Assembly: GCA_030653505.1 (NCBI GenBank)
Contig: JAURZK010000038.1
Location: 124,001 to 188,000 of the forward strand
DNA from: Rubrivivax sp.
Lineage (GTDB): Bacteria > Pseudomonadota > Gammaproteobacteria > Burkholderiales > Burkholderiaceae_C
Reading direction: 5' to 3'
DNA: 64,000 nucleotides
Shown: in pieces, positions 1 to 64,000 of the stretch
Layout: every line of letters begins with the position of its first letter
Numbering within the stretch: position 1 is the stretch's first letter
Notes under the pieces: model-generated
Told to the model about the DNA's origin: nothing
Databases searched by the model: none
The model's input: the letters and a program-made list of their open reading frames with translations, nothing else
Made by a program: the position numbers and the translations under genes

Positions 1-111
1 CTGCGCGCCGTCGGCAGCCCGCTCAAGTTCGACGGGTTCGCGCCGGTCTACGGCATGCCGCCGCTGCTGGACGAGCACCATCAAGAGGTGTTAGGCAAGG
101 CCGTCGCATGA
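1..111 (+). CDS. CaiB/BaiF family CoA transferase, C-terminal end (partial)
   Basis: Only the last 36 codons lie in the window; the frame is open from the first base to the TGA at 109-111. The residues VGSPLKFDG followed by PPLLDEHHQEVL match the usual C-terminal end of class III CoA transferases (formyl-CoA transferase type), which move CoA between acids. Its stop overlaps the start of the next gene (ATGA at 108-111), so the two are probably translationally coupled. The substrate cannot be judged from this fragment. Confidence 0.75.
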   Translation: MRAVGSPLKFDGFAPVYGMPPLLDEHHQEVLGKAVA

Positions 112-1004
112 CGAAACCTCCGCTGGACAGGCATGCGCTCGGCCGCCGGCTGTCGAAGCTGGCGAATGCGAGCGCCTCGGACCTGCTGCGCCTGCAGCCG
201 GTCGCGACCGGCGCCCCGCCCGCGCGGCGCATCGGCCTCACCGGCGCTCCCGGCGCGGGCAAGAGCACGCTGGCCGGCCACCTGGCCCTGCACCGAGGCC
301 GCGACCGTCGCCTGGGCGTGCTCGCGGTCGACCCAAGCAGCCCTCGCACCGGCGGCGCCATTCTGGGCGACCGCATCCGCATGGACGATCTCGTGGGCAG
401 TTCGGAGGTGTACATCCGCTCGATCGGCTCTCGCTCCGCATGCGACGGCCTCTCGGACAATCTACCCGAGATGCTGGACACGATGGACCAGTTCGGCTTC
501 GAAGAAGTGCTGCTGGAAACCGTCGGCGTGGGCCAGGCCGAGTACGCCGCGCGCGCGCAGGTCGACACGCTCGTTCTGGTGCTGCTGCCTGAGAGCGGTG
601 ACATCGTGCAGGCCATGAAGGCCGGCATCATGGAGATGGCGGACCTCTTCGTCGTGAACAAGGCTGATCTGCCGGGCGCACAGAAGATGGCGACAGACAT
701 CAAGCGAATCAGCGCGCTGGCACGCCACGCCGAAGGCGCCTGGTGCCCGCTGGTGCTCCTGGCTTCCTCTGCCCAGCCGGAAACGATCGCGGCGCTTTCG
801 AACGGCATCGACGAACACCAGGCGTGGCTGGCGACAAGCCGCGGAGGCGACAACCTGTTGCTGGCCCGTGCCCGCTACCGCCTGCGCCGCCTGATCGAGC
901 GGCGCGCCGCCGAGGCGGTGGCGGCACTGGACACCCAGGCGCTACAGGCGCCCCTGCAGCAACAACTGGACCAGGCGCTTCAAAGAATCCGCAATCCTGG
1001 ATAG
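108..1004 (+). CDS. meaB: MeaB/ArgK-type G3E GTPase (B12 mutase chaperone)
   Basis: 298 aa. P-loop GAPGAGKST at residues 46-54, then LAVDPSS, the GGAILGDRIRM segment, ETVGVGQAE and the base-recognition motif NKAD, all in the order expected for MeaB. MeaB proteins load and protect adenosylcobalamin in acyl-CoA mutases such as methylmalonyl-CoA mutase. It starts inside the stop codon of the preceding CoA transferase gene and is followed by a Bug receptor. No mutase gene is adjacent inside the window; a second MeaB, fused to a thioesterase, lies at 28.5-29.8 kb beside a mutase. Its partner may lie upstream of the window. Family assignment is firm, partner unknown. Confidence 0.85.
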   Translation: MTKPPLDRHALGRRLSKLANASASDLLRLQPVATGAPPARRIGLTGAPGAGKSTLAGHLALHRGRDRRLGVLAVDPSSPRTGGAILGDRIRMDDLVGSSEVYIRSIGSRSACDGLSDNLPEMLDTMDQFGFEEVLLETVGVGQAEYAARAQVDTLVLVLLPESGDIVQAMKAGIMEMADLFVVNKADLPGAQKMATDIKRISALARHAEGAWCPLVLLASSAQPETIAALSNGIDEHQAWLATSRGGDNLLLARARYRLRRLIERRAAEAVAALDTQALQAPLQQQLDQALQRIRNPG

Positions 1005-1027
1005 ATCGGCACCCCAAGGAGACATCG

Positions 1028-1993
1028 ATGGTCAAGAAGATCCGCCCCTGGACCACCCTCGCCGGCTGCGCCCTCATCGCCTTCGCGGCGCAGGCCCAGG
1101 TCTTCCCCGATCGGCTCGTGAAGATCCTGGTGCCGCAGACTCCGGGCGGTGCCTCCGACGCATTGGCCCGCATCGTGGCGCAGGAGCTGAACAGGAAGTG
1201 GGGCCAGTCCGTCGTGGTGGAAAACCGCGCGGGTGCCGGCGGCAACGTCGGCATGGAGGTGGTCGCCAATTCGCCGGCCGATGGCTACACGCTGCTCATG
1301 AGCTACGTGGGGACGCACGCGATTAACGGCGCGCTGTATAAGAAGTTGGCCTTCGACCCGGAGAAGGACTTTGTGCCCGTCGCGACGCTGGCGACGCTGC
1401 CCTTCGTCGTCGTCGCCAAATCCGACGCGCCTTTCAGGACGATCCCCGATCTCGTCTCCGCCGCGAAGAAGGGATCGCTGACGTATGGCTCGGCGGGCAA
1501 CGGATCGGTCAATCACTTGCTGGGTGAGATGTTCAACTCCGCAGCCGGCGTGAAGCTCACGCATGTGCCTTATCGCGGCGCGGCACCGGCGATGCAGGAC
1601 CTGATGGGTGGGCATATCCATCTGGTGTTCACGAGTCTGCCCTCAGTGTCGGGGTCGATCCGGCAGGGTACGCTGCACCCGATTGCCGTCACGAGCGCCA
1701 AGCGCGCGGCTTCGTTCGCGAACATCCCGACCGTGGCTGAAGCGGGCTTCAAGGACTTCGACGTGAACCCGTGGTTCGGCCTGTTCGCGCCGGCCAAGGT
1801 TCCGGCGGCCGTGATTGCAAAGATCAATGCCGACGTGAACGAAGTGCTGAAGGCCAAGGAAGTGGTGGACAAGTTCGCCGCGCAGGGTGCGGAGCCCTAT
1901 CTCACGACACCGCAGCAGTTCGCGGCGGTGCTCCAGGCGGACATCGCCAAGTGGGGCCAAGTAGTGAAGGCCTCGGGCGCCAGCGTTGACTGA
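1028..1993 (+). CDS. Bug/TctC-family periplasmic solute receptor
   Basis: 321 aa. A hydrophobic signal peptide ends near AQAQ (about residue 25) and is followed by the Bug hallmarks VKILVPQTPGGASD, VVVENRAGAGGNVG, SPADGYTLL and the YGSAGNGSVNHL loop. Bug proteins bind small carboxylates in the periplasm and normally feed a TctAB-type carrier; no TctA or TctB gene is in the window, so this is an orphan receptor, as is common in Burkholderiales. The ATG at 1028 follows an AAGGAG-like site at about 1015-1020. It probably serves the CoA transferase/MeaB operon upstream. Ligand unknown. Confidence 0.88.
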   Translation: MVKKIRPWTTLAGCALIAFAAQAQVFPDRLVKILVPQTPGGASDALARIVAQELNRKWGQSVVVENRAGAGGNVGMEVVANSPADGYTLLMSYVGTHAINGALYKKLAFDPEKDFVPVATLATLPFVVVAKSDAPFRTIPDLVSAAKKGSLTYGSAGNGSVNHLLGEMFNSAAGVKLTHVPYRGAAPAMQDLMGGHIHLVFTSLPSVSGSIRQGTLHPIAVTSAKRAASFANIPTVAEAGFKDFDVNPWFGLFAPAKVPAAVIAKINADVNEVLKAKEVVDKFAAQGAEPYLTTPQQFAAVLQADIAKWGQVVKASGASVD

Positions 1994-2008
1994 AGAAGGA
2001 ATCGCGTA

Positions 2009-2260
2009 TGTCTCAATGTTGAGTTGCAATAGGTTGTTCCCGCCAAGGCGGGAAGCCGGAGGCCTGTAGCCGAGGGCCGAATGTGGCCCTCGGGCGTTGT
2101 AGTAGGCCAGGAACGATGGCAGCAACGCAGTGCGCTCGGCGCTTGTGCTCCAGATGCGATCGTGGGCCCATTCGCGCAGGCAAGTCTGGATGAACCGTTC
2201 GGCCTTTCCATTGGTCTGCGGTCGGTAGGGCCTGGTGAACGTGTGCTTGATGCCCAAGGT
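2009..2260 (-). pseudogene. IS481-type transposase, C-terminal remnant
   Basis: On the minus strand the frame reads KHTFTRPYRPQTNGKAERFI, then LREWAHDR, LAYYNARGPHSALGYRPP and ends GGNNLLQLNI: the last part of the DDE integrase domain and C-terminus of IS481/IS3-like transposases. Upstream the frame is broken by a stop within a few codons (about 2262), so only about 80 of some 300 residues remain. The sequence TGTCTCAATGTTGAG starting at 2009 looks like the terminal inverted repeat, placing the old element end 15 bp after the Bug gene. Non-functional scar. Confidence 0.75.
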
Positions 2261-2392
2261 GGTTCAATCGGAGCGATCCCGCAGTGGAAGAAGCACTGTA
2301 CGAGTCGGTGTCGATGCGCGAGTTCGCAGGCATCGACCTTGGGCACGAGCCGGCGCCTGATGAGACCACCATTTGCAAGTTCCGCACGGCGG
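2260..2392 (+). pseudogene. IS5-type transposase, N-terminal-region remnant
   Basis: The plus frame from 2260 reads WFNRSDPAVEEALYESVSM, then REFAGIDLGHEPAPDETTIC, then KFR, a well-conserved N-terminal block of IS5/IS1182-type transposases. The similarity stops at about 2392 and the frame continues as unrelated sequence into the antisense of the monooxygenase gene. It abuts the IS481 fragment with no visible spacer, so one element probably inserted into or recombined with the other before decay. Non-functional. Confidence 0.75.
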
Positions 2393-2424
2393 CGGCAGGT
2401 GTTGGCGCAAGGCGCTGTAGCCGA

Positions 2425-4053
2425 TCAGCCCAGGCGAAAGCCCGCGTAGCCCTGCTGCGCCACCTCGGCCAAGCGCTGGCGGAAGCGCGGCGCGCCGCCG
2501 TTGTAGATCATGTAGCGGATCTTGTCGTGCCCTTCGACATTGGAGTTGTAGCCCGTGAACCAGGACTTGGCCTTGCGCAGAAGCAGGCCCTGGTACATGT
2601 CCTTGACATGCGCGGTCCACTCCGCCTGGGCTCCGGTCGTGGGCTCGATGCGGAGGATGCCGTGTTGCAAGGCGTGCTCGAGCAGCCCGCTAGTCCAGTC
2701 CACCACAGTCTCGATGCCCCGGGGGAAGTTGGTCGACAGCGACGCGCTCTGCGGACCTGCCAGCATGAACATGTTCGGGAAGCCGGCCACCTGCAGTCCC
2801 AAGTAGGTGATTGGGCCGTCGCGCCAGCTGTCGCGCAGGCGCTGGCCATCGGTGCCGACGATGTCGATCCCGTCAAAGGCGCCGGTGACCGCGTCGAACC
2901 CCGTCGCGTAGACGATGAGGTCGAACTCGTGGTCGCGCTCGCTGGTGCGGATGCCGGTGGGTGTGATGCGCTCGATCGGCGTCTCGCCGATGCTCACCAG
3001 GTGCACGTTGGCGCGGTTGTAGGCCTCGTAGTAGCGCGTCTCCATCGGCACGCGCTGCACGCCGAAGCCGTGGTCCTTGGGGATCAGCTTCTCGGCCAGC
3101 ACCGGGTCCTTGACGCGCTCGCGAATCTTGTCTGCCACGAAGGCCGAGAACTCGGCGTTGGCGGCCTCGTCCATCAGCACGTCGCGGAAGTTGCCCAGCC
3201 AGATGGCAAAACCGGGGGTGGCGTAGAGCCGCTCCCAGAAGGCCAGCCGTTCCTCGCGCGGCACCTCGGCCACACGGCGCCGGTCCGGTCCGTGGATGAA
3301 GCCGCCCGGCGTGTTGTCGCACTTCCTGAAAATCTCGGCGTAGTCGGCCCGGATCGAGGCCATTTCCGCCGCGGAGATCGGGGCGTTGTGCAGCGGTGCA
3401 CACCAGTTGGGCCGGCGTTGGAAGACGGTCAGCTGGCCCACCTTGTCGGCGATGGCACTGATCAACTGCACGCCGGTGGCCCCGGTGCCGATCACGGCCA
3501 CCCGCTTGCCGGCCAGTTCCACCGGCTCCTTGGGCCAGTGGTAGGTGTGGAAAGAAGGACCGCGGAAGCTGTCCATGCCGGCCAGGCGCGGCATCGTCGG
3601 TGCCGACAGCAGGCCGATGGCCGTGAGCAGGAAGCGGCAAGTCAGCGTGCGGCCGTCGGCCAGTTCGAGCGTCCAGATGTGCTGCTCGTCGTCCCAGACG
3701 GCGCGCTTGAGGTTGCAGCCGAACTGGACGTGCTTGCGCAGCTCGAACTTGTCGACCACGTGGTTCACATAGCGCAGGTTTTCGGGCTGCGGCGAGAAGT
3801 GCTCGGTCCAGTCCCATTCGGCCAGCAGTTCCTTCGAGAACGAGTAGCCGTAGGTGTAGCTCTCAGAATCGAAACGGCAGCCGGGGTAGCGGTTCCAGTA
3901 CCACGTGCCACCGACGTCGTCGCCGCGCTCCAGCACTGTCACGTCGGCGCCCATGCCCAGCAGCTTGTGCAGCTGGTACAGGCCGCACATGCCGGCGCCG
4001 ATGATCACAAAGTGGCGGTCGGGGGTCCGCGCCCGGGGCTCTGCTTTCACCAA
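2425..4053 (-). CDS. Baeyer-Villiger flavin monooxygenase (cyclohexanone monooxygenase type)
   Basis: 542 aa, the size of cyclohexanone monooxygenase. Two Rossmann motifs are present: FAD site GAGMCG at residues 19-24 and NADPH site GTGATG at 189-194. Between them lies the Baeyer-Villiger fingerprint F-x-G-x3-H-x3-W-P as FRGPSFHTYHWP (163-174). GTWYWNRYPG and FLLTAIGLLSAP also match this family. Such enzymes insert oxygen next to a ketone to make an ester or lactone, using NADPH and O2. The stop codon lies about 30 bp from the IS5 remnant, so the insertion just missed the gene. It diverges from the carbonic anhydrase gene across operator site A. The ketone substrate is unknown; a cyclic ketone fits the alicyclic theme but is inference. 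Confidence 0.9.
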   Translation of the reverse strand: MVKAEPRARTPDRHFVIIGAGMCGLYQLHKLLGMGADVTVLERGDDVGGTWYWNRYPGCRFDSESYTYGYSFSKELLAEWDWTEHFSPQPENLRYVNHVVDKFELRKHVQFGCNLKRAVWDDEQHIWTLELADGRTLTCRFLLTAIGLLSAPTMPRLAGMDSFRGPSFHTYHWPKEPVELAGKRVAVIGTGATGVQLISAIADKVGQLTVFQRRPNWCAPLHNAPISAAEMASIRADYAEIFRKCDNTPGGFIHGPDRRRVAEVPREERLAFWERLYATPGFAIWLGNFRDVLMDEAANAEFSAFVADKIRERVKDPVLAEKLIPKDHGFGVQRVPMETRYYEAYNRANVHLVSIGETPIERITPTGIRTSERDHEFDLIVYATGFDAVTGAFDGIDIVGTDGQRLRDSWRDGPITYLGLQVAGFPNMFMLAGPQSASLSTNFPRGIETVVDWTSGLLEHALQHGILRIEPTTGAQAEWTAHVKDMYQGLLLRKAKSWFTGYNSNVEGHDKIRYMIYNGGAPRFRQRLAEVAQQGYAGFRLG

Positions 4054-4136
4054 GACTCGTCTCCATATGCTTCACGCTGCGCCGAACACCGCCAGCACCG
4101 CAGCGGTACTGGCGACAGTCTGCGGTGGTGATACAA

Positions 4137-4151
4137 CCAAACGTTTGTTCG
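4137..4151. promoter_or_regulatory. Predicted TetR-type operator, site A
   Basis: On the minus strand it reads CGAACAAACGTTTGG, matching the window consensus C-TAAC-N4-GTTTGG in architecture. It sits 84 bp upstream of the monooxygenase and 73 bp upstream of the divergent carbonic anhydrase gene. A TATGAT box (4153-4158) follows directly on the plus strand and could be a -10 element. Inferred from recurrence of the motif, not from direct data. Confidence 0.55.
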
Positions 4152-4223
4152 ATATGATGCCAGAAGGCCCACCTCTGCGGGCTCGCAGGTTCATCCTTTC
4201 AACCATCGAGCGAAGGCCTCCAC

Positions 4224-4877
4224 ATGTGCAGCAGCATCGAGTCCTTGTTCCAGAACAATCGCGCCTGGTCGGCCCGCTGCGTGGCGGAGGATCCAGGCTT
4301 CTTCCGGCGACTGGCGCAACAGCAAGCGCCGCGCTATCTGTGGATTGGCTGCTCCGACAGCCGCGTTCCGGCCAACGAGATCCTTGGACTGCGACCGGGC
4401 GAGGTATTTGTGCATCGCAACGTCGGCAACTTGGTCGTCCACTCCGACCTCAACTGTCTTACCGCGCTCCAGTACGCCGTCGAGGTCTTGAAGGTCGAGC
4501 ATGTGCTCGTGGTCGGGCACTACGGCTGCGGTGGGGTGCAGGCGGTGGTCGAACAGCGCCGCACTGGCTTGGCCGAGAACTGGCTTCGGCACCTGGAGGA
4601 CGTCGCACGCAAACATGCCGATCGACTTGACGACATCGGCGATCTCGGCAACCGGGCTTCACGCCTGTGCGAGCTCAACGTGATTGAACAGGTCAGCAAC
4701 GTGAGCCGCACGACAACGGTGAGACGGGCCTGGGAACGCGGCCAGCGCGTCGAAGTGCATGGGCTGGTCTACGGCCTTGGCGACGGGCTGCTGCGGCGCG
4801 TGGGTGCCAGCGTGGGCGGCCTCGAGGCGCGCGATTCCGGCTACGTCGAAGCGTTGTCCGCGCTCGGCGTGCCCTGA
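4224..4877 (+). CDS. can: Beta-class carbonic anhydrase
   Basis: 217 aa, the normal length for the beta class. Zinc ligands are clear: C43-x-D45-x-R47 in CSDSRVP and H99-x2-C102 in GHYGCGG. The enzyme interconverts CO2 and bicarbonate in the cytoplasm. It is divergent from the Baeyer-Villiger monooxygenase and convergent with the acyl-CoA synthetase (23 bp between stops). Bicarbonate is the co-substrate of biotin carboxylases, and an acyl-CoA carboxylase is encoded at 10.5-14.1 kb; a supply role is plausible but inferred. Confidence 0.92.
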   Translation: MCSSIESLFQNNRAWSARCVAEDPGFFRRLAQQQAPRYLWIGCSDSRVPANEILGLRPGEVFVHRNVGNLVVHSDLNCLTALQYAVEVLKVEHVLVVGHYGCGGVQAVVEQRRTGLAENWLRHLEDVARKHADRLDDIGDLGNRASRLCELNVIEQVSNVSRTTTVRRAWERGQRVEVHGLVYGLGDGLLRRVGASVGGLEARDSGYVEALSALGVP

Positions 4878-4900
4878 GCGCGCACGTCGGGATCAGTTGT

Positions 4901-6871
4901 TCAGGCGGCGATCCTGGCCTGCAACTCGGTCACCGCCTCCGGGTTGACCAGCGACGACAGATCGCCTGGACTTTCACCCTTGTAGACCGCACGCACCACG
5001 CGGCGCATGATCTTCATGTTGCGCGTCTTCGGCAGGTCGCTCACCAGCAGCACCTGGCGCGGACGGTACGACGTGCCCATGCCCTTCACCACCGCGGTGG
5101 ACAGTTCCTGTTCCAACGCTGCGTCCGCCGTCACGCCGGGCATGGCGACGCAGACGCAGACGATGGCCGAGCCCTTGAGCTCGTCGGGCACGCCGATCAC
5201 GGCAGCCTCCGACACCTTGCCGGTGCCGGTGAGCAGGGTTTCGATTTCTGACGGCCCGGTGCGCTTGCCGGATATCTTGATGGTGTCGTCGCTGCGGCCC
5301 AGGATGTAGATCAGGCCCTCGGCATCGCGCATCGCGAAGTCGCCATGCACCCAGATGCCCGGCAAGGTGCGCCAGTAGCTGTCGAGGTAGCGCTCGTCGT
5401 CGCGCCAGAGGCTCTTGGTGAAGCCGATGTTGGGGTTGCGCAGCACCAGTTCACCGACCTGGCCGGCCGCGACCGGCCTGCCGGCGTCATCGACGATATC
5501 GGCGCCGACGCCCAGCCCGCCCATGCCGAACGAGCCCGGCCGCAGCGGATGGAGCACGGTGCCGGTGAAGTTGCAGCCGCCGACTTCGGTGCCGCCGACG
5601 ATGTTCAGGAAAGGCAACTTCTTCTTGCACACACGCTCAAAGAACCAGCGCCAGGGCGCTTCGGTCCAGGCTTCGCCGCCGGAGACCGTGACGCGCAGCG
5701 CCGACAGGTCGAAACCCTCGACCTCGGCGTCGCCGTAGCGCATCAGGCCGCGGATGAGCGTTGGCGCCACGCCCAGGTAGGTGACCTTGTGGTCCTGCAG
5801 CAGGCGCCAGAAGCGGCCGGTGTCGGGAAAGTCGGGTGTGCCTTCGGCGACGAGCAGGCTGCCGCCGAAATAGCTCGGGATGCAGGCGCACATGGCGCCG
5901 ACCATCCAGCCCATGTCGCTCATGAAGAAGAAGCGGTCGCTGGCCTTGAAGTCGGCGCAGATGTGCATGTCGCGCGTGACCATCGAGCCCAGGAAGCCCA
6001 CATGGGTCCACACCGCGCCCTTGGGCTTGCCGGTGGTGCCCGAGGTGTAGAGCAGCACGGCTGGGTCGTCGGCGGCCATCTCGGCTGTTGCCAGCTCGGC
6101 CGGCTGGCGCGCCACGGCGGCGGCCCAGTCCTGGTCGCGCCCGGCGGTCATGGGACAGGCGGGCAGGGCGTCGCCCAGGTGCCGCAGCACCAGCACATTC
6201 CGCACGCTGGGTACCGACACCAGCGCCTCGTCGAGCACCGACTTCATCGCGCCCGGCGTGCCGCGGCGCCATGTGCCGTCGACCGTGAGCACGACCTTGG
6301 CCTCGCCGTCGTTCAGGCGCGAGGCGATGGGCTGCGGACCGAAGCCCGAGAACAGCGGCATGACGACGGCGCCGATCTTCATCACCGCGAAGAAGGCGAT
6401 GAAGGTCTCGGGCAGGTTGGGCATGTACAGGCCGACGCGGTCACCGCGCTGCACACCCAGGGCCTGCAAGGCGCCGGCCAGGCGGCCGACCTCGGCGTCG
6501 AAGTCGCGGTAGCTCAGGCTGCGCTGGGCGCGCCGGTCTTCGCCCTCCCAGACCAGAAACGGGCGCTCCCAGGCCGGCGTACCGCGATGGCGGTCGATGC
6601 AGTTGAGCACGACGTTGGTCGTGCCCCCGACGCACCAGCGGGCCCATTCGATGCCGCGCGAGGTGTCCAGCATCTGCTGCGGTGGCTTGTAGAAGCGGAA
6701 GTCGCAGAACTCGAACACCTGCTGCATCAGCCAGGCCGGGTCGGCATCGGCGCGCCGGGACAGCGCCGCCAGGTCGGGCTCGCCGGTCTTGCGGATGAAG
6801 GCGGTGAGGTTGGAGTTCGCAACGATCTCGGGTGTAGGCACCCAAGCGAACGGCCGTTTGGTAGGATTCAT
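4901..6871 (-). CDS. Acetyl-CoA-synthetase-like acyl-CoA ligase (AMP-forming)
   Basis: 656 aa, with the N-terminal extension typical of acetyl/propionyl/acetoacetyl-CoA synthetases. The ATP loop YTSGTTGKPKGA lies near residue 275; WVHGDFA, GRSDDTIKISGKR and the C-terminal catalytic lysine in TRNMKIMRR are all intact. It activates a carboxylic acid to its CoA ester through an acyl-adenylate. SGFGPQPIASRLNDGEAK and the GGTEVGG segment differ from true AcsA, so the acid is probably not acetate. A monocistronic unit, divergent from the nitroreductase gene. A match to the operator motif overlaps codons 4-9 (site H). Confidence 0.88.
   Translation of the reverse strand: MNPTKRPFAWVPTPEIVANSNLTAFIRKTGEPDLAALSRRADADPAWLMQQVFEFCDFRFYKPPQQMLDTSRGIEWARWCVGGTTNVVLNCIDRHRGTPAWERPFLVWEGEDRRAQRSLSYRDFDAEVGRLAGALQALGVQRGDRVGLYMPNLPETFIAFFAVMKIGAVVMPLFSGFGPQPIASRLNDGEAKVVLTVDGTWRRGTPGAMKSVLDEALVSVPSVRNVLVLRHLGDALPACPMTAGRDQDWAAAVARQPAELATAEMAADDPAVLLYTSGTTGKPKGAVWTHVGFLGSMVTRDMHICADFKASDRFFFMSDMGWMVGAMCACIPSYFGGSLLVAEGTPDFPDTGRFWRLLQDHKVTYLGVAPTLIRGLMRYGDAEVEGFDLSALRVTVSGGEAWTEAPWRWFFERVCKKKLPFLNIVGGTEVGGCNFTGTVLHPLRPGSFGMGGLGVGADIVDDAGRPVAAGQVGELVLRNPNIGFTKSLWRDDERYLDSYWRTLPGIWVHGDFAMRDAEGLIYILGRSDDTIKISGKRTGPSEIETLLTGTGKVSEAAVIGVPDELKGSAIVCVCVAMPGVTADAALEQELSTAVVKGMGTSYRPRQVLLVSDLPKTRNMKIMRRVVRAVYKGESPGDLSSLVNPEAVTELQARIAA
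6847..6861. promoter_or_regulatory. Possible TetR-type operator inside a gene start, site H
   Basis: Plus strand CGAACGGCCGTTTGG fits the C-TAAC-N4-GTTTGG pattern with one change. Unlike the other sites it lies within coding sequence, about 10-25 bases after the start codon of the acyl-CoA ligase and about 110 bp before the divergent nitroreductase start. It could repress both genes, or be a chance match in the codons for TKRPF. Weaker than the intergenic sites. Confidence 0.25.
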
Positions 6872-6971
6872 GGTTCGAGATTAGCCCAAGCCTTGGGCGT
6901 CGTCCAGTGCTGGCAGCCCGACCGGCATGGCGGTCGATGCCCCACAGCCCCACACTGAAAAGAGTCCGCTC

Positions 6972-7670
6972 ATGCATGTCGACGAAGCCATCCGCAGCCG
7001 CAAGTCGGTCCGGCGGTTTCTGCCCACGCCGGTGCCTGCCGCAGTGGTCAGCCACATCCTGGAGGTGGCTGCACGGGCCCCCAGCGGTAACAACGTGCAG
7101 CCTTGGCGCGTGTACGTGCTGGCGGGCGAGGCGCGCGACCGCCTGTGTGCCGACATCGTCAAGGCGGCCCAGGAAGACCCCGACCGCTACCAGCCCGAGT
7201 ACGCCTACTACCCGACGAGCTGGTTCGAACCCTACCTGGACCGCCGTCGCCGCTGTGGCTTTGGCCTGTACGCCACGCTGGGCATCGCGCGCGACGACCA
7301 GGTCGCGCGCGAACGGCAGATGCTGCGCAACTACAGCTTCTTCGACGCCCCGGTCGGGCTTCTTGTCACGCTGGACAGGCGACTGAACACTGGCAGCTTC
7401 ATGGACGTAGGAATGTTCATCCAGAACGTGATGGTGGCGGCGCGAGCCCAGGGCCTGCACACCTGCGCCCAGGCCGCTTTCGCCCGGTTCCACAAGGTCA
7501 CGCGCCAGCACCTGCCGATGGGCGACAACGAGATCCTGCTGTGCGGCATCGCACTCGGGCACGAGGACCTGCAGGCGCCGGAGAACGCCTTCATCACCGA
7601 GCGCGCGGCGCTCGCGGACTTCGTCAGCTTTCACGGCATGCAAGCGTGCCCTGACAGCCCGGCACGTTGA
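6972..7670 (+). CDS. Nitroreductase-family FMN oxidoreductase
   Basis: 232 aa from the ATG at 6972, chosen because AAAGAG precedes it and MHVDEAIRSRKSVRRF is the usual family start; an in-frame ATG at 6927 would add 15 residues. FMN-binding features: SRKSVRRF near the N-terminus, ARAPSGNNVQPWRVYV at about 35-50, and a late CGIALGHED segment. Members reduce nitro groups, quinones or flavins with NAD(P)H, and some dehydrogenate ring compounds. It is directly followed by, and nearly overlaps, a flavodoxin-like gene, suggesting a redox pair. Substrate unknown. Confidence 0.85.
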   Translation: MHVDEAIRSRKSVRRFLPTPVPAAVVSHILEVAARAPSGNNVQPWRVYVLAGEARDRLCADIVKAAQEDPDRYQPEYAYYPTSWFEPYLDRRRRCGFGLYATLGIARDDQVARERQMLRNYSFFDAPVGLLVTLDRRLNTGSFMDVGMFIQNVMVAARAQGLHTCAQAAFARFHKVTRQHLPMGDNEILLCGIALGHEDLQAPENAFITERAALADFVSFHGMQACPDSPAR

Positions 7671-7693
7671 CCACGCCCGCAGGGGCCGCCCAG

Positions 7694-8197
7694 GTGAAGT
7701 CACCGCGCAAGACACTCCTCATCGTTTACCACACGCACACCGGCGGCACGCTGCAGATGGCACGCGCCGCCGCAGACGGTGCCGCCCGCGAGCCGGCGAT
7801 CGACGTGCGCCTGCTGCATGCGGCGCAGGCCGGGCCTGGCGACGTGCTGGCCGCCGACGGCATGATCTTCGCCACCCCTGAAAACCTGGCCGCCATGTCC
7901 GGCCTGCTGAAGGACTTTTTCGACCGCAGCTACTACGCCGTGCTCGACCGCATCAACGGCCGGCCCTACACCTGCCTGGTCTGCGCCGGCAGCGACGGCA
8001 GCAACGCCGCGCGCCAGATCGAACGCATCTGCGCCGGCTGGCGGCTGCGGCTCATCGCCGACGCGCTGATCGTCTGCACCCGCGCCCAGACGCCGGAGGA
8101 CATCCTGCGCGACAAACGCATCGATCCGCCGGATCTGGAGCGTTGCACGGACTTGGGTGCTGCCTTTGGGGCCGGCCTGGCCATGGGCATCTACTGA
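7694..8197 (+). CDS. Flavodoxin/NADPH-dependent FMN reductase-like protein
   Basis: 167 aa if started at GTG 7694, which has a GCAGGGG ribosome site; an earlier TTG at 7667 would overlap the nitroreductase stop. The N-terminal TLLIVYHTHTGGT is the phosphate-binding loop of the flavodoxin fold, followed by FATPENLAAMSGLLKDFFDR, typical of FMN-reductase-like flavodoxins, and CAGSDGS. It probably carries FMN and passes electrons, perhaps to the nitroreductase. Function beyond the fold is inferred. Confidence 0.75.
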   Translation: MKSPRKTLLIVYHTHTGGTLQMARAAADGAAREPAIDVRLLHAAQAGPGDVLAADGMIFATPENLAAMSGLLKDFFDRSYYAVLDRINGRPYTCLVCAGSDGSNAARQIERICAGWRLRLIADALIVCTRAQTPEDILRDKRIDPPDLERCTDLGAAFGAGLAMGIY

Positions 8198-8362
8198 CGC
8201 CGGCAGGCTCGGCCCGCCGATCAATCTGTCTAATGGTTGGCAGTTTGAACGCCTGATCGAGTCAATGGGTGGCCATCACGGTCGATATGGTCAGGGCGGC
8301 ACACGGATCGGAAGTCGGTTCGCGCCAAACCCCGCCGCACCCCCATCAAAGGAGCATTTCTC

Positions 8363-8821
8363 ATGATCCAACTCAATCGACGCCACTTGGTGTTGGCAGC
8401 CCTGCTGGCGACGTCGCTGACTGTGAACGCTGCCGATCGGGCCACCAAGGACGAGGCCAAGGCGATGGCCAAGAAGGCCGCCACGCTCTTCAAGGAAAAG
8501 GGCAAGGACGCGTTTGCGGTGCTCAACGACAAGCAGGGGCCCTTCGTGGACCGAGACCTGTATGTGGCCGTCCTCGACGCCAGCGGCAACGTGTTGGCTC
8601 ATGGCGCCAACGAAAAACTCGTCGGCAAGTCGCTGGCCCAATTGAAGGACGCCGACGGCAAAGCCTTCGTGCAGGAAATCATGGGTCACGTGACGGCGAA
8701 CAAGCCCGGCTGGGTGGACTACCGCTGGGTCAACCCTGTCAGCAAGGAGATCGAGGCCAAGTCGTCCTTTGTCGAAGTTCAGGGTGGCTACGGTTTCATG
8801 GTGGGTGCCTACAGCAAGTAA
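8363..8821 (+). CDS. Secreted single-Cache-domain protein
   Basis: 152 aa. Signal peptide of about 23 residues ([18 protein letters not shown]). The mature part shows the single Cache type 2 pattern: [33 protein letters not shown] and WVDYRWVNP. Cache domains bind small metabolites outside the membrane. Here there is no transmembrane or signalling part, so the protein should be free in the periplasm. It has an AAAGGAG site and lies 40 bp before a chemoreceptor gene, implying that it may present a ligand to that receptor (inference). Confidence 0.8.
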
Positions 8822-8861
8822 GTTTGCTGGAAACGTGCACGACAACATCGGAGACAGTGGC

Positions 8862-10445
8862 ATGAAGATCTTTGCAGGAATGAGTGTCGCGCAGCGACTG
8901 GCAGTCGGATTCGGTCTGGTGGCTGCCTTGCTGGCAACCGTATGCGCCGTCGGCATCGGCAACGCCTGGCAGTCGCAGCGGCTGATCGAAGAGGCTCTCG
9001 GTCCGGCGCAGGTGCGGTTCAATGCTTCGGCCGAACTTCTCAGCCAGGTCCAGCGGCAGGATGTCGCCATCCGCAACATCGGCCTGTTCTCGGATCCCGA
9101 GGCCATGCAGCGGCAGGCGGCATTGATCAAGACACTTGACGCTCAAGTCCTGGGTACTCTGCAGCAATTGGCCGCCTCCGCCGTCGACCCACAGGACCGC
9201 AGCGACATCGAGACGGTCCAGACCATTGCCAAGCAGACTGCACCTCACTATGCGAAGGCCATCGCCTTGGCACTGGCATTTCAGCCCGAGGATGCCGTCA
9301 AGGTGCTGACCTCGGACATCGAAGCCCCATCGGCTCAGCGAGCGTCGGTTCTGACGCGCTTCGCCGAGCGACAACGCGTTCATGTCCTGGAGGCGGCCGC
9401 GAGCATTGCAGCTTCGGGACGGACGGCGGGCCGCTTGATCGCCGTGAGCGGCGTCGTCGGGCTCATCGTGGCGGCCATATGTGGCTGGCTGGTGACACGT
9501 TCGGTGACCGTGCCCCTGGTGGCGGCCGTGCGTCTGGCAGACCGTGTCGCGGCGGGGGACCTGAGTCGAGATGGCTTGCGTCAAAGCGAGCAAATCGCCC
9601 ACCGGTCCGACGAGATCGGCCGCTTGCTGGCCTCTCTCGATAGGATGAGCGACGGCCTGCGCGGCAGCATCGGGACGATCCGAGAATCATCTGGCTCGAT
9701 CCTGGTGGCCTCCAGCGAAATCGCTGCCGGCAACCAGGATCTGTCGACCCGCACTGAACAACAAGCAGCGTCGCTGCAGCACACGGTGTCGACACTGCAA
9801 GAGCTGTCGGCCAGTGTCAACCAGAACGCCGCCTCTTCGCGCGAGGCGGCCGGCGTGGCGGAACAGGCAACCGCCGCAGCGGCAGACGGAGGGCGGCGGC
9901 TGCAGAGGATGGTGGCGACGATGGCGGAGATCACGGCATCGTCTCGCAAGATGGCGGACATCGTCGGCGTCATCGACGGCATCGCCTTTCAGACCAACAT
10001 TCTGGCGCTCAACGCCAGCGTCGAGGCCGCACGCGCCGGCGAGCAGGGGCGCGGCTTCTCGGTCGTGGCCTCCGAGGTGCGATCACTGGCGCAGCGTTCG
10101 ACCGTTGCGGCAGCCGAGATCAAGGCGCTGATCACCACCAATGTGGGGGCCGTCACTTCGGGTGCGCAGGTCGCCGACGAAACCCAGGGCGCCATGTCGG
10201 CCATCGTCAAGTCCAGCCAGCGCCTGTCGGTACTGCTGGGCGAGATCAGCGCATCGACGCAACAGCAGGCCAGCGGTGTGCACGAAGCCAGCGAGGCCGC
10301 ATCGATGATCGACGAGGCCGTACAACGCAATGCAGCGCTGGTGGAACAGTCTGCTGCCGCGGCCGAGAGCCTGCGCGAGCAGACCCATAGCCTCAATCAG
10401 GTGGTGGCGATGTTCAGGCTTGACCGGGAACCACAAGCGGCCTGA
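8862..10445 (+). CDS. Methyl-accepting chemotaxis protein
   Basis: 527 aa. Transmembrane segments at about 13-33 and 190-211 enclose a periplasmic helical-bundle region; a HAMP region ([20 protein letters not shown]) follows and then the cytoplasmic coiled coil. The signalling tip [20 protein letters not shown] is at about residue 370-390. Sites such as [10 protein letters not shown] and [12 protein letters not shown] look like adaptation regions. The C-terminus has no NWETF-type tether. The ATG at 8862 is used rather than the in-frame ATG at 8769, which lies inside the Cache gene. Ligand unknown; probably works with the secreted Cache protein. Confidence 0.93.
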
Positions 10446-10459
10446 ACTGCGCGGTCGAG

Positions 10460-12058
10460 CTACAGCCGGAAGATGCCGTAGTGCGGCTCGCCGATCGGCG
10501 CGTGTGACGCCGCCGACAGCGCCATGCCCAGCGCGTTGCGTGTGTCGGTCGGCGCCAGCAAGCCGTCGTCCCACAGGCGTGAGGTGGCGAAGTAGGCGTT
10601 GGATTCGCGCTCGGCCTTCTCGTAGACGCGCTCGCGCAGCACCTTGATGGCGGCGTCGTCGGGCGGGTGGCCGTTGCGCCGCAACTGGGCGATCTTGACG
10701 TCGGCCAGGGTGTTGGCGGCCTGCTCGGGGCCCATCACGCCCATGTGGATGTTGGGCCAGGCCCAGATGAAGCGCGGGTCCCAGGCGCGGCCGCACATGC
10801 CGTAGTAGCCCGCGCCGAACGCGGCGCTGGTGATGACGGTGAACTTTGGCACCTCGCTGCCGGCCTGCGCCATCAGCATCTTGGCGCCGTCCTTGGTAAT
10901 GCCTTCCATCTCGTAGCTGCGGCCGATCATGTAGCCCGTGGTGTTCTGCAGGAACACCAGCGGCGTACGGTTCTGGTTGCACAGCGCGATGAAGTGTGCC
11001 GCCTTCTTGGAGCTGTCCGAGAACAGCACGCCGTTGTTGGCCAGGATGCCGATGCGGTAGCCCCAGAGGTAGGCGTAACCGCAGACCAGCGTGGTGCCGT
11101 AGGCAGGCTGGTACTCGTGGAAGCGGCTGCCGTCGACCATGCGTGCAATCAGCTCGCGGTGGTCGAACTGCACCTTGTGGTCGGGGCTGACGATGCCGTG
11201 CATCTCGCCGGGGTCGTAGTAGGGCGGCTCGGGCTCGAGCTCGGGCAGGAAGCTGCGCGTGGCCGGCTTGAGCTGGGCCACGAGCTCGCGGCAGATCTCG
11301 ATCGCGTGGGCCTCGCTGTCGGCGGGGTAGTCCACCGTGCCCGAGATCTGCGTGTGCAGATCGGCGCCGCCGATCTCGTCGGCGGTGTGTTCCTCGCCGG
11401 TGGCCGCCTTGACCAGCGGCGGGCCGCCGAGGAACACGCCGCCGGCGCCGCGCACGATGATGCTGTAGTCGCACAGCGCCGGTATGTAGGCGCCGCCGGC
11501 GGTGCAGTGGCCGAAGACCATCGCGATCTGCGGCACGTTGGCCTTGGACAGCAGGCACTGGTTGCGGAAGACGCGCCCGCCTTCGATGTAGACGCCCGAC
11601 AGCTCTTCGAGGAAGGCCCCGGCGCTGTCGCACAGGTGCAGCACCGGCAGGCGGTTCTCCAGCGCCATGTCGAGCAGTCTCGTGATCTTGCGCGGCGTCA
11701 GCGTGTACCAGGCACCGCCCTTGATGCCGGAGTTGTCGCAGTGGATCAGCACCTCGCGCCCGCTGACCACGCCCAGGCCGGTGATGACGTTGGCACCCGG
11801 CACCTCGTCGTCGTATTGGCCGCAGGCGGCCAGTGACGAGAATTCGAGGAAGGGCGTGCCAGGGTCGAGCAGCAGGTCGAGCCGTTCGCGCGGCAGCAGC
11901 TTGTTCTGCGAACGCAGGCGCTTCAGATCGCGCGGCGGGCAGAGGTGGCGCGCGCGTTCCTGGCGGGCGCGGAAGTCGTCGACGATGGCGCTGATGGCGA
12001 CATGGTTGCGCCGGTAGGCCTCGGACGACGTGTCGATGCGGGATTCGATGCGCTTCAT
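10460..12058 (-). CDS. Acyl-CoA carboxylase, carboxyltransferase (beta) subunit
   Basis: 532 aa, the size of methylcrotonyl-CoA or geranyl-CoA carboxylase beta subunits. Crotonase-like halves are marked by HCDNSGIKGGAWYTLTPRK, GHCTAGGAYIPALCDYSIIV, FLGGPPLVKAATGEE and, in the second half, QNTTGYMIG and SAAFGAGYYGMCGRAWDP. It transfers carboxyl from biotin to an acyl-CoA. It is the last gene of the minus-strand operon with the biotin-carrier and biotin-carboxylase genes just upstream. MCC, GCC or a relative cannot be told apart from sequence alone; no other leucine- or citronellol-pathway gene is close by. Confidence 0.87.
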   Translation of the reverse strand: MKRIESRIDTSSEAYRRNHVAISAIVDDFRARQERARHLCPPRDLKRLRSQNKLLPRERLDLLLDPGTPFLEFSSLAACGQYDDEVPGANVITGLGVVSGREVLIHCDNSGIKGGAWYTLTPRKITRLLDMALENRLPVLHLCDSAGAFLEELSGVYIEGGRVFRNQCLLSKANVPQIAMVFGHCTAGGAYIPALCDYSIIVRGAGGVFLGGPPLVKAATGEEHTADEIGGADLHTQISGTVDYPADSEAHAIEICRELVAQLKPATRSFLPELEPEPPYYDPGEMHGIVSPDHKVQFDHRELIARMVDGSRFHEYQPAYGTTLVCGYAYLWGYRIGILANNGVLFSDSSKKAAHFIALCNQNRTPLVFLQNTTGYMIGRSYEMEGITKDGAKMLMAQAGSEVPKFTVITSAAFGAGYYGMCGRAWDPRFIWAWPNIHMGVMGPEQAANTLADVKIAQLRRNGHPPDDAAIKVLRERVYEKAERESNAYFATSRLWDDGLLAPTDTRNALGMALSAASHAPIGEPHYGIFRL

Positions 12059-12079
12059 GGGTGTCGGCGGCGGGCGGGC

Positions 12080-12577
12080 TCAGGCGTCTTCCAGGGTGAT
12101 CAGCGCGGCCTTCAGCGCGAAGCTGGTCCCGGCGGCGTGGTGCACGGTCTTCACGCGCGCGTCGCGCGGTGCGACGAGCGTGGTCTCGAGCTTCATGCTC
12201 TCGATGACCATCAAGGCCTGGCCGGCGTGCACGGGGTCGCCCGCGGCCACATGCACGGCGATGACCACGCCGGGCATGGGAGCGCTCAGCAGGTTGGAAG
12301 CGCGGCCGGCCGCGCCGCCGGTCGCGTGCGACAGCGTCTGCCGTTCGACCTCGACCGCGCCAAGGCCGTCGGCATGCACGTACACCGCGTCGGCGCCGGC
12401 GGCCAGGTGCACGGTGCGGGAGCGGCCGTCGATGCGGATGCGCCAGCGGCCGTCGGGCAGGGCCTCGCGGCTCACGCTCAGGCTGCGCTGGCCGCGGCGC
12501 AGTTGCACGCTGCCGTCGTTGCCGCGGGTGGCCACCACATCGTGCGCGGTGCCGTCGATCAGGTAGCGGGCATGCAT
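12080..12577 (-). CDS. Acyl-CoA carboxylase biotin-carrier subunit (split from the alpha subunit)
   Basis: 165 aa. Residues 1-60 resemble the linker region of carboxylase alpha subunits; the C-terminal 70 residues are a biotinyl domain with APMPGVV and the biotin-attachment motif ESMKLE (Lys129). Normally this is the end of a single alpha polypeptide of about 660 aa. Here it follows the biotin-carboxylase gene in the same reading frame, separated only by a TGA and two codons. A GGAGG lies about 12 nt before the ATG, so independent initiation is possible. It carries the carboxyl group between the two catalytic subunits. Confidence 0.87.
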   Translation of the reverse strand: MHARYLIDGTAHDVVATRGNDGSVQLRRGQRSLSVSREALPDGRWRIRIDGRSRTVHLAAGADAVYVHADGLGAVEVERQTLSHATGGAAGRASNLLSAPMPGVVIAVHVAAGDPVHAGQALMVIESMKLETTLVAPRDARVKTVHHAAGTSFALKAALITLEDA

Positions 12578-12583
12578 GGGGCC

Positions 12584-14092
<1,509 letters not shown>

Positions 14093-14094
14093 GT

Positions 14095-15300
14095 TCAGTC
14101 GATGATCGGAAGCGGTTCCGATGCGCGGTCGAACTTGGAGGCCTTGGCATCCGACTTCAGGATCAGCACGCTGCTCGGCGAGTGGCGCACCGTGGGCGAG
14201 AAGCTGATCGGCGAGGCCAGACCGTCGGTGCCGAAGTCCTTGGTCGTCTCGAGCTTTTCCACCACACAGGCCCGCGTCAGCGCCTTGCCGCAGCGGCGGA
14301 TGGCGTCTTCCATCAGCAGCGCGCCAACGTAGGCGGTGATCGAGTAGCGGTTCAGCATCTTGAGCTCGTCGGTCGAGAGATGCTTCTGCGCCAGCCCCAT
14401 GAACTTGGCCATGCCGGGCACGGCCAGGTCGGTCAGCGGCGGCACGTAGTCGGCGACGAAGTAGCCGTCGCCGGCCGCACCGGCGAGGGCCTGCACCGGT
14501 GTGAGATGCGCCGAGTGCACCGCCAGGATGGTCAGTGGCATCTGGTTCTTGGCCGCTTCCTTCATCAGCATCGAATGCTCGGCGACGACGCCGCCAGACG
14601 CCAGGAAGGTGGCGCCGGCTTGCTTCATGCTCAGCATCTCGGCCGAGAAGTCCTTGGTGCCACGCTTGAAGGCAATCTCGGAGACGCTCTTCAGACCCAG
14701 CGCCTTGACTGCCTTCTGGTAGCCGCAACGCACGTCGGTGCCGAATTCGTCATCCTGGTAGGCGATGGCGAACTTCTCCGCCTGCAGCTTGCGCGACTTC
14801 ACCAGGTGGATCATGGCCGTGCCCAGTTCCTGGCAGTAGGTCGGGCCGACGATGAACACCGTCTTGTTTGGCGGGTTGAAGTGCGAGGCGGCAACGGCCA
14901 TCGCGTTGATGGTCGGGATCTTCTGCTCGTTGATGTAGGGCAGCATGGCCTGCAGCATCGCTGAGCCCGAGGTGCCGATCAGGCCGAAGACGTTTTCCGA
15001 CTCGTTCAGGCGTTTGACACCCTGCAGCGCGCGCTGCGGCACGTAGCCGTCGTCGTCGAGCCGGATCTCGACCTTGCGCCCGTTGATGCCGCCGCGGCTG
15101 TTGACGTCCTCCTGCCACACCTTGAGCGCGGCCACGTGCGCCTTGCCCAGCAGGCTGGGCGGGCCGCTGACCGGCGTCACCGAGCCGAGCACGATCTGGT
15201 TGTCTGTGACGCCGGGCTCGGCGATCGCGATGCCCTGCACCAGGGTGAGGGCGCAGGCCGCGGCTGCGGCGCGGGCTGTTTGCAGCGTGGAGTTGTTCAT
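14095..15300 (-). CDS. LivK-type periplasmic binding protein (copy 2)
   Basis: 401 aa. Signal peptide of about 27 residues ending near IAIAEP. The mature start ITDNQIV-like segment (VTDNQIVLGSVTPVSGPP), DVNSRGGINGRKVEIRLDD and VFGLIGTSGS are typical of type I periplasmic amino-acid/amide/aromatic-acid binding proteins. It is clearly similar along its whole length to the neighbouring copy at 15.3-16.5 kb, so the two arose by tandem duplication. It delivers a ligand to the LivHMGF permease encoded upstream in the same operon. Ligand probably an organic acid rather than leucine, judged from the operon content. Confidence 0.9.
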   Translation of the reverse strand: MNNSTLQTARAAAAACALTLVQGIAIAEPGVTDNQIVLGSVTPVSGPPSLLGKAHVAALKVWQEDVNSRGGINGRKVEIRLDDDGYVPQRALQGVKRLNESENVFGLIGTSGSAMLQAMLPYINEQKIPTINAMAVAASHFNPPNKTVFIVGPTYCQELGTAMIHLVKSRKLQAEKFAIAYQDDEFGTDVRCGYQKAVKALGLKSVSEIAFKRGTKDFSAEMLSMKQAGATFLASGGVVAEHSMLMKEAAKNQMPLTILAVHSAHLTPVQALAGAAGDGYFVADYVPPLTDLAVPGMAKFMGLAQKHLSTDELKMLNRYSITAYVGALLMEDAIRRCGKALTRACVVEKLETTKDFGTDGLASPISFSPTVRHSPSSVLILKSDAKASKFDRASEPLPIID

Positions 15301-15344
15301 GGGGCGCAAGGAGGGGAGGTTGAGTCGTGTGGGGCGGCTTGCGC

Positions 15345-16547
15345 TCACTTGCCGTCGAGGAACTCCGACGCCCGTTCGAACTTGCCCGTGGCGGTGTCGG
15401 CCTTGATCAGGATCGGCCGCGTGCCGCTCTGGCGGATGTTGGGGCCGAAGCTCAGCGGGGCCATGATGCCGTCGCTGCTGAAGTTCTTGGTCTGTTCCAG
15501 CTTCTGCACCAGGCAGGCACGGGTCAGGTTGCGCCCGCACGCCTTCAGCGCCGACTCCAGCAACTGGGCGCCGACCATCGCGGTCAGCGAATAGCGGTTC
15601 ATCGCCTTCACCTCGTCCGCGCTCAGGTACTTGTAGGCCAGCGCGTTGAGCCGGCCGATGCCCTGGGTCTCGGTGTCGGTGATGGGCGGCACGTAGTCGG
15701 CGATCAGCAGGCCTTCGGCAGCGCTGCCGGCCAAGGCGAGGACGGGGCCCAGGTGCGACGGGTGCGGCGCCAGCCGGACGACGTTCATGCCGTTCTTCTG
15801 GATCTCCTTGAGCATGGTCGCGGTCTCGGTGATGATGCCGCCGGTCAGCACGAAGGTGGCACCGGCGCGTTGCACCGCCAGGACTTCGGCCGAGAGGTCC
15901 TTGGCGCCTCGCTTGTAGGCCACCGCGATGGTGCTGTTCAGGCCCAGCGCCTTGAGCGCCGCGTCGTAGCCGCACTTGACGTCGGCGCCGTAGTCGTCGT
16001 CCTGGTAGATGATCGCGAACTTGGCGTCCTGCAGCTTGCGCGTCTTGATCAGGTGCTTCATCACCCCGTCGATCTCCTGGCAGTAGGTGGCGCCGATGTT
16101 GAAGACGGTCTTGCGCGGCGGCGTGAAGTGCGCACCGGCCACGGCGGCGAAGTTCAGCGCCGGGATCTGGTTCTCTTCGATCGTGGGCATCATCGCCAGC
16201 AGATGCGACGAGCCCGAGGTGCCCAGCAAGGCGAACACCTTGTCGACGTCGATCAGCTTCTTCACCGCCTGCACCGAGCGCTGCGGCACGTAGGCGTCTT
16301 CCTCGACACGCAGGTCGATCTTGCGGCCATGGATGCCGCCGCGGGCGTTGACGTCCTTCTCCCAGACGCGCATCGCGATCACGGCCGCCTTGCCGATGAG
16401 GCTGGGCGGGCCGGTCTGCGGCAGCACCGAGCCGATGACGATACGGTCGTCGAACACACCCGGGTCGGCGGCCACGGCCGACGCCGCGGCGGCCGCGAGC
16501 AGGCCGGTGCCGATCAGGGTGCGGATGCAGCGAAGGGTCTGGTGCAT
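15345..16547 (-). CDS. LivK-type periplasmic binding protein (copy 1)
   Basis: 400 aa. Signal peptide of about 26 residues ending AVAADP. It shares long blocks with its downstream paralogue: GSVLPQTGPPSLIGKA, RGGIHGRK, YVPQRSVQAVKKL, GTSGSSHLLAMMPTIEENQI and IYQDDDYGADVKCGY. Two tandem binding proteins serving one permease would widen the ligand range, as known for LivJ/LivK in enteric bacteria. It lies 41 bp after livM. Annotated start ATG at 16547. Confidence 0.9.
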   Translation of the reverse strand: MHQTLRCIRTLIGTGLLAAAAASAVAADPGVFDDRIVIGSVLPQTGPPSLIGKAAVIAMRVWEKDVNARGGIHGRKIDLRVEEDAYVPQRSVQAVKKLIDVDKVFALLGTSGSSHLLAMMPTIEENQIPALNFAAVAGAHFTPPRKTVFNIGATYCQEIDGVMKHLIKTRKLQDAKFAIIYQDDDYGADVKCGYDAALKALGLNSTIAVAYKRGAKDLSAEVLAVQRAGATFVLTGGIITETATMLKEIQKNGMNVVRLAPHPSHLGPVLALAGSAAEGLLIADYVPPITDTETQGIGRLNALAYKYLSADEVKAMNRYSLTAMVGAQLLESALKACGRNLTRACLVQKLEQTKNFSSDGIMAPLSFGPNIRQSGTRPILIKADTATGKFERASEFLDGK

Positions 16548-16588
16548 GGTGTGTGTCCTCGGGTGGGGCGGGGCGGCGGGTTGCCGGG

Positions 16589-17626
16589 TCAGAACCTGAA
16601 AGGCCAGTGGGTCCAGTAGTGTTTGATGTCGCGCCAGCGGCCGATCAGCCCGTCGGGTTCGAAGCGCAGGAACAGCACGATGGCCAGTCCGTAGACGATG
16701 CCCTTGATCTCGAAGAAGGAGGTCGTGGTCGCACCCGAACCGATGGCGCTGAACAGCAGCCCCAGGCCTTCGTTCAGGCCGAAGATGAAGACCGTGCCCA
16801 GCAAGGCGCCGGCCACCGAGCCGAGCCCGCCGACGATCAGCATCGACAGCGCTTCGATCGAGATCAGCAGGCTGAAGCTGTCGACGTTGAGGTAGCGCGT
16901 GTAGTAGGCCAGCAGGCCCCCGGCGATGCCGGTGTAGAAGGCGCTGACCATGAACGCCAGCAGCTTCCAGCGCACCAGGTCGACGCCCATCGCGCGCGCG
17001 GCGATGTCGTGTTCGCGGATCGCCATGAAAGCCCGGCCGACGCGGCTGCGCAACAGGTTCAGCGTCACCAGCACCGCCACCACCAACACGGCCAGGACCA
17101 CGAAGTAGTAGCCGCGCTCGGCCGCCAGCGTGGTGCCGAACAGGGCTGGCTGCGGCACCGACAGCCCCTCGGAGCCGCCCGTCAGGCCGCCGCCGTTGAG
17201 GATCAGGTGGTTGATGATGACCGCGAAGGCCATGGTCGTGATCGCCAAGTACAGGCCCTTCAGGCGCAGCGATGGCACGCCGACCACCAGCCCGGCGGCG
17301 GCCGCGCACACACCGCCGGCCAGCAGGCACAGCGGCATCGGCCAGCCCAGCTTGCCGGCCACGATGCCGGTGGCGTAAGCGCCGACGGCCAGGAAGCCGG
17401 AGTGCCCGAGCGAGATCAGCCCGGTGCTGCCGGTGAGCAGGTTCAGGCCGAGCACGCCGACGGCCGTGATCATCAGCAGCAGCACCAGCGAGATGTAGTA
17501 CTTGCTCAGCAGCATCGGCACCAGTGCCAGGGCGGCGACGAGCATCAGTGTCCAGACGATGACCGGCACCGAGTCCGTCAACGCCAGGACCTGGCGGTAG
17601 TTTTCCTTGAAGTTGCCGCTGCGCAT
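16589..17626 (-). CDS. livM: Branched-chain-type ABC transporter permease LivM
   Basis: 345 aa, very hydrophobic, with about eight to ten membrane segments. The family block GHSGFLAVGAYATGIVAG and the EAA-like stretch FMAIREHDIAARAMGVDLVRWKLLAF, with GGLGSVAGALLGTVFI near the end, identify LivM. With LivH it forms the membrane channel of a HAAT-family importer. Its start overlaps the livH stop by one base. No long cytoplasmic fusion domain is present. Confidence 0.92.
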   Translation of the reverse strand: MRSGNFKENYRQVLALTDSVPVIVWTLMLVAALALVPMLLSKYYISLVLLLMITAVGVLGLNLLTGSTGLISLGHSGFLAVGAYATGIVAGKLGWPMPLCLLAGGVCAAAAGLVVGVPSLRLKGLYLAITTMAFAVIINHLILNGGGLTGGSEGLSVPQPALFGTTLAAERGYYFVVLAVLVVAVLVTLNLLRSRVGRAFMAIREHDIAARAMGVDLVRWKLLAFMVSAFYTGIAGGLLAYYTRYLNVDSFSLLISIEALSMLIVGGLGSVAGALLGTVFIFGLNEGLGLLFSAIGSGATTTSFFEIKGIVYGLAIVLFLRFEPDGLIGRWRDIKHYWTHWPFRF

Positions 17627-18498
17627 CAGACTCGCTCAATATCGGGTTTTCCGAACAGACCGTAGGGCCTGACCATGAGGACGATCAGGATGAGCAGGAA
17701 GCCGGCGATCTCCTTCATGCCGCGGCCGATGTAGCCCTCGGACATGTTTTCGACCACGCCGATCAGGATGCCGCCCAGCGCTGCACCGAACACCGAGTCC
17801 AGGCCGCCGAGGATGACGGCCGGGAAGCTGCGCAGGCCGACCAGCCACATGCCCGGCTCGAGGTCGTAGATGACCCCCACCAGAACCCCGGCGATGGCGG
17901 CCAGGCCGGCGGACAGCGCCCATGACAGCGCGAAGATGCGCTTGACGTTGATGCCCATCAGCAAGGCCACGGTCTGCAGATTGGCGGTGGCACGCATCGC
18001 GATGCCCACCCGCGAGTAGCGGAAGAAGGCCCACAGCCCGGTCACCACCACGGCCATGATGCCCAGTGCGTGGAGCTGTGCCGGATAGACACCCGCCGGC
18101 CCGATCCGGATTGGCGCGGTCGACAGCCCGGTGGCCAGCGGCATCGGGTCCGCGCCCCAGATCAGCACCACCACCGAGCGGATGATGACGGCCAGCCCGA
18201 TCGTCACCATCACGGTCGAGAACACCGGCTGGCCCAGCATCGGGCGGATCAGCAGCACCTCGACCAGCAGGCCCAAGATGACCGAGACGACGACGGACGC
18301 CATCAGCAGCGGCCAGAAGCCGAGCTTGAAGGTGCCCGCCAGAGTGAAGGCGATGTAGGCCACCAGCATCATCAGCTCGCCCTGGGCGAAGTTCACTACG
18401 CCGGTGGCGCGGTAGATCATGGCGAAGCCCATGCCGATGAAGCCGTAGACCAGGCCCGCGGCGATGCCCGAGACGAGCAACTGGATGAAGTAGTCCAT
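17626..18498 (-). CDS. livH: Branched-chain-type ABC transporter permease LivH
   Basis: 290 aa, standard length. Typical sequence: GLVYGFIGMGFAMIYRATGV followed by NFAQGELMMLVAYIAF, the cytoplasmic loop VGIAMRATANLQTVALLMGI, and GGLDSVFGAALGGILIGVVE near the end. It pairs with LivM. It overlaps the preceding acyl-CoA synthetase gene by one base at 18498, so transporter and ligase are translationally linked. Confidence 0.92.
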   Translation of the reverse strand: MDYFIQLLVSGIAAGLVYGFIGMGFAMIYRATGVVNFAQGELMMLVAYIAFTLAGTFKLGFWPLLMASVVVSVILGLLVEVLLIRPMLGQPVFSTVMVTIGLAVIIRSVVVLIWGADPMPLATGLSTAPIRIGPAGVYPAQLHALGIMAVVVTGLWAFFRYSRVGIAMRATANLQTVALLMGINVKRIFALSWALSAGLAAIAGVLVGVIYDLEPGMWLVGLRSFPAVILGGLDSVFGAALGGILIGVVENMSEGYIGRGMKEIAGFLLILIVLMVRPYGLFGKPDIERV

Positions 18499-20378
18499 CA
18501 GGCGGTGCCTCCACCGTAGATCAGCTCGATCTCGCGTGCGAACTTGTTGCCGATGATGCTGCGGCGCACCTTCTGCGTGGCCGTCAGTTCGCCGTCGTCG
18601 TGGTCGAGTTCCTTCTCGAGGATGACGAACTTGCGGATGTTCTCGACGCGCGCGAACAGCTTGTTCACGCGCCGCACTTCCACGTCAACCAGATCGCGCA
18701 CCTCGGGCAGCTGTGACAGGCTGCGGTAGGTGGTGTAGGCCAGGCGACGTTCCTGGGCCCACTTGCCGACGGTTTCGTAGTCGATCTGCACCAGCGCCGA
18801 CAGGAAATGGCGACCGTCGCCGAGCACGATGGCTTCGCGCACGTAGATGCTGTCCTTGAGCGCGTTCTCAATTTCCGAGGGCGAGATGTTCTTGCCGCCG
18901 CTGGTGATGATGATGGCCTTCTTGCGGTCGACGATCATCAGCTCGCCGTTGGGCGCCAGCGCCACGACGTCGCCGGTGTGCAGCCAGCCGTCCTGGACCG
19001 TCAGCGCGGTGGCGTTGTTGTCGTGCAAGTAGCCCTTGAACACCGCCGGGTGCTTGACGATCAGTTCGCCGTCTTCGGCGATCTTCCAGTTCAGACCCTC
19101 GATCGGCGTGCCGGTAGCGCCCAGCCGCTCGGCCTTCCCGTGCTGGTGGAAGATGACGCCGCCCGACTCGGTCATGCCGTACACCTGGTACACGGGCAAG
19201 CCCAGGATGCGGAAGAACTTCAGCACCTCGGGCGAGACACTGGCGCCGCCGCAGAATCCGCAGCGCATGCGGTCCAGGCCGACGAACTTCTGCAGGTTGC
19301 GGAACATCAGCAGCCACAGCAGCGCGAACTGCAGCCGGTCGCCCCAGCTGCGATGCCCGCCGCGCTGCTCGGTGCGCTCGAACAGGGCCTTGCCGGCGGC
19401 GAAACAGCGCTCGAAGGCCCAGCGCTGCAGCCGCGTGGCGTCCTGCATGCGCATCACGATGCCCTGCTGCAGTTTTTCCCAGATGCGCGGCACGCCAAGG
19501 AAGACGGTGGGTGCGATCTCGCGCAGGTTGACAGACACGGTGTCGATCGACTCGGCGTAGTTCACCACGCCGCCGGTCATCATGTGCATGACGGTGGAGA
19601 AGGCGCGTTCGGCGACGTGGCACAGGGGCAGGTAACACAGCACCTGCATGTTGTGCTGGTCGAGCCCGAAATGGCTGCGCAGCTTGTCGGTGGTCACGAT
19701 CAGGTTGCGGTGCGACAGCATCGCGCCCTTGGGCGGCCCGGTGGTGCCCGAGGTGTAGACGAGCATGCAGGTGTCGTCGGGCTGCGTGGCGGCAATGCCG
19801 TCGTCGAAGGCGCGCGCCTGTTCCGCGTTGGCCGCGGCGTACTGGTCGCCGAGTTCGAGCACGTCCTCGAAGGACATCAGCATCTCGCGCGGGTACAGCC
19901 GCATGCCCTTCATGTCCACGGCGATGATCTTGGTGACGTCGGGCAGGCCGACCTCGTGCTTGGCGATGGCGTCCAGCACCTTGTCTACCTGCTCCTGGTC
20001 GCCGCAGACCACGAAGCGGCTGTTCGAGTGGTGGACGATGTACTGCAGCTCGGGCCACGGGTTGGTCGGGTAGATGCCGACCACCACGCCGCCGATGGCC
20101 TGCGTGCCCAGGTCGGCGAACATCCACTCGGGCGTGTCTTCGCTGGCGATGGCCAGGCGGTCGCCGCGGCGGAAACCCAGCGTCAACATGCCCAGCGCGA
20201 AGCGGCGCGCGGTGTCGTGGTAGTGGCGCCAGCTCATCCGGTTCCAGATGCCCAGATCCTTCTCGCGGAAGGCCAGCGCGTCGGGCGTGGTGCGGGCCCA
20301 GTGCTGCAGCAGCTTGGGCAACGTATGGTTGCCGCTGTGCAGGGCTTCGTGCAGGGCTTTGTGCTGGAGATTGCTCAT
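18498..20378 (-). CDS. Long-chain fatty-acid-CoA-ligase-type acyl-CoA synthetase
   Basis: 626 aa, of the FadD15/long-chain type. The ATP loop YTSGTTGPPKGAMLSH lies near residue 208, GFCGGASVSPEVLKFF and YGMTESGG mark the central region, WLHTGDVVA and DRKKAIIITSGGKNISPSEIE the hinge, and the catalytic lysine is in TATQKVRR. It turns a free acid into acyl-CoA with ATP. It is embedded between livG and livH with overlaps of 4 bases and 1 base, so imported acid can be activated at once; such liv-ligase gene clusters are known for aromatic and alicyclic acids. Exact substrate unknown. Confidence 0.9.
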   Translation of the reverse strand: MSNLQHKALHEALHSGNHTLPKLLQHWARTTPDALAFREKDLGIWNRMSWRHYHDTARRFALGMLTLGFRRGDRLAIASEDTPEWMFADLGTQAIGGVVVGIYPTNPWPELQYIVHHSNSRFVVCGDQEQVDKVLDAIAKHEVGLPDVTKIIAVDMKGMRLYPREMLMSFEDVLELGDQYAAANAEQARAFDDGIAATQPDDTCMLVYTSGTTGPPKGAMLSHRNLIVTTDKLRSHFGLDQHNMQVLCYLPLCHVAERAFSTVMHMMTGGVVNYAESIDTVSVNLREIAPTVFLGVPRIWEKLQQGIVMRMQDATRLQRWAFERCFAAGKALFERTEQRGGHRSWGDRLQFALLWLLMFRNLQKFVGLDRMRCGFCGGASVSPEVLKFFRILGLPVYQVYGMTESGGVIFHQHGKAERLGATGTPIEGLNWKIAEDGELIVKHPAVFKGYLHDNNATALTVQDGWLHTGDVVALAPNGELMIVDRKKAIIITSGGKNISPSEIENALKDSIYVREAIVLGDGRHFLSALVQIDYETVGKWAQERRLAYTTYRSLSQLPEVRDLVDVEVRRVNKLFARVENIRKFVILEKELDHDDGELTATQKVRRSIIGNKFAREIELIYGGGTA

Positions 20379-21154
20379 GCTGCCGCCTGTGCGCCGCCCA
20401 GGTAAGCGGCGATCACCGCCGGATTGGCGGAGATCTCGGCCGGCGTGCCTTCGCCGATCTTGCGGCCGAAGTTGAGCACGCAGATGCGGTCGGAAATGTC
20501 CATCACGATGCCCATGTCGTGTTCGACCATCAGCACGGTGATGCCGAGTTCGTCGCGAATGTCGAGCACGAATCTCGCGATGTCCTCGGTTTCTTCGGTG
20601 TTCATGCCCGAGACCATCTCGTCGAGCAGCAGCAGCTTGGGCTCGGTCGCCAGCGCGCGGCCGAGTTCGACGCGCTTTTGCATGCCGTAGGACAGGGCGC
20701 CCACCGGCATGTCGCGGATGTCCTCGATCTCGAGGAAGTCGATGATCTCCTCGACCTTGCGCCGATGTTCGAGTTCCTCGCGCCGGGCGCGGCCGAAAAA
20801 CCAGGCCGCATCGAAGACATTGCTGCGCATGTGGCAGTGGCGGCCGACCAGCAGGTTCTGCACCACGGTCGCATGCTTGAACACGGCCAGGTTCTGGAAG
20901 GTGCGGCCGATTCCGATGGCCGACATGCGGTGCGAGGCCGTGCCGGTGATGTCGCGGCCTTCGAAGTGCACCGTGCCGCCACTCGGGCGCACGACGCTGC
21001 TGATCATGTTGAAGGTGGTGGTCTTGCCGGCGCCGTTCGGGCCGATCAGCGAATAGATCTCGCCACGCCGCACATGGAAGCTGACGCCGGCCACGGCTTC
21101 GACGCCGCCGAAGCGCTTGGACAGGCCTTCGACCTGCAAGAGGATGTCGTTCAC
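20375..21154 (-). CDS. livG: Branched-chain-type ABC transporter ATP-binding protein LivG
   Basis: 259 aa. Walker A GPNGAGKTTT starts at residue 38; the signature region is LSYGMQKRVELGRALATEP, followed by Walker B LLLLDEMVSGMN and the switch histidine in LMVEHDMGIVMDISDRI. The QHCHMRSN-like long insert (RHCHMRSNVFDAAWFF) is usual for LivG. It powers the importer together with LivF. The stop overlaps the start of the acyl-CoA synthetase gene by four bases. Confidence 0.93.
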   Translation of the reverse strand: MNDILLQVEGLSKRFGGVEAVAGVSFHVRRGEIYSLIGPNGAGKTTTFNMISSVVRPSGGTVHFEGRDITGTASHRMSAIGIGRTFQNLAVFKHATVVQNLLVGRHCHMRSNVFDAAWFFGRARREELEHRRKVEEIIDFLEIEDIRDMPVGALSYGMQKRVELGRALATEPKLLLLDEMVSGMNTEETEDIARFVLDIRDELGITVLMVEHDMGIVMDISDRICVLNFGRKIGEGTPAEISANPAVIAAYLGGAQAAA

Positions 21155-21178
21155 GTCAATTGCTCCGGCGCAGGTGGG

Positions 21179-21970
21179 TCATGACAACCAACGCTTGCGG
21201 CGCTTGTAGTGCTTCACGTCGCGCATGTTCTTGCGCGAACCGCCCTCGCCGAAGCCGAGGTAGAACTCGCGCACATCTTCGTTGCGCAGCATCTTGTCGG
21301 CCGGGCCGTCAAGGACGACGCGGCCGTTTTCCATGATGTAGCCGTTGTCGGCGATGGACAGCGCCATCTGCGCGTTCTGCTCGACCAGCAGGATGCTCAC
21401 CCCGTCCTGCCGGCACAGCCGGGTGACGATGGCGAAGATCTCCTCGCAGATCTGCGGCGCCAGCCCGAGCGTGGGTTCGTCGAGCATCAGCAGCTTGGGC
21501 GCCGACATCAGTGCGCGGCCGATGGCCACCATCTGCTGTTCGCCGCCGGACAGGTAGCCCGAAACCGTAGTGCGCTTGGGCGTCAGGCGCGGGAACGTGG
21601 CGTAGACGCGCTCCAGGCCGAGCTTGGACTCGGCCACCGAGCGCGTGTAGCCGCCCATCAGCAGGTTCTCCTCGACCGTGAGCTGGTCGAACAGCCGCCG
21701 GCCCTCGGGCACCATGACGACGCCGGCGCGCACGATGCGGTCGGGCGTCATGCCGGTCAGTGGCTGGCCCTCGAAGGTGATCTGGCCGCCCTTGACCTCT
21801 CCGTCTTCGGGGTAGAGCACGCCGCTGATGGCCTTCAGCGTCGTGGACTTGCCGGCGCCGTTGGCACCCAGCAGGGCGACGATCTGTTGCTGGCCCAACG
21901 CGAGCGACGCCTCGCGTACGGCTTCGATCGTGTTGTCATAGACGATCTGGACATTGGTCAGGGTCAGCAT
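21179..21970 (-). CDS. livF: Branched-chain-type ABC transporter ATP-binding protein LivF
   Basis: 263 aa. Walker A GANGAGKST at 35-43, signature YLSGGEQQMVAIGRALMSAP, Walker B LLMLDEPTLGLAP and VEQNAQMALSIADNGYIME. The C-terminal tail RKNMRDVKHYKRRKRWLS is more basic than in most LivF proteins and is seen in aromatic-acid-type liv systems. First gene of the operon livF-livG-ligase-livH-livM-livK-livK-carboxylase (three genes); operator site B lies 88 bp upstream. Confidence 0.93.
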   Translation of the reverse strand: MLTLTNVQIVYDNTIEAVREASLALGQQQIVALLGANGAGKSTTLKAISGVLYPEDGEVKGGQITFEGQPLTGMTPDRIVRAGVVMVPEGRRLFDQLTVEENLLMGGYTRSVAESKLGLERVYATFPRLTPKRTTVSGYLSGGEQQMVAIGRALMSAPKLLMLDEPTLGLAPQICEEIFAIVTRLCRQDGVSILLVEQNAQMALSIADNGYIMENGRVVLDGPADKMLRNEDVREFYLGFGEGGSRKNMRDVKHYKRRKRWLS

Positions 21971-22057
21971 CAGGATGAGGCGGCTCGGCGGTTCCGGTTG
22001 GCGCGCCGCCCTGCGGCGGCATCGAGGGCGCAGCCAAGCTGCTCCACGGTCGCTAAT

Positions 22058-22072
22058 CTAACGGTAGTTAGG
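22058..22072. promoter_or_regulatory. Predicted TetR-type operator, site B
   Basis: Plus strand CTAACGGTAGTTAGG; the inner 14 bases (CTAAC-GGTA-GTTAG) are a perfect palindrome. It lies 88 bp upstream of livF, in the only sizeable gap before the transporter-carboxylase operon. On the minus strand a TAGATT box (22055-22060) could be a -10 element. Best candidate site in the window for control of the 11.5-kb operon. Confidence 0.6.
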
Positions 22073-22154
22073 CTAGCCCGCTTGCGGGGAAACCCGCCAT
22101 CCAGCGTGCTGCCGGACGGAGGGGAGGGCCCCGCCGCCGCCGATCGCCCTGGCG

Positions 22155-22946
22155 TCAGGCCTTGCCAGCGCCGAACTTGCGGAAGTCCGGCTTGCGCTTT
22201 TCCAGGAATGCGCGCACGCCTTCCTTGGACTCGTCGGTGTTGTAGTACAGGCTGAGCGCCTGCATGCCGAGGCTGCCGATGCCGCGGATGTTTTCGGTCG
22301 AAGCATTGAACGAGCGCTTGGCGATGGCGATGGCCGTCGGGCTCTTCTCGACGATCTCGCGCCCCCACTTGGCAACCTCGGCATCAAGTTGTGCGTGAGG
22401 CACGACCACGTTGACCAGCCCCATGGCCAGTGCCTCTTGTGCGCTGTAGCGCCGGCACATGTACCAGATCTCGCGCGCCTTCTTCTCGCCGACGACCTGC
22501 GCCAGATAGGCCGTGCCCCAGCCGGGGTCGACCGAGCCGACCTTGGGACCGACCTGGCCGAACACCGCCTTGTCCGAGGCGATCGTCATGTCGCACAGCA
22601 CCGCGATCACGTTGCCGCCGCCGATGGCGTAACCCTGCACGCGCGCGATCACCGGCTTGGGCACGTCGCGGATCACACTGTGCAGTTCCTCGATCGGCAG
22701 GCCCGCGGTGCCGCGACCGTCGTACTGGCCGGAGTGGGCCGACTGGTCGCCGCCGGTGCAGAAAGCGCGATCTCCGGTGCCGCCCAGCACGATCGCCGCG
22801 ACGTTCTTGTCCCAGCCCGCCTTCATCATGGCGTGCAGCATCTCCTCGACCGTCTGGCCACGGAACGCGTTCATCACGTCGGGCCGGTTGATCGAGATGT
22901 AGGCGATCTGGTCGCGCTCCTCGTAGACGATGTCCTGGTAGCTCAT
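22155..22946 (-). CDS. badI: BadI-like 2-ketocyclohexanecarboxyl-CoA hydrolase (ring-cleaving crotonase)
   Basis: 263 aa, crotonase fold. Several blocks match my recollection of Rhodopseudomonas BadI: NRPDVMNAFRGQT, DRAFCTGGDQSAHSGQYDG, RDVPKPVIARVQGYAIGGGN, FGQVGPKVGSVDPGWGTAYL and REIWYMCRRYS; DPGWGT in place of the usual enoyl-hydratase PGAGGT is a ring-hydrolase feature shared with MenB-like enzymes. BadI opens 2-ketocyclohexane-1-carboxyl-CoA to pimelyl-CoA. It lies 11 bp after a BadH-like dehydrogenase gene, the same pair order as in the known pathway. A related ring substrate is possible. Confidence 0.8.
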   Translation of the reverse strand: MSYQDIVYEERDQIAYISINRPDVMNAFRGQTVEEMLHAMMKAGWDKNVAAIVLGGTGDRAFCTGGDQSAHSGQYDGRGTAGLPIEELHSVIRDVPKPVIARVQGYAIGGGNVIAVLCDMTIASDKAVFGQVGPKVGSVDPGWGTAYLAQVVGEKKAREIWYMCRRYSAQEALAMGLVNVVVPHAQLDAEVAKWGREIVEKSPTAIAIAKRSFNASTENIRGIGSLGMQALSLYYNTDESKEGVRAFLEKRKPDFRKFGAGKA

Positions 22947-22957
22947 GGGCTTGCCTC

Positions 22958-23752
22958 TCAGCCGATCATGCTGTAGCCGCCGGAGACCGACAGCACCTGC
23001 CCGGTCACGTGGCCCGCCTTGCTCGATGCCAGGAAGGCGACGGCGTTGGCGATGTCCTGCGGCCGGCCGACCTTGCGCAAGGGCAGCGACTTGGCGATCT
23101 TGTCGAACTGCTCGGGCGTGAACATGCTGTCGGCCTTGCTCCACATGCTGTTGCCGCCGACCTCGTCGGTCGTTGCGGGAATGGTCACGCCGGGGCAGAC
23201 CACGTTGCAGCGGATCCCGTAGCGGCCGTTCTCCTTGGCGATCGTCTTCATGAAGCTGTTGACCGCCGCCTTCACGCCGCCGTAGACCGCCTCGCGCGGC
23301 TCGCCCTGGCGGCTGGCGTCGGAACTGATCGAGACAATGGCGCCGCCGTTCTGCTTGACCATCAGGTCGAGCGCGGTCTTGGTGCAGTTCAGCACGCCGA
23401 CATAGTTGATGTCGATCACCTTTCGCCAGAAGTCCGGCGTCGTCTGGGTGAAGAACATCAGGTTGTCCCAGCCGACGTTGTTGACCAGCACGTCGACGCG
23501 GCCGTGTTTGTCGGTCGCCGCCTTGAACATGGCCTGAACCTGCTCGAGGCTGGTGACGTCGGTCTTGATCACCTGAACCGATGCGGCGCCGAGTTTGGTG
23601 GCGAATTCGGCCGTCTTGTCGGCCTGCGCGGTGTCGACATCGCCGATGGTGATGTGCGCGCCTTCGCCGGCGAACGCCAGCACGATGGCGCGGCCGATGT
23701 TGGAGCCGCCGCCGGTGACGATGACGGATTTGTCTTTCAGTTCGAGATCCAT
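22958..23752 (-). CDS. badH: BadH-like 2-hydroxycyclohexanecarboxyl-CoA dehydrogenase (SDR)
   Basis: 264 aa short-chain dehydrogenase. Cofactor loop TGGGSNIG at 13-20, NNVGWDN in place of NNAG, catalytic Ser in SISSDASRQGEPREA and the Tyr-x3-Lys pair in YGGVK. NNVGWD, SSDASR and the end TGQVLSVSGGYSMIG resemble BadH, which oxidises the 2-hydroxy ring acyl-CoA to the 2-keto form. Placement directly before badI supports this. First gene of its unit, with operator site C 55 bp upstream. SDR family is certain; the exact substrate is inferred. Confidence 0.78.
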   Translation of the reverse strand: MDLELKDKSVIVTGGGSNIGRAIVLAFAGEGAHITIGDVDTAQADKTAEFATKLGAASVQVIKTDVTSLEQVQAMFKAATDKHGRVDVLVNNVGWDNLMFFTQTTPDFWRKVIDINYVGVLNCTKTALDLMVKQNGGAIVSISSDASRQGEPREAVYGGVKAAVNSFMKTIAKENGRYGIRCNVVCPGVTIPATTDEVGGNSMWSKADSMFTPEQFDKIAKSLPLRKVGRPQDIANAVAFLASSKAGHVTGQVLSVSGGYSMIG

Positions 23753-23806
23753 GGTCTTCCTTGCCTGTGAGAGCGCCTCCTGGGCGCCGGTCCAACAGTA
23801 TAGCGA

Positions 23807-23821
23807 CCAAACAGGTGTTAG
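23807..23821. promoter_or_regulatory. Predicted TetR-type operator, site C
   Basis: Minus strand CTAACACCTGTTTGG, an exact match to the consensus C-TAAC-N4-GTTTGG. It lies 55 bp upstream of the badH-like gene; a good -10 box TATACT (23797-23802, minus strand) starts four bases downstream, so a bound repressor would cover the promoter. One of the two best-matching sites. Confidence 0.6.
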
Positions 23822-23839
23822 TTTGAGTTGGGGCGTCGT

Positions 23840-24814
23840 CTACTCGATCTTGATCCCGGCAGCCTTGATGACCTTGCCGTAGCGTTCGATGTCGTTCTTG
23901 ATCATCGCGCCGAACTGGTCGGGTCCCATGCTCTGAGGATCGATCCCCTGCGCCGTCAAGTTCTCCTTCACATCGGGCAGCGCCAGGATTCTGGCAATCT
24001 CGGTCGCCAGCTTGTTGACAATGTCCTTTGGTGTCCCGGCCGGCGTGAGTACCCCGAACCACAACTGGAAGTCGTACTCGGGCAGACCGGCTTCGGCGAA
24101 CGTGGGCACATCCGGCATGCTGGCCAGGCGCGTCTTGCCAGTCACGGCGATCGCCTTGAGCTTGCCGGCACGGATGTGCGGCAGCGAGGTGATGGGCGTA
24201 TCGAAATTGAGCTGGATCTGGCCACCGATCAGATCGGTCAGCGCCGGTGCCGTCCCCTTGTAAGGCACATGCTGCATCTTCACGCCGGCCACACTCTTGA
24301 ACATCTCGCCCGCCAGGTGGGTCGAGCTGCCAGTGCCGACCGCGGCGTAATTCAGCTCGTTGGGCCTGGCCTTGGCCAGGGCGATGAATTCCTTGAGGTT
24401 GTTCGCCGGCACCGCTGGATGCAGGACCAGCACCAGTTGAGTGGTGACGAGAGTGGTCACTGGTGCGAAATCCTTGATCGGATCGAACGGCAGCGTTGGC
24501 AGCAGGTGCTGCAAGGTGGCCAGGGTCGATGTGTGCAGCGCGATCGTGTAGCCGTCGGGCGCCGACTTCGCCAGCGCGTCGGTGCCGATCACGGTGTTGG
24601 CCCCGCCCCGGTTGTCGACCAGCACCTGCTGGCCCCAGCTCTCGGTCATCTTGGCCGCTACCAGCCGTGCCACCTGGCTGGTGCTGCCGCCAGGGGCATA
24701 CGGCACGATGAAACGAATCGGCTTGGCCGGGTAGGTCTGTGCGGTCTGCGCGTGAACATCGGCCAAGCAGGCCAGTGTGAGCAGCGCAAGCGCCGAGAAG
24801 TTGCGTCTGAACAT
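23840..24814 (-). CDS. Bug/TctC-family periplasmic solute receptor
   Basis: 324 aa. Signal peptide ends near residue 22 (SALALLTLACLADVHAQ). Bug hallmarks: FIVPYAPGGSTSQVARLVA, VDNRGGANTVIG, SAPDGYTIALHTST and the NYAAVGTGSSTHLAGEMF loop. It lies upstream of the badHI-like genes on the same strand and is divergent from the Rieske oxygenase gene, so it may capture the acid that these enzymes degrade. No cognate TctAB carrier is present. Ligand unknown. Confidence 0.88.
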   Translation of the reverse strand: MFRRNFSALALLTLACLADVHAQTAQTYPAKPIRFIVPYAPGGSTSQVARLVAAKMTESWGQQVLVDNRGGANTVIGTDALAKSAPDGYTIALHTSTLATLQHLLPTLPFDPIKDFAPVTTLVTTQLVLVLHPAVPANNLKEFIALAKARPNELNYAAVGTGSSTHLAGEMFKSVAGVKMQHVPYKGTAPALTDLIGGQIQLNFDTPITSLPHIRAGKLKAIAVTGKTRLASMPDVPTFAEAGLPEYDFQLWFGVLTPAGTPKDIVNKLATEIARILALPDVKENLTAQGIDPQSMGPDQFGAMIKNDIERYGKVIKAAGIKIE

Positions 24815-24925
24815 GGTTCCTCCGATGCCGCTATGCCTGGGCAGGCCGCGCGGCCGTATTGCCGGCCGACGCGAGATTGCGTTAGGCCCACCGTCGACTG
24901 ACAGGTCGCTTGATAGATAGTCTAC

Positions 24926-24940
24926 CTAGCGTACGTTTGG
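24926..24940. promoter_or_regulatory. Predicted TetR-type operator, site D
   Basis: Plus strand CTAGCGTACGTTTGG, one change from the consensus. It lies in the divergent promoter region, 42 bp before the Rieske oxygenase start and 112 bp before the Bug receptor start, and could control both. The surrounding 50 bases are the most AT-rich part of this region. Confidence 0.55.
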
Positions 24941-24981
24941 CAAATTAACATCTCGTTCCCGCAAACGCATCGGGAGAAGCC

Positions 24982-26157
24982 ATGAACCGCGACGAGCAGG
25001 TGGCGCTGATGCGCCAGGCATTCGCCCACCTCGACGCCGGCACCACCGATCTGGCCGACGCGGTCAGCTTCAACCCGGTGACGGCCTATACCTGCCCGCA
25101 GCGCCTGGCGCGCGAGTCGGCGCTGCTGTTCCGCAAGTACCCGCTGTTGATGGGCCTGTCCAACCAGATCCCGCAGCCGGGTGACCACTTCACCGACGAC
25201 CTCAGCGGCATCCCGATCCTGGTGGTGCGCGGCAAGGACGGCCGGGCGCGGGCCTTCCACAATGTCTGCCGGCACCGTGGTGCACGCCTGGCCGAAGGCT
25301 GTGGTCGGCAGAAGAATTTCGTCTGCCCCTACCACGGCTGGACCTACGGCCTGGAGGGCGAGTTGCGTGGCATTCCCGACCAACGCAACTTCCCCGGTGT
25401 GGACAAGGCCGCCTACGGCCTGGCGCCGCTGCCGCTGGCCGAACGCCACGGCATGCTGTGGGTGCAGCCCAGCGTCGGCCCGGAGGGCCTGGAGATCGAT
25501 GCCCAGGGCTTCCTGGGGGAACTCGACGCCGAGTTCGCGTCCTTCGGCCTGGCCGGCTACCACCACTACGAGACGCGACAGATCCAGCGCCAGATGAACT
25601 GGAAGCTGGTCATCGACACCTTCCTCGAGAGCTACCACTTCAGCGTGCTGCATCGCGACTCGGTGGCGCCGCTCTTTCACCCCAACCTGTGTCTGTTCAA
25701 ACCATTCGGCCTGCACCTGCGCGAGGTGCTGCCGCGGCGCAGCCTGGACAGCCAGCGCGGCCTGCCCGAAAGCGAGTGGGACCTGATCGCCCACCACACC
25801 ATCGTCTACGTGCTGTTCCCGAACACGGTCTTCGTCGTACAGGTCGACCATGTCGAGACCTGGCGTGTCTACCCGACGGCGGGCAAGGTCGACGAGTGCA
25901 CCATGTACCTCGACTTCCACGTGCCCCATCCGGTCGACTCCGACAGCGCGCGCCGCCACTGGCAGCGCAACATGGATCTGACCATCCGCACCGTCTGCTC
26001 GGAAGACTTCCCGGCCAGCGAAGGCATGCAACGCGGCTTTGCTTCCGGGGCCCAGACCCATGCCACCTACGGGCGCAACGAGCCCGCGCTGGCCTACTTT
26101 CAGCGTACCGTGGCGCAGGCCGTCGGTGACACCAGCCCACCAGGAGAGACAGCATGA
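24982..26157 (+). CDS. Rieske non-heme iron oxygenase, large (alpha) subunit
   Basis: 391 aa. The Rieske [2Fe-2S] ligands are C96-x-H98 (CRHRGA) and C115-x2-H118 (CPYHGW). The mononuclear iron site shows H219 and H224 in ESYHFSVLH, with NWK before it, as in ring-hydroxylating and demethylating oxygenases. The enzyme hydroxylates or cleaves its substrate with O2 and needs electrons from a reductase or ferredoxin; none is encoded nearby. It overlaps the following SDR gene by four bases, so the SDR probably acts on the hydroxylated product. Substrate unknown; the phthalate/carnitine-oxygenase-like group is plausible. Confidence 0.9.
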   Translation: MNRDEQVALMRQAFAHLDAGTTDLADAVSFNPVTAYTCPQRLARESALLFRKYPLLMGLSNQIPQPGDHFTDDLSGIPILVVRGKDGRARAFHNVCRHRGARLAEGCGRQKNFVCPYHGWTYGLEGELRGIPDQRNFPGVDKAAYGLAPLPLAERHGMLWVQPSVGPEGLEIDAQGFLGELDAEFASFGLAGYHHYETRQIQRQMNWKLVIDTFLESYHFSVLHRDSVAPLFHPNLCLFKPFGLHLREVLPRRSLDSQRGLPESEWDLIAHHTIVYVLFPNTVFVVQVDHVETWRVYPTAGKVDECTMYLDFHVPHPVDSDSARRHWQRNMDLTIRTVCSEDFPASEGMQRGFASGAQTHATYGRNEPALAYFQRTVAQAVGDTSPPGETA

Positions 26158-26912
26158 GAATGAAGGAACGAGTCGTCATCGTCACCGGCGCCGCGCGCGG
26201 CCTGGGCAGAGGCTTTTCCGAGCGGCTTGCCGCCGAGGGCGCGGCGGTGGTCTGCGGCGACCTGCGGCCGTGCGACGAGACCGTTGCCGCGATCCGCGGC
26301 GCAGGCGGTCGCGCCGTGGCGCTGCGTCTGGACGTGACCGACATGGCGTCGTGCCTGGCCTCGGCCGAGACGGCCGTGGCCGAGTTCGGCCGCCTCGACG
26401 GCCTGGTCAACAACGCTGCGCTTTACGCCGACATCAAGGGTGCCCGCTTCGACCAGATCGAGGAGAAGCAGTGGGACGCGGTGATGAACGTCAACGTGAA
26501 GGGCATCTGGCAGATGTGCAAGGCGGCCGTGCCGCAGATGCGCAAGGCCGGCGGCGGCAGCATCGTCAACATCTCGTCGCTGGCCGCCGTGCACGGCATG
26601 GCGTATGCCATCGACTACGGCGTGTCCAAGGCGGCGGTCATCGGCATCACGCGCTGCCTGGCGCGCGAACTGGGGCGCGACTGGATCCGCGTCAATTCAG
26701 TGGCGCCCTCGCTGGTGCTGACCGAGGGAACGACGAGCTACTTCGGCGCCAAGCACGAGCAGGTCACCAAGGCCATTGCCGGAAGCCAGGCGCTGCAACG
26801 CAACCTCGAGGCCGCTGACCTGGTCGGCACCATTGCCTTCCTGCTGTCGGCCGACAGCCACTTCATGACCGGGCAGACCTTGATGGTCGACGGCGGCACC
26901 GAGTTCCTGTAG
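26154..26912 (+). CDS. Short-chain dehydrogenase/reductase
   Basis: 252 aa. TGAARGLG cofactor loop near residue 11, NNAALY, catalytic Ser in NISSLAAV and Tyr-x3-Lys in YGVSK; ends TGQTLMVDGGTEFL. All residues for a classical NAD(P)-dependent alcohol/ketone oxidoreductase are present. Translationally coupled to the Rieske oxygenase gene (ATGA overlap), suggesting that it oxidises the alcohol or diol that the oxygenase makes. Followed by a strong hairpin. Confidence 0.88.
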   Translation: MRMKERVVIVTGAARGLGRGFSERLAAEGAAVVCGDLRPCDETVAAIRGAGGRAVALRLDVTDMASCLASAETAVAEFGRLDGLVNNAALYADIKGARFDQIEEKQWDAVMNVNVKGIWQMCKAAVPQMRKAGGGSIVNISSLAAVHGMAYAIDYGVSKAAVIGITRCLARELGRDWIRVNSVAPSLVLTEGTTSYFGAKHEQVTKAIAGSQALQRNLEAADLVGTIAFLLSADSHFMTGQTLMVDGGTEFL

Positions 26913-26917
26913 GCCAA

Positions 26918-26949
26918 GGCCTGCCGAGGCGCCAGCGCCTCGGCAGGCC
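26918..26949. terminator. Bidirectional hairpin between convergent genes
   Basis: A perfect 14-bp inverted repeat, GGCCTGCCGAGGCG, loop CCAG, then its reverse complement. It starts 6 bp after the SDR stop and ends 4 bp before the thiolase stop. No U-tract follows on either strand, so it may act as a transcription barrier or RNA stabiliser rather than a textbook intrinsic terminator. Confidence 0.7.
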
Positions 26950-26952
26950 GCG

Positions 26953-28137
26953 TCAGGCGCGCTCGAAGATCGCGGCGATGCCCTGCCCGCCGCCGATGCA
27001 CATCGTCACCAGCGCGTAGCGCCCCTGGATGCGCTGCAACTCGTACAGCGCCTTGGTGGTGATGATCGCGCCCGTGGCGCCCACCGGATGGCCGAGCGAG
27101 ATGCCCGAGCCGTTGGGGTTGACCTTGGCGGGGTCGAGTTCGAGGGCGCGCGCCACGGCGCAGGCCTGCGCGGCAAAGGCTTCGTTGGACTCGACCACGT
27201 CGAGGTCGTTGACACCGAGGCCGGCGCGTTTGAGGGCCAGGCGCGAGGCCGGTACCGGGCCCAGGCCCATCAGCTTGGGGTCCACGCCGGCGTGGGCGTA
27301 AGCCACCAGCCGAGCCAGCGGCTTGAGCCCGCGCGCCTGGACGGCGGCGCCGGTGGCCAGAACCACGGCCGATGCGGCGTCGTTCAAGCCCGAGGCGTTG
27401 CCGGCCGTCACCGAACCGTCCTTCTTGAAAGCCGGCTTCATGGCCGCCAACTGCTCCAGGGTGACGTTGCCGCGCACATGCTCGTCAGTGTCGAAGGCCA
27501 CCGTGCCCTTGCGCGTGGCCATGGTGACGGCGACGATCTGGCTCTTGAACCGGCCTTCGGCGATGGCGTGGGCCGCGCGCTGCTGACTGGCCACCGCCAG
27601 CGCGTCCTGCATGTCGCGCGTGATGCCTGCGCTGGCAGCAACGTTCTCGGCCGTGATGCCCATGTGGATGGCATGGAAGGGGTCGTGCAGCACGCCGAGC
27701 ATGTAGTCGGTCATGGGCGCATCGCCCATGCGTGCCCCCCAGCGCGCGGCAGGCAGCAGGTAGGGCCCGCGGCTCATCGACTCGGCGCCACCTCCGATGG
27801 CGATCTCGGCGTCGCCAAGCAGCAGGGTTTGCGCCGCCGAGATGATGGCTTGCAGGCCCGAGCCGCACAGCCGGTTGACGTTGAATGCCGGCGTCTCGTT
27901 CGGAATGCCGGCCTCGATGGCGGCCACGCGCGCCAGGTAGGCGTCGCGCGGTTCGGTGGGGATGACGTTGCCCAGCACCACGTGGTCGATGCTGGCGGCG
28001 TCGGTGCCGGCGCGGGCGATGGCCTCGCGTACCGCCGTGCTGGCCAGTTGCGACAGCGGCACGTCCTTCAGCGCACCGCCAAAGCTGCCAATGGCGGTCC
28101 GCGTTGCGCTGACGACATAGATTTCGGGCTTGTTCAT
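26953..28137 (-). CDS. Acetyl-CoA acyltransferase (thiolase)
   Basis: 394 aa. All thiolase catalytic residues are present: nucleophile C91 in NRLCGSGLQA, the histidine in GSGISLGHPVGATGA and the C-terminal cysteine in MCIGGGQG. BktB/PhaA-like biosynthetic or degradative thiolase that cleaves 3-ketoacyl-CoA to acetyl-CoA and a shortened acyl-CoA. It is the last gene of the tetR-mutase operon. The presence of a complete thiolase here contrasts with the Cys-less paralogue at 57.7-58.9 kb. Confidence 0.92.
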   Translation of the reverse strand: MNKPEIYVVSATRTAIGSFGGALKDVPLSQLASTAVREAIARAGTDAASIDHVVLGNVIPTEPRDAYLARVAAIEAGIPNETPAFNVNRLCGSGLQAIISAAQTLLLGDAEIAIGGGAESMSRGPYLLPAARWGARMGDAPMTDYMLGVLHDPFHAIHMGITAENVAASAGITRDMQDALAVASQQRAAHAIAEGRFKSQIVAVTMATRKGTVAFDTDEHVRGNVTLEQLAAMKPAFKKDGSVTAGNASGLNDAASAVVLATGAAVQARGLKPLARLVAYAHAGVDPKLMGLGPVPASRLALKRAGLGVNDLDVVESNEAFAAQACAVARALELDPAKVNPNGSGISLGHPVGATGAIITTKALYELQRIQGRYALVTMCIGGGQGIAAIFERA

Positions 28138-28185
28138 GGAGTTCTCCGGTCGGTACTGTGGGCTTGGCAGCGGACGTGGGCGCCT

Positions 28186-28524
28186 TCAGGCGGGGCGTGC
28201 AGGGGCGGCATCGGCGCCTCGGGCGCTGCCGTGCCCCAGGCCCACGGCTTGCTCGGCCTCGGCAAACAGGCCGCGCAGGGCCTCGTCCGCCGCTTGCGAT
28301 GCAACCTCGCCGCAATAGGCCCAGTCGGACGCCGGGACGAGCGCACGCACACGCACCGCGGCCAGCAGCCGCAACAAAGCCAGGCGACGGTGCCCCATCG
28401 CAACGCTGCGTGCGAGCAAGGCCAGCGCACTGGCCTGTGCTGCCGCCGCAGCCGGCGCGCACGCGTCGGGGCGCGCGCCTACGGCCAGGCTGCGTTTGAG
28501 TAGACGGATCGGCGGACGGGCCAT
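28186..28524 (-). CDS. Small Ala/Arg-rich hypothetical protein
   Basis: 112 aa, not recognised. Its ATG overlaps the stop of the MeaB-thioesterase gene (ATGA at 28521-28526 region), and it ends 48 bp before the thiolase start, filling the gap in an otherwise tight operon. Composition is rich in Ala, Arg and Leu with a helical pattern (ASALALLARSVAMGHRRLAL, then LLRLLAAV) and no membrane segment or signal peptide. High GC makes chance reading frames common here, so it may not be real; the coupling to its neighbour is the main support. Confidence 0.45.
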   Translation of the reverse strand: MARPPIRLLKRSLAVGARPDACAPAAAAAQASALALLARSVAMGHRRLALLRLLAAVRVRALVPASDWAYCGEVASQAADEALRGLFAEAEQAVGLGHGSARGADAAPARPA

Positions 28525-29750
28525 CAGTTCAGCAGCGGCGCGAGGCCCGGCCGCTCGCCCGGCGCTGCGACCGGCACCGGCTTGCCGGTGACGTAGACCG
28601 TTCCCGACAGGCAGGCGATGTGCGCCTGGTCGCTGGCGCGGCTCACATCGACACGGTACACGCCGACCTTGCGCGAGCGCGACACCTCGGTGGCATGCGC
28701 CACCAGCCAGTCGCCCGGCTCGACGCCGGTCGAGATGCTGATGTTGCCGTCGATCAACGCGGCGATCGTGCCGTGCGAATTGCAGGCCAGGCCGAGCGCC
28801 ATGTCGCCCAGCGAGAAGATGGCGCCGCCGTGGCAGCGGCCGTTGAAGTTCAGATGCTGCGGCCCGACCCGCATGCGCACGGTGGCCGTGCCGCGGGCCG
28901 CAGCCACGAGTTCGAACCCCAGATGCCTGCCGTAGCCGTCGGCGGCAATCGAACGTGCGACCAGGTCGCGCGCGGCGCGGTCCTCGGTGGCGGCGTGGCG
29001 GCTGCCGCGCTGCGTGCGCTGTTCCAGCCAGTCGACCAGTTCGCGCAAGCCTTCGCCGGTGGTCGCGATGGTGCGCAGAACCGGCGGCTTGGCAGCCGGG
29101 CCGCGGCGCAGCGTCAGCATCGACAGCAATTCGTTCTCGGTCCGCTGCGCGTCGGGCAGGTCGGCCTTGCTGACGACGAAGGCGTCGGCGATCTCCAGCA
29201 CGCCGGCCTTGATGGCCTGGATGTCGTCGCCCAGCCCCGGCGGGCAGACCACCAGGCGTGTGTCGGCGATGCGCGTGACCTCGACCTCGGACTGCCCGGC
29301 GCCGACGGTTTCGACGATCACCGTGTGGTAGCCGGCGGCATCGAAGACATCGACGACGTCGGTGGCCGAGCGTGCCAGCCCGCCCAGGTGGCCGCGCGAG
29401 GCGAGCGAGCGGATGAACACCCCTTCGTCGGCCTGGTGCTCGCCCATGCGGATGCGGTCGCCGAGCACGGCGCCGCCGGTGAAGGGGCTGGACGGATCGA
29501 CCGCGACCACCGCCACCGTGTGGCCGCGCACGCGCAACTGCCTGATCAGGCCCGACACCAGCGTGGACTTGCCGCCCCCCGGCGGCCCGGTGACGCCGAC
29601 AACATGCGCGCGGCCCACGTGCGCGGCCACCCCGGCGCGAACGGTGTGCGCGCTGTCGCTGTCGTTTTCCAGCGCCGTGATGGCGCGCGCCACCGCGCGC
29701 CGGTCGCCTGCCAGGATGGCTTCGAGCGGGTTCGTTTCGGCGTTCATCAC
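28524..29750 (-). CDS. Fusion of MeaB-type GTPase and PaaI-type hotdog thioesterase
   Basis: 408 aa. Residues 1 to about 255 are a MeaB/G3E GTPase: GPPGGGKST at 55-63, [34 protein letters not shown] and SKADLPDAQ. Residues about 265-395 are a PaaI-like hotdog domain with the motif [16 protein letters not shown] (301-316), typical of acyl-CoA thioesterases. The reading frame is continuous. The GTPase half should chaperone the mutase encoded just upstream (overlap of four bases); the hotdog half could hydrolyse an acyl-CoA that blocks or leaves the mutase. I know no characterised protein of this architecture. Confidence 0.88.
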
Positions 29751-31429
29751 ACGATCGTCAAGGGCCGACCGAAGCCCATTTCACGGCGCAGCGTGGCGCA
29801 GATCTCGCCATGCGTGGCGCTGGCTTCGGCTGCGGCGACGACCTGCGCGAACACGTTGTCGCGCTTCGACTGCGCGGCCGCGGCCAGCGCAGCGAGCGCC
29901 TTGTCCACCGCGGCGGCGGAGCGTTCGGCCTTGAAGGCCTTGAGCCGGATCAGGTAGGCGTCCATGCGGGCGCGGTCCGGGTAGTCGAGCGCGGGGTAGT
30001 CGGCCGCGTCTTCCTCGACGGTGTACTTGTTGACTCCGACCACGGTCTCCGCGCCGGCGTCGACGCGTTTCTGGAAGGCCAGCGCCGAGTCTCCGATCAT
30101 CTTCTGCACCAGGCCCTTTTCGACCGCCTTGTACATGCCGCCCGCAGCGTCGATCAGGTCAATGATGGCCTCGATCTTCTGCTGCATCGCGTCGGTCAGC
30201 GACTCGACGTAATACGAGCCGCCGAGCGGGTCGATGACGTCGGTGAGGTGGGCTTCCTCGCGCAGGATGTTCTGCGTCGCCACGGCGATGCGCGCGGCCT
30301 CCGTCGTGGGGGTGGAGAAGACCTCATCGTAGGAATCGGTGTGCAGCGACTGCAGGCCGCCGAAGATGCCGGCCATGGCCTGCGTGGTGACGCGGGCGAT
30401 GTTGTTCAGCGGCTGCTGGCGCGTCAGGTCCACGCCCGAGGTCTGGCCGTGGAACTTGAAGCGCCACGAGCGCGGGTCCTTGGCGCCGAAGCGTTCGCGG
30501 CACAGTTTGGCCCAGACGCGGCGGCCGGCGCGGAACTTGGCGACCTCTTCGAACAGGCTGACCGAGATGTCGAAGAAGAAGGTGAAGCGCGGCAGGAAGC
30601 GGTCGGGGTCCATGCCCGCGGCGATGCAGTCTTCGGCGTACTGGATGGCCGAGCACAGCGTGAAGGCCATCGCCTCTGCCGGCGTGGCCCCCGCCTGCTG
30701 CATGTGCTGGCCGACGATGGACAGCGGGTTCCAGCCCGGCACCTGTTCGTTGGCGAAGGCGATGTGGTCGACCACGATGCGCCGCGCACCCTGCAGCGCG
30801 ATGCGGAAGAACATGTGGTTGGCGACGAAGTGCGAGATGCAGTCGCTCTGGTTCGAGGTGCCGGTGATGCGCGTCCAGGGCACGCCGCGCCGCTTGGCCA
30901 CCGCCAGTTCGAAGGCTAGCAGCGTGAACGGCGTGGGGTCGTTCATGGCCGTGGACAGGTCGCCGATGGGCACGCCGTCGAGCGCGCGGTCCATGTCGCC
31001 GACGTGGTTGATCACCGTGCCGCAGGTGCCCAGCAGTTCGGCCGGCACCTCGTCGGCGTCGTAGCCGCGGAAGACCGAGTTGCACGGGATCAGCGACAGC
31101 GCCGACGCGCCCAGCGCCAGCATCTCCTTGACGCGGCTGTTGTAGTCCTCGGGCACCCCCAGGCCGATGAGCTGGCGCTGCGACCAGCTGCGCCCCCGGT
31201 ACATCGTGGGGTAGATGCCGCGGGTGTAGGGGAACTCGCCGGGGAAGCCCAGGCTGTCGGCATAGGCCGCGCCCGACCAGTCGCGCGGCGTGTACAGCGG
31301 CTTGATCTCGACGCCGGAGCGATTGCGCAGCGGCTCTGGCTGCCCGGCACCGGCGGCAAATTCCTGCTCCCAGCGGGCCTGGGCCTGCGACAGGTCGGCG
31401 CCAGCGATTTGGCGGACGGGCTTGTTCAT
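29747..31429 (-). CDS. B12-dependent acyl-CoA mutase, large (catalytic) subunit, divergent type
   Basis: 560 aa, the size of the large subunits of isobutyryl-CoA and 2-hydroxyisobutyryl-CoA mutase; no B12 domain at the C-terminus. TIM-barrel landmarks are clear: [71 protein letters not shown] and [14 protein letters not shown]. By motif alignment, pocket residues differ from known mutases: Leu87 where MCM has Tyr89 (Phe in ICM, Ile in HCM), Asn204 at the MCM Arg207 position, Gln241 for Tyr243, and LIPCNS (113-118) replacing the usual VAFDLPT-like loop. His242 is kept. Carbon-skeleton rearrangement of an unknown acyl-CoA is likely. Confidence 0.85.
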
Positions 31430-31851
31430 GCGGAGGCTCCTTGGCGGGCGTGACGCGCGGCGGCCAGCGCGCGCACGGCGGTGACGATGTCGTCGAGCGC
31501 GGCGCCGGGGTGGAAGACCTGGGCGACGCCGGCCGCCAGCAGCACCTTCTCGTCCTTGGCGGGCACGATGCCACCGACGATGACCTGGATGTCGGCCAGC
31601 CCGGCGGCGCGCAGCGCGTCCATCAGCCGGGGCACGATCAGGTGGTCGGTGGCCAGTGACGAGATGCCGATGACGTCGGCGTCCTCTTCCATCGCCAGCT
31701 TGACGACGGTGGGGATCTCCTGCCACGGCGGGGTGTATATGACCTCCATGCCGGCATCGCGCAGGCAGGCGGCGATGACGCGGCTGCCGCGGTCATGGCC
31801 GTCGAAGCCGATCTTGGTGACGATGACCTTGGGCGGGTGTTCATGCTGCAT
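31426..31851 (-). CDS. B12-dependent acyl-CoA mutase, small (cobalamin-binding) subunit
   Basis: 141 aa, a stand-alone B12-binding domain. The lower-ligand motif D-x-H-x2-G is present as DGHDRG near residues 17-22, followed by [17 protein letters not shown] and the GGIVPAKDE segment. It binds adenosylcobalamin and pairs with the large subunit, whose start codon overlaps its stop by four bases. Its 5' end overlaps the tetR gene by 11 bases, placing it second in the operon. Sequence of this subunit is ordinary; specificity lies in the large subunit. Confidence 0.92.
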
Positions 31852-32431
31852 GTTGTGCTTCTCTCAGGAGCCCCACGAATTTGCGTGCCAGGCCGCGCGG
31901 GGTCTCGCGGCCTTGCGGATCGAACCAGAAGCGCGCCCAGTTGAGCGCGCCGAGCAACATCAATCGCAGCGCGTGCCGGTCGGTGCCTGCGGGCAGGGGC
32001 AGGGCGGCCACCAGCTCGCGGAACACCTGCTCGTAACCGGCGCGCAGCGTGCGCAGGCGTTCGGCCACCGGCGGCACGTCCTCGGGCAGCACGCGGATCA
32101 ACACCTGCGCGTAGTCGCTGCTCTTGAGCACGGTCTGCAGGTGCGCCAGGCAGGCGGCTTCGAGCCGCTCCCAGGGTTCGGCGCCGGGCTTCAGGGCTGC
32201 CTGCACGGCGCCCTCGAGCTCGCCGACACCGGCCTCGTAGACGGCAACCAGCAGCTCTTCCTTCGACGCGAAGTGGTAGTAGACCGAGCCAGGCAGCATC
32301 TTCACGCCCAGCGCGATGTCGCGCATCGAGGTCGCGGCATAGCCGCGCTGCGCGAACAGGCTCGCGGCCACGTCCAGCAGGCCATGCAGGCGGCTGTCGG
32401 AGCGGGGAGTGCGCAGCGGGCGGGAGGACAC
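31841..32431 (-). CDS. TetR-family transcriptional regulator
   Basis: 196 aa from GTG at 32431; earlier in-frame starts lie upstream of operator site E or in unrelated sequence. N-terminal helix-turn-helix: LLDVAASLFAQRGYAATSMR then GSVYYHFASKEELLVAVYEA. The C-terminal half resembles TetR_C domains of fatty-acid-type regulators (ALNWARFWFDPQGRETPRGL). It is the first gene of the mutase operon, and a motif shared by seven promoters lies 88 bp upstream, so autoregulation and control of the wider regulon are likely. It is the only DNA-binding regulator encoded in the window. Ligand probably an acyl-CoA (inferred). Confidence 0.88.
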   Translation of the reverse strand: MSSRPLRTPRSDSRLHGLLDVAASLFAQRGYAATSMRDIALGVKMLPGSVYYHFASKEELLVAVYEAGVGELEGAVQAALKPGAEPWERLEAACLAHLQTVLKSSDYAQVLIRVLPEDVPPVAERLRTLRAGYEQVFRELVAALPLPAGTDRHALRLMLLGALNWARFWFDPQGRETPRGLARKFVGLLREAQHAA

Positions 32432-32518
32432 GATGTGGCGTGATTCGAGCGTCGAACGGGGCCGGCAGGCTCGGCGCGCGCCGCGACTTGCAGGAGCGCC
32501 GCCGCGGGAACCGAAAAA

Positions 32519-32533
32519 CAATCGTTCGTTTGG
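32519..32533. promoter_or_regulatory. Predicted TetR-type operator, site E
   Basis: Plus strand CAATCGTTCGTTTGG; the right half-site is exact, the left half is degenerate. It lies 88 bp upstream of the tetR start in an AT-richer stretch (32514-32540) and fits autoregulation of the tetR-mutase operon. Confidence 0.5.
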
Positions 32534-32634
32534 TTTATGATGCGGCACACCAGGGTCGCTGTCAACCAGAGGCGTTGCGCAAGCAGCGGTGCGGCGGGCC
32601 GCCGCGGCGCAACGACGGCCCGCAACGAAGGGCC

Positions 32635-32655
32635 GCCACTTGCGACGCAAGTGGC
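32635..32655. repeat. 21-bp perfect palindrome
   Basis: GCCACTTGCG, a single A, then CGCAAGTGGC: arms of 10 bases match exactly. The 1-base centre is too short for a hairpin loop, so a dimeric protein-binding site or a recombination scar is more likely than a terminator. It sits between the tetR promoter and the ligase remnant. Confidence 0.5.
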
Positions 32656-32800
32656 ACGGCATCGTCGCGTACTGCAAGCCCCCCTGATGGCCGACTTCAA
32701 GGTGCCGCGCCAGGTGCGAATCGTCGGCGACTTCCCACTCACGTCGACCGGCAAGATCCGGCGGGCCGAGCTCGCCGCAAGTGCCGCCGAGGCGCCCTGA
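32655..32800 (+). pseudogene. Acyl-CoA synthetase, C-terminal remnant with frameshift
   Basis: The frame from 32684 reads LMADFKVPRQVRIVGDFPLT then STGKIRRAELA, the standard C-terminal subdomain of AMP-forming acyl-CoA synthetases including the TGK lysine. Just upstream, in another frame, HGIVAYCK matches the preceding family segment, so the two are separated by a shift in the run of six C residues near 32679-32684. No other part of the gene remains. It is a decayed relic ahead of the enoyl-CoA hydratase. Confidence 0.7.
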
Positions 32801-32891
32801 TGCGACGCGGCGGCGCGGCCGTTCAAGTGCACGCGTTTGCTAGCATGCCGCAGCGACGCCCCGCCTGCATCCCACCACGCGCGCACCGACC

Positions 32892-33767
32892 ATGAACTAC
32901 GACACCATCCGACTCGACCACGACAACGGCATCCTGTGGCTGACGCTGAACCGCCCGCAGATGCTGAATGCCTTCACGCTGCAGATGGCCGACGAACTGA
33001 TCGACGCCTTCGGCCGCGCCAGCGACGACGATGCGGTGCGCGTCGTCATCGTCACCGGCGAGGGCAAGGGCTTCTGCGCCGGCATGGATCTGGGCAAGGA
33101 AGGCGACAACCCTTTCGGCTTTGCGCACGACAAGACACCGACGCTGGCCGACATGGACATCTGCCACGACGAGCCGGCCTCTGCCGACGGCGTGCGCGAC
33201 TCCGGCGGGCGGGTGGCGCTCGCCATCATGGGGTGCAGGAAGCCGGTGATCGCGGCCGTCAACGGGCCGGCGGTCGGCATCGGTGCCACGATGCTGCTGT
33301 CGATGGACATCCGGCTGGCCTCGGACCAGGCGCGCTTCGGCTTCATCTTCGGGCGCGTGGGCATCGTGCCCGAGGCCTGCTCGAGCTGGCTGCTGCCGCG
33401 CATCGTCGGCGTGTCGCAGGCGCTGGAGTGGTTCTACCGTGCCGATGTGTTCGACGCGCAGGAAGCGCTTCGTGGCGGGCTGCTGCGCGCCGTGGTGCCG
33501 GCGGCCGAACTGCGCGCCGAGGCCGAGCGCATGGCGCGCGGCTTCATGGGCGCTCGCTCGGCGGTGTCGGCGGCGCTGACGCGCCAGTTGGTCTACACCG
33601 GCCTGGGCACGGCCGACCGCGACCGCGTGCACAAGCTCGAATCGCTGGGCGTCTTCTACACCAGCCAGAAGGACGGCACGGAAGGCGTGGCGGCGTTCCG
33701 CGAGCGGCGCGAGCCGAAGTTCATGTCGTCACCGTCGAAGGACATGCCGCCGTTCTATCCCTGGTGA
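32892..33767 (+). CDS. Enoyl-CoA hydratase/isomerase-family protein
   Basis: 291 aa crotonase. Oxyanion-hole segments GEGKGFCAGMDLG (about 56-68) and NGPAVGIGATMLLSMDIRLAS (about 120-140), and FIFGRVGIVPEACSSWLLP with the catalytic-type Glu. An insert of about 25 residues after GKEGDNPFGFAHD makes it a little longer than usual. It would hydrate or isomerise an enoyl-CoA in the cytoplasm. Followed 18 bp later by a GST gene. Preceded by the ligase relic, so an older operon has been disrupted here. Confidence 0.88.
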   Translation: MNYDTIRLDHDNGILWLTLNRPQMLNAFTLQMADELIDAFGRASDDDAVRVVIVTGEGKGFCAGMDLGKEGDNPFGFAHDKTPTLADMDICHDEPASADGVRDSGGRVALAIMGCRKPVIAAVNGPAVGIGATMLLSMDIRLASDQARFGFIFGRVGIVPEACSSWLLPRIVGVSQALEWFYRADVFDAQEALRGGLLRAVVPAAELRAEAERMARGFMGARSAVSAALTRQLVYTGLGTADRDRVHKLESLGVFYTSQKDGTEGVAAFRERREPKFMSSPSKDMPPFYPW

Positions 33768-33785
33768 CAGCCGAGGAGACATGCC

Positions 33786-34394
33786 GTGATCACGATCCAC
33801 CACCACCCCGATTCCACCTTCGCGCGCCGCGTCACGATGGCCTTGATCGAGAAGGACATCCCGCACCAAAAGGTGCTGGTCGACATGGCCGCGCGCGAGC
33901 ACCGCAGTCCGGCCTACCGGGCGCTGAACCCGTATGGACGGGTGCCGACGCTGGTGCATGACGGCTTCGTCCTCAGCGAGTCGACTGCCATCCTCGACTA
34001 CCTCGAGGCGTGCTTCCCGGCGCCCGCACTCGTGCCGGCCGATGTGCAGGGCCGCGCGCTGGTGGCGATGCACATGAAGCTGTGCGACCTGCAAATGGCG
34101 CGCCAGAGCGGGATCATCATCTTCCCGAAACGCTTCCTGCCGCCGGCGCGCTGGAACAAGGATGCGATGGCGCTCGCCAAGGCCGAGATCGAGGACCACC
34201 TGGCGATTCTCGAGACCCAGCTTGCGGGGCGCCCGTACCTGGTGGCCGATGCGTTTTCGCTGGCCGACCTGTGCTACACGCCGTTCCTGCAGTTCCTTGC
34301 GCTGCTGGAGATCACGCCGCCGCCGGCCGTGGCCACGTGGGCGGCACGCCTGCTGGAGCGGCCGAGCGCGCGGCAGACGGCGCCGGCGCGCTGA
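33786..34394 (+). CDS. Glutathione S-transferase-family protein
   Basis: 202 aa. N-terminal thioredoxin-like domain with HHHPDSTFARRVTMALIEKD, the cis-proline segment GRVPTLVHDG and the glutathione-binding LSESTAILDYLE; C-terminal helical domain with LVADAFSLADLCYTPFL. A serine or cysteine at the usual thiol-activating position is not obvious (STFARR may serve). Bacterial members act in detoxification or isomerisation of degradation intermediates. Likely co-transcribed with the enoyl-CoA hydratase. Role unknown. Confidence 0.85.
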   Translation: MITIHHHPDSTFARRVTMALIEKDIPHQKVLVDMAAREHRSPAYRALNPYGRVPTLVHDGFVLSESTAILDYLEACFPAPALVPADVQGRALVAMHMKLCDLQMARQSGIIIFPKRFLPPARWNKDAMALAKAEIEDHLAILETQLAGRPYLVADAFSLADLCYTPFLQFLALLEITPPPAVATWAARLLERPSARQTAPAR

Positions 34395-34415
34395 GTCTGC
34401 GCGCGCCGCGGCGCT

Positions 34416-35630
34416 TCAGACCCGCGCCGACGCCAGCACGCCGGCCTGCGTCAGCCGCGCCACGTCGGCGTCACCCAGCCCGAGGTGGCGCTTCAGCACC
34501 GCAGCGTTGTGCTCGCCCAGCAGCGGCGCAGGCTTGCCGGTGTGGTGGGCAAAGCCGTGCGCGCGGATCGGCTGGCCGGCGATGGTGACCTCGCCCAGGA
34601 TGGGGTCGGCCACGGTGCGCACCGTGCCCCGCCCCGCCAGCTGCGGGTGCTTGACGGCCTGCTCGACCGACAGCACCGGCGCGGCGGGCAGCCGAAAGCC
34701 CGCGCAGTGCGCGACCACCGCATCGACGCTCTCGAAACCCGCCATCCAGGTCTCGATGATGGCCACCAACTCGGCCAGATGGGCGACGCGGTCCTCGTTG
34801 GTCTTGAAGCGTGGGTCGGTCGCCAGTGCCGGATGGCCCATGGCCTCGCACAGCTTGGGCCACATCGGGCCCGGGATGACAAGGTTGACGTAGCCGTCGC
34901 GCGCCTTGTAGTAGCCCACCGGCGCGTAGGCGGTCGACTGCGAGCCGCTGCGGTGCGGCTTGATGCTGCCGCCGCTGAGCGTGTGCATCTCGACGTTGGC
35001 CTCGTGGCTGCGGAACAGGAAGTCGAGCAGCGACACCTCCACGCGCGTGCCCTGGCCGCCGCGTTCACGGTGGTACAGCGCGGCGCAGACGGCGGCCAGC
35101 GCGCTCATGCCGGTGCCCAGGTCGCCGACCGCCACGCCGATCAGCGCCGGCGCGCTGTCGGCATCGCCGGCCATGCTGGCCACGCCCGAATAGGCCTGGC
35201 CGGTGAAGTCGAAGCCCGGCATCTTCGCCAGCGGCCCGTCCTGCCCCAAGGCCGACACCGAGGCCATCACCAGGCGTGGGTTCAGCGCGTGCACCGCGTC
35301 CCAGCCGAAGCCGAGTTTCTCGATCACGCCGGGCGAGAAGTTCTCGACCAGCACATCGGCGCGCTGCAGCAGGCGGTTCACCAGTGCCTTGCCTTCAGCG
35401 TGGCGCAGGTCCACGCACAGGCTTTCCTTGGCGGTGTTCTGCTGCACGAAGTAGCCGCTGCGCCCGTCGCGCTGCAGCGGCAGGTAGCGGCCCGGGTCGC
35501 CCGTGGGCGCCGATTCGACCTTGATGACCTCGGCGCCCAGCTCGGCCATGGCCTGGCTGACCGAGGGGCCGGCGAGAAACTGGGTGAAGTCGACGACGAC
35601 GACACCGCTGAGCAAGTGTTCGGGTGGCAT
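34416..35630 (-). CDS. CaiB/BaiF family (class III) CoA transferase
   Basis: 404 aa. The N-terminal block VVVVDFTQFLAGPSVSQAMA then ELGAEVIKVE, ENFSPGVIEKLG, and the catalytic aspartate D170 in GVAVGDLGTGMSA identify a class III CoA transferase. It moves CoA between two acids, allowing ATP-free activation. It is the last gene of the long minus-strand run that starts at 52.1 kb. Donor and acceptor unknown. Confidence 0.9.
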   Translation of the reverse strand: MPPEHLLSGVVVVDFTQFLAGPSVSQAMAELGAEVIKVESAPTGDPGRYLPLQRDGRSGYFVQQNTAKESLCVDLRHAEGKALVNRLLQRADVLVENFSPGVIEKLGFGWDAVHALNPRLVMASVSALGQDGPLAKMPGFDFTGQAYSGVASMAGDADSAPALIGVAVGDLGTGMSALAAVCAALYHRERGGQGTRVEVSLLDFLFRSHEANVEMHTLSGGSIKPHRSGSQSTAYAPVGYYKARDGYVNLVIPGPMWPKLCEAMGHPALATDPRFKTNEDRVAHLAELVAIIETWMAGFESVDAVVAHCAGFRLPAAPVLSVEQAVKHPQLAGRGTVRTVADPILGEVTIAGQPIRAHGFAHHTGKPAPLLGEHNAAVLKRHLGLGDADVARLTQAGVLASARV

Positions 35631-35645
35631 GAAGATTCCGCAGGT

Positions 35646-36335
35646 TCAGCCGAGGTGGCGGCCGAAGAAGCGCAGCGTGCGGTCCCAGGCGATTTGGGCC
35701 CAGGCGGCGTCGTACTGGGTGATGGGGATGCGGCCGCGCCCGACCGCCGTCTCGTTGGCGAAGGCGTGGTGGGCCAGGTAGCGGTGGCCGGTGTAGTCGA
35801 GCTTCGCGGCGCGGAACTTCTCCTCCAGCACATCGACCGTGGCGATCGCGAACGCGGCGTCCTGCGTCGCCCAGTGCCCCATCAGCGGCACGCGGATCTT
35901 GCCGGCATCAAGGTGCTCGGGCGAAGGGAAGCCGTACCACGCGACGCCGGCATCGACCTCGGGCACGTTGGCCAGCGCCATCAGGGTCAGCACGCCGCCC
36001 ATGCAGAAGCCCGTGACACCCACCTTCGGGCAGCGCGCCTTCAGGAATTGCACCGCGCCACGCACGTCCTGAGTGGCGGCTTCGCCGAACTTCAGGCTGC
36101 TCATCAGGTGGTGCGCTTCTTCGGCCTCGACCGTGGACTTGCCGCGGTACAGGTCGGGCACCAGCGCGACATACCCCGCCGCAGCCAGGCGGTCGGCGAC
36201 ACCGCGGATCTGATCGTTCAGGCCCCACCATTCCTGGATCACGACCACGCCCGGGCCGCTGCCGCCCTCGGGTTCGGCCAGGCAGGCGTTGACGGCTTGC
36301 CCATCGGGGCGGGGGTAGGAAATCATCGTTGCCAT
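35646..36335 (-). CDS. Dienelactone hydrolase-family protein
   Basis: 229 aa alpha/beta hydrolase. Nucleophile C111 in GFCMGG, acid D159 in WATQDAAF and base His189/190 in YLAHHAFAN form the Cys-Asp-His triad of dienelactone hydrolases; VVIQEWWGLNDQIRGVADR is the family N-terminal block. Such enzymes open lactones, and a Baeyer-Villiger monooxygenase (a lactone maker) is encoded at 2.4-4.1 kb; a link is possible but unproven. Located 15 bp before the CoA transferase gene. Confidence 0.88.
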   Translation of the reverse strand: MATMISYPRPDGQAVNACLAEPEGGSGPGVVVIQEWWGLNDQIRGVADRLAAAGYVALVPDLYRGKSTVEAEEAHHLMSSLKFGEAATQDVRGAVQFLKARCPKVGVTGFCMGGVLTLMALANVPEVDAGVAWYGFPSPEHLDAGKIRVPLMGHWATQDAAFAIATVDVLEEKFRAAKLDYTGHRYLAHHAFANETAVGRGRIPITQYDAAWAQIAWDRTLRFFGRHLG

Positions 36336-36393
36336 GTGCAGTCTCCGATCGAATGGGTGAAAAAAAGGCGGTGCGGCCCGGCACCTGGCCGGC

Positions 36394-37587
36394 TCATCCA
36401 GTCGCGGGCCGCGGCGAGCGCAGCAGGGCCAGGCCGCACAACAGGGCCGGCGCTGCCACGGCCACGAAGGCCGCGCCATAACTCATGCCCGACTGCAGCA
36501 TGAACGAAAACGCCGGCGGCCCGGCCAGCACGCCGGCGAAGGTGACGAACAGCGCCGCGGCGGTGGCCGCGCTGACGGCACCGACCGGCGCGCGCCGTGC
36601 CACCTCCGCCAGGTACACGCCGTTCCAGCCGATGGCGCTGGCGCCGAACACGGCATACAGCAGCAGCAGCAGCAGCGTGGGCCAGTGGCCGGCAAAGGCG
36701 GAAGCGATGGCGCAGGCGCCCATCGTGCAGCCCATCGCGCCCATCACCACGCGTGGCCGGCCGCTGCGGTCGGCCAGCGCACCTGACAGCAGGCGCCCGG
36801 CGATGCCTGCGCCCTGGGTGACGGCCAGGGTCAGCCCGGCCTGCACCAGGTCGTAGCCCTGCTGCGCGGTGAGGTAGGCGACGAGGTAGGTGCCCAGGCA
36901 CAGCTGCAGCGCGGCGAAGAAGAACGAGCTCAGCGCCAGCGGCCGGCCGGCGCGGTCGGCCAGCGCCACGCGGGCGGGTTCCGCCAGGCTGGCCAGGCCG
37001 ACCCGCGTTCCCGGCAGGCGATCGACGTCGAAGCCGGCACGCAGCGGCTGCAGTGCGGCGGCCAGCAGCACACAGGCCCCGGCGACGCACAGCGCGGCCA
37101 CGCGCCATCCGCCCCACAGCACCAGGGGCGGCAACAGCGCGCCGGCCAGCACACCGCCCAGCGGCACGCCGGTCTGCTTGAGCGAGAAGATCTTCGACAG
37201 GTGGCGCGGCGGCGAGACGCGGTTGAGCAGGTGCGAGCTGGCCGGATTCAGCGGCCCGTAGCCCGCGCCCATCAGCACCGCGCCGGCGGCCACGCCAGCC
37301 ACCTGCCCGGTGGCGAGCAGGGCCACCCCGGCGCCGGCGCTGAGCAGGCACAGCTGGGCCAGGCGCAGCGCACCCCAGCGCCGCACCAGGGCGCCGCTGG
37401 CCAGGCCGCTGGCCATGCCGCTGGCGTAGATGATGGCCACGAACATCCCGACCCACGCCACGGGCGCGCCGATCTCGGCGGCAGCCGCCGGCGCCAGCAC
37501 CGGCAGCGTGACCGTGGCCATCGACAGCAGCGCCTGGGCCGCGAGCATCGCGGCCACCGGCATCAGCACCCCGCGCCATTCAGACAT
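36394..37587 (-). CDS. Major facilitator superfamily transporter
   Basis: 397 aa with about twelve hydrophobic segments. The loop between segments 2 and 3 (GALVRRWGALRLAQ) and the equivalent in the second half (GALADRSGRPRVVMG) carry the MFS G-x3-D/R-R-x-G-R pattern. CynX/NimT-like or aromatic-acid-type uptake or export is possible; the substrate is not visible from sequence. It lies between the acyl-CoA dehydrogenase and dienelactone hydrolase genes in the long operon. Confidence 0.87.
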   Translation of the reverse strand: MSEWRGVLMPVAAMLAAQALLSMATVTLPVLAPAAAAEIGAPVAWVGMFVAIIYASGMASGLASGALVRRWGALRLAQLCLLSAGAGVALLATGQVAGVAAGAVLMGAGYGPLNPASSHLLNRVSPPRHLSKIFSLKQTGVPLGGVLAGALLPPLVLWGGWRVAALCVAGACVLLAAALQPLRAGFDVDRLPGTRVGLASLAEPARVALADRAGRPLALSSFFFAALQLCLGTYLVAYLTAQQGYDLVQAGLTLAVTQGAGIAGRLLSGALADRSGRPRVVMGAMGCTMGACAIASAFAGHWPTLLLLLLYAVFGASAIGWNGVYLAEVARRAPVGAVSAATAAALFVTFAGVLAGPPAFSFMLQSGMSYGAAFVAVAAPALLCGLALLRSPRPATG

Positions 37588-37605
37588 GCCGGGTTCTGCG
37601 GTGCG

Positions 37606-38757
37606 TCAAGCCGGGTGCCGCTGGATGAGCTGGCGCGCGATGATCATGCGCTGCATCTCGTTGGTGCCTTCGCCGATCAGCAGCAGCGGCGCGTCGCGGT
37701 AGTAGCGCTCGACGTCGAACTCGGGCGAGTAGCCGTAGGCGCCGTGGATGCGCATGCACTCCAGCGCGTTGTCCATCGCCGCCTCGGTCGCGAAGTACTT
37801 GGCCATGCCGGCTTCCATGTCGCAGCGCTCGCCGCGGTCGTAGGCGCGCGCCGCGGCCTCGACCAGCAGCCGCGCGGCCTCGACCCGGGTGCCCATCTCG
37901 CCGAGCTTGAGCTGAATGGCCTGGTGTTCGCAGATCGGTTTGCCGAAGGTCTTGCGCTGCTGCGAATAGGCCACGGCATCGTGAAGCGAAGCCGTGGCCA
38001 CGCCCAGGCCGCGCGCCGCCACGTTGATGCGGCCCAGTTCCAGCCCCGACAGCACCTGCTGCAGGCCGCGCCCTTCGACGCCGCCGATCAGCCGGTCGGC
38101 CGGCACGCGGTAGTTGTCGAACTGCAACTCGCAGGTGTCGATGCCGCGGTAGCCCAGCTTCTTCAGCTTGCGCGTGACGATGAAGCCGGGGCCCTTTTCG
38201 GCGATGAACAGGCTCATGCCCTTGTGCCGCGGCTCGGCCTGCGGGTCGGTCTTGACCAGCAGCGCCAGGCAGCCGCCGTGCAGGCTGTTGGTGATCCAGG
38301 TCTTGCTGCCGTTGATGACGTAGTGCTCGCCGTCGCGCACGGCGCGCGTGCGGATGGCCTGCAGGTCGGTGCCGGCGTCGGCCTCGGTCAGGCCGATGCC
38401 GCCGCGCAGCGCGCCGCTGGCAAAGCGCGGCAGCAGGTCGCGCTTCTGTGCGTCGGTGCCGCTGCGCATCACGGCCGAGGCCATGATCAGGTGCGAGTTG
38501 ATGATGCCCGAGATCGACATCCACACCGCGGCCATGCGCGCCACGATGGCGGCATAGGTGGCCGTGGACAGGCCCAGGCCGCCGTACTCCGCGGGGATGA
38601 TGGCGCCGAACAGGCCCATCGCCTTCATCTGCTCGACGATCTCGGCCGGGTACTCGTCGGCCTGCTCCAGGCGCTTGACGTGCGGCCGCACCTCGGTCTT
38701 CAGGAAGCGGTCGATGGCGTCGAGGATCAGGGCTTCTTGTTCGGGGTCGGTGGTCAT
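37606..38757 (-). CDS. Acyl-CoA dehydrogenase (with canonical catalytic Glu)
   Basis: 383 aa from ATG 38757; an upstream ATG at 38772 is also in frame. FAD/substrate segments IGLTEADAGTDLQAIRT and VINGSKTWITN, then the C-terminal GAYGYSPEFDVERYYRDA and LLIGEGTNEMQR, where the Glu of IGEGT is the usual catalytic base. It is the only one of the six dehydrogenases in the window that keeps this glutamate at the standard place. It introduces the alpha-beta double bond of an acyl-CoA. Chain specificity unknown. Confidence 0.9.
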   Translation of the reverse strand: MTTDPEQEALILDAIDRFLKTEVRPHVKRLEQADEYPAEIVEQMKAMGLFGAIIPAEYGGLGLSTATYAAIVARMAAVWMSISGIINSHLIMASAVMRSGTDAQKRDLLPRFASGALRGGIGLTEADAGTDLQAIRTRAVRDGEHYVINGSKTWITNSLHGGCLALLVKTDPQAEPRHKGMSLFIAEKGPGFIVTRKLKKLGYRGIDTCELQFDNYRVPADRLIGGVEGRGLQQVLSGLELGRINVAARGLGVATASLHDAVAYSQQRKTFGKPICEHQAIQLKLGEMGTRVEAARLLVEAAARAYDRGERCDMEAGMAKYFATEAAMDNALECMRIHGAYGYSPEFDVERYYRDAPLLLIGEGTNEMQRMIIARQLIQRHPA

Positions 38758-38778
38758 GGGGCGTTGGATCAAAGGGTT

Positions 38779-40191
38779 TCAGCCGCGTGCGGCCAGGCCG
38801 CGCTGGACATCGACCGCGGCGCTGTCGCGGCCGATCGCCAGCACCAGGTCACGCACCTGGGTGGCGCGGGCGGTGGAGGTGACGAGCTGCATGTTCTCGA
38901 AGAACTTGCGCTCGACATCGGCGTTGCTGATCGGCCGCTCGGCAGCGCCGCGGTTGATGTGCTCGCGGTGCCGCAGTTCGCGCCCGTCGTTCAGCGTCAC
39001 CACCACTTCGCCCGAGTAGTAGGTGGGGAAGGGCGAATCGGGGTCGACCTCGTACTCGACCTTGGCGGCCAGCGCCAGCACCTGTTCGTCGCGCAGCGCG
39101 GCGTCGTCGAGTTCGGCCAGGCCGAAGCTGCCCTTGGCCAGCGCGGTGGCCACGGTGTAGGGAATGCTGAACTGCGCGTCGTAGCTGTTCTGCGGGCGCT
39201 TCTTGGTCGCCACCGGTTCGCACACGGTCTTCACCACTTCCGCCGGCACCAGCGCGCGCACCGACGCGATGTCGGCCACGCGCAGGCTGTGGCGATCGCG
39301 CAGGATCGCCGCCGCGTCGGCGCAGGCATGCGTGAAGTGGCAGGCCGGCAGCGGCTTTACCGTGACCTTGTCCAGTTCCCAGACCTCGCCCAGGCCGGCC
39401 GTGGCCAGGCCCAGGTCGCAGTCCTTGGCCAGCGGGCCGAGGTAGCTGTTGAAGACGCCGAAGCGGCCTTCGTAGGTGGCGCGCGGGCCCTTGAAGCCGT
39501 TGCGCGCCAGCGTCGCCGCCGTGAAGCCTGCGACCGCGGCCCAGCCCGGGTGCATGCGCTTGGTCCAGGCGCCGTCCTGCAGGAATTCCATGCTGCCCGA
39601 GCCGACCGACAGTGCGATGCCCTGGGCCATGGCCAGCTGCGCGGCATTCAGGCCGAACAGGCGGCCGGCCACCAGCGTGCAGGCAAAGGCGCCGATCAGG
39701 CCGGTGGGGTGAAAACCCACCTGGTGGAAGCCGCCTTTGGCCACCGATGCCAGGCGCGTGCCGACCTCCATGCCGGCGACGTAGGCGGTGAGCAGGGCCT
39801 CGCCGTCGAGCCCGGCCTGCGCGGCGCTGCCCAGCGCGCAGGGGAAGGTGCTGGCGGTGGCATGGATCACGCCGGCCGCGTGCGTGTCGTCGTAGTCCAG
39901 GCCATGGATCAGGATGCCGTTCATCAGCATCGCGTCGCGCATCGAGAGCTTGTTCGCCAGGCCGATCACCGGCGTGTTGCCAGCGCCGGCCGAGAGTTCG
40001 GTCATCGCCGACAGCGAGCGGTGCGCGAAGTCGTAGTGGGTCGAGGCGTGCGCGATGCCGACCGCGTCCAGGATCAGGTGGCGGGCCCGTTCGAGCACGG
40101 CCGCCGGAATCTGCTGCGGCGTCAGGTCGGCGACGAACGCGGCCAGCGTTTCGGCGATGCTCGGTGCGGTGGCGTTGGAGGAGGGCGTCAT
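38779..40191 (-). CDS. MmgE/PrpD-family protein
   Basis: 470 aa. Typical PrpD-superfamily sequence: HLILDAVGIAHAS near residue 45, DYDDTHAAGVIHATASTFPC, GLDGEALLTAYVAGMEVGTRL, GFHPTGLIGAFACTLVAGRL, HPGWAAVAGFTAATLARNGF and KPLPACHFTHACADAA. Members dehydrate 2-methylcitrate or decarboxylate cis-aconitate; many others are of unknown activity. No methylcitrate synthase or lyase gene is nearby, so a true methylcitrate role is doubtful. Ends the block of intact genes before the relics at 40.2-40.4 kb. Confidence 0.88.
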   Translation of the reverse strand: MTPSSNATAPSIAETLAAFVADLTPQQIPAAVLERARHLILDAVGIAHASTHYDFAHRSLSAMTELSAGAGNTPVIGLANKLSMRDAMLMNGILIHGLDYDDTHAAGVIHATASTFPCALGSAAQAGLDGEALLTAYVAGMEVGTRLASVAKGGFHQVGFHPTGLIGAFACTLVAGRLFGLNAAQLAMAQGIALSVGSGSMEFLQDGAWTKRMHPGWAAVAGFTAATLARNGFKGPRATYEGRFGVFNSYLGPLAKDCDLGLATAGLGEVWELDKVTVKPLPACHFTHACADAAAILRDRHSLRVADIASVRALVPAEVVKTVCEPVATKKRPQNSYDAQFSIPYTVATALAKGSFGLAELDDAALRDEQVLALAAKVEYEVDPDSPFPTYYSGEVVVTLNDGRELRHREHINRGAAERPISNADVERKFFENMQLVTSTARATQVRDLVLAIGRDSAAVDVQRGLAARG

Positions 40192-40207
40192 GGGTGGCCT
40201 TTGGCAG

Positions 40208-40339
40208 TCAGCGGATCAATGCGAGGGAGATCGAGGGGATGTACGAGATCAGCATCAGCGCCAGCATCCGCACGCCGTAGAACGGTGCCACGCCGCGCAC
40301 CACCTCGTGCACTGGCAGCTTCCAGTGCGGCAGGACCGG
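40208..40339 (-). pseudogene. TRAP transporter large permease (DctM-type), C-terminal remnant
   Basis: The minus frame reads LPHWKLPVHEVVRGVAPFYG, then VRMLALMLISYIPSISLALI before a stop, which resembles the last transmembrane helix and tail of DctM/SiaM-type permeases. Nothing of the other 380 or so residues remains. It is joined in place, at about 40338, to the start of a MutL-like gene in a different frame, indicating a deletion that removed most of two genes. Confidence 0.55.
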
Positions 40340-40445
40340 CAGCGAGCGGCGAGGGCGCCACGCCCACCAGCGTCTCGCCCGCGCAATCGATCGCGACCAC
40401 CTTGGTGCAGGTGCTGCCGAAGTCGACCGCCAGGGTGATGGACAT
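40338..40445 (-). pseudogene. MutL-like actin-fold ATPase, N-terminal remnant
   Basis: From an ATG at 40445 the frame reads SITLAVDFGSTCTKVVAIDC then AGETLVGVAPSP, matching the first phosphate-binding strand of MutL/hydantoinase-type ASKHA ATPases; MutL is the chaperone-like partner of B12-dependent glutamate mutase. After about 36 residues the sequence becomes unrelated and low in complexity until a stop. A truncated relic, adjoining the DctM relic. Confidence 0.5.
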
Positions 40446-40479
40446 GCCGCGCGCTCTGGAGGGGCCGGCGCCGGGCCGA

Positions 40480-41457
40480 TCAATCGAGCTTGACGCCCGC
40501 CTTGCGCACCACCACGCCGTAGCGTTCCTGGTCGGTTTTCAGCGTCTGCCCGAATTCCTCCGGCGTGCTGGCCACCACCTCGAAACCGATTTCGAGCAGG
40601 CGGGCCGTCATCGCCGGTTCGCGCACGATGGCGACGATCTCGCGGTTGAGCTTGTCGATGATCGCTTTGGGTGTGCCGGCCGGCGCCAGAAAACCGACCC
40701 AGACCGAGAAGTCGAGGTTCGGGACGCCGAGTTCGGCGAAGGTCGGCATGTCGGGCAGCGCCGCCGAGCGCTGCGCTGCGGCCAGCGCGATCGGCCGCAG
40801 GGTGCCTGCGCGCACGTGCGCGCGCGCCAGCGGCACGTCGGCGATCGACACCGGCACCTGGCCGGCCACGACGTCGGCGATCGCCGGCGCGCTGCCGCGG
40901 TAGGGCACATGCACCATGTCGATGCCGGTCGCGGTCTTGATCGATTCGCCGCCCAGGTGCCCGGCACCGCCGTTGCCCGAGGTGGCGAAGCTCAGCGCGC
41001 CCGGCTTGGCGCGCGCCAGCGCCAGGAACTCAGACAGGTTCTTGGCCGGCACCGAGGGATGCACGAACAGGCCCATCGCGATCGAGGCGGCGTGCACGAC
41101 CGGAACGAAGTCCTTGATCGGGTCGTACGGCAGCTTGGCGTACACATGCCCGTTGATGACATGCCCCGAGTTCACCAGCAGCAGCGTGTAGCCGTCGGCC
41201 GGCGCCCGCGCCACCAGCGCGGCGCCGATGCTGCCGGTGCTGCCCGGCTTGTTCTCGACCACGGTCGGCTGTCCCCAGCGCTCTTGCAGGCGGCGGGCGA
41301 TGTCGCGGGTCAGCACGTCGGTGCTGCCGCCTGCCGGGATCGGTGCGATGAAGCGGATGGGCCTGTTCGGGTAGTCGTTCGCGGACTGCGCCGTCGCCGC
41401 CTGCGGCCCCAGCGCGATCAGCAGCGCGGCGAGCGCGAGTTTCAGCGTGTGGGTCAT
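40480..41457 (-). CDS. Bug/TctC-family periplasmic solute receptor
   Basis: 325 aa. Signal peptide ends near AATAQS (about residue 25). FIAPIPAGGSTDVLTRDIA, VVENKPGSTGSIGAALVA, APADGYTLLLVNSG and SFATSGNGGAGHLGGESI are the family blocks. One of two adjacent receptors in the long operon (63 bp from the next), with no TctAB carrier nearby. Ligand unknown; context suggests a carboxylic acid degraded by the flanking enzymes. Confidence 0.88.
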   Translation of the reverse strand: MTHTLKLALAALLIALGPQAATAQSANDYPNRPIRFIAPIPAGGSTDVLTRDIARRLQERWGQPTVVENKPGSTGSIGAALVARAPADGYTLLLVNSGHVINGHVYAKLPYDPIKDFVPVVHAASIAMGLFVHPSVPAKNLSEFLALARAKPGALSFATSGNGGAGHLGGESIKTATGIDMVHVPYRGSAPAIADVVAGQVPVSIADVPLARAHVRAGTLRPIALAAAQRSAALPDMPTFAELGVPNLDFSVWVGFLAPAGTPKAIIDKLNREIVAIVREPAMTARLLEIGFEVVASTPEEFGQTLKTDQERYGVVVRKAGVKLD

Positions 41458-41520
41458 GGTTGCTCCTGTGAAAGATGTTCAGCGCTCAAGCAATTCGGCG
41501 GCGGGCCATCAAGGGACGAC

Positions 41521-42504
41521 TCACTCGACCCGCAAACCGAGTGACTTGATCAGCGGCCCCCACAACGCCAGTTCGGCCGTGATGGTGCGCGTGACCTCGT
41601 CGGGGTGACCGAAGCTGACGTCCAGGCCCAGGGCTGCCAGGCGGTCGCCTGTTCCGGGTGCAGCCAGCGCCTTTTCGACCTCTGCGGTCAGTCGCGTCTG
41701 CAGCGCCCTGGGCAGGCCAGCAGGCGCCACGACACCCATCCAGCCGCTGAACTCGTAACCGGGGACCGCTTCGGCGACGGTCGGCAGGTCCGGGAACTTG
41801 GGATGTCGTCCCCGGCCCGTCGTGCCCAGGGCCCGCAGCTTGCCCGCTTGCAGCAGCGGGGTCGAGGTGTTGGGCGCGTCGAACATGAACTGCAGCCCGC
41901 CGCCGAGCAGTTCGTTCATTGCCAGGGCGCTGCCGCGGTAGGGGACGTGGGTCATCGACACGCCCGCCTTCATGGCCAGCAGCTCACCCGAGAGGTGGTT
42001 GGATGAACTGATGCCCGCCGAGCCGTAGGTCAACGCGCCGGGTGTGGCCTTCGCCGCAGCCAGCAGGTCGGCCAGCGTGCGATAGGGGCTGTTGGCATTG
42101 ACGACGAGCAGGTTGACGTAGTTGCACAGCCGGGCGATCGGCGCCAGGTCGCGCAGCGGGTCGTAGCCGACGTTCTTGTAGAGCTGCGGCCCGATGGCCA
42201 TCGAGCCGGTATGGGCGAAGCCGATGGCATAGCCGTCGGCGGGCATCTTGGCCAAGCGGCCCACTCCGAGCGTGCTGCCTGCACCAGGCACGTTTTCCAT
42301 CACCACCGGTTGCCCGAGTTGCTCCTGCAGCCGTGTGCCGACCAGGCGGCTGACGATGTCGGCCGGGCCGCCGGGGGCGAAGGGAACGACGAAGCGCAGC
42401 GACTTGCTCGGGTAGATGTCCTGGGCCGAGGCGCCGCGCCAGGTCAACGCCGTCGAACCCGCCACGGTGAGGGCGTGCAGGAGCTGTCTGCGACTGAGTG
42501 ACAT
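41521..42504 (-). CDS. Bug/TctC-family periplasmic solute receptor (Tat-type signal)
   Basis: 327 aa. The N-terminus SRRQLLHALTVAGSTAL has a twin-arginine pair followed by a moderately hydrophobic stretch and AQD, so export may use the Tat path, unlike the other three Bug proteins here. Family blocks: FVVPFAPGGPADIVSRLVG, VMENVPGAGSTLGVGRLA, MPADGYAIGFAHTG and LTYGSAGISSSNHLSGELL. Adjacent to a second receptor of the same family. Ligand unknown. Confidence 0.87.
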   Translation of the reverse strand: MSLSRRQLLHALTVAGSTALTWRGASAQDIYPSKSLRFVVPFAPGGPADIVSRLVGTRLQEQLGQPVVMENVPGAGSTLGVGRLAKMPADGYAIGFAHTGSMAIGPQLYKNVGYDPLRDLAPIARLCNYVNLLVVNANSPYRTLADLLAAAKATPGALTYGSAGISSSNHLSGELLAMKAGVSMTHVPYRGSALAMNELLGGGLQFMFDAPNTSTPLLQAGKLRALGTTGRGRHPKFPDLPTVAEAVPGYEFSGWMGVVAPAGLPRALQTRLTAEVEKALAAPGTGDRLAALGLDVSFGHPDEVTRTITAELALWGPLIKSLGLRVE

Positions 42505-42571
42505 GGTGATCTCCTGCAGGTTCTTCTCGGGGTCCGCGCGGCGGCACCATGGCGGCCGTGCGTCGATGGTC

Positions 42572-43738
42572 TCAGTACGAGCGCGGAAGCCCCATCACAT
42601 GTTCGGCGATGTAGTTCAGCACCATCTCGCGGTTCAGCGGTGCCGTGCGCAACAGACGCACCAGGCCATACAGGTCGTAGATGCCGTATTCCTTGGTGAA
42701 ACCGTTGCCGCCGTGCGTCTGGATGGCGGCATCAACGGCGTGGATTCCGGCCTCGGCACCGGCGTACTTCGCGATGTTGGCGAACTCGCCCGCCGGCTGG
42801 CCCTGGTCGAAGGCCCATGCCGCCTTCAGCGCCATCAGCGAGGCCATCTCGATCTCGCTGCGGGCGATCGCCAGCGGATGCTGCACACCCTGGTAGGCGC
42901 CGATCGGTGTCTTGTTGAACACCTTGCGCTCGTTGGCGTAGGCCACCGCCTTCTTCAGCGCGAAGCGGCCGATGCCGGTGCACATGCCCGACAGGATGAT
43001 GCGTTCCGGGTTGAGCGTGTCGAACAGGATGCCGAAGCCCTTGTCCACCTCGCCCAGCACGTCGTCCTCGGTCAGCGGCACGTCGTCGAAGAACACCTGC
43101 CACTGCGTTTCAGGCACCGGGAAGGCGACCGGGATCAGCGTCATGCTGATGCCCTTCTTCTTCATGTCGACCATGAAGATGGTGAAGCCGTCGGTCTTCT
43201 TCTTCACGTCCGAGCGCGGCGTGGTGCGTGTGACGACCATCGCGTAGTCGGCGCGGTTGGCGTCGGTGATGAAGACCTTCTGGCCGGTGAGGCGGAAGCC
43301 GCCCTTGCCGTCCGTTTTCGCGATGCTGGTGATCTCCATCGAGTTCGAACCGGCGTTGGGCTCGGTGATGGCGAAGCAGAACTTGATGTCGCCGGCGCAT
43401 CCGCCCGGCAGCAGGCGGCGCTTCATGGTCTCGCTGGCGTGCTTGGCCAGCAGGCCCATGGTCATGGTGGGGCCGACCACCAGGTTCAGCAGCGGGATGC
43501 CGTTGTTGGCCAGCCCCTCCATGAACAGCAGCATCTCGGTCATGCCCTGGCCGGCACCGCCGTAGGCCTCGGGCACCATGATGCCGAGGAAACCGTCGTC
43601 GGTGATCTGCTGGTACAGCTCGGCCGGCGGTTCGCTCTTCTCGGCGTAGGCCTTCCAGTACTTGTGGTCGAAGCGCTGCGACACACGGTCGCCGTACTCG
43701 TAGACCATGCGTTGTTCCTGGGTGAGAGCGAAATCCAT
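42572..43738 (-). CDS. Acyl-CoA dehydrogenase (atypical C-terminal active-site segment)
   Basis: 388 aa. FAD-binding and substrate blocks FCFAITEPNAGSNSMEITS and GGFRLTGQKVFITDANRADY are standard. Near the C-terminus the family THGGNGFTKEYGIYDLYG is followed by RTAPLNREMVLNYIAEHVMG, where the usual Y-E-G-T motif with the catalytic Glu is absent; it ends LPRSY. The same ending (LPKSY) marks the dehydrogenase at 48.9-50.1 kb. The base may come from another position, as in isovaleryl-CoA dehydrogenase. In operon with enoyl-CoA hydratase and MaoC genes. Confidence 0.88.
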   Translation of the reverse strand: MDFALTQEQRMVYEYGDRVSQRFDHKYWKAYAEKSEPPAELYQQITDDGFLGIMVPEAYGGAGQGMTEMLLFMEGLANNGIPLLNLVVGPTMTMGLLAKHASETMKRRLLPGGCAGDIKFCFAITEPNAGSNSMEITSIAKTDGKGGFRLTGQKVFITDANRADYAMVVTRTTPRSDVKKKTDGFTIFMVDMKKKGISMTLIPVAFPVPETQWQVFFDDVPLTEDDVLGEVDKGFGILFDTLNPERIILSGMCTGIGRFALKKAVAYANERKVFNKTPIGAYQGVQHPLAIARSEIEMASLMALKAAWAFDQGQPAGEFANIAKYAGAEAGIHAVDAAIQTHGGNGFTKEYGIYDLYGLVRLLRTAPLNREMVLNYIAEHVMGLPRSY

Positions 43739-43776
43739 GCGTGACTCCTGTGACGTGATGCTGTGCTGCGGTGGGC

Positions 43777-44580
43777 TCAGACCTTGGCCGACGGGAAGTT
43801 CGCGGCGCGCTTTTCGCGCACTGCGGCCACGCCTTCCTTCACGTCGTCGCCGAAGAAGCACAGCATCTCCATGGCCAGCGAGCTCTCGAAGATCGGGCGC
43901 GCCATGTTCATCCACCCGTTGAGCGAGCGCTTCGTGAAGCGGATCGCCTGCTGGCTGCCCGAGGCCAGCTTGTTGGCCACTTCCATGGCCTTGTCCATCA
44001 GCTGCGCGCGCGGCACGCACAGGCTCACCAGGCCGATGCGCTCGGCTTCCTTGCCGGACACGAACTCGGCCGTCATCAGGTAGTACTTGGCCTTGGCCAT
44101 GCCGCACAGCAGCGGCCAGCAGATCGCGGCATGGTCACCGGCGGCCACGCCGAGCTTGACGTGACCATCGGTGATCTTGGCCTCTTCGGCGATGATGCTG
44201 ATGTCGGCCATCATGGCCACGGCCAGGCCGGCGCCGACTGCGACGCCGTTGATCGCCGAGATCACCGGCTTGTCGCAGGCCATCACGTTGTAGACGATGT
44301 CCGAGGCCTCGTTCATCACGTTGCCGATGGCCGAAGGGTTGCCGACCATGTCGGTCACCCAGCTCAGATCGCCGCCGGCCGAGAACGCCTTGTCGCCGGC
44401 GCCGGTGATGACGACCACCTTGGTCTTCACGTCGTCGTTGGCCACGCCCCACACCTTGGTCAGCTCCCAGTGCAGACGCGCGTTGGTGGCGTTCATCACC
44501 TCGGGGCGGTTGATGGTGATCACCAGGACGCCGTTGGGCTTGTGGTCGAACTGGAGGAATTGGAAGTCGGAGTAGTTCAT
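43777..44580 (-). CDS. Enoyl-CoA hydratase/isomerase-family protein
   Basis: 267 aa crotonase. Oxyanion-hole segments DKAFSAGGDLSW (about 63-74) and NGVAVGAGLAVAMMADISII are present. In the third block VKLGVAAGDHAAICWP replaces the usual L-G-x-x-P-G-x-G-G, with Asp where the second catalytic Glu normally sits, as in some feruloyl- or ring-type crotonases. It probably hydrates or isomerises an enoyl-CoA. Preceded by a purine-rich spacer. Confidence 0.87.
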   Translation of the reverse strand: MNYSDFQFLQFDHKPNGVLVITINRPEVMNATNARLHWELTKVWGVANDDVKTKVVVITGAGDKAFSAGGDLSWVTDMVGNPSAIGNVMNEASDIVYNVMACDKPVISAINGVAVGAGLAVAMMADISIIAEEAKITDGHVKLGVAAGDHAAICWPLLCGMAKAKYYLMTAEFVSGKEAERIGLVSLCVPRAQLMDKAMEVANKLASGSQQAIRFTKRSLNGWMNMARPIFESSLAMEMLCFFGDDVKEGVAAVREKRAANFPSAKV

Positions 44581-44637
44581 GCTGAAGTCCTGTCAAAAAG
44601 AAAACGAAGAAAGGAAAAAGGAAGAAGCGTCTGCGGC

Positions 44638-45495
44638 TCAGCGCAGCGTCGCGCGGCCGTTGTTGAGCACGACGACATCGCGCTCGACGACGCGGGCTCG
44701 AAACGAAACCGTCTTGCCATCGAGCCACATCTCGGTGCGAATCGTCTCGCCGGGGTAAACCGGCGACGAGAAGCGCGTTTCGATCGATGCCAGGCGCGAA
44801 GGGTCACCATCGCACAGGCGCTTGGTGATGGCCCAACCGGCGATGCCGAAGGTGCACAGGCCGTGCAGGATCGGGCGCTCGAAACCGGCGGCGCGGCCGA
44901 TGGCGGGTTCGGCGTGCAGCGGGTTGTAGTCGCCCGAGAGTCGGTAGATCAGTGCGGCGCTGGGCAGCGTGGCGCGGTCCTCGGTCAGTGCGGGCTCGCC
45001 TTCGGGCATCGGGTGCACAGGTTTGACCGGCCCCGCCGGCCCACCGAAGCCGCCATTGGCGCGGCAAAAGGTGGTCGATCCCAGCGTGGCGATCAGCTTG
45101 CCGGTCGCGGCGTCGGTGACATCGCGCTCGGTGTAGATCAGCGCGCCCTTGTCGGCGCCCTTGTCGACGATGCCGGTGATGCGCGTGCGGCCGATCACCT
45201 CGCCCTCGGGTGCCGGCACCGCGTGCAACACGACGCTCTGTTCGCCATGCACCAGGCGCACCGCATCGACGCCGGTAGCTGGGTCGCGGATCCACATCCC
45301 GGGGCCGCCGAGCACCACCGGCAGCGTCGGCAGCGCGAGCAGGTTCTTCTCATAGACGAAACGCAGTTCGGTCTCGTCCACCGGGTCCGCGCCCAGGCCG
45401 ATGCCCAGGGCGTAGAGCATCGTGTCGCGCTGGGTGTAACGATGGCGCACGTCCTCGAAAGGCCATGCCATCAGCTTGTCGTAGTCGATTGCCAT
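44638..45495 (-). CDS. MaoC-like double-hotdog enoyl-CoA hydratase (peroxisomal hydratase-2 type)
   Basis: 285 aa. The N-terminal half (TLYALGIGLGADP-like segment, VYEKNLLALPTLPVVLGGPG) is the degenerate hotdog; the C-terminal half has the hydratase-2 motif with YRLSGDYNPLHAEPAIGRAA and PILHGLCTFG, giving the catalytic Asp and His. Resembles the hydratase domain of eukaryotic HSD17B4 and bacterial steroid-side-chain hydratases. Makes (3R)-hydroxyacyl-CoA. The adjacent SDR gene (12 bp upstream) resembles the dehydrogenase domain of the same eukaryotic enzyme, so the two form a split multifunctional enzyme. Confidence 0.9.
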   Translation of the reverse strand: MAIDYDKLMAWPFEDVRHRYTQRDTMLYALGIGLGADPVDETELRFVYEKNLLALPTLPVVLGGPGMWIRDPATGVDAVRLVHGEQSVVLHAVPAPEGEVIGRTRITGIVDKGADKGALIYTERDVTDAATGKLIATLGSTTFCRANGGFGGPAGPVKPVHPMPEGEPALTEDRATLPSAALIYRLSGDYNPLHAEPAIGRAAGFERPILHGLCTFGIAGWAITKRLCDGDPSRLASIETRFSSPVYPGETIRTEMWLDGKTVSFRARVVERDVVVLNNGRATLR

Positions 45496-45507
45496 GGTGA
45501 CGCTCGG

Positions 45508-46428
45508 TCAGACCGGATCCCACGAGAACACGATGTTCGAGCTCTCGAGCGGGAAGAAGTTGGGCTTCATCGCCGGCAGCACGCGCTCGGCGATGGTCTC
45601 GGGCGTCCAGCCTTCCGAGGTGTGCATGCCGCGCACCGGGCGCGGCTGGCTCATCAGGAAGATCTCGTTGCCGCGCACGGCAAAGATCTGCGCCGTCACG
45701 TCGGCGGCGGCATCGCTGGCCAGGAAGGCGGCCACCGGGGCGATCTGCTCCGTGCCGAGCTTCTTGAGCTTCTCGACGCGCGCCTGTTGGTCCGGCGTGT
45801 CGGTGGGGATCGAGCCGATCATGCGGCTCCAGGCGAAGGGCGAGATGCAGTTGGAGCGCACGTTGTAGCGCTTCATGTCGCCCGCGATCGAGCGCGACAG
45901 GGCCACGATGCCGAGCTTGGCCGCACCGTAGTTGGCCTGGCCCAGATTGCCGATCAGGCCCGAGGTCGAGGTCATGTGCACGTAGGCGCCCGACTGCTGG
46001 GTCTTGAAGTGCGGCGCTGCGGCACGCGAGACATAAAAGCACCCGTTCAGGTGGACGTCGATCACCGCCTTCCACTCGTCGACCGACATGGCGAAGAACA
46101 TGCGGTCGCGCAGGATGCCGGCGTTGTTGACGACGATGTCGATGTGGCCGAAGCTGTCCAGCGCGCACTGAACGATGCGGTTGGCGGAAGTCCACTCCGA
46201 GACGCTGTCGGTGCTCAGCGCGGCCTGCCCGCCGCCGGCCTTGATCTCGTCGACCACCTGCTGCCCGGGGCTGGCGTCGTTGCCTTCGCCGCTGACCGAG
46301 GCGCCGATGTCGTTGACGACGACCTTGGCGCCCTGCGCCGCCATCTGCAGCGCGATGTCGCGGCCGATGCCGCGACCCGAGCCGGTGATTACGGCCACTT
46401 TGCCTTCCAGCATGGTGCCTTTGTTCAT
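45508..46428 (-). CDS. SDR 3-hydroxyacyl-CoA dehydrogenase, HSD17B4-like
   Basis: 306 aa. TGSGRGIG cofactor loop near residue 15, the insert NDIGASVSGEGNDASPG, NNAGILRDRMF, the catalytic Ser in MTSTSGLIGN and Tyr-x3-Lys in YGAAK. NNAGILRD and the insert are hallmarks of the peroxisomal multifunctional enzyme 2 dehydrogenase domain. Likely oxidises the (3R)-hydroxyacyl-CoA produced by the neighbouring MaoC-type hydratase. The C-terminus ends SSNIVFSWDPV. Confidence 0.9.
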   Translation of the reverse strand: MNKGTMLEGKVAVITGSGRGIGRDIALQMAAQGAKVVVNDIGASVSGEGNDASPGQQVVDEIKAGGGQAALSTDSVSEWTSANRIVQCALDSFGHIDIVVNNAGILRDRMFFAMSVDEWKAVIDVHLNGCFYVSRAAAPHFKTQQSGAYVHMTSTSGLIGNLGQANYGAAKLGIVALSRSIAGDMKRYNVRSNCISPFAWSRMIGSIPTDTPDQQARVEKLKKLGTEQIAPVAAFLASDAAADVTAQIFAVRGNEIFLMSQPRPVRGMHTSEGWTPETIAERVLPAMKPNFFPLESSNIVFSWDPV

Positions 46429-46493
46429 GGTTCCTTGCTCCTGTGTCGTTGAATGAAGTGCATGGGCGACGATGCGCCCGTTGATCAGGCCCG

Positions 46494-47648
46494 TCAGGCC
46501 GGCAGCTGCAGTACGTTGGTGGCCAGAATATTGCGCTGGATCTCGTTGCTGCCCCCGTAGATGGTGGCAGGCCGCGCGTTGTAGAAGGTGGTCAGCACAT
46601 CGATGCAACCGCCCTCGACCTCGATATCGCCCGGCATGCCGCCGCTGGCGCCGGCAAGCTCGACCAGCAGGTTGGCCAGGCGCGAATAGGTCTCGGTGGC
46701 GAAGACCTTCAGCATCGACACGTCGGGGCCCAGCGTCTCGCCGCGTTTGACCTGGTCGACGAAGCGGGTGTACAGCGTGCCCAGATCGGCCACGTCCAGC
46801 GCCAGCTGCGTGTAGCGGTCCGTGAACACGGGGTCGTCGAACAAGCCGAGCAGTTCGGCCGCCTCGCGCACCCGGGCCAGCGCGTACTGGCTCTGCTTGG
46901 GGCTGCCGAGGAAGATGCGTTCGAAGCTGAGCAGCGCCTTGGCGATCGTCCAGCCCTTGTTCAGCTCGCCGACGCGCTGGCTGCGCGGGACGCGCACGTT
47001 GTCGAAGAAGACCTCGCAGAAGTCCTCGTTGCCGGCGATGTTGCGGATCGGGCGCACGGTGATGCCCGGCGTCTTCATGTCGGCGAGCAGAAAGCTGATG
47101 CCCTCCTGCTTCTTCGCCGCCTTGTCGGTGCGCACCAGCAGGAAGATGTGCGTGGCGTCCTGGGCCAGGGTGGTCCAGGTCTTCTGGCCATTGACGATGA
47201 AGTCGTCGCCGTCTTCCACCGCCTCGGTGCGCAGGCTTGCCAGGTCGGAACCCGAGTTGGGCTCGGAATAGCCCTGGCACCAGATGTCTTCGCACGACAG
47301 GATGCGCGGCAGGTAGTGCGCGCGTTGTTCTTCGCTGCCGTGCTGGATGAGCAGCGGGCCGACCATGGAAATGCCCATGTCCGGGGCGCGGGCGACCCCG
47401 TGACGTTCCTGCTCCTCGATGAAGGCGATCAGCTTCTCGGGGGCCAGACCCATGCCGCCGTAGCGCACGGGCCAGCTCGGCGCCAGCCAGCCCTGAGCCG
47501 AAAGCTCGAGCGTCCAGTCGCGGATCTCGGCCCAGCGCAGGCGACGTTTGGGGTAGCGCAGGGCTTCGGGGTAGTTGTGCTCGAAGAAACTGCGCACCGT
47601 GGCGCGGAAGTCCTCGGTGTCCAGGCTGTTCCAGTCGGTGGTGTTCAT
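46494..47648 (-). CDS. Acyl-CoA dehydrogenase subunit (FadE alpha-type of a heteromeric pair)
   Basis: 384 aa. Substrate/FAD blocks YSEPNSGSDLASLRTEAV and VNGQKTWTTLAQDA; the end has IYGGSNEIQRNILA, in which the usual catalytic Glu (Y-E-G-S) is Gly. The next gene, overlapping by four bases, is a second, shorter-motif dehydrogenase, the arrangement of alpha2-beta2 acyl-CoA dehydrogenases such as the mycobacterial steroid-side-chain ChsE pairs, in which only one subunit carries the base. Probably acts on a branched or ring-bearing side chain. Confidence 0.88.
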   Translation of the reverse strand: MNTTDWNSLDTEDFRATVRSFFEHNYPEALRYPKRRLRWAEIRDWTLELSAQGWLAPSWPVRYGGMGLAPEKLIAFIEEQERHGVARAPDMGISMVGPLLIQHGSEEQRAHYLPRILSCEDIWCQGYSEPNSGSDLASLRTEAVEDGDDFIVNGQKTWTTLAQDATHIFLLVRTDKAAKKQEGISFLLADMKTPGITVRPIRNIAGNEDFCEVFFDNVRVPRSQRVGELNKGWTIAKALLSFERIFLGSPKQSQYALARVREAAELLGLFDDPVFTDRYTQLALDVADLGTLYTRFVDQVKRGETLGPDVSMLKVFATETYSRLANLLVELAGASGGMPGDIEVEGGCIDVLTTFYNARPATIYGGSNEIQRNILATNVLQLPA

Positions 47649-48832
47649 GCAGAGGCTCCCGGCTGCCGTGCAGCGTTGCGGCTCAGGGCCGCGAAGCGGC
47701 GGCGTTGCACGCCGGCGTTGCCGAGCCAGGCCGACAGCACCAGCGCGCGCTGCACGTACAGACCCAGGTCGCAGTCGTCCGTGACGCCGATGGCCCCGTG
47801 CAGCTGGACCGACTCGCGGGCGATCGTCAGCGCGGCCTCCGAGCAGCGCGACTTGACGCGGGCAGCGAGCAGTGCCCGCTCGCTGCCCGTGCAACCGCGG
47901 TCGAGTTCGGCCAGCGCCTGGGCGACGAGGGCGCCGCTCAGTTCCTGCTGGATCAGCATGTCCACCGCGCGGTGCTGCAAGGCCTGGAAGCTGCCGATCA
48001 GCTTGCCGAACTGCTTGCGCGTGCGCAGGTAGTCCAGCGTCATCGACAGCATCCGCCTTGCGACCGACAGCAGTTCGACGCCGGTCAGCACCAGCGTTTC
48101 GTCGTAGGCCGCGGCAAGCGCAGCGGTGGCGGGCGGGCCCATGGCCAGCAGGTGAGCCGCTGGCACGGTGACGTTGACGAACTGCAGGCGCGCAGCGAAC
48201 GTGCCATCGGCAAGCCGGTCCACGTTCCTGACCAGCCCCACGCATTGCGCGGGCAGCCAGACCAGCGCCAGGCCCTCCGACGATGAAGCGGTGACGATGT
48301 AGCCGGTGGCTGCCGCGCCCGGCCGCACGTGACGCTTGCCGCCGCGCAGCACGAGCTGGTCGCCCTCGCGCACACAGACCGCAGCCGGCTCGGCAGGGCA
48401 GCCCCGAAGGTCGAAGCTGGCGGCGCCGGAGGCGTCCTCCTGCCAGGCCACGGCGGGCAGCGCGCGACCCTCGGCCAGCTCCGCGAGCAGCGCCTGCGCC
48501 GTTGTGCTGCCGGCGCAACTCTGCAGCAGGCGGCCTGCGAACACCAGCACCGGGGTCACGGGCTCGGGTGCGGCCTGTGTCGCCAGAGCGGTTGCCACCT
48601 CGGCCATCTCGGCGAAGCCCTGTCCGTAGCCGCCTGCGGACTCGGGCACCAGCAACCCGGTCCAGCCTTGGGTTGCCAGGGCATTCCAGAAGCGCAGGTC
48701 GAAGCCCGGCGCCTTGGCGCGCAAGGCCCGCGCGCGCGATGCAGGTGACTCTCTGCTGGTGAAGGCGAGGGCGCTGGAACGCAGCATGTCAAGCTGCTGC
48801 TGGCGGTCTGTATCGGCGATGACGGCGGACAT
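47645..48832 (-). CDS. Acyl-CoA dehydrogenase subunit (beta-type of a heteromeric pair)
   Basis: 395 aa from ATG 48832; an ORF start at 48877 is less likely. The N-terminal half is divergent (GWTGLLVPESAGGYGQGFAE), the central beta domain is short, and the C-terminal helices have YLRTRKQFGKLIGSFQALQH and VQLHGAIGVTDDCDLGLYVQ without any E-G-T motif. It overlaps the partner dehydrogenase gene (ATGA). Expected to form a heterotetramer with it; half of the FAD sites may be empty, as described for the ChsE family. Confidence 0.85.
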   Translation of the reverse strand: MSAVIADTDRQQQLDMLRSSALAFTSRESPASRARALRAKAPGFDLRFWNALATQGWTGLLVPESAGGYGQGFAEMAEVATALATQAAPEPVTPVLVFAGRLLQSCAGSTTAQALLAELAEGRALPAVAWQEDASGAASFDLRGCPAEPAAVCVREGDQLVLRGGKRHVRPGAAATGYIVTASSSEGLALVWLPAQCVGLVRNVDRLADGTFAARLQFVNVTVPAAHLLAMGPPATAALAAAYDETLVLTGVELLSVARRMLSMTLDYLRTRKQFGKLIGSFQALQHRAVDMLIQQELSGALVAQALAELDRGCTGSERALLAARVKSRCSEAALTIARESVQLHGAIGVTDDCDLGLYVQRALVLSAWLGNAGVQRRRFAALSRNAARQPGASA

Positions 48833-48895
48833 GGGGCGGCGTGCGATGGCGTGCGTTGTTCGGCGGGGACGGGTCAATACGGGATCAGTACGGGA

Positions 48896-50062
48896 TCAAT
48901 ACGACTTGGGCAGGCCCAGCACCTTCTCGGCGATGAAGCACAGGATCAGCTGCGGGCTGATGGGGGCCACGCGCGGGATCAGCATTTCGCGCAGGTAGCG
49001 CTCGACCTGGTATTCCTTGGCATAGCCGAAGCCGCCCAGCGTGGCCATGGCGCGCTGGCAGGCGTTGAAGCCGGCCTCGGCCGCCATGTACTTGGCGGCA
49101 TTGGCGTCGGCGCCGCAGTTCAGCTTCTGGTCGTACTTCCAGGCGCCGCGCATGGCCATCAGCCAGGCCGCCTCGAGTTCCATCCACGACTGCGCCAGCG
49201 GGTGCTGTATGGCCTGGTTCTGGCCGATCGGGCGGTCGAAGACGATGCGTTCGTTGGCGTACTTGACGGCCCGCTCCAGCGCCGCCTGGCCCAGGCCGAC
49301 AGCCTCGCCGGCGATCAGGATGCGCTCGGGGTTCATGCCGTGCAGGATGTACTCGAAGCCACGGCCTTCCTCGCCGATGCGGTCTTCGACCGGCACCTTC
49401 AGCCCGTCGATGAAGAGCTGGTTGGAGTCGACCGCCTTGCGGCCCATCTTCTCGATCTCGCGCACCTCGACGAACTGGCGGTCGAGGTCGGTGTAGAACA
49501 GGCTCAGGCCGAAGGTCGGTTTCGGGCAGTCCTCGGCGGGGGTGGTGCGCGCCAGGATCAGCATCTTGTTGGCCACCTGGGCGGTGGAGATCCACACCTT
49601 CTGGCCTGACAGGATGTAGTGGTCGCCCCGGCGTTCAGCGCGCGTCTTGAGCTTGGTGGTGTTCAGGCCGGTGTTGGGTTCGGTGACGGCGAAGCAGGCC
49701 TTGTCCTTGCCGGCGATCAGCGGCGGCAGCATGCGGCGCTTCTGCGCATCGCTGCCGAACACGACCACCGGCTGCAGGCCGAAGATGTTCATGTGCACCG
49801 ACGAAGCCCCCGACAGCCCGGCGCCCGAGCGCGCGATGGCGGTCATCATGACCGTCGCTTCGGTGATGCCCATGCCGCTGCCGCCGTACTCCGTCGGCAT
49901 GCAGATGCCCAGCCAGCCGCCGGCGGCCAGCGCGTTGTACAGCTCATGGGGGAAGCCGCCGTCGCGGTCGCGCTGCAGCCAGTAGTCGTCGCCGAAGTTG
50001 GCGCAGATGCGGCCGATGGCCTCGCGGATGGATTCGTGTTCGCGGTTGTCGCTGAAGTCCAT
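48896..50062 (-). CDS. Acyl-CoA dehydrogenase (atypical C-terminal active-site segment)
   Basis: 388 aa. ACFAVTEPNTGLNTTKLKTR and YILSGQKVWISTAQVANK are the FAD/substrate blocks. The C-terminal helix reads GGFGYAKEYQVERYLREMLI then PRVAPISPQLILCFIAEKVL, so Val-Ala-Pro-Ile stands where the catalytic Y-E-G-T normally is, as in the paralogue at 42.6 kb. It ends LPKSY. Second gene of the long operon, 18 bp after the dienoyl-CoA reductase-like gene. Confidence 0.88.
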   Translation of the reverse strand: MDFSDNREHESIREAIGRICANFGDDYWLQRDRDGGFPHELYNALAAGGWLGICMPTEYGGSGMGITEATVMMTAIARSGAGLSGASSVHMNIFGLQPVVVFGSDAQKRRMLPPLIAGKDKACFAVTEPNTGLNTTKLKTRAERRGDHYILSGQKVWISTAQVANKMLILARTTPAEDCPKPTFGLSLFYTDLDRQFVEVREIEKMGRKAVDSNQLFIDGLKVPVEDRIGEEGRGFEYILHGMNPERILIAGEAVGLGQAALERAVKYANERIVFDRPIGQNQAIQHPLAQSWMELEAAWLMAMRGAWKYDQKLNCGADANAAKYMAAEAGFNACQRAMATLGGFGYAKEYQVERYLREMLIPRVAPISPQLILCFIAEKVLGLPKSY

Positions 50063-50080
50063 GGGTCTTGGTCTCTGGAT

Positions 50081-52144
50081 CTAGAAGCTCATGGCCAGGC
50101 GTGTGCCCTGGTCGATGGCACGCAGTGCATCGAGTTCGGCGGCAAGCTCGGCGCCGCCGATGACCTGGGGTGCCAGGCCCTGGCTGCGCAAGGCGTCGGC
50201 CAGCGTGGCCTCGGACTCCTGCCCGGCGCAGATGACGACGGTGTCGACGTCCAGCACGCGGGCCTCGGTGCCGACGCGCAGGTGCAGCCCGGCGTCGTCG
50301 ATGCGTTCATAGGTGCAGCCCGACAGGGTCTGCAGCCCGCGCTGTTCGAGCCGGGCGCGCAGCGCCCAGCCGGTCGACAGGCCCAGCGTGCGGCCGGGCT
50401 TTTCCGGCTTGCGCTGCAGCAGCGTGACGCTGCGCAGCGGCCGGGGTGGCTGAGGCGGCTTCAGGCCGCCGGGCGCGTCGGGTGCGGTGTCGACGCCCCA
50501 CTCGGAGAAGAAGGCATCGACGACAACGGCGGAGCCGTTGTCGGCGCCGTGATCGGCACCGTTGGGCGCCAGCTCGTGCAGCAGGTACTCGGCGACGTCG
50601 AAGCCGATGCCGCCCGCGCCGATGATGGCCACGCGACGGCCCGCCTGTTTGCGCCCGGACAGCAGGTCGGCATAGCCGATCACCTTGGGATGGCCCAGGC
50701 CTTCGATCTGCGGGGTTCGCGGACGCACGCCGGTGGCGACCACGATGTGGTCGAACTTCGCCGCCGCCAGTTCGGCCGCGGCCGGCCGCTGACCGAGGCG
50801 CAGTTGCACGCCCTCCTGCGCGACGCGGGCTTCGAAGTAGCGCACCAGCTCGTGGAACTCTTCCTTGCCCGGCACCGCGCGGGCCAGATTGAGCTGGCCG
50901 CCGATGGACGGCGCGGCCTCGTACAGCGTCACCTCGTGGCCGCGCTCCGCTGCGGTCACCGCGCAGGCCAGCCCGGCCGCCCCGGCGCCGACGACCGCGA
51001 CGCGATGCCTGGCCTTGGGCGAGGGCATCTGCAGGAATTCCAGCTCGCGCCCGGCGCGCGGGTTGACCAGGCAGGACGTGGGCTGGCCGGTGAAGATGAA
51101 GTCAAGGCAAGCCTGGTTGCAGGCGATGCAGGTGTTGATGGTCTCCGGGCGACCGGCCGCTGCCTTGCGCACGAAGTCGGCGTCGGCCAGGAAGGGCCGC
51201 GCCATCGACACCATGTCCGCGTCGCCGCTGGCCAGGATGTCCTCGGCCACGTCCGGGGCGTTGATGCGGTTGCTGATGATCAGCGGGATGCCGATGGCGC
51301 GCTTGATGCGTGCCGCGGCAAAACGAAAGGCGGCGCGCGGCACCAGGTAGGCGATGGTCGGGACCTTGGCCTCGTGCCAGCCGAAACCGGTGTTGATGAC
51401 GTCGGCGCCGGCGGCCTCGATGGCCTGGGCCAGCGCGATGACCTCGTGCGCCGGCGCGCCGCCCTCGACCAGGTCGAGCGCCGACAGGCGGTACATGATC
51501 AGGGCGTCGGGCCCCAGCCGCTGGCGCGTGCGGCGCACGATCTCCACCGGCAGGCGATGCCGGTTGGCCATGCTGCCGCCGAACTCGTCGCTGCGGTTGT
51601 TGCAGCGCGTGGTGGTGAACTGGTTGATGAAATAGCCTTCGGAGGCCATCACCTCGACGCCGTCGAAGCCGGCCTGCATCGCCAGTTCGGCACAGTTGAC
51701 GAAGTCGTCGATCGTTTGCCAGACCTCGGCGGTGCTCAGGGTGCGCGGCACGCGGCGGTTGATGGGAGAGGGGATGTTGGACGCGCCGACGAGTTGCGCC
51801 GTCTTGCCATAGCGTCCGGTATGCAGCACCTGCAGGATGATCTTGCCGCCTTCGGCATGCACGGCTTGCGGGATGGGCCGCAAGGCCAGGGCTTGTTCCG
51901 ACGTCATGAGCTGCGGGCCGTGGTCGTCGAGCATGGCCTCCACGTTCATGGCGTAGCCGCCGGTCACGATCAATCCGGCGCCGCCGCGTGCACGTTCGGC
52001 GTAGAAGGCGGCGAGCCGCTCGACGCCACGGTCCAGCCCGTCGATGCCGGTGTGCATCGAACCCATCAGGGTGCGGTTGCGCACGGTGTGGGCACCGAGG
52101 CGCAGCGGCGAGAGGAGGGTCGTGAATGCGGAAGGGGCGTTCAT
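50081..52144 (-). CDS. NADH:flavin oxidoreductase, 2,4-dienoyl-CoA reductase (FadH) type
   Basis: 687 aa, three-domain architecture. Residues 1 to about 350: Old Yellow Enzyme FMN barrel (GSMHTGIDGLDRG, GGYAMNVEAM, DGVEVMASEGYFINQF). Then the [4Fe-4S] cysteines in CIACNQACLD and the downstream PTSCLVNPRAG. C-terminal FAD/NAD domain with VAVVGAGAAGLACAVTAAER and VAIIGAGGIGFDVAEYLL. Such enzymes reduce dienoyl-CoA or other conjugated double bonds. First gene of the 18-kb minus-strand run, with operator site F only 26 bp upstream. Confidence 0.92.
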   Translation of the reverse strand: MNAPSAFTTLLSPLRLGAHTVRNRTLMGSMHTGIDGLDRGVERLAAFYAERARGGAGLIVTGGYAMNVEAMLDDHGPQLMTSEQALALRPIPQAVHAEGGKIILQVLHTGRYGKTAQLVGASNIPSPINRRVPRTLSTAEVWQTIDDFVNCAELAMQAGFDGVEVMASEGYFINQFTTTRCNNRSDEFGGSMANRHRLPVEIVRRTRQRLGPDALIMYRLSALDLVEGGAPAHEVIALAQAIEAAGADVINTGFGWHEAKVPTIAYLVPRAAFRFAAARIKRAIGIPLIISNRINAPDVAEDILASGDADMVSMARPFLADADFVRKAAAGRPETINTCIACNQACLDFIFTGQPTSCLVNPRAGRELEFLQMPSPKARHRVAVVGAGAAGLACAVTAAERGHEVTLYEAAPSIGGQLNLARAVPGKEEFHELVRYFEARVAQEGVQLRLGQRPAAAELAAAKFDHIVVATGVRPRTPQIEGLGHPKVIGYADLLSGRKQAGRRVAIIGAGGIGFDVAEYLLHELAPNGADHGADNGSAVVVDAFFSEWGVDTAPDAPGGLKPPQPPRPLRSVTLLQRKPEKPGRTLGLSTGWALRARLEQRGLQTLSGCTYERIDDAGLHLRVGTEARVLDVDTVVICAGQESEATLADALRSQGLAPQVIGGAELAAELDALRAIDQGTRLAMSF

Positions 52145-52169
52145 GGCAAAGTCGGCATCCTACAGCTAA

Positions 52170-52184
52170 CTAACGTACGTTCGA
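52170..52184. promoter_or_regulatory. Predicted TetR-type operator, site F
   Basis: Plus strand CTAACGTACGTTCGA; two changes from the consensus in the right half, but with the 8-bp palindrome ACGTACGT at its centre. It lies 26 bp upstream of the dienoyl-reductase-like gene and 127 bp upstream of the divergent transglutaminase-like gene. A TATAGT box (52188-52193) on the plus strand adjoins it. Confidence 0.55.
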
Positions 52185-52310
52185 TGATATAGTCGATCTT
52201 TGCCCTGCGACGATCGCTCGACCCCTAGGGTTTCCACCGCCCGGGTGGCCGCCGGTGGTGGGCGGTGCGATGCCCGTCGCCCACTCCTGCAGAACTCATC
52301 AGGTCCAGAC

Positions 52311-53006
52311 ATGACTGCCGCTGCCCACAATCCCGCCGTCCCCCTTGCCGAATGCCTGGCGCCGGGGCGTTTCATCGACAGCGACCATCCGGCGGTGCAG
52401 GCGTTCGCGCATGCCCATGCCGACGCCGCGATGACGCCGCGTGAGATTGGCGTCAAGCTCTACTACGCCGTGCGCGACGGCTTCCGCTACGACCCGTATC
52501 ACTTCGACATGTCGGAGGCCGGCCTCAAGGCCAGCCAGGTGGTGGAAAGCGGGCGCGGCTTCTGCGTGCCCAAGGCGACCTTGCTGGCGGCGGCGGCGCG
52601 CGTGCTCGGTGTGCCGGCCCGCCTGGGCTTTGCCGACGTGCGCAACCACCTCACCAGCCCGCGGCTGCGCGAGATGATGCAGAGCGACGTGTTCGCCTAC
52701 CACGGCTACACCGAGATGCTGATCGACGGCCGCTGGCTCAAGGCCACGCCGGCCTTCAACCTGAGCCTGTGCCAGAAGGCCGGCGTCAAGCCGCTGGAAT
52801 TCGACGGCAGCGCCGATTCGATCTTCCACGAGTTCGACAACCAAGGCCGGCGCCACATGGAGTACATCAACGACCGTGGCGCTTGCGCCGACGTGCCGCG
52901 AGAAGAAATGCTGCAGGCCTTCGAGCGCCTTTACCCCAACTACCGGAGGTGGATGCAGCACACCGGGAGCGCCGACTTCGAGGCGGATGTCGGGCGGCGC
53001 CCCTAA
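52311..53006 (+). CDS. Transglutaminase-like cysteine-peptidase-fold protein
   Basis: 231 aa from ATG 52311; upstream in-frame codons run through the promoter region. Transglutaminase-core features: nucleophile C85 in GRGFCVPKATLLAA, His131 in YHGYTEMLIDGRW and, at the place of the usual Asp (V-D-P), KATPAFN, so the third triad residue is altered. No signal peptide, so cytoplasmic. Bacterial members are amidases, peptidases or uncharacterised. It shares a divergent promoter with the catabolic operon, which suggests a role in the same response. Function unknown. Confidence 0.82.
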   Translation: MTAAAHNPAVPLAECLAPGRFIDSDHPAVQAFAHAHADAAMTPREIGVKLYYAVRDGFRYDPYHFDMSEAGLKASQVVESGRGFCVPKATLLAAAARVLGVPARLGFADVRNHLTSPRLREMMQSDVFAYHGYTEMLIDGRWLKATPAFNLSLCQKAGVKPLEFDGSADSIFHEFDNQGRRHMEYINDRGACADVPREEMLQAFERLYPNYRRWMQHTGSADFEADVGRRP

Positions 53007-53054
53007 CCCTTCACCTTCAACACCTCATCTGTGTTGATCCAACAAGGAGTTTCC

Positions 53055-54278
53055 ATGCCGCGAGGATCAGGTGAACGGGTCTATCCATCTTGGTTGCGGA
53101 AAGCGGCATGGCGTTGTTCAGCGAGGGTGGCTGGTGCTCTGCGGGAGGCTGCGGCGGTGATCGCCGCGGGTGCGGCGCTTCTTTATGCGCAGTCAGCAAT
53201 CGCCGAGACCGGCGTGACGGCGCAGAGCGTCCTCATCGGACAGAGCGTTTCCGTCACTGGGCCTCTGGGTGCCATTGGCATCGACTACAGCGAAGGATTC
53301 AAGGTCGGCCTGGAGGACGTCAACCGGCGGGGTGGTGTTCACGGCCGCAGCATCAAGCTGGTTCACATGGACGATGGCTATACCGTGCCGCGGGCGCTGG
53401 CCAACACCAAGAAGATGCTGGACGAAGACGGCGTCTTCATGCTGGTCGGCAGTCTTGGCACCCCCGGCGTCGGGGCGGTGCTGCCCTTGCTCACCGAACG
53501 CCGGGTGCCGATGTTTGCCGCATTCACCGGCGCAGACAGTTTGCGCCGCGAACACAATCGATACCTGTTCACGGTCATGGCGTCATATGGCGCTGAAGCC
53601 GAGAAGATGGTTCAGCATCTGACGACCATCGGCCACAAGTCCATAGCCGTGGCGTACCAAAACAATCCGTTTGGCAAAGATGGACTGGCGGGCGCAGAAG
53701 CTGCGCTGAAGAAGCGTCAGATGGCTCCTGTGGTCGCGGCTTCGATCGAGACGGATGCGCGCGATGCCATCGCCGCGGCGCAGACGATAGCGCGAGCCAA
53801 ACCGCAGGCGGTGCTGGTCATGATGGCCGGCAAGGCGACGATTGAGTTCACGCGCGAATTCAGAAAATTGGACACCGCTGCGCAAGTGCTGACGCTTTCG
53901 GTGGCTGACACCAATCAACTCGTGCGCGAGCTCGGACAACAGGCCGCCGGGATCGTGGTCGCCCAGACGATGCCGGCGCCGTTCCTCGAGAAGTCTCCTC
54001 TGTCGAAAGAGTTCAGAACGCTGATGAAGGCCGCCGGGAAGGATGCTCACATGGGATACGCAGCGATGACCGGGTTCGTCTCGGCCAAGGCATTCGCGAA
54101 GGCGCTGCTGCTTGCAGGCCCCGAGCCGACGCGCGAACGGTTCATCACGGCAGTCCAAAACAGCCGCAGCATGGACCTGAATGGCTATCAATTGAGCTTT
54201 GCGCCCGGCCAGCATCACGGCGGGCGCTACGTCGAGCTGACCATGATTCGCCCAGGCAAGTCGCTGTTTGTCTACTGA
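53055..54278 (+). CDS. LivK-type periplasmic binding protein
   Basis: 407 aa from ATG 53055, with an AAGGAG site 8 bases before it. Long positively charged N-region and signal peptide ending near AIAE (about residue 46). TAQSVLIGQSVSVTGPLG, DVNRRGGVHGRSIKLVHMDD and MLVGSLGTPGVGAVLPLL identify a type I binding protein. It is only distantly similar to the two tandem copies at 14-16.5 kb and has no permease genes beside it; codon use is also somewhat less GC-rich than its neighbours. May use the liv permease at 16.6-22 kb. Confidence 0.9.
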   Translation: MPRGSGERVYPSWLRKAAWRCSARVAGALREAAAVIAAGAALLYAQSAIAETGVTAQSVLIGQSVSVTGPLGAIGIDYSEGFKVGLEDVNRRGGVHGRSIKLVHMDDGYTVPRALANTKKMLDEDGVFMLVGSLGTPGVGAVLPLLTERRVPMFAAFTGADSLRREHNRYLFTVMASYGAEAEKMVQHLTTIGHKSIAVAYQNNPFGKDGLAGAEAALKKRQMAPVVAASIETDARDAIAAAQTIARAKPQAVLVMMAGKATIEFTREFRKLDTAAQVLTLSVADTNQLVRELGQQAAGIVVAQTMPAPFLEKSPLSKEFRTLMKAAGKDAHMGYAAMTGFVSAKAFAKALLLAGPEPTRERFITAVQNSRSMDLNGYQLSFAPGQHHGGRYVELTMIRPGKSLFVY

Positions 54279-54392
54279 TGAATGATCACGGCAGTCATCG
54301 AGTGTCGTCTCCGAGGTGCATCGTCGAATCACGAGAGTCGCGGGCAAGAGCTTGGCCGCGCAACCAAGGGGCGCTCTTGACGCGTCGGCTCC

Positions 54393-55313
54393 ATGGACTC
54401 GGCTGAGCGTCGCGAGTTCTCCGGGTTCGACGGCGGTTCGTGGGTTGCCGATGTTGCCGGGCCCGAGGCTGCGCCCACCGTGCTGCTGCTGCACGGCGGT
54501 GGCCAGACCCGGCATGCCTGGGGCGGCACGGCGCTGGCCATGGCGAAGGCCGGCTGGCGAACCCTCGCGCTGGACCTGCCTGGGCATGGCGAGTCGGCCT
54601 GGTCGCCGAACGGGGACTACCGCATCGAGACCCTGTCGCGCGACATGGCCCGCTTCTGCCGCACGCTGGGCTCGCCGCTCGCCCTGGTGGGTGCTTCGCT
54701 GGGCGGCATGATCAGCATGGCGATGAGCGCGCGCAGCGACGCACCGGCCATTGCCGCCCTGTCCCTGGTGGACATTGCGCCGCGCGTCGAGTCCAAGGGC
54801 GTCGACCGCATCGTCGAGTTCATGCGCGCGCATCCGGAGGGCTTCGCGACGCTGGAAGATGCTGCGCGCCACATCGCCAGCTACCGGGGCCGGCCGGTCA
54901 TGGCCCACCCGCGTGGCTTGCAGAAGAACCTGCGACTGAATCAGGCCGGACGTTGGACCTGGCACTGGGACCAACGGCTGATGAACGACGAGAACCACAA
55001 CCACCGCAACGACCCGGCGTTCTTCGAGCGCGCGCTGGAGCAGTATGCGGGCCCGCTGATGTTGGTGCGCGGCGCGCGCAGCGACGTCATCAGCCCGGAG
55101 GGTGCAGAGCAGTTCCAGCAGACGTTTCCGCAGGCCCGGTTCGTCGCGCTGGCCGGCGCCGGGCACATGGTGGCAGGCGACGCCAACGATGCTTTCACGG
55201 CCACGCTGATCGACTTCCTGCGTGAGGTCATGCCACCGTCGACGTCGGCTTCGCCGGCTTCGCCCGAGCCCGCCACCACTTTGTCAGCCGCCAACGGAGA
55301 ACGAGCGCCGTGA
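54393..55313 (+). CDS. Alpha/beta hydrolase
   Basis: 306 aa. Oxyanion segment LLLHGGGQTRHAWGG, nucleophile elbow GASLGG with S102, acid in VRGARSDVISPEG and base His in AGAGHMVAGD: a complete Ser-Asp-His triad. DLPGHGESAW is the usual family motif. Could hydrolyse an ester or thioester, or a ring-fission C-C bond. It overlaps the next acyl-CoA synthetase-like gene by four bases (GTGA), so product acid could pass directly to that protein. Substrate unknown. Confidence 0.88.
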   Translation: MDSAERREFSGFDGGSWVADVAGPEAAPTVLLLHGGGQTRHAWGGTALAMAKAGWRTLALDLPGHGESAWSPNGDYRIETLSRDMARFCRTLGSPLALVGASLGGMISMAMSARSDAPAIAALSLVDIAPRVESKGVDRIVEFMRAHPEGFATLEDAARHIASYRGRPVMAHPRGLQKNLRLNQAGRWTWHWDQRLMNDENHNHRNDPAFFERALEQYAGPLMLVRGARSDVISPEGAEQFQQTFPQARFVALAGAGHMVAGDANDAFTATLIDFLREVMPPSTSASPASPEPATTLSAANGERAP

Positions 55314-56827
55314 CCCTAAGATCCTTCAGCCTTCACGACCAGATCGAACGCAACACCCTGCTGCACGGCAATTGCACTGCCTTCGTCGCCGACGGGCAGG
55401 CCATAACCCATGCACAGTACGCTGCGCGCGCTGCCAGCCTGGCTGCTGGCTTGGCGGATGCAGGGCTCACGGCGGGCGATCGGGTCGCCATCCTGGCGCA
55501 CAACGGGCAGGCCTATGTCGACCTCATCGGCGCCGCGGCCCGTCTGGGTGCCATCGTGGTGCCGATCAATTGGCGCCTTTCCGCCGAGGAAGTGGCCTAT
55601 GTGCTGTCGGACACCACGCCCAAGCTGCTGATCGCTGCGCCGGACATGCAGCCACTGGTGGCCGGCGCCGAACTGGCAGGGGTGCGCAAGTACACCACCG
55701 GCCCCGGCGCGGATGCCGGCACGGGCTGGTCGGCGCTGGCAGGCCTGTACCTGGAGCGCGCTGCCCCGACGCCGGCGGCGATCGCTGACGATGCCGGGCT
55801 GTTGATCGTGCACACCGCCGCCGTCGGCGGGCGGCCACGCGGCGCGCTGCTGTCGCACCGCGGCTTGCTGGCCGCGGCGACCAAGTCGGTGCACGCGTGG
55901 AACCTGACTTCCGCCGACGTGCAGGTGGGTGTGCTGCCCCTGTTCCACCTCGCCGGCATCGGCATGACGCTGGCCCTGATGGCCGCCGCCGGCGCCACGG
56001 TGCTGCTGCCGCGATTCGATCCGAAGGCCGTCGTGGCACTCATCGACGAACAGCGCGGCAGCGTCATGGGTTCGTTCCCGCCGATGCTGGGCGCGGTGCT
56101 CGACGCCGCTGCGGCCGCCGGGTCCAAGCTCCTGGGCCTGCGCATCATGACGGGCATCGATGCGCCGGACACGCTGGCGCGCTTCGCCGCCGCCTGCCCG
56201 CACGCCAGCTTCTGGGTCGCCTATGGCCAGACCGAGACCTCGGGCTCGGTATCGACCTCCCCCTATGCCGACCGGCCCGGCAGCGCGGGCCTTCCGGTCG
56301 AGCAGCACACCGTGGCCGTCGTCGACGACGAAGACCGGCCCGTCGCACCAGGCATTGCCGGCGAGATCGTGGTGCGCGGGCCGATGGTCTTCAACGGCTA
56401 CTGGAACTGCGAGGCCGACAACGCCTTCACCTTCCGCGGCGGCTGGCATCACACGGGCGACATGGGCCGTTTCGACGCCGACGGCTACCTCTGGTACATC
56501 GGCCGCTCGGCAGCCAAGGAACTGATCAAGCCAGGCGGCGAAAACGTCTACCCGGCCGAGGTCGAGCGTGCGCTGCTCGAGCACCCGGCACTGAGCGAGG
56601 CGGTCGTGTTCGGGGTGCCGGACGCGCAGTGGGGCGAGGCGATCAAGGTGGTCTGCGTGCTCAAGCCCGGCCAGACGCTGGCGGCCGAGGCGCTGATCGA
56701 GTTCGTCGGCCAGCGCATCGCACGCTACAAGAAGCCCAAGCACGTCGTCTTCGTCGCCGCGCTGCCGAAGACGGCCGCCGGCAGCACCGACCGTGCGGCG
56801 GTCAAGGCCGCGCATGCCGCAGCCTGA
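55310..56827 (+). CDS. AMP-binding acyl-CoA synthetase-like protein with degenerate ATP motifs
   Basis: 505 aa, GTG start. The fold is that of class I adenylate-forming enzymes: VPINWRLSAEEVAYVL, YGQTETSGSV, GEIVVRGPMVFNGYW, WHHTGDMGRFD and GGENVYPAEVE are normal. But the ATP loop, usually T-S-G-T-T-G-x-P-K-G, reads HTAAVGGRPRG (about 168-178), and the C-terminal G-K motif reads AALPKTAAGSTDRAA, so the catalytic Lys is Ser. The hinge and CoA-half motifs remain. It may be inactive in adenylation, a thioester-forming half enzyme or a regulatory paralogue. Confidence 0.85.
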   Translation: MTLRSFSLHDQIERNTLLHGNCTAFVADGQAITHAQYAARAASLAAGLADAGLTAGDRVAILAHNGQAYVDLIGAAARLGAIVVPINWRLSAEEVAYVLSDTTPKLLIAAPDMQPLVAGAELAGVRKYTTGPGADAGTGWSALAGLYLERAAPTPAAIADDAGLLIVHTAAVGGRPRGALLSHRGLLAAATKSVHAWNLTSADVQVGVLPLFHLAGIGMTLALMAAAGATVLLPRFDPKAVVALIDEQRGSVMGSFPPMLGAVLDAAAAAGSKLLGLRIMTGIDAPDTLARFAAACPHASFWVAYGQTETSGSVSTSPYADRPGSAGLPVEQHTVAVVDDEDRPVAPGIAGEIVVRGPMVFNGYWNCEADNAFTFRGGWHHTGDMGRFDADGYLWYIGRSAAKELIKPGGENVYPAEVERALLEHPALSEAVVFGVPDAQWGEAIKVVCVLKPGQTLAAEALIEFVGQRIARYKKPKHVVFVAALPKTAAGSTDRAAVKAAHAAA

Positions 56828-56835
56828 CGGCCATG

Positions 56836-57624
56836 TCAGCCCGGTGTGCTCAGCCCGCCGTTGACGCTCAGCGTCTGGCCGGTGATGGCATCCGACTCCG
56901 GGCCGGCGAAAAACGCCGCGGCCTGGGCGATGTCGGCGCAGTGCACCGGAAACAGCATGCGCTTTCTCAGGTTGTCGATCATCCCCTGGCCGTGCGCACC
57001 GGCCAGTGCCGGCGAGCCGCCGCCCCAGCGCGGCTCGGCGTCCCAGATATAGCTCATCGCCACGGCGTTGATGCGGATGCCGTCGCGCCCGAGTTCGCGC
57101 GCCAGCACGCGGCACATCTGCATCATGCCGCCCGTGGCGCCACCGATGAAGGATTCGCCCACCGTGGCCACGCGCCCGGCATCGGTGCCGATGGCCACGA
57201 TCTTGCCGTGGCGCTGCGCGCGCATCGCCGCCGCCGCGGCCTGGATGGCGTGCGCGCGGGTCAGCCAGTGCGAACGGATGTAGGTCTCGAAGTCGGCGCC
57301 TTCCATCTCCATGAACAATTTGAAGGCCAGCGAGTCGCTGCTGGCGCCGGCGCCGCTGGCCACCAGCACGTCGAGCCGGCCGTGGCGCTGCACGATGCGC
57401 CCGACCATTGCCTGCACCGCATCGCGGTCCGTCAGGTCGGCGGCTTCGAATTCGGCGCGGCCACCGGCGCTGTGGATCTCGTCGACCACGGCTTGGCCGT
57501 TGTGGGCGTTTCGGCCGTTGACGACCACCAGTGCGCCGCGTTGCGCCAGTTCCTGCGCTGCGGCGCGGCCGATGTAGGCCGTGGCGCCGGTGACAAGGGC
57601 AATCCGATCTTGAAGCGTTTTCAT
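56836..57624 (-). CDS. Short-chain dehydrogenase-fold protein lacking the catalytic Tyr and Lys
   Basis: 262 aa. The cofactor loop TGATAYIG (12-19) is intact and the end TGQTLSVNGGLSTPG is typical. However N-N-A-G is replaced by ASGAG (about 89-93), and the Tyr-x3-Lys pair is Phe159-x3-Ala163 in SFIGGATGG. Classical SDR chemistry should therefore be lost; NAD(P) binding may persist. It faces the thiolase gene across operator site G, 20 bp upstream. Could be a structural or sensory partner, or use a different mechanism. Confidence 0.85.
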   Translation of the reverse strand: MKTLQDRIALVTGATAYIGRAAAQELAQRGALVVVNGRNAHNGQAVVDEIHSAGGRAEFEAADLTDRDAVQAMVGRIVQRHGRLDVLVASGAGASSDSLAFKLFMEMEGADFETYIRSHWLTRAHAIQAAAAAMRAQRHGKIVAIGTDAGRVATVGESFIGGATGGMMQMCRVLARELGRDGIRINAVAMSYIWDAEPRWGGGSPALAGAHGQGMIDNLRKRMLFPVHCADIAQAAAFFAGPESDAITGQTLSVNGGLSTPG

Positions 57625-57643
57625 TTTCGTCCTATCGTGTGAC

Positions 57644-57658
57644 CTAACGGTTGTTTGG
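57644..57658. promoter_or_regulatory. Predicted TetR-type operator, site G
   Basis: Plus strand CTAACGGTTGTTTGG, an exact consensus match. It lies in the 65-bp divergent spacer, 20 bp before the SDR-like gene and 32 bp before the thiolase-like gene, so binding would block both promoters. With site C, the best match in the window. Confidence 0.6.
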
Positions 57659-57689
57659 TTCTATGGCATTTTGAAGGAGTTCGAGGTCG

Positions 57690-58859
57690 ATGGGCAAACC
57701 TGAAGCGGTGATCGTCGGGGTCGCCGACGTAGCCTTAAAAGACGGCAAGGTGCTGACGCCGATGTCGGTGCTGCAACTGCAGGCACTGGCCGCGCGCGAC
57801 GCGCTGGCCGACGCCGGCATCCCGATGCGCGAGGTCGACGGCCTGCTCACGGCCGGCATGTGGGGGGTGCCCGGGCCTGGGCAACTGGCCACGGTCACGC
57901 TGTCCGAGTACCTGGGCATCGTGCCGCGTTTCGTCGACGGCACCAACATCGGCGGCTCGGCTTTCGAGGCCCATGTCGCACACGCGGCCATGGCCATCGA
58001 GGCCGGGCGCTGCGAGGTGGCGCTGATCACCTACGGCAGCCTGCAGCGCAGCGAGGCCAGCCGCAACCTGGCCGGGCGGCCTTCGGTGCTGACCATGCAG
58101 TACGAGACGCCCTGGGGCATGCCCACGCCGGTGGGCGGCTACGCGCTGGCGGCGATGCGCCACATGCACGAGTTCGGCACAACCTCGGAACACCTGGCCG
58201 AGATTGCGGTGGCCACGCGCAAGTGGGCGGCGCTGAACCCGGGCGCGACGAACCGCGGGCCGCTGTCGATCGACGACGTGCTGAAGAGCCCGATGATCTC
58301 GGACCCCTTGCACCTGCTGGACGCCTGCCTGGTCACCGACGGCGGCGGCGCCATCGTCATGACCAGCGCGGCGCACGCCAAGGCGCTGGGCCGCAAGGCC
58401 GTGCACGTGCGCGGCTACGGCGAGGCGCACACCCACTGGACCATCGCCGCGATGCCCGACCTGGCACGCCTGACGGCCGCCGAGGTGGCCGGACGCGAGG
58501 CCTTCGCGATGGCCGGCATCGGCCACGAGGCCATCGACGTGGTGGAGCTCTACGACTCGTTCACCATCACCGTGCTGCTCACGCTCGAGGCGCTGGGCTT
58601 CTGCAAGCGCGGCGAGGGCGGGGCCTTCGTCGCCGGCCAGCGCACGGCGCCGGGCGGCCCGTTCCCGCTCAACACCAACGGCGGCGGACTGTCCTACGCC
58701 CACCCCGGCATGTACGGCATCTTTTTGCTGATCGAGGCCGTGCGCCAGTTGCGCGGCGAGTGCGGCGAGCGGCAGATCAAGGATGCCGTCACCGCCCTCG
58801 TCCACGGCACCGGCGGCACGCTGTCCAGCGGCGCCACCTGCATCCTGTCCACCCGCTGA
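57690..58859 (+). CDS. Thiolase-superfamily (SCP2/Ltp2-like) protein lacking the nucleophilic Cys
   Basis: 389 aa thiolase fold. At the place of the usual catalytic C-A-S/T-G-S, residues 85-90 read TNIGGS, so there is no nucleophile; the His of YAHPGMYG (H338) is kept and the C-terminal Cys motif is replaced by GTGGTLSSGA. VVELYDSFTITVLL (284-297) carries the Tyr-Asp-Ser-Phe segment of lipid-transfer-type thiolases. The next gene is a DUF35 protein, the same pair as Ltp2-ChsH2(DUF35), which does retro-aldol cleavage in steroid side-chain degradation. I infer an aldolase rather than thiolase role. Confidence 0.85.
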   Translation: MGKPEAVIVGVADVALKDGKVLTPMSVLQLQALAARDALADAGIPMREVDGLLTAGMWGVPGPGQLATVTLSEYLGIVPRFVDGTNIGGSAFEAHVAHAAMAIEAGRCEVALITYGSLQRSEASRNLAGRPSVLTMQYETPWGMPTPVGGYALAAMRHMHEFGTTSEHLAEIAVATRKWAALNPGATNRGPLSIDDVLKSPMISDPLHLLDACLVTDGGGAIVMTSAAHAKALGRKAVHVRGYGEAHTHWTIAAMPDLARLTAAEVAGREAFAMAGIGHEAIDVVELYDSFTITVLLTLEALGFCKRGEGGAFVAGQRTAPGGPFPLNTNGGGLSYAHPGMYGIFLLIEAVRQLRGECGERQIKDAVTALVHGTGGTLSSGATCILSTR

Positions 58860-58866
58860 GCAGCAG

Positions 58867-59277
58867 ATGACCACCATGTACGACAAGCCCCTGCCTGTAG
58901 TCGACCCCGAAAGCGCACCTTACTGGTCGGCGCTGAAGGACAAGCGCCTGATCCTGAAGCGCTGCCGCGATTGCGGACGGCACCACTTCTACCCGCGCGC
59001 GCTGTGCCCGCACTGCCATTCCGACGCGTTGGACTGGGCCGACGCCCGCGGTACCGGCAGCATCTACAGCTTCACCATCGCGCGGCGCCCGGCCGGCCCG
59101 GCGTTCAAGGCCGACGCGCCCTACGTGGTGGCCGTGATCGACCTCGACGAAGGCGCGCGCATGCTGACCAACATCGTCATCGACGATGTCGAGGCGGTGC
59201 GCATCGGCCAGCGGGTGACGGTGCATTTCGACGCCGTCACCGACGACATCACGCTGCCCAAGTTCAAGCTGGCCTGA
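58867..59277 (+). CDS. DUF35/OB-fold zinc-ribbon acyl-CoA-associated protein
   Basis: 136 aa from ATG 58867, 7 bp after the thiolase stop. An N-terminal helix (PYWSALKDKRLILKRC) leads into a four-cysteine zinc ribbon, CRDCG and CPHCH, followed by an OB-fold domain (GTGSIYSFTIARRP, PYVVAVIDLDEG, IGQRVTVHFD). Such proteins bind thiolase-fold partners and their acyl-CoA substrates. Its position directly after the Cys-less thiolase supports a two-subunit enzyme. Confidence 0.9.
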   Translation: MTTMYDKPLPVVDPESAPYWSALKDKRLILKRCRDCGRHHFYPRALCPHCHSDALDWADARGTGSIYSFTIARRPAGPAFKADAPYVVAVIDLDEGARMLTNIVIDDVEAVRIGQRVTVHFDAVTDDITLPKFKLA

Positions 59278-59291
59278 CCCGGCGCGCCTGC

Positions 59292-60524
59292 ATGAACTTC
59301 GACATCGACCCCGACACCACGGCCATCGCCGAGGCCGTGCTGCGTTTCATCGAGCGCGAGGTGCTGCCGCTCGAGGCCCGGCACCAGGCCGTGCTGGGCA
59401 GCGAGCGCACCCTGTTCCAGGCCGACGGCCGCTACGTGCCCGAGGCGCTGGCGCTGCGCCGCCAAGTGCGCATGCGCTCGGCCGAACTCGGCTACTACAA
59501 CCTGTTCGGCGACGAGAAGCTCGGCGGCGCCGGCCAGGGCGCGCAGGTGATGGCCCATGTGCAGGAGGCCATCAACCACCGCTTCGGCCCAGGGCGACCG
59601 CTGATCCAGACCGTGGTGCTGCCGTCGCCCTTCACCAACGGCCTGTCGCCGGTGCTGCGCCACCTGGACGCCGGCGTCTTCGAGCGCTACCGCGACGGCA
59701 TTGCCAGCGGCGACAAGACGCTGTGCTTTGCGCTCAGCGAGCCCGACGCCGGCTCCGACGTGTTCGCGATGAAAGCCCGCGCCGTGCGCGAGGGCGATCA
59801 CTGGGTGCTCAACGGCACCAAGCAGTGGATCACCAATTCGCCCTATGCCGACCACGCCATGGTGTTCGCGCTGACCGACCCCGAGGCCGCAGCGCAGCAC
59901 AAGGGTGGCGTCACCGGTTTCTTCGTCGACACGCGCACGCCGGGCTTCTCGGTGCCGCGCCTGATCAACACCGTCGGCCACCTGGGCGGCGACACCGGCG
60001 TGGTGGCGCTGGACGGCGTGCGCGTGCGCGACGACCACCGGCTCGGCGCCGTCGGCCGCGGCCTGGCGGTCGCCATGGACGGCGTGAACGCCGGGCGCAT
60101 GGGCATGGCCGCCACCTGTCTTGGCTTGGCGCGCTGGGCGCTGGACCAGGCCATCGAATACGCCAAGGTGCGCAAGACCTCGGGCGTGCCGATCGCCGAG
60201 CATCAGGCGGTGCAGTTCATGCTGGCCGACAGCGCCATGGACATCTACGCCGCCAAGTCGATGATCCAGAACTGCGCCTGGCGCATCGACCAGGGTCTGC
60301 CGGCCACCGCGCAGGTCAGCATGGTCAAGGCCTTCTCCACCGAGATGCTGGGCCGGGTGATGGACCGCAGCATCCAGGTGCACGGCGCGATGGGCCTGAC
60401 CAACGAACTGCGCATCGAGGAAGGCTACCGCTTCGCTCGCGTGATGCGCATCCCCGACGGCACCGCCGAGATCCAGCGCCGCACCATCGCCCGCCAGTTG
60501 CTGGCCGGGCGCGACGCGCTGTAG
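59292..60524 (+). CDS. Acyl-CoA dehydrogenase (Asp in place of catalytic Glu)
   Basis: 410 aa, starting 14 bp after the DUF35 stop. LCFALSEPDAGSDVFAMKAR and WVLNGTKQWITNSPYADH are the FAD/substrate blocks; YAKVRKTSGVPIAEHQAVQF and QVHGAMGLTNELRIEEGYRF are C-terminal. At the catalytic position the motif reads IPDGTAEIQRR, so Asp replaces the usual Glu of Y/G-E-G-T. An Asp could still act as base, or another residue may serve. Same operon as the Cys-less thiolase. Confidence 0.9.
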   Translation: MNFDIDPDTTAIAEAVLRFIEREVLPLEARHQAVLGSERTLFQADGRYVPEALALRRQVRMRSAELGYYNLFGDEKLGGAGQGAQVMAHVQEAINHRFGPGRPLIQTVVLPSPFTNGLSPVLRHLDAGVFERYRDGIASGDKTLCFALSEPDAGSDVFAMKARAVREGDHWVLNGTKQWITNSPYADHAMVFALTDPEAAAQHKGGVTGFFVDTRTPGFSVPRLINTVGHLGGDTGVVALDGVRVRDDHRLGAVGRGLAVAMDGVNAGRMGMAATCLGLARWALDQAIEYAKVRKTSGVPIAEHQAVQFMLADSAMDIYAAKSMIQNCAWRIDQGLPATAQVSMVKAFSTEMLGRVMDRSIQVHGAMGLTNELRIEEGYRFARVMRIPDGTAEIQRRTIARQLLAGRDAL

Positions 60525-60565
60525 GCGGCGCTCGCCGAACGCCGTCTCGAAACGGTAGGTCCCAC

Positions 60566-62485
60566 ATGAGCGACAAGGTGCCGGAACTGGTCAGGGTGTT
60601 TGCCAGCACCACGTCGCTGCTGAACGAAGCGGCGGTACTGATCGAGTTGCCTTCGCGCCGCCTGGTCGAGGTCAATCGGGTGTTCTTCGAGACGCTGGCC
60701 TACGCGCCGCACGAGGTGATCGGCAGCACGCCCCAGCAAGGTGGCTGGTGGCCCGACGTCGCCGTGATGGAGCAGTTCATCACCGACGCGGCCGCCGGCG
60801 GCGTGGCGGAGCACGTGATCGCCGTACGGACGCGCGAAGGCAGCAGCCTGCGCTCGTCGGCCCGTGCCACGGTGCTGGATGCCAGCGGCGGGCCCAGCTA
60901 CCTACAGCTCATCACCTGCCGGCGCCGCGACATCGGGCCGGTGCGGATGGAGCACGAGCTGATGTTCAAGCAGGTGCCCGTGGGCGTGGCGCTGACCCGC
61001 AACCGCACTTTCGTCCACACCAACCCGGCCTTCGACCGCATCTTCGGCTGGGTGCCGGGCCGCCTGGCCGGGCAGCCCGGCCGCGGGGTGTGGTCCAGCG
61101 ACGAGCTCTACGCGGACATCGGGCGCCGCATCGGCCCGGGCCTGGCCCGCGGTGAGCCGGTGGAACTGGAGTTGCCCGACATGGTCCGGCCCGACGGCAC
61201 CACGCGTGCGCTGCGCCTGCTGGCCCAGGCGGTGGAGCCCGAGCGCGGCGCCGACGGCGGGACGCTGTGGATCTGCGAGGACATCACCGAGCGCATGCAG
61301 TTGACGCGCCGCCTCGAGGAGTCCCGCAACCGCGCCGAACAGGCCAGTCGCGCCAAGAGCCAGTTCCTGGCCAACATGAGCCATGAACTGCGCACGCCGC
61401 TGAACGCGTTGCTGGGTCTGGCGCGCCTGCTGCAGCAGGGCGCGGGCAGCCGGCAGCGTCGGCGCGAGTACCTCGACCTGATGGCCGACAGCGCCCAGAG
61501 CCTGTCGTCCATCGTCTCCGACATTCTCGACCTCTCCAAGATCGAGGCGGGGCGGCTCGACATCGAAGTCACGCCCATGGACCTGCACCACCTGGCGCGC
61601 TCGCTGCACCGCTCGTTCAGCGTGCTGTCGCGCGCCAGCGAACTCGACTTCAGCCTTCACATCGACCCTGGGGTGCCCGAGGTGGTCGAGGGCGACCCGC
61701 TGCGGGTGCGCCAGATCCTGGCCAACTTCATCAACAACGCGCTGAAGTTCACGGCCACGGGCTCGGTGCAGATCCGCATCGAGCGTGCTGCCGGGTCGAA
61801 GGTGCGGCTGGCGGTACACGACACCGGACCAGGCTTTGACGACGCGACCCGTCAACGGCTGTTCTTGCCGTTCAGCCAGGCCGACGAATCCACCACGCGG
61901 CGCTTCGGCGGCACCGGCCTGGGTCTGTCCATCTGCCGCGAACTGGCCGCACTCATGGGCGGTGCCGTGGGCGCAGACAGCGTGCCCGGGCAGGGCAGTG
62001 TCTTCTGGGCCGAGTTGCCCTTGCCGCCGTCTGCGCACCAGCCTTCGGCATCCGACTTCGCCGGGCTCGACACCGCCGCACTCGGCGACCTGAACGTTCT
62101 GGTAGTGGAGGACAACGACGTCAACATGATGATCTGCGTGGCCCTGCTTGAGCAGCGCGGCGCGCGTGTCGTGCAGGCCGCAGACGGCGGGCTGGCGCTG
62201 CAGGCGGTGCGGGAGCAAACGGTGCACGGGCGAGCCATCGATCTGGTGCTGATGGACCTGCAGATGCCTGTGATGGGGGGGCTGGAGGCGACGCGACTGC
62301 TGCGTGTGGAGCACAGCCGGCTCGAGCTGCCGATCATCGGCTTGTCCGCTGCGGCCTTTGCCTCCGAGCGGGCCGATGCCTTGGCTGCCGGCATGAACGA
62401 CTTCGTTGTCAAGCCGATCGAGCCGCGCAAGCTCGAGCGGGCGATTCTTCGCGCAGTGGCAGCGCGCATGGAGGTTTTGCGATGA
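60566..62485 (+). CDS. Soluble hybrid sensor histidine kinase (PAS-PAS-HisKA-HATPase-REC)
   Basis: 639 aa with no membrane segment. Two PAS-like domains (about 15-125 and 130-255), the phosphoacceptor H273 in NMSHELRTPLN, HATPase N-box INNALKFT near 388, G1 DTGPGFD near 418 and G2 GGTGLGLSI near 448. A receiver domain (about 512-635) has acidic pocket VVEDNDVN and phosphoacceptor D564 in LMDLQMP. It lies 41 bp after an acyl-CoA dehydrogenase gene and overlaps the dioxygenase gene, so it seems to sense an internal metabolite or redox state. No cognate output regulator is in the window. Confidence 0.92.
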   Translation: MSDKVPELVRVFASTTSLLNEAAVLIELPSRRLVEVNRVFFETLAYAPHEVIGSTPQQGGWWPDVAVMEQFITDAAAGGVAEHVIAVRTREGSSLRSSARATVLDASGGPSYLQLITCRRRDIGPVRMEHELMFKQVPVGVALTRNRTFVHTNPAFDRIFGWVPGRLAGQPGRGVWSSDELYADIGRRIGPGLARGEPVELELPDMVRPDGTTRALRLLAQAVEPERGADGGTLWICEDITERMQLTRRLEESRNRAEQASRAKSQFLANMSHELRTPLNALLGLARLLQQGAGSRQRRREYLDLMADSAQSLSSIVSDILDLSKIEAGRLDIEVTPMDLHHLARSLHRSFSVLSRASELDFSLHIDPGVPEVVEGDPLRVRQILANFINNALKFTATGSVQIRIERAAGSKVRLAVHDTGPGFDDATRQRLFLPFSQADESTTRRFGGTGLGLSICRELAALMGGAVGADSVPGQGSVFWAELPLPPSAHQPSASDFAGLDTAALGDLNVLVVEDNDVNMMICVALLEQRGARVVQAADGGLALQAVREQTVHGRAIDLVLMDLQMPVMGGLEATRLLRVEHSRLELPIIGLSAAAFASERADALAAGMNDFVVKPIEPRKLERAILRAVAARMEVLR

Positions 62486-63321
62486 ATGCAGCAGCAATTC
62501 GTGTGGCCCGCCTGGCCGGCGCCGTCGGCGCCGAGATTTCCGGCATCGATCTGCGTGAACCCCTGCCTGCCGAACAGCGCGCTGCGGTGCGCCGCATCTG
62601 GCTCGAGAACGGCGTCGTGTTCCTGCGCGACCAGCCACTGACGCCGGACCAGTTCCTGGCGTTTGCCCAGTCGATCGGTACGCCGGTGGAGTACCCCTTC
62701 GTCAATGGCATCGCCGGCTACCCCACGATCATCGAAGTCAAGAAGCTCGAGCATGAGAGGGTCAACTTCGGGGGTGTCTGGCATACCGACACGGCCTACC
62801 TCGACCGGCCTCCCATGGCCACGCTGCTGCTGGCGCGCGAGGTGCCTCAGCAGGGCGGCGACACCTTGTTTGCCAGCCAGGTGGCGGCCTACGAGGCCCT
62901 GTCGGACGGCATGAAGCGGCTGCTGGCGACCTTGGCGTGCGTGAACAGTTCCGACAAGGCCGACACCTCGCGCACCCGTGAAGACCGCATCGCAGAAGTT
63001 GGCCGCGGCGAGCGGCGCAGCTACGAGGCCGTGCACCCGGCGGTGCGTGTCCACCCCGAAACCGGCCAGCGCGCGCTGTACATGAACGCCGGCCACACGG
63101 TGCGCTTTGCCGAAATGACCGAAGCCGAGAGCGCGCCGCTGTTGGCCTTCCTGTTCGAGCATCAGAAGAAGGAGGAGTTCACCTGCCGCTTTCGCTGGCA
63201 GGCAGGCTCGATCGCGCTGTGGGACAACCGCTGCGTGCAACACTACCCCGTCAACGACTATCACGGGCACCGCCGCGTGATGCATCGCATCACGCTGGAG
63301 GGCGATGTACCCCAAGGCTGA
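62482..63321 (+). CDS. TauD/TfdA-family Fe(II)/2-oxoglutarate dioxygenase
   Basis: 279 aa. Iron ligands H101-x-D103 in WHTDTAY and H254 in CVQHYPVNDY, with the 2-oxoglutarate-binding Arg in HRRVMHRITL; WDNR before H254 is a family signature. Uses O2 and 2-oxoglutarate to hydroxylate a substrate, often releasing sulfite, a phenol or an alcohol. Its ATG overlaps the kinase stop by four bases. Taurine is not implied; the family covers alkylsulfonates, phenoxy acids and others. Confidence 0.9.
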   Translation: MNAAAIRVARLAGAVGAEISGIDLREPLPAEQRAAVRRIWLENGVVFLRDQPLTPDQFLAFAQSIGTPVEYPFVNGIAGYPTIIEVKKLEHERVNFGGVWHTDTAYLDRPPMATLLLAREVPQQGGDTLFASQVAAYEALSDGMKRLLATLACVNSSDKADTSRTREDRIAEVGRGERRSYEAVHPAVRVHPETGQRALYMNAGHTVRFAEMTEAESAPLLAFLFEHQKKEEFTCRFRWQAGSIALWDNRCVQHYPVNDYHGHRRVMHRITLEGDVPQG

Positions 63322-64000
63322 GCGTCCCGCGCGACCGAGTTCGGCGCTGGCCGGCTCCGTCACGGGGCCCGATGGCGCGCCAAGCGTCGGCCCGCTGACG
63401 GGCCTGAACGAGGACTGGCGGCGCCGCAGCCTGGCGGCGGTGTGGCATCCCTGCACGCAGATGAAGCTGCACGCGGCGGACGGTGTGGCCCACGGTGCCG
63501 TGCAGCCGCTGGTGCCGATTGCACGCGCCGAGGGGGTCTGGCTGCACGACTTCGAAGGCCGGCGCCTGCTCGACGGCATCAGCTCGTGGTGGGTGAACCT
63601 GTTCGGCCACAACCACCCGGCGATCCGCGCCGCGCTGGTCGAGCAGCTGAACCAGCTGGACCACGTGATGCTGGCCGGCTTCACACACGCGCCGGTGGTG
63701 CAGCTGTCCGAACGCCTGGCCGCCTTGACCGGCCTCGGCCACGCCTTCTACGCCAGCGACGGCGCCTCGGCCGTCGAGATCGCGCTGAAGATGAGCGCGC
63801 ACCACTGGCGCAACGCCGGCCGGCCGGCCAAGTGCCGCTTCGTCGGCGTGGCCGGCGGTTATCACGGCGAAACCGTCGGTGCGCTGGCGGTGACCGACAT
63901 CGCTTTGTTCCGCGAGGCCTACGCGCCGCTGCTGCGCCTGGCCGCGACCGTGCCCAGCCCCGATGCACGCGCGGCCGGCGACGGCGAGGACGCCGCCGCA
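63305..64000 (+). CDS. bioA: Adenosylmethionine-8-amino-7-oxononanoate aminotransferase (BioA), 5' part
   Basis: The open frame runs from ATG 63305, overlapping the dioxygenase end by 17 bases, to the window edge (232 codons seen). WHPCTQMKLH, LLDGISSWWVNLFGHNHP, AFYASDGASAVEIALKMSAH and GGYHGETVGAL are BioA/class III aminotransferase blocks; the PLP lysine lies beyond the edge. BioA makes 7,8-diaminononanoate for biotin. Biotin is the cofactor of the carboxylase at 10.5-14.1 kb. The first 40 residues are poorly conserved, so the true start could be downstream. Confidence 0.87.
   Translation, partial: MYPKAERPARPSSALAGSVTGPDGAPSVGPLTGLNEDWRRRSLAAVWHPCTQMKLHAADGVAHGAVQPLVPIARAEGVWLHDFEGRRLLDGISSWWVNLFGHNHPAIRAALVEQLNQLDHVMLAGFTHAPVVQLSERLAALTGLGHAFYASDGASAVEIALKMSAHHWRNAGRPAKCRFVGVAGGYHGETVGALAVTDIALFREAYAPLLRLAATVPSPDARAAGDGEDAAA

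Follow-up and report, generated by a model that had tools for sequence, protein, structure and literature searches.

The mutase described here is encoded in a 64,000-nucleotide stretch of Rubrivivax sp. DNA (the window, meaning the whole stretch that was analysed), and its best solved relative, by sequence and by fold, is HCM (PDB 4r3u). The two have the fold, the two-subunit plan and the equivalents of His244 and Gln197 in common, but they are 37.5% identical, and the window mutase does not carry the Ile, TDFD, Gln and Tyr that occupy four pocket places in HCM. HCM binds the hydroxyl of its substrate through an Asp, and we take its signature positions to be Ile90, Asp117 and Gln208. With methylmalonyl-CoA mutase (MCM; PDB 2xij, 1req) the window mutase shares the fold and the catalytic His and Gln, but not Tyr89, Arg207 or Tyr243, and the FDLPT loop of MCM is replaced. 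IcmF (PDB 4xc6 and others) has the reaction type and the catalytic His in common with the window mutase, but is a single fused chain with Phe and Gln in its pocket, and the IcmF-type protein used for comparison is 28% identical to the window enzyme. IcmF also turns over pivalyl-CoA, and the pivalyl-CoA/isovaleryl-CoA reaction is in print for it (PMC10481361). Structures of IcmF with isovaleryl-CoA and pivalyl-CoA are, by their titles, 5cjv and 5cjw.

A further relative is Xaut_5043 of Xanthobacter autotrophicus Py2, 64.3% identical to the window large subunit over 557 positions and annotated on deposition as methylmalonyl-CoA mutase. We take Xaut_5043/5044 to be the authentic pivalyl-CoA/isovaleryl-CoA mutase (PCM), which was reportedly characterised by Kitanishi et al. 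in J Biol Chem in 2015. Two subunits, a Pro-Cys-x-Ser loop and a one-residue insertion are common to Xaut_5043 and the window mutase, as is the gene order TetR, B12 subunit, large subunit, MeaB, PaaI-type, except that MeaB and the PaaI domain are fused in the window and are separate genes in X. autotrophicus Py2. There the neighbours are 5045 (TetR), 5044 (B12 subunit), 5042 (LAO/AO ATPase, MeaB type) and 5041 (PaaD), with CoA ligases (5040 and 5039) and ABC transporter genes (5034, 5036–5038) also nearby. From these comparisons we suggest, with a probability of about 0.6, that the window encodes a two-subunit AdoCbl enzyme of the PCM type with its own MeaB chaperone.

Gene unit around the mutase

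16589..21970, minus strand: branched-chain-type ABC transporter genes and an AMP-ligase-like frame (about 18516–20324)
26953..28137, minus strand: BktB-type thiolase adjoining the unit (NF006552, 695 bits, cut-off 565)
28524..29747, minus strand: MeaB GTPase chaperone fused to a PaaI-like hotdog thioesterase domain (about 28590–28925)
29747..31429, minus strand: catalytic large subunit, pivalyl-CoA mutase clade, 560 aa from ATG
31426..31851, minus strand: B12-binding small subunit of the mutase, 141 aa
31841..32677, minus strand: upstream TetR-type regulator, start codon uncertain (several TetR models, none over cut-off)

The two mutase coding sequences are open, overlap by 4 bases, and lie at the coordinates given in an earlier, sequence-only reading of this DNA. 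The NCBIfam models over cut-off for both subunits are broad acyl-CoA mutase domain models, namely TIGR00641 for the large subunit (501 bits, cut-off 304) and TIGR00640 for the small subunit (131 bits, cut-off 57), whose translation carries a D-G-H-D-R-G (DxHxxG) motif. On the large subunit the MCM equivalog NF006944 scores 443 bits, half its cut-off of 876, and the IcmF model NF045497 scores 201 bits against a cut-off of 1500. A separate B12 subunit and a MeaB chaperone are thus present within one gene unit; the MeaB part matches TIGR00750 (293 bits, cut-off 241), and the thioesterase part matches TIGR00369 (54 bits, cut-off 37) and falls under the cut-off of the PaaI model TIGR02286 (83 bits, cut-off 119).

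Gene order was surveyed in 82 loci (the best 80 of 211 stretches from a species-genome scan, plus Diaphorobacter L088 and Xanthobacter L140), with the window's own genes as queries at E < 1e-5, a search in which diverged neighbours are missed. Where more than 1.5 kb of upstream sequence was available, the small subunit was found in 69/70 loci and TetR in 62/70. Downstream flanks longer than 3 kb were available for 64 loci. MeaB was found in 53 of these and not in the other 11, the latter counting against the PCM reading. The PaaI domain was part of a fusion in 28 and a separate gene in 8, gave no hit within 6 kb in 16, and was otherwise arranged in 12. The MeaB fusion and the TetR gene noted earlier beside the mutase are confirmed (TIGR00750 and TIGR00369; TetR in 62/70). 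The thiolase, which had been named as a dedicated partner, was rejected as such, as a BktB-like gene lies just downstream in only 4/64 loci, and three of those four encode a mutase 98–99% identical to the window protein.

When the neighbouring frames of 81 loci were clustered, the same core emerged; next came ABC transporter genes and a frame named by eye as an AMP ligase, present in 10 to 18 of these loci. Compared with the genes beside the Diaphorobacter mutase, the window ATPases are 51–53% identical and the ligase and permeases 32–34%; compared with Xanthobacter, the ligase is 33% and one ATPase 53% identical. These window genes lie at least 7 kb from the mutase and adjoin BadI/BadH-like genes, and a possible role for them is acid uptake and CoA activation for the mutase substrate.

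Pocket residues and phylogeny

The residues on which the earlier reading had built its case are all present in a multiple alignment. Leu87 stands opposite Tyr in human MCM, Ile in HCM 4r3u and Phe in an IcmF (the 5REQ chain, by its title a Y89F mutant, also shows Phe here), Asn204 stands opposite MCM Arg207 and opposite Gln in HCM and IcmF, Gln241 stands opposite MCM Tyr243, and an S-L-I-P-C-N-S loop takes the place of S-V-A-F-D-L-P/A. The catalytic positions are kept, His242 corresponding to His244 and Gln194 to Gln197 in the alignment with HCM, MCM, IcmF and others. Two features absent from the earlier reading are a one-residue insertion, Asn193, and Ile114, which falls where the TDFD motif of HCM has its first Asp, presumably HCM Asp117 from its offset to Ile90. 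The window protein thus has Leu, Ile and Asn instead of the HCM signature Ile90, Asp117 and Gln208, and Leu and Asn instead of the Phe and Gln of ICM/IcmF.

These substitutions are not due to chance, because they are fixed across 88 related loci (the best 80 of the 211 genome-scan stretches and 8 from the window's family, some contigs being counted twice). L87, P115, C116, S118, N193, Q194, N204, Q241 and H242 each occur in 88/88 and N117 in 87/88, and position 114 is I in 78/88 and L in 10/88. Among the matches listed from a protein search, Gln241 was found in 120/120, Asn204 in 115/120 and Leu87 in 91/120, the remainder being pattern mismatches; that search scored 7998 candidates, 7996 of them passing E 1e-30, a count that takes in other mutase subtypes. 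The proposal of an acyl-CoA mutase with a non-MCM pocket therefore stands. The further proposal of a pocket unlike any described subtype does not, provided that Xaut_5043 is the PCM we take it to be, since the pocket places of Xaut_5043 read QRQLIG, SLLPCCS, GTSNQSD, IANH and VGQHMQ, giving the same L87, P115, C116, S118, N193, N204, Q241 and H242. Xaut_5043 differs in having Leu at 114 and Cys at 117, where the window protein has Ile114 and Asn117; Cys117 occurs in 1/88 related loci.

A tree of 49 rows combined the window protein and Xaut_5043 with 22 of the 88 family loci and 25 further mutases, some of the rows from genomes being typed as a mutase subtype by residues only. The 24 family rows, including the window protein and Xaut_5043, form one clade (100/100) apart from MCM and HCM, which form separate clades of six rows each (both 100/100), and the IcmF, ECM and R. 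fascians rows are long branches of unsure placement. Phylogeny, which had been named as a check, accordingly puts the window protein in a clade with Xaut_5043; that the clade is a characterised one follows from what we take Xaut_5043 to be. The stem of the PCM-type clade measures 1.91 changes per column, and because of this length the window protein would look like a new subtype to a reader without a PCM sequence. HCM, ICM and MCM identities were rejected on pocket residues and tree, and ECM on 29% identity to the Ruegeria 'protein meaA', which lies outside the clade on a long branch of unsure placement. Within the clade, the window protein and Xaut_5043 fall in different subclades, and because of this, and because Cys117 is found in only one of the 88 loci, the window's subclade might conceivably act on a different substrate. 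An AlphaFold model built from 26 sequences gave a clear fold, with 4r3u as the top structural match (TM 0.82); its pocket stretches 56–88 and 201–206 have pLDDT < 50, and pocket geometry was not drawn from it.

By record titles, the best 80 of the 211 scan stretches with a relative come from Beta-, Alpha- and Gammaproteobacteria, Nocardioides, Prescottella, Acidimicrobiales and others. In the window's family, a relative at E <= 1e-150 was present in 11 of 299 genomes drawn, the window's own included. Plasmid records gave 426 with a match, six of them at 60–80% identity, the second row being Xaut_5043 on pXAUT01. An HCM-type mutase, with the Ile, TDFD and Gln signature, was found in at least 4 (L104, L105, L107, L109) of 42 PCM-carrying genomes tested, these being the genomes of 42 of the best 80 loci. 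The L107 enzyme, from the same genome as L001, is near-identical in the tree to the Aquincola enzyme.

A second mutase module and other window genes

C21:119199–125990 (L092 2199–8990): second mutase module of the window's genome
Window 108–1993, plus strand: MeaB of this module and a Bug-type binding protein

The large-subunit gene of this second module, mutB (C21:120863–122485), ends 1.5 kb before the window starts. The module comprises an IclR regulator, an enoyl-CoA hydratase, large and small mutase subunits, a MeaB of its own and a class III CoA transferase, a gene make-up that recalls IaaGH and IaaL of indoleacetate degradation (PMC8360864). In the alignment mutB keeps Tyr89 and Arg207, and should therefore act on a carboxylated acyl-CoA. 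The distance between the module and the PCM-type large subunit is about 31 kb in the window's genome and 11 kb in Diaphorobacter sp. HDW4B, and in Hydrogenophaga sp. 2FB and a Bradyrhizobium MAG the module and the PCM-type unit are about 12 kb apart. Beside the module are an IS256 family transposase (L085 13772–14953, minus strand, 354 bits) and, by eye, an integrase-core-like frame (window 1643–2257, minus strand).

A mutB of at least 67% identity was present in 10 of the 42 PCM-carrying genomes, in one of the ten in two pieces, and a close mutB was absent from the other 32; in two of the ten (L138, L139) no PCM-type gene was seen by eye in the 19–20 kb around mutB. Both of these findings speak against a tight link between the two. 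In the window's family mutB was found at E <= 1e-200 in 3/299 genomes, two of which also have the PCM type. As the 42- and 299-genome samples differ in taxonomy, this co-occurrence is a lead. One pathway that it would suit, and that we consider improbable, is the joint degradation by both mutases of a gem-dimethyl or ring-derived quaternary acid, in which the carbon skeleton would be rearranged twice, once in a neutral intermediate and once in a carboxylated one.

Elsewhere in the window, positions 22155–23752 (minus strand) encode a BadI-type 2-ketocyclohexanecarboxyl-CoA hydrolase (469.2 bits, cut-off 467.6) and a BadH-like dehydrogenase below cut-off, genes pointing to alicyclic acid degradation. 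Frames like the large and small subunits of pimeloyl-CoA dehydrogenase, both below cut-off, lie at 46494–48877 (minus strand), and a Baeyer-Villiger-kind flavin monooxygenase at 2425–4053 (minus strand), its best specific model being neopentalenolactone D synthase, far below cut-off.

Proposed reaction and naming of the family

Loss of Arg207 and Tyr89 would remove the carboxylate site, so that a free carboxylate would not be bound, and the hydroxyl-binding Asp of HCM is missing as well; the hydrophobic Leu87 and Ile114 would suit an alkyl-substituted alpha carbon, and a neutral, alpha-branched acyl-CoA would fit. In the PCM-type reaction a 5'-deoxyadenosyl radical would abstract H from one of the methyl groups borne by the quaternary carbon in pivalyl-CoA, and the C(O)SCoA group would migrate 1,2 to give isovaleryl-CoA, with His242 helping as His244 does in MCM. 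MeaB would serve in cofactor loading and repair, and the fused PaaI-like domain may release CoA from stalled thioesters. Isovaleryl-CoA would then enter a leucine-type degradation. In favour of this, the window's genome has an HMG-CoA lyase on contig C133 (NF004283, 445 bits, cut-off 246). Genes of the carboxyltransferase and biotin-carboxylase types lie no more than 7 kb from it; they match broad models only, below cut-off, and no specific model names this carboxylase as methylcrotonyl-CoA carboxylase. An acyl-CoA dehydrogenase-like frame (by eye) lies about 15 kb from the lyase, and a frame in between, taken for an enoyl-CoA hydratase, had no model match; this and the lack of a specific model for the carboxylase tell against the PCM reading.

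The function thus assigned draws on what we take Xaut_5043 to be and on the match in residues, clade and gene order; the substrate, the direction, the downstream route and the role of the thioesterase are what we infer. A quaternary acyl-CoA was among the substrates suggested earlier, and fits the interconversion of pivalyl-CoA and isovaleryl-CoA; the new carbon-skeleton rearrangement suggested along with it probably gives way to an active site that matches the pivalyl-CoA mutase type.

The alternative that survives best, though we think it rather unlikely, is that the enzyme belongs to the PCM clade but has a different neutral quaternary acyl-CoA as its true substrate, such as a 2,2-dimethylacyl-CoA of greater chain length or a ring acyl-CoA whose alpha carbon is quaternary, and is part of a catabolic island that handles alicyclic or gem-dimethyl acids. 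The neighbouring genes do point to alicyclic acids over pivalate, which counts against the PCM reading: the BadI-type hydrolase passes its cut-off (469 against 468 bits) and is accompanied by the BadH-like dehydrogenase, the pimeloyl-CoA dehydrogenase-like genes (below cut-off) and the Baeyer-Villiger-like monooxygenase, and the second mutase module is close by. The separation from the subclade of Xaut_5043 agrees with this alternative, but the clade-defining pocket residues are common to both proteins, and the conservation of one gene unit in both Proteobacteria and Actinobacteria speaks for a single common substrate. Far less probable is an HCM or ICM mutase whose pocket has drifted; in its favour, the best solved relative is HCM, and outside the clade the nearest sequence, at 43%, is ICM-like and bears the Phe/Gln signature (G_L103), but HCM forms its own six-row clade (100/100), and the window protein has no equivalents of Ile90, TDFD and Gln208 and no ICM Phe/Gln. 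That it is a methylmalonyl-CoA mutase, as many relatives are named on deposition and as the name of the broad model TIGR00641 would have it, is least probable of all, given 443 bits against 876 for NF006944, no Tyr89, no Arg207 and a separate MCM clade (100/100), and methylmalonyl-CoA is, as the sequence-only reading held, an improbable substrate.

On the PCM reading, the enzyme type is one already described, and the window mutase appears to be a member of an existing group, with a fused chaperone-thioesterase. The PCM-type group spans several bacterial classes and has a fixed pocket signature, yet the only name that the NCBIfam library used offers for it is that of the broad methylmalonyl-CoA mutase domain. 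If the group had a named profile of its own, based on L87, PC.S, the inserted Asn, Asn204 and Gln241, these genes would no longer be called methylmalonyl-CoA mutase, and bacteria with the capacity to attack acids with a quaternary carbon, pivalate for instance, would be flagged.
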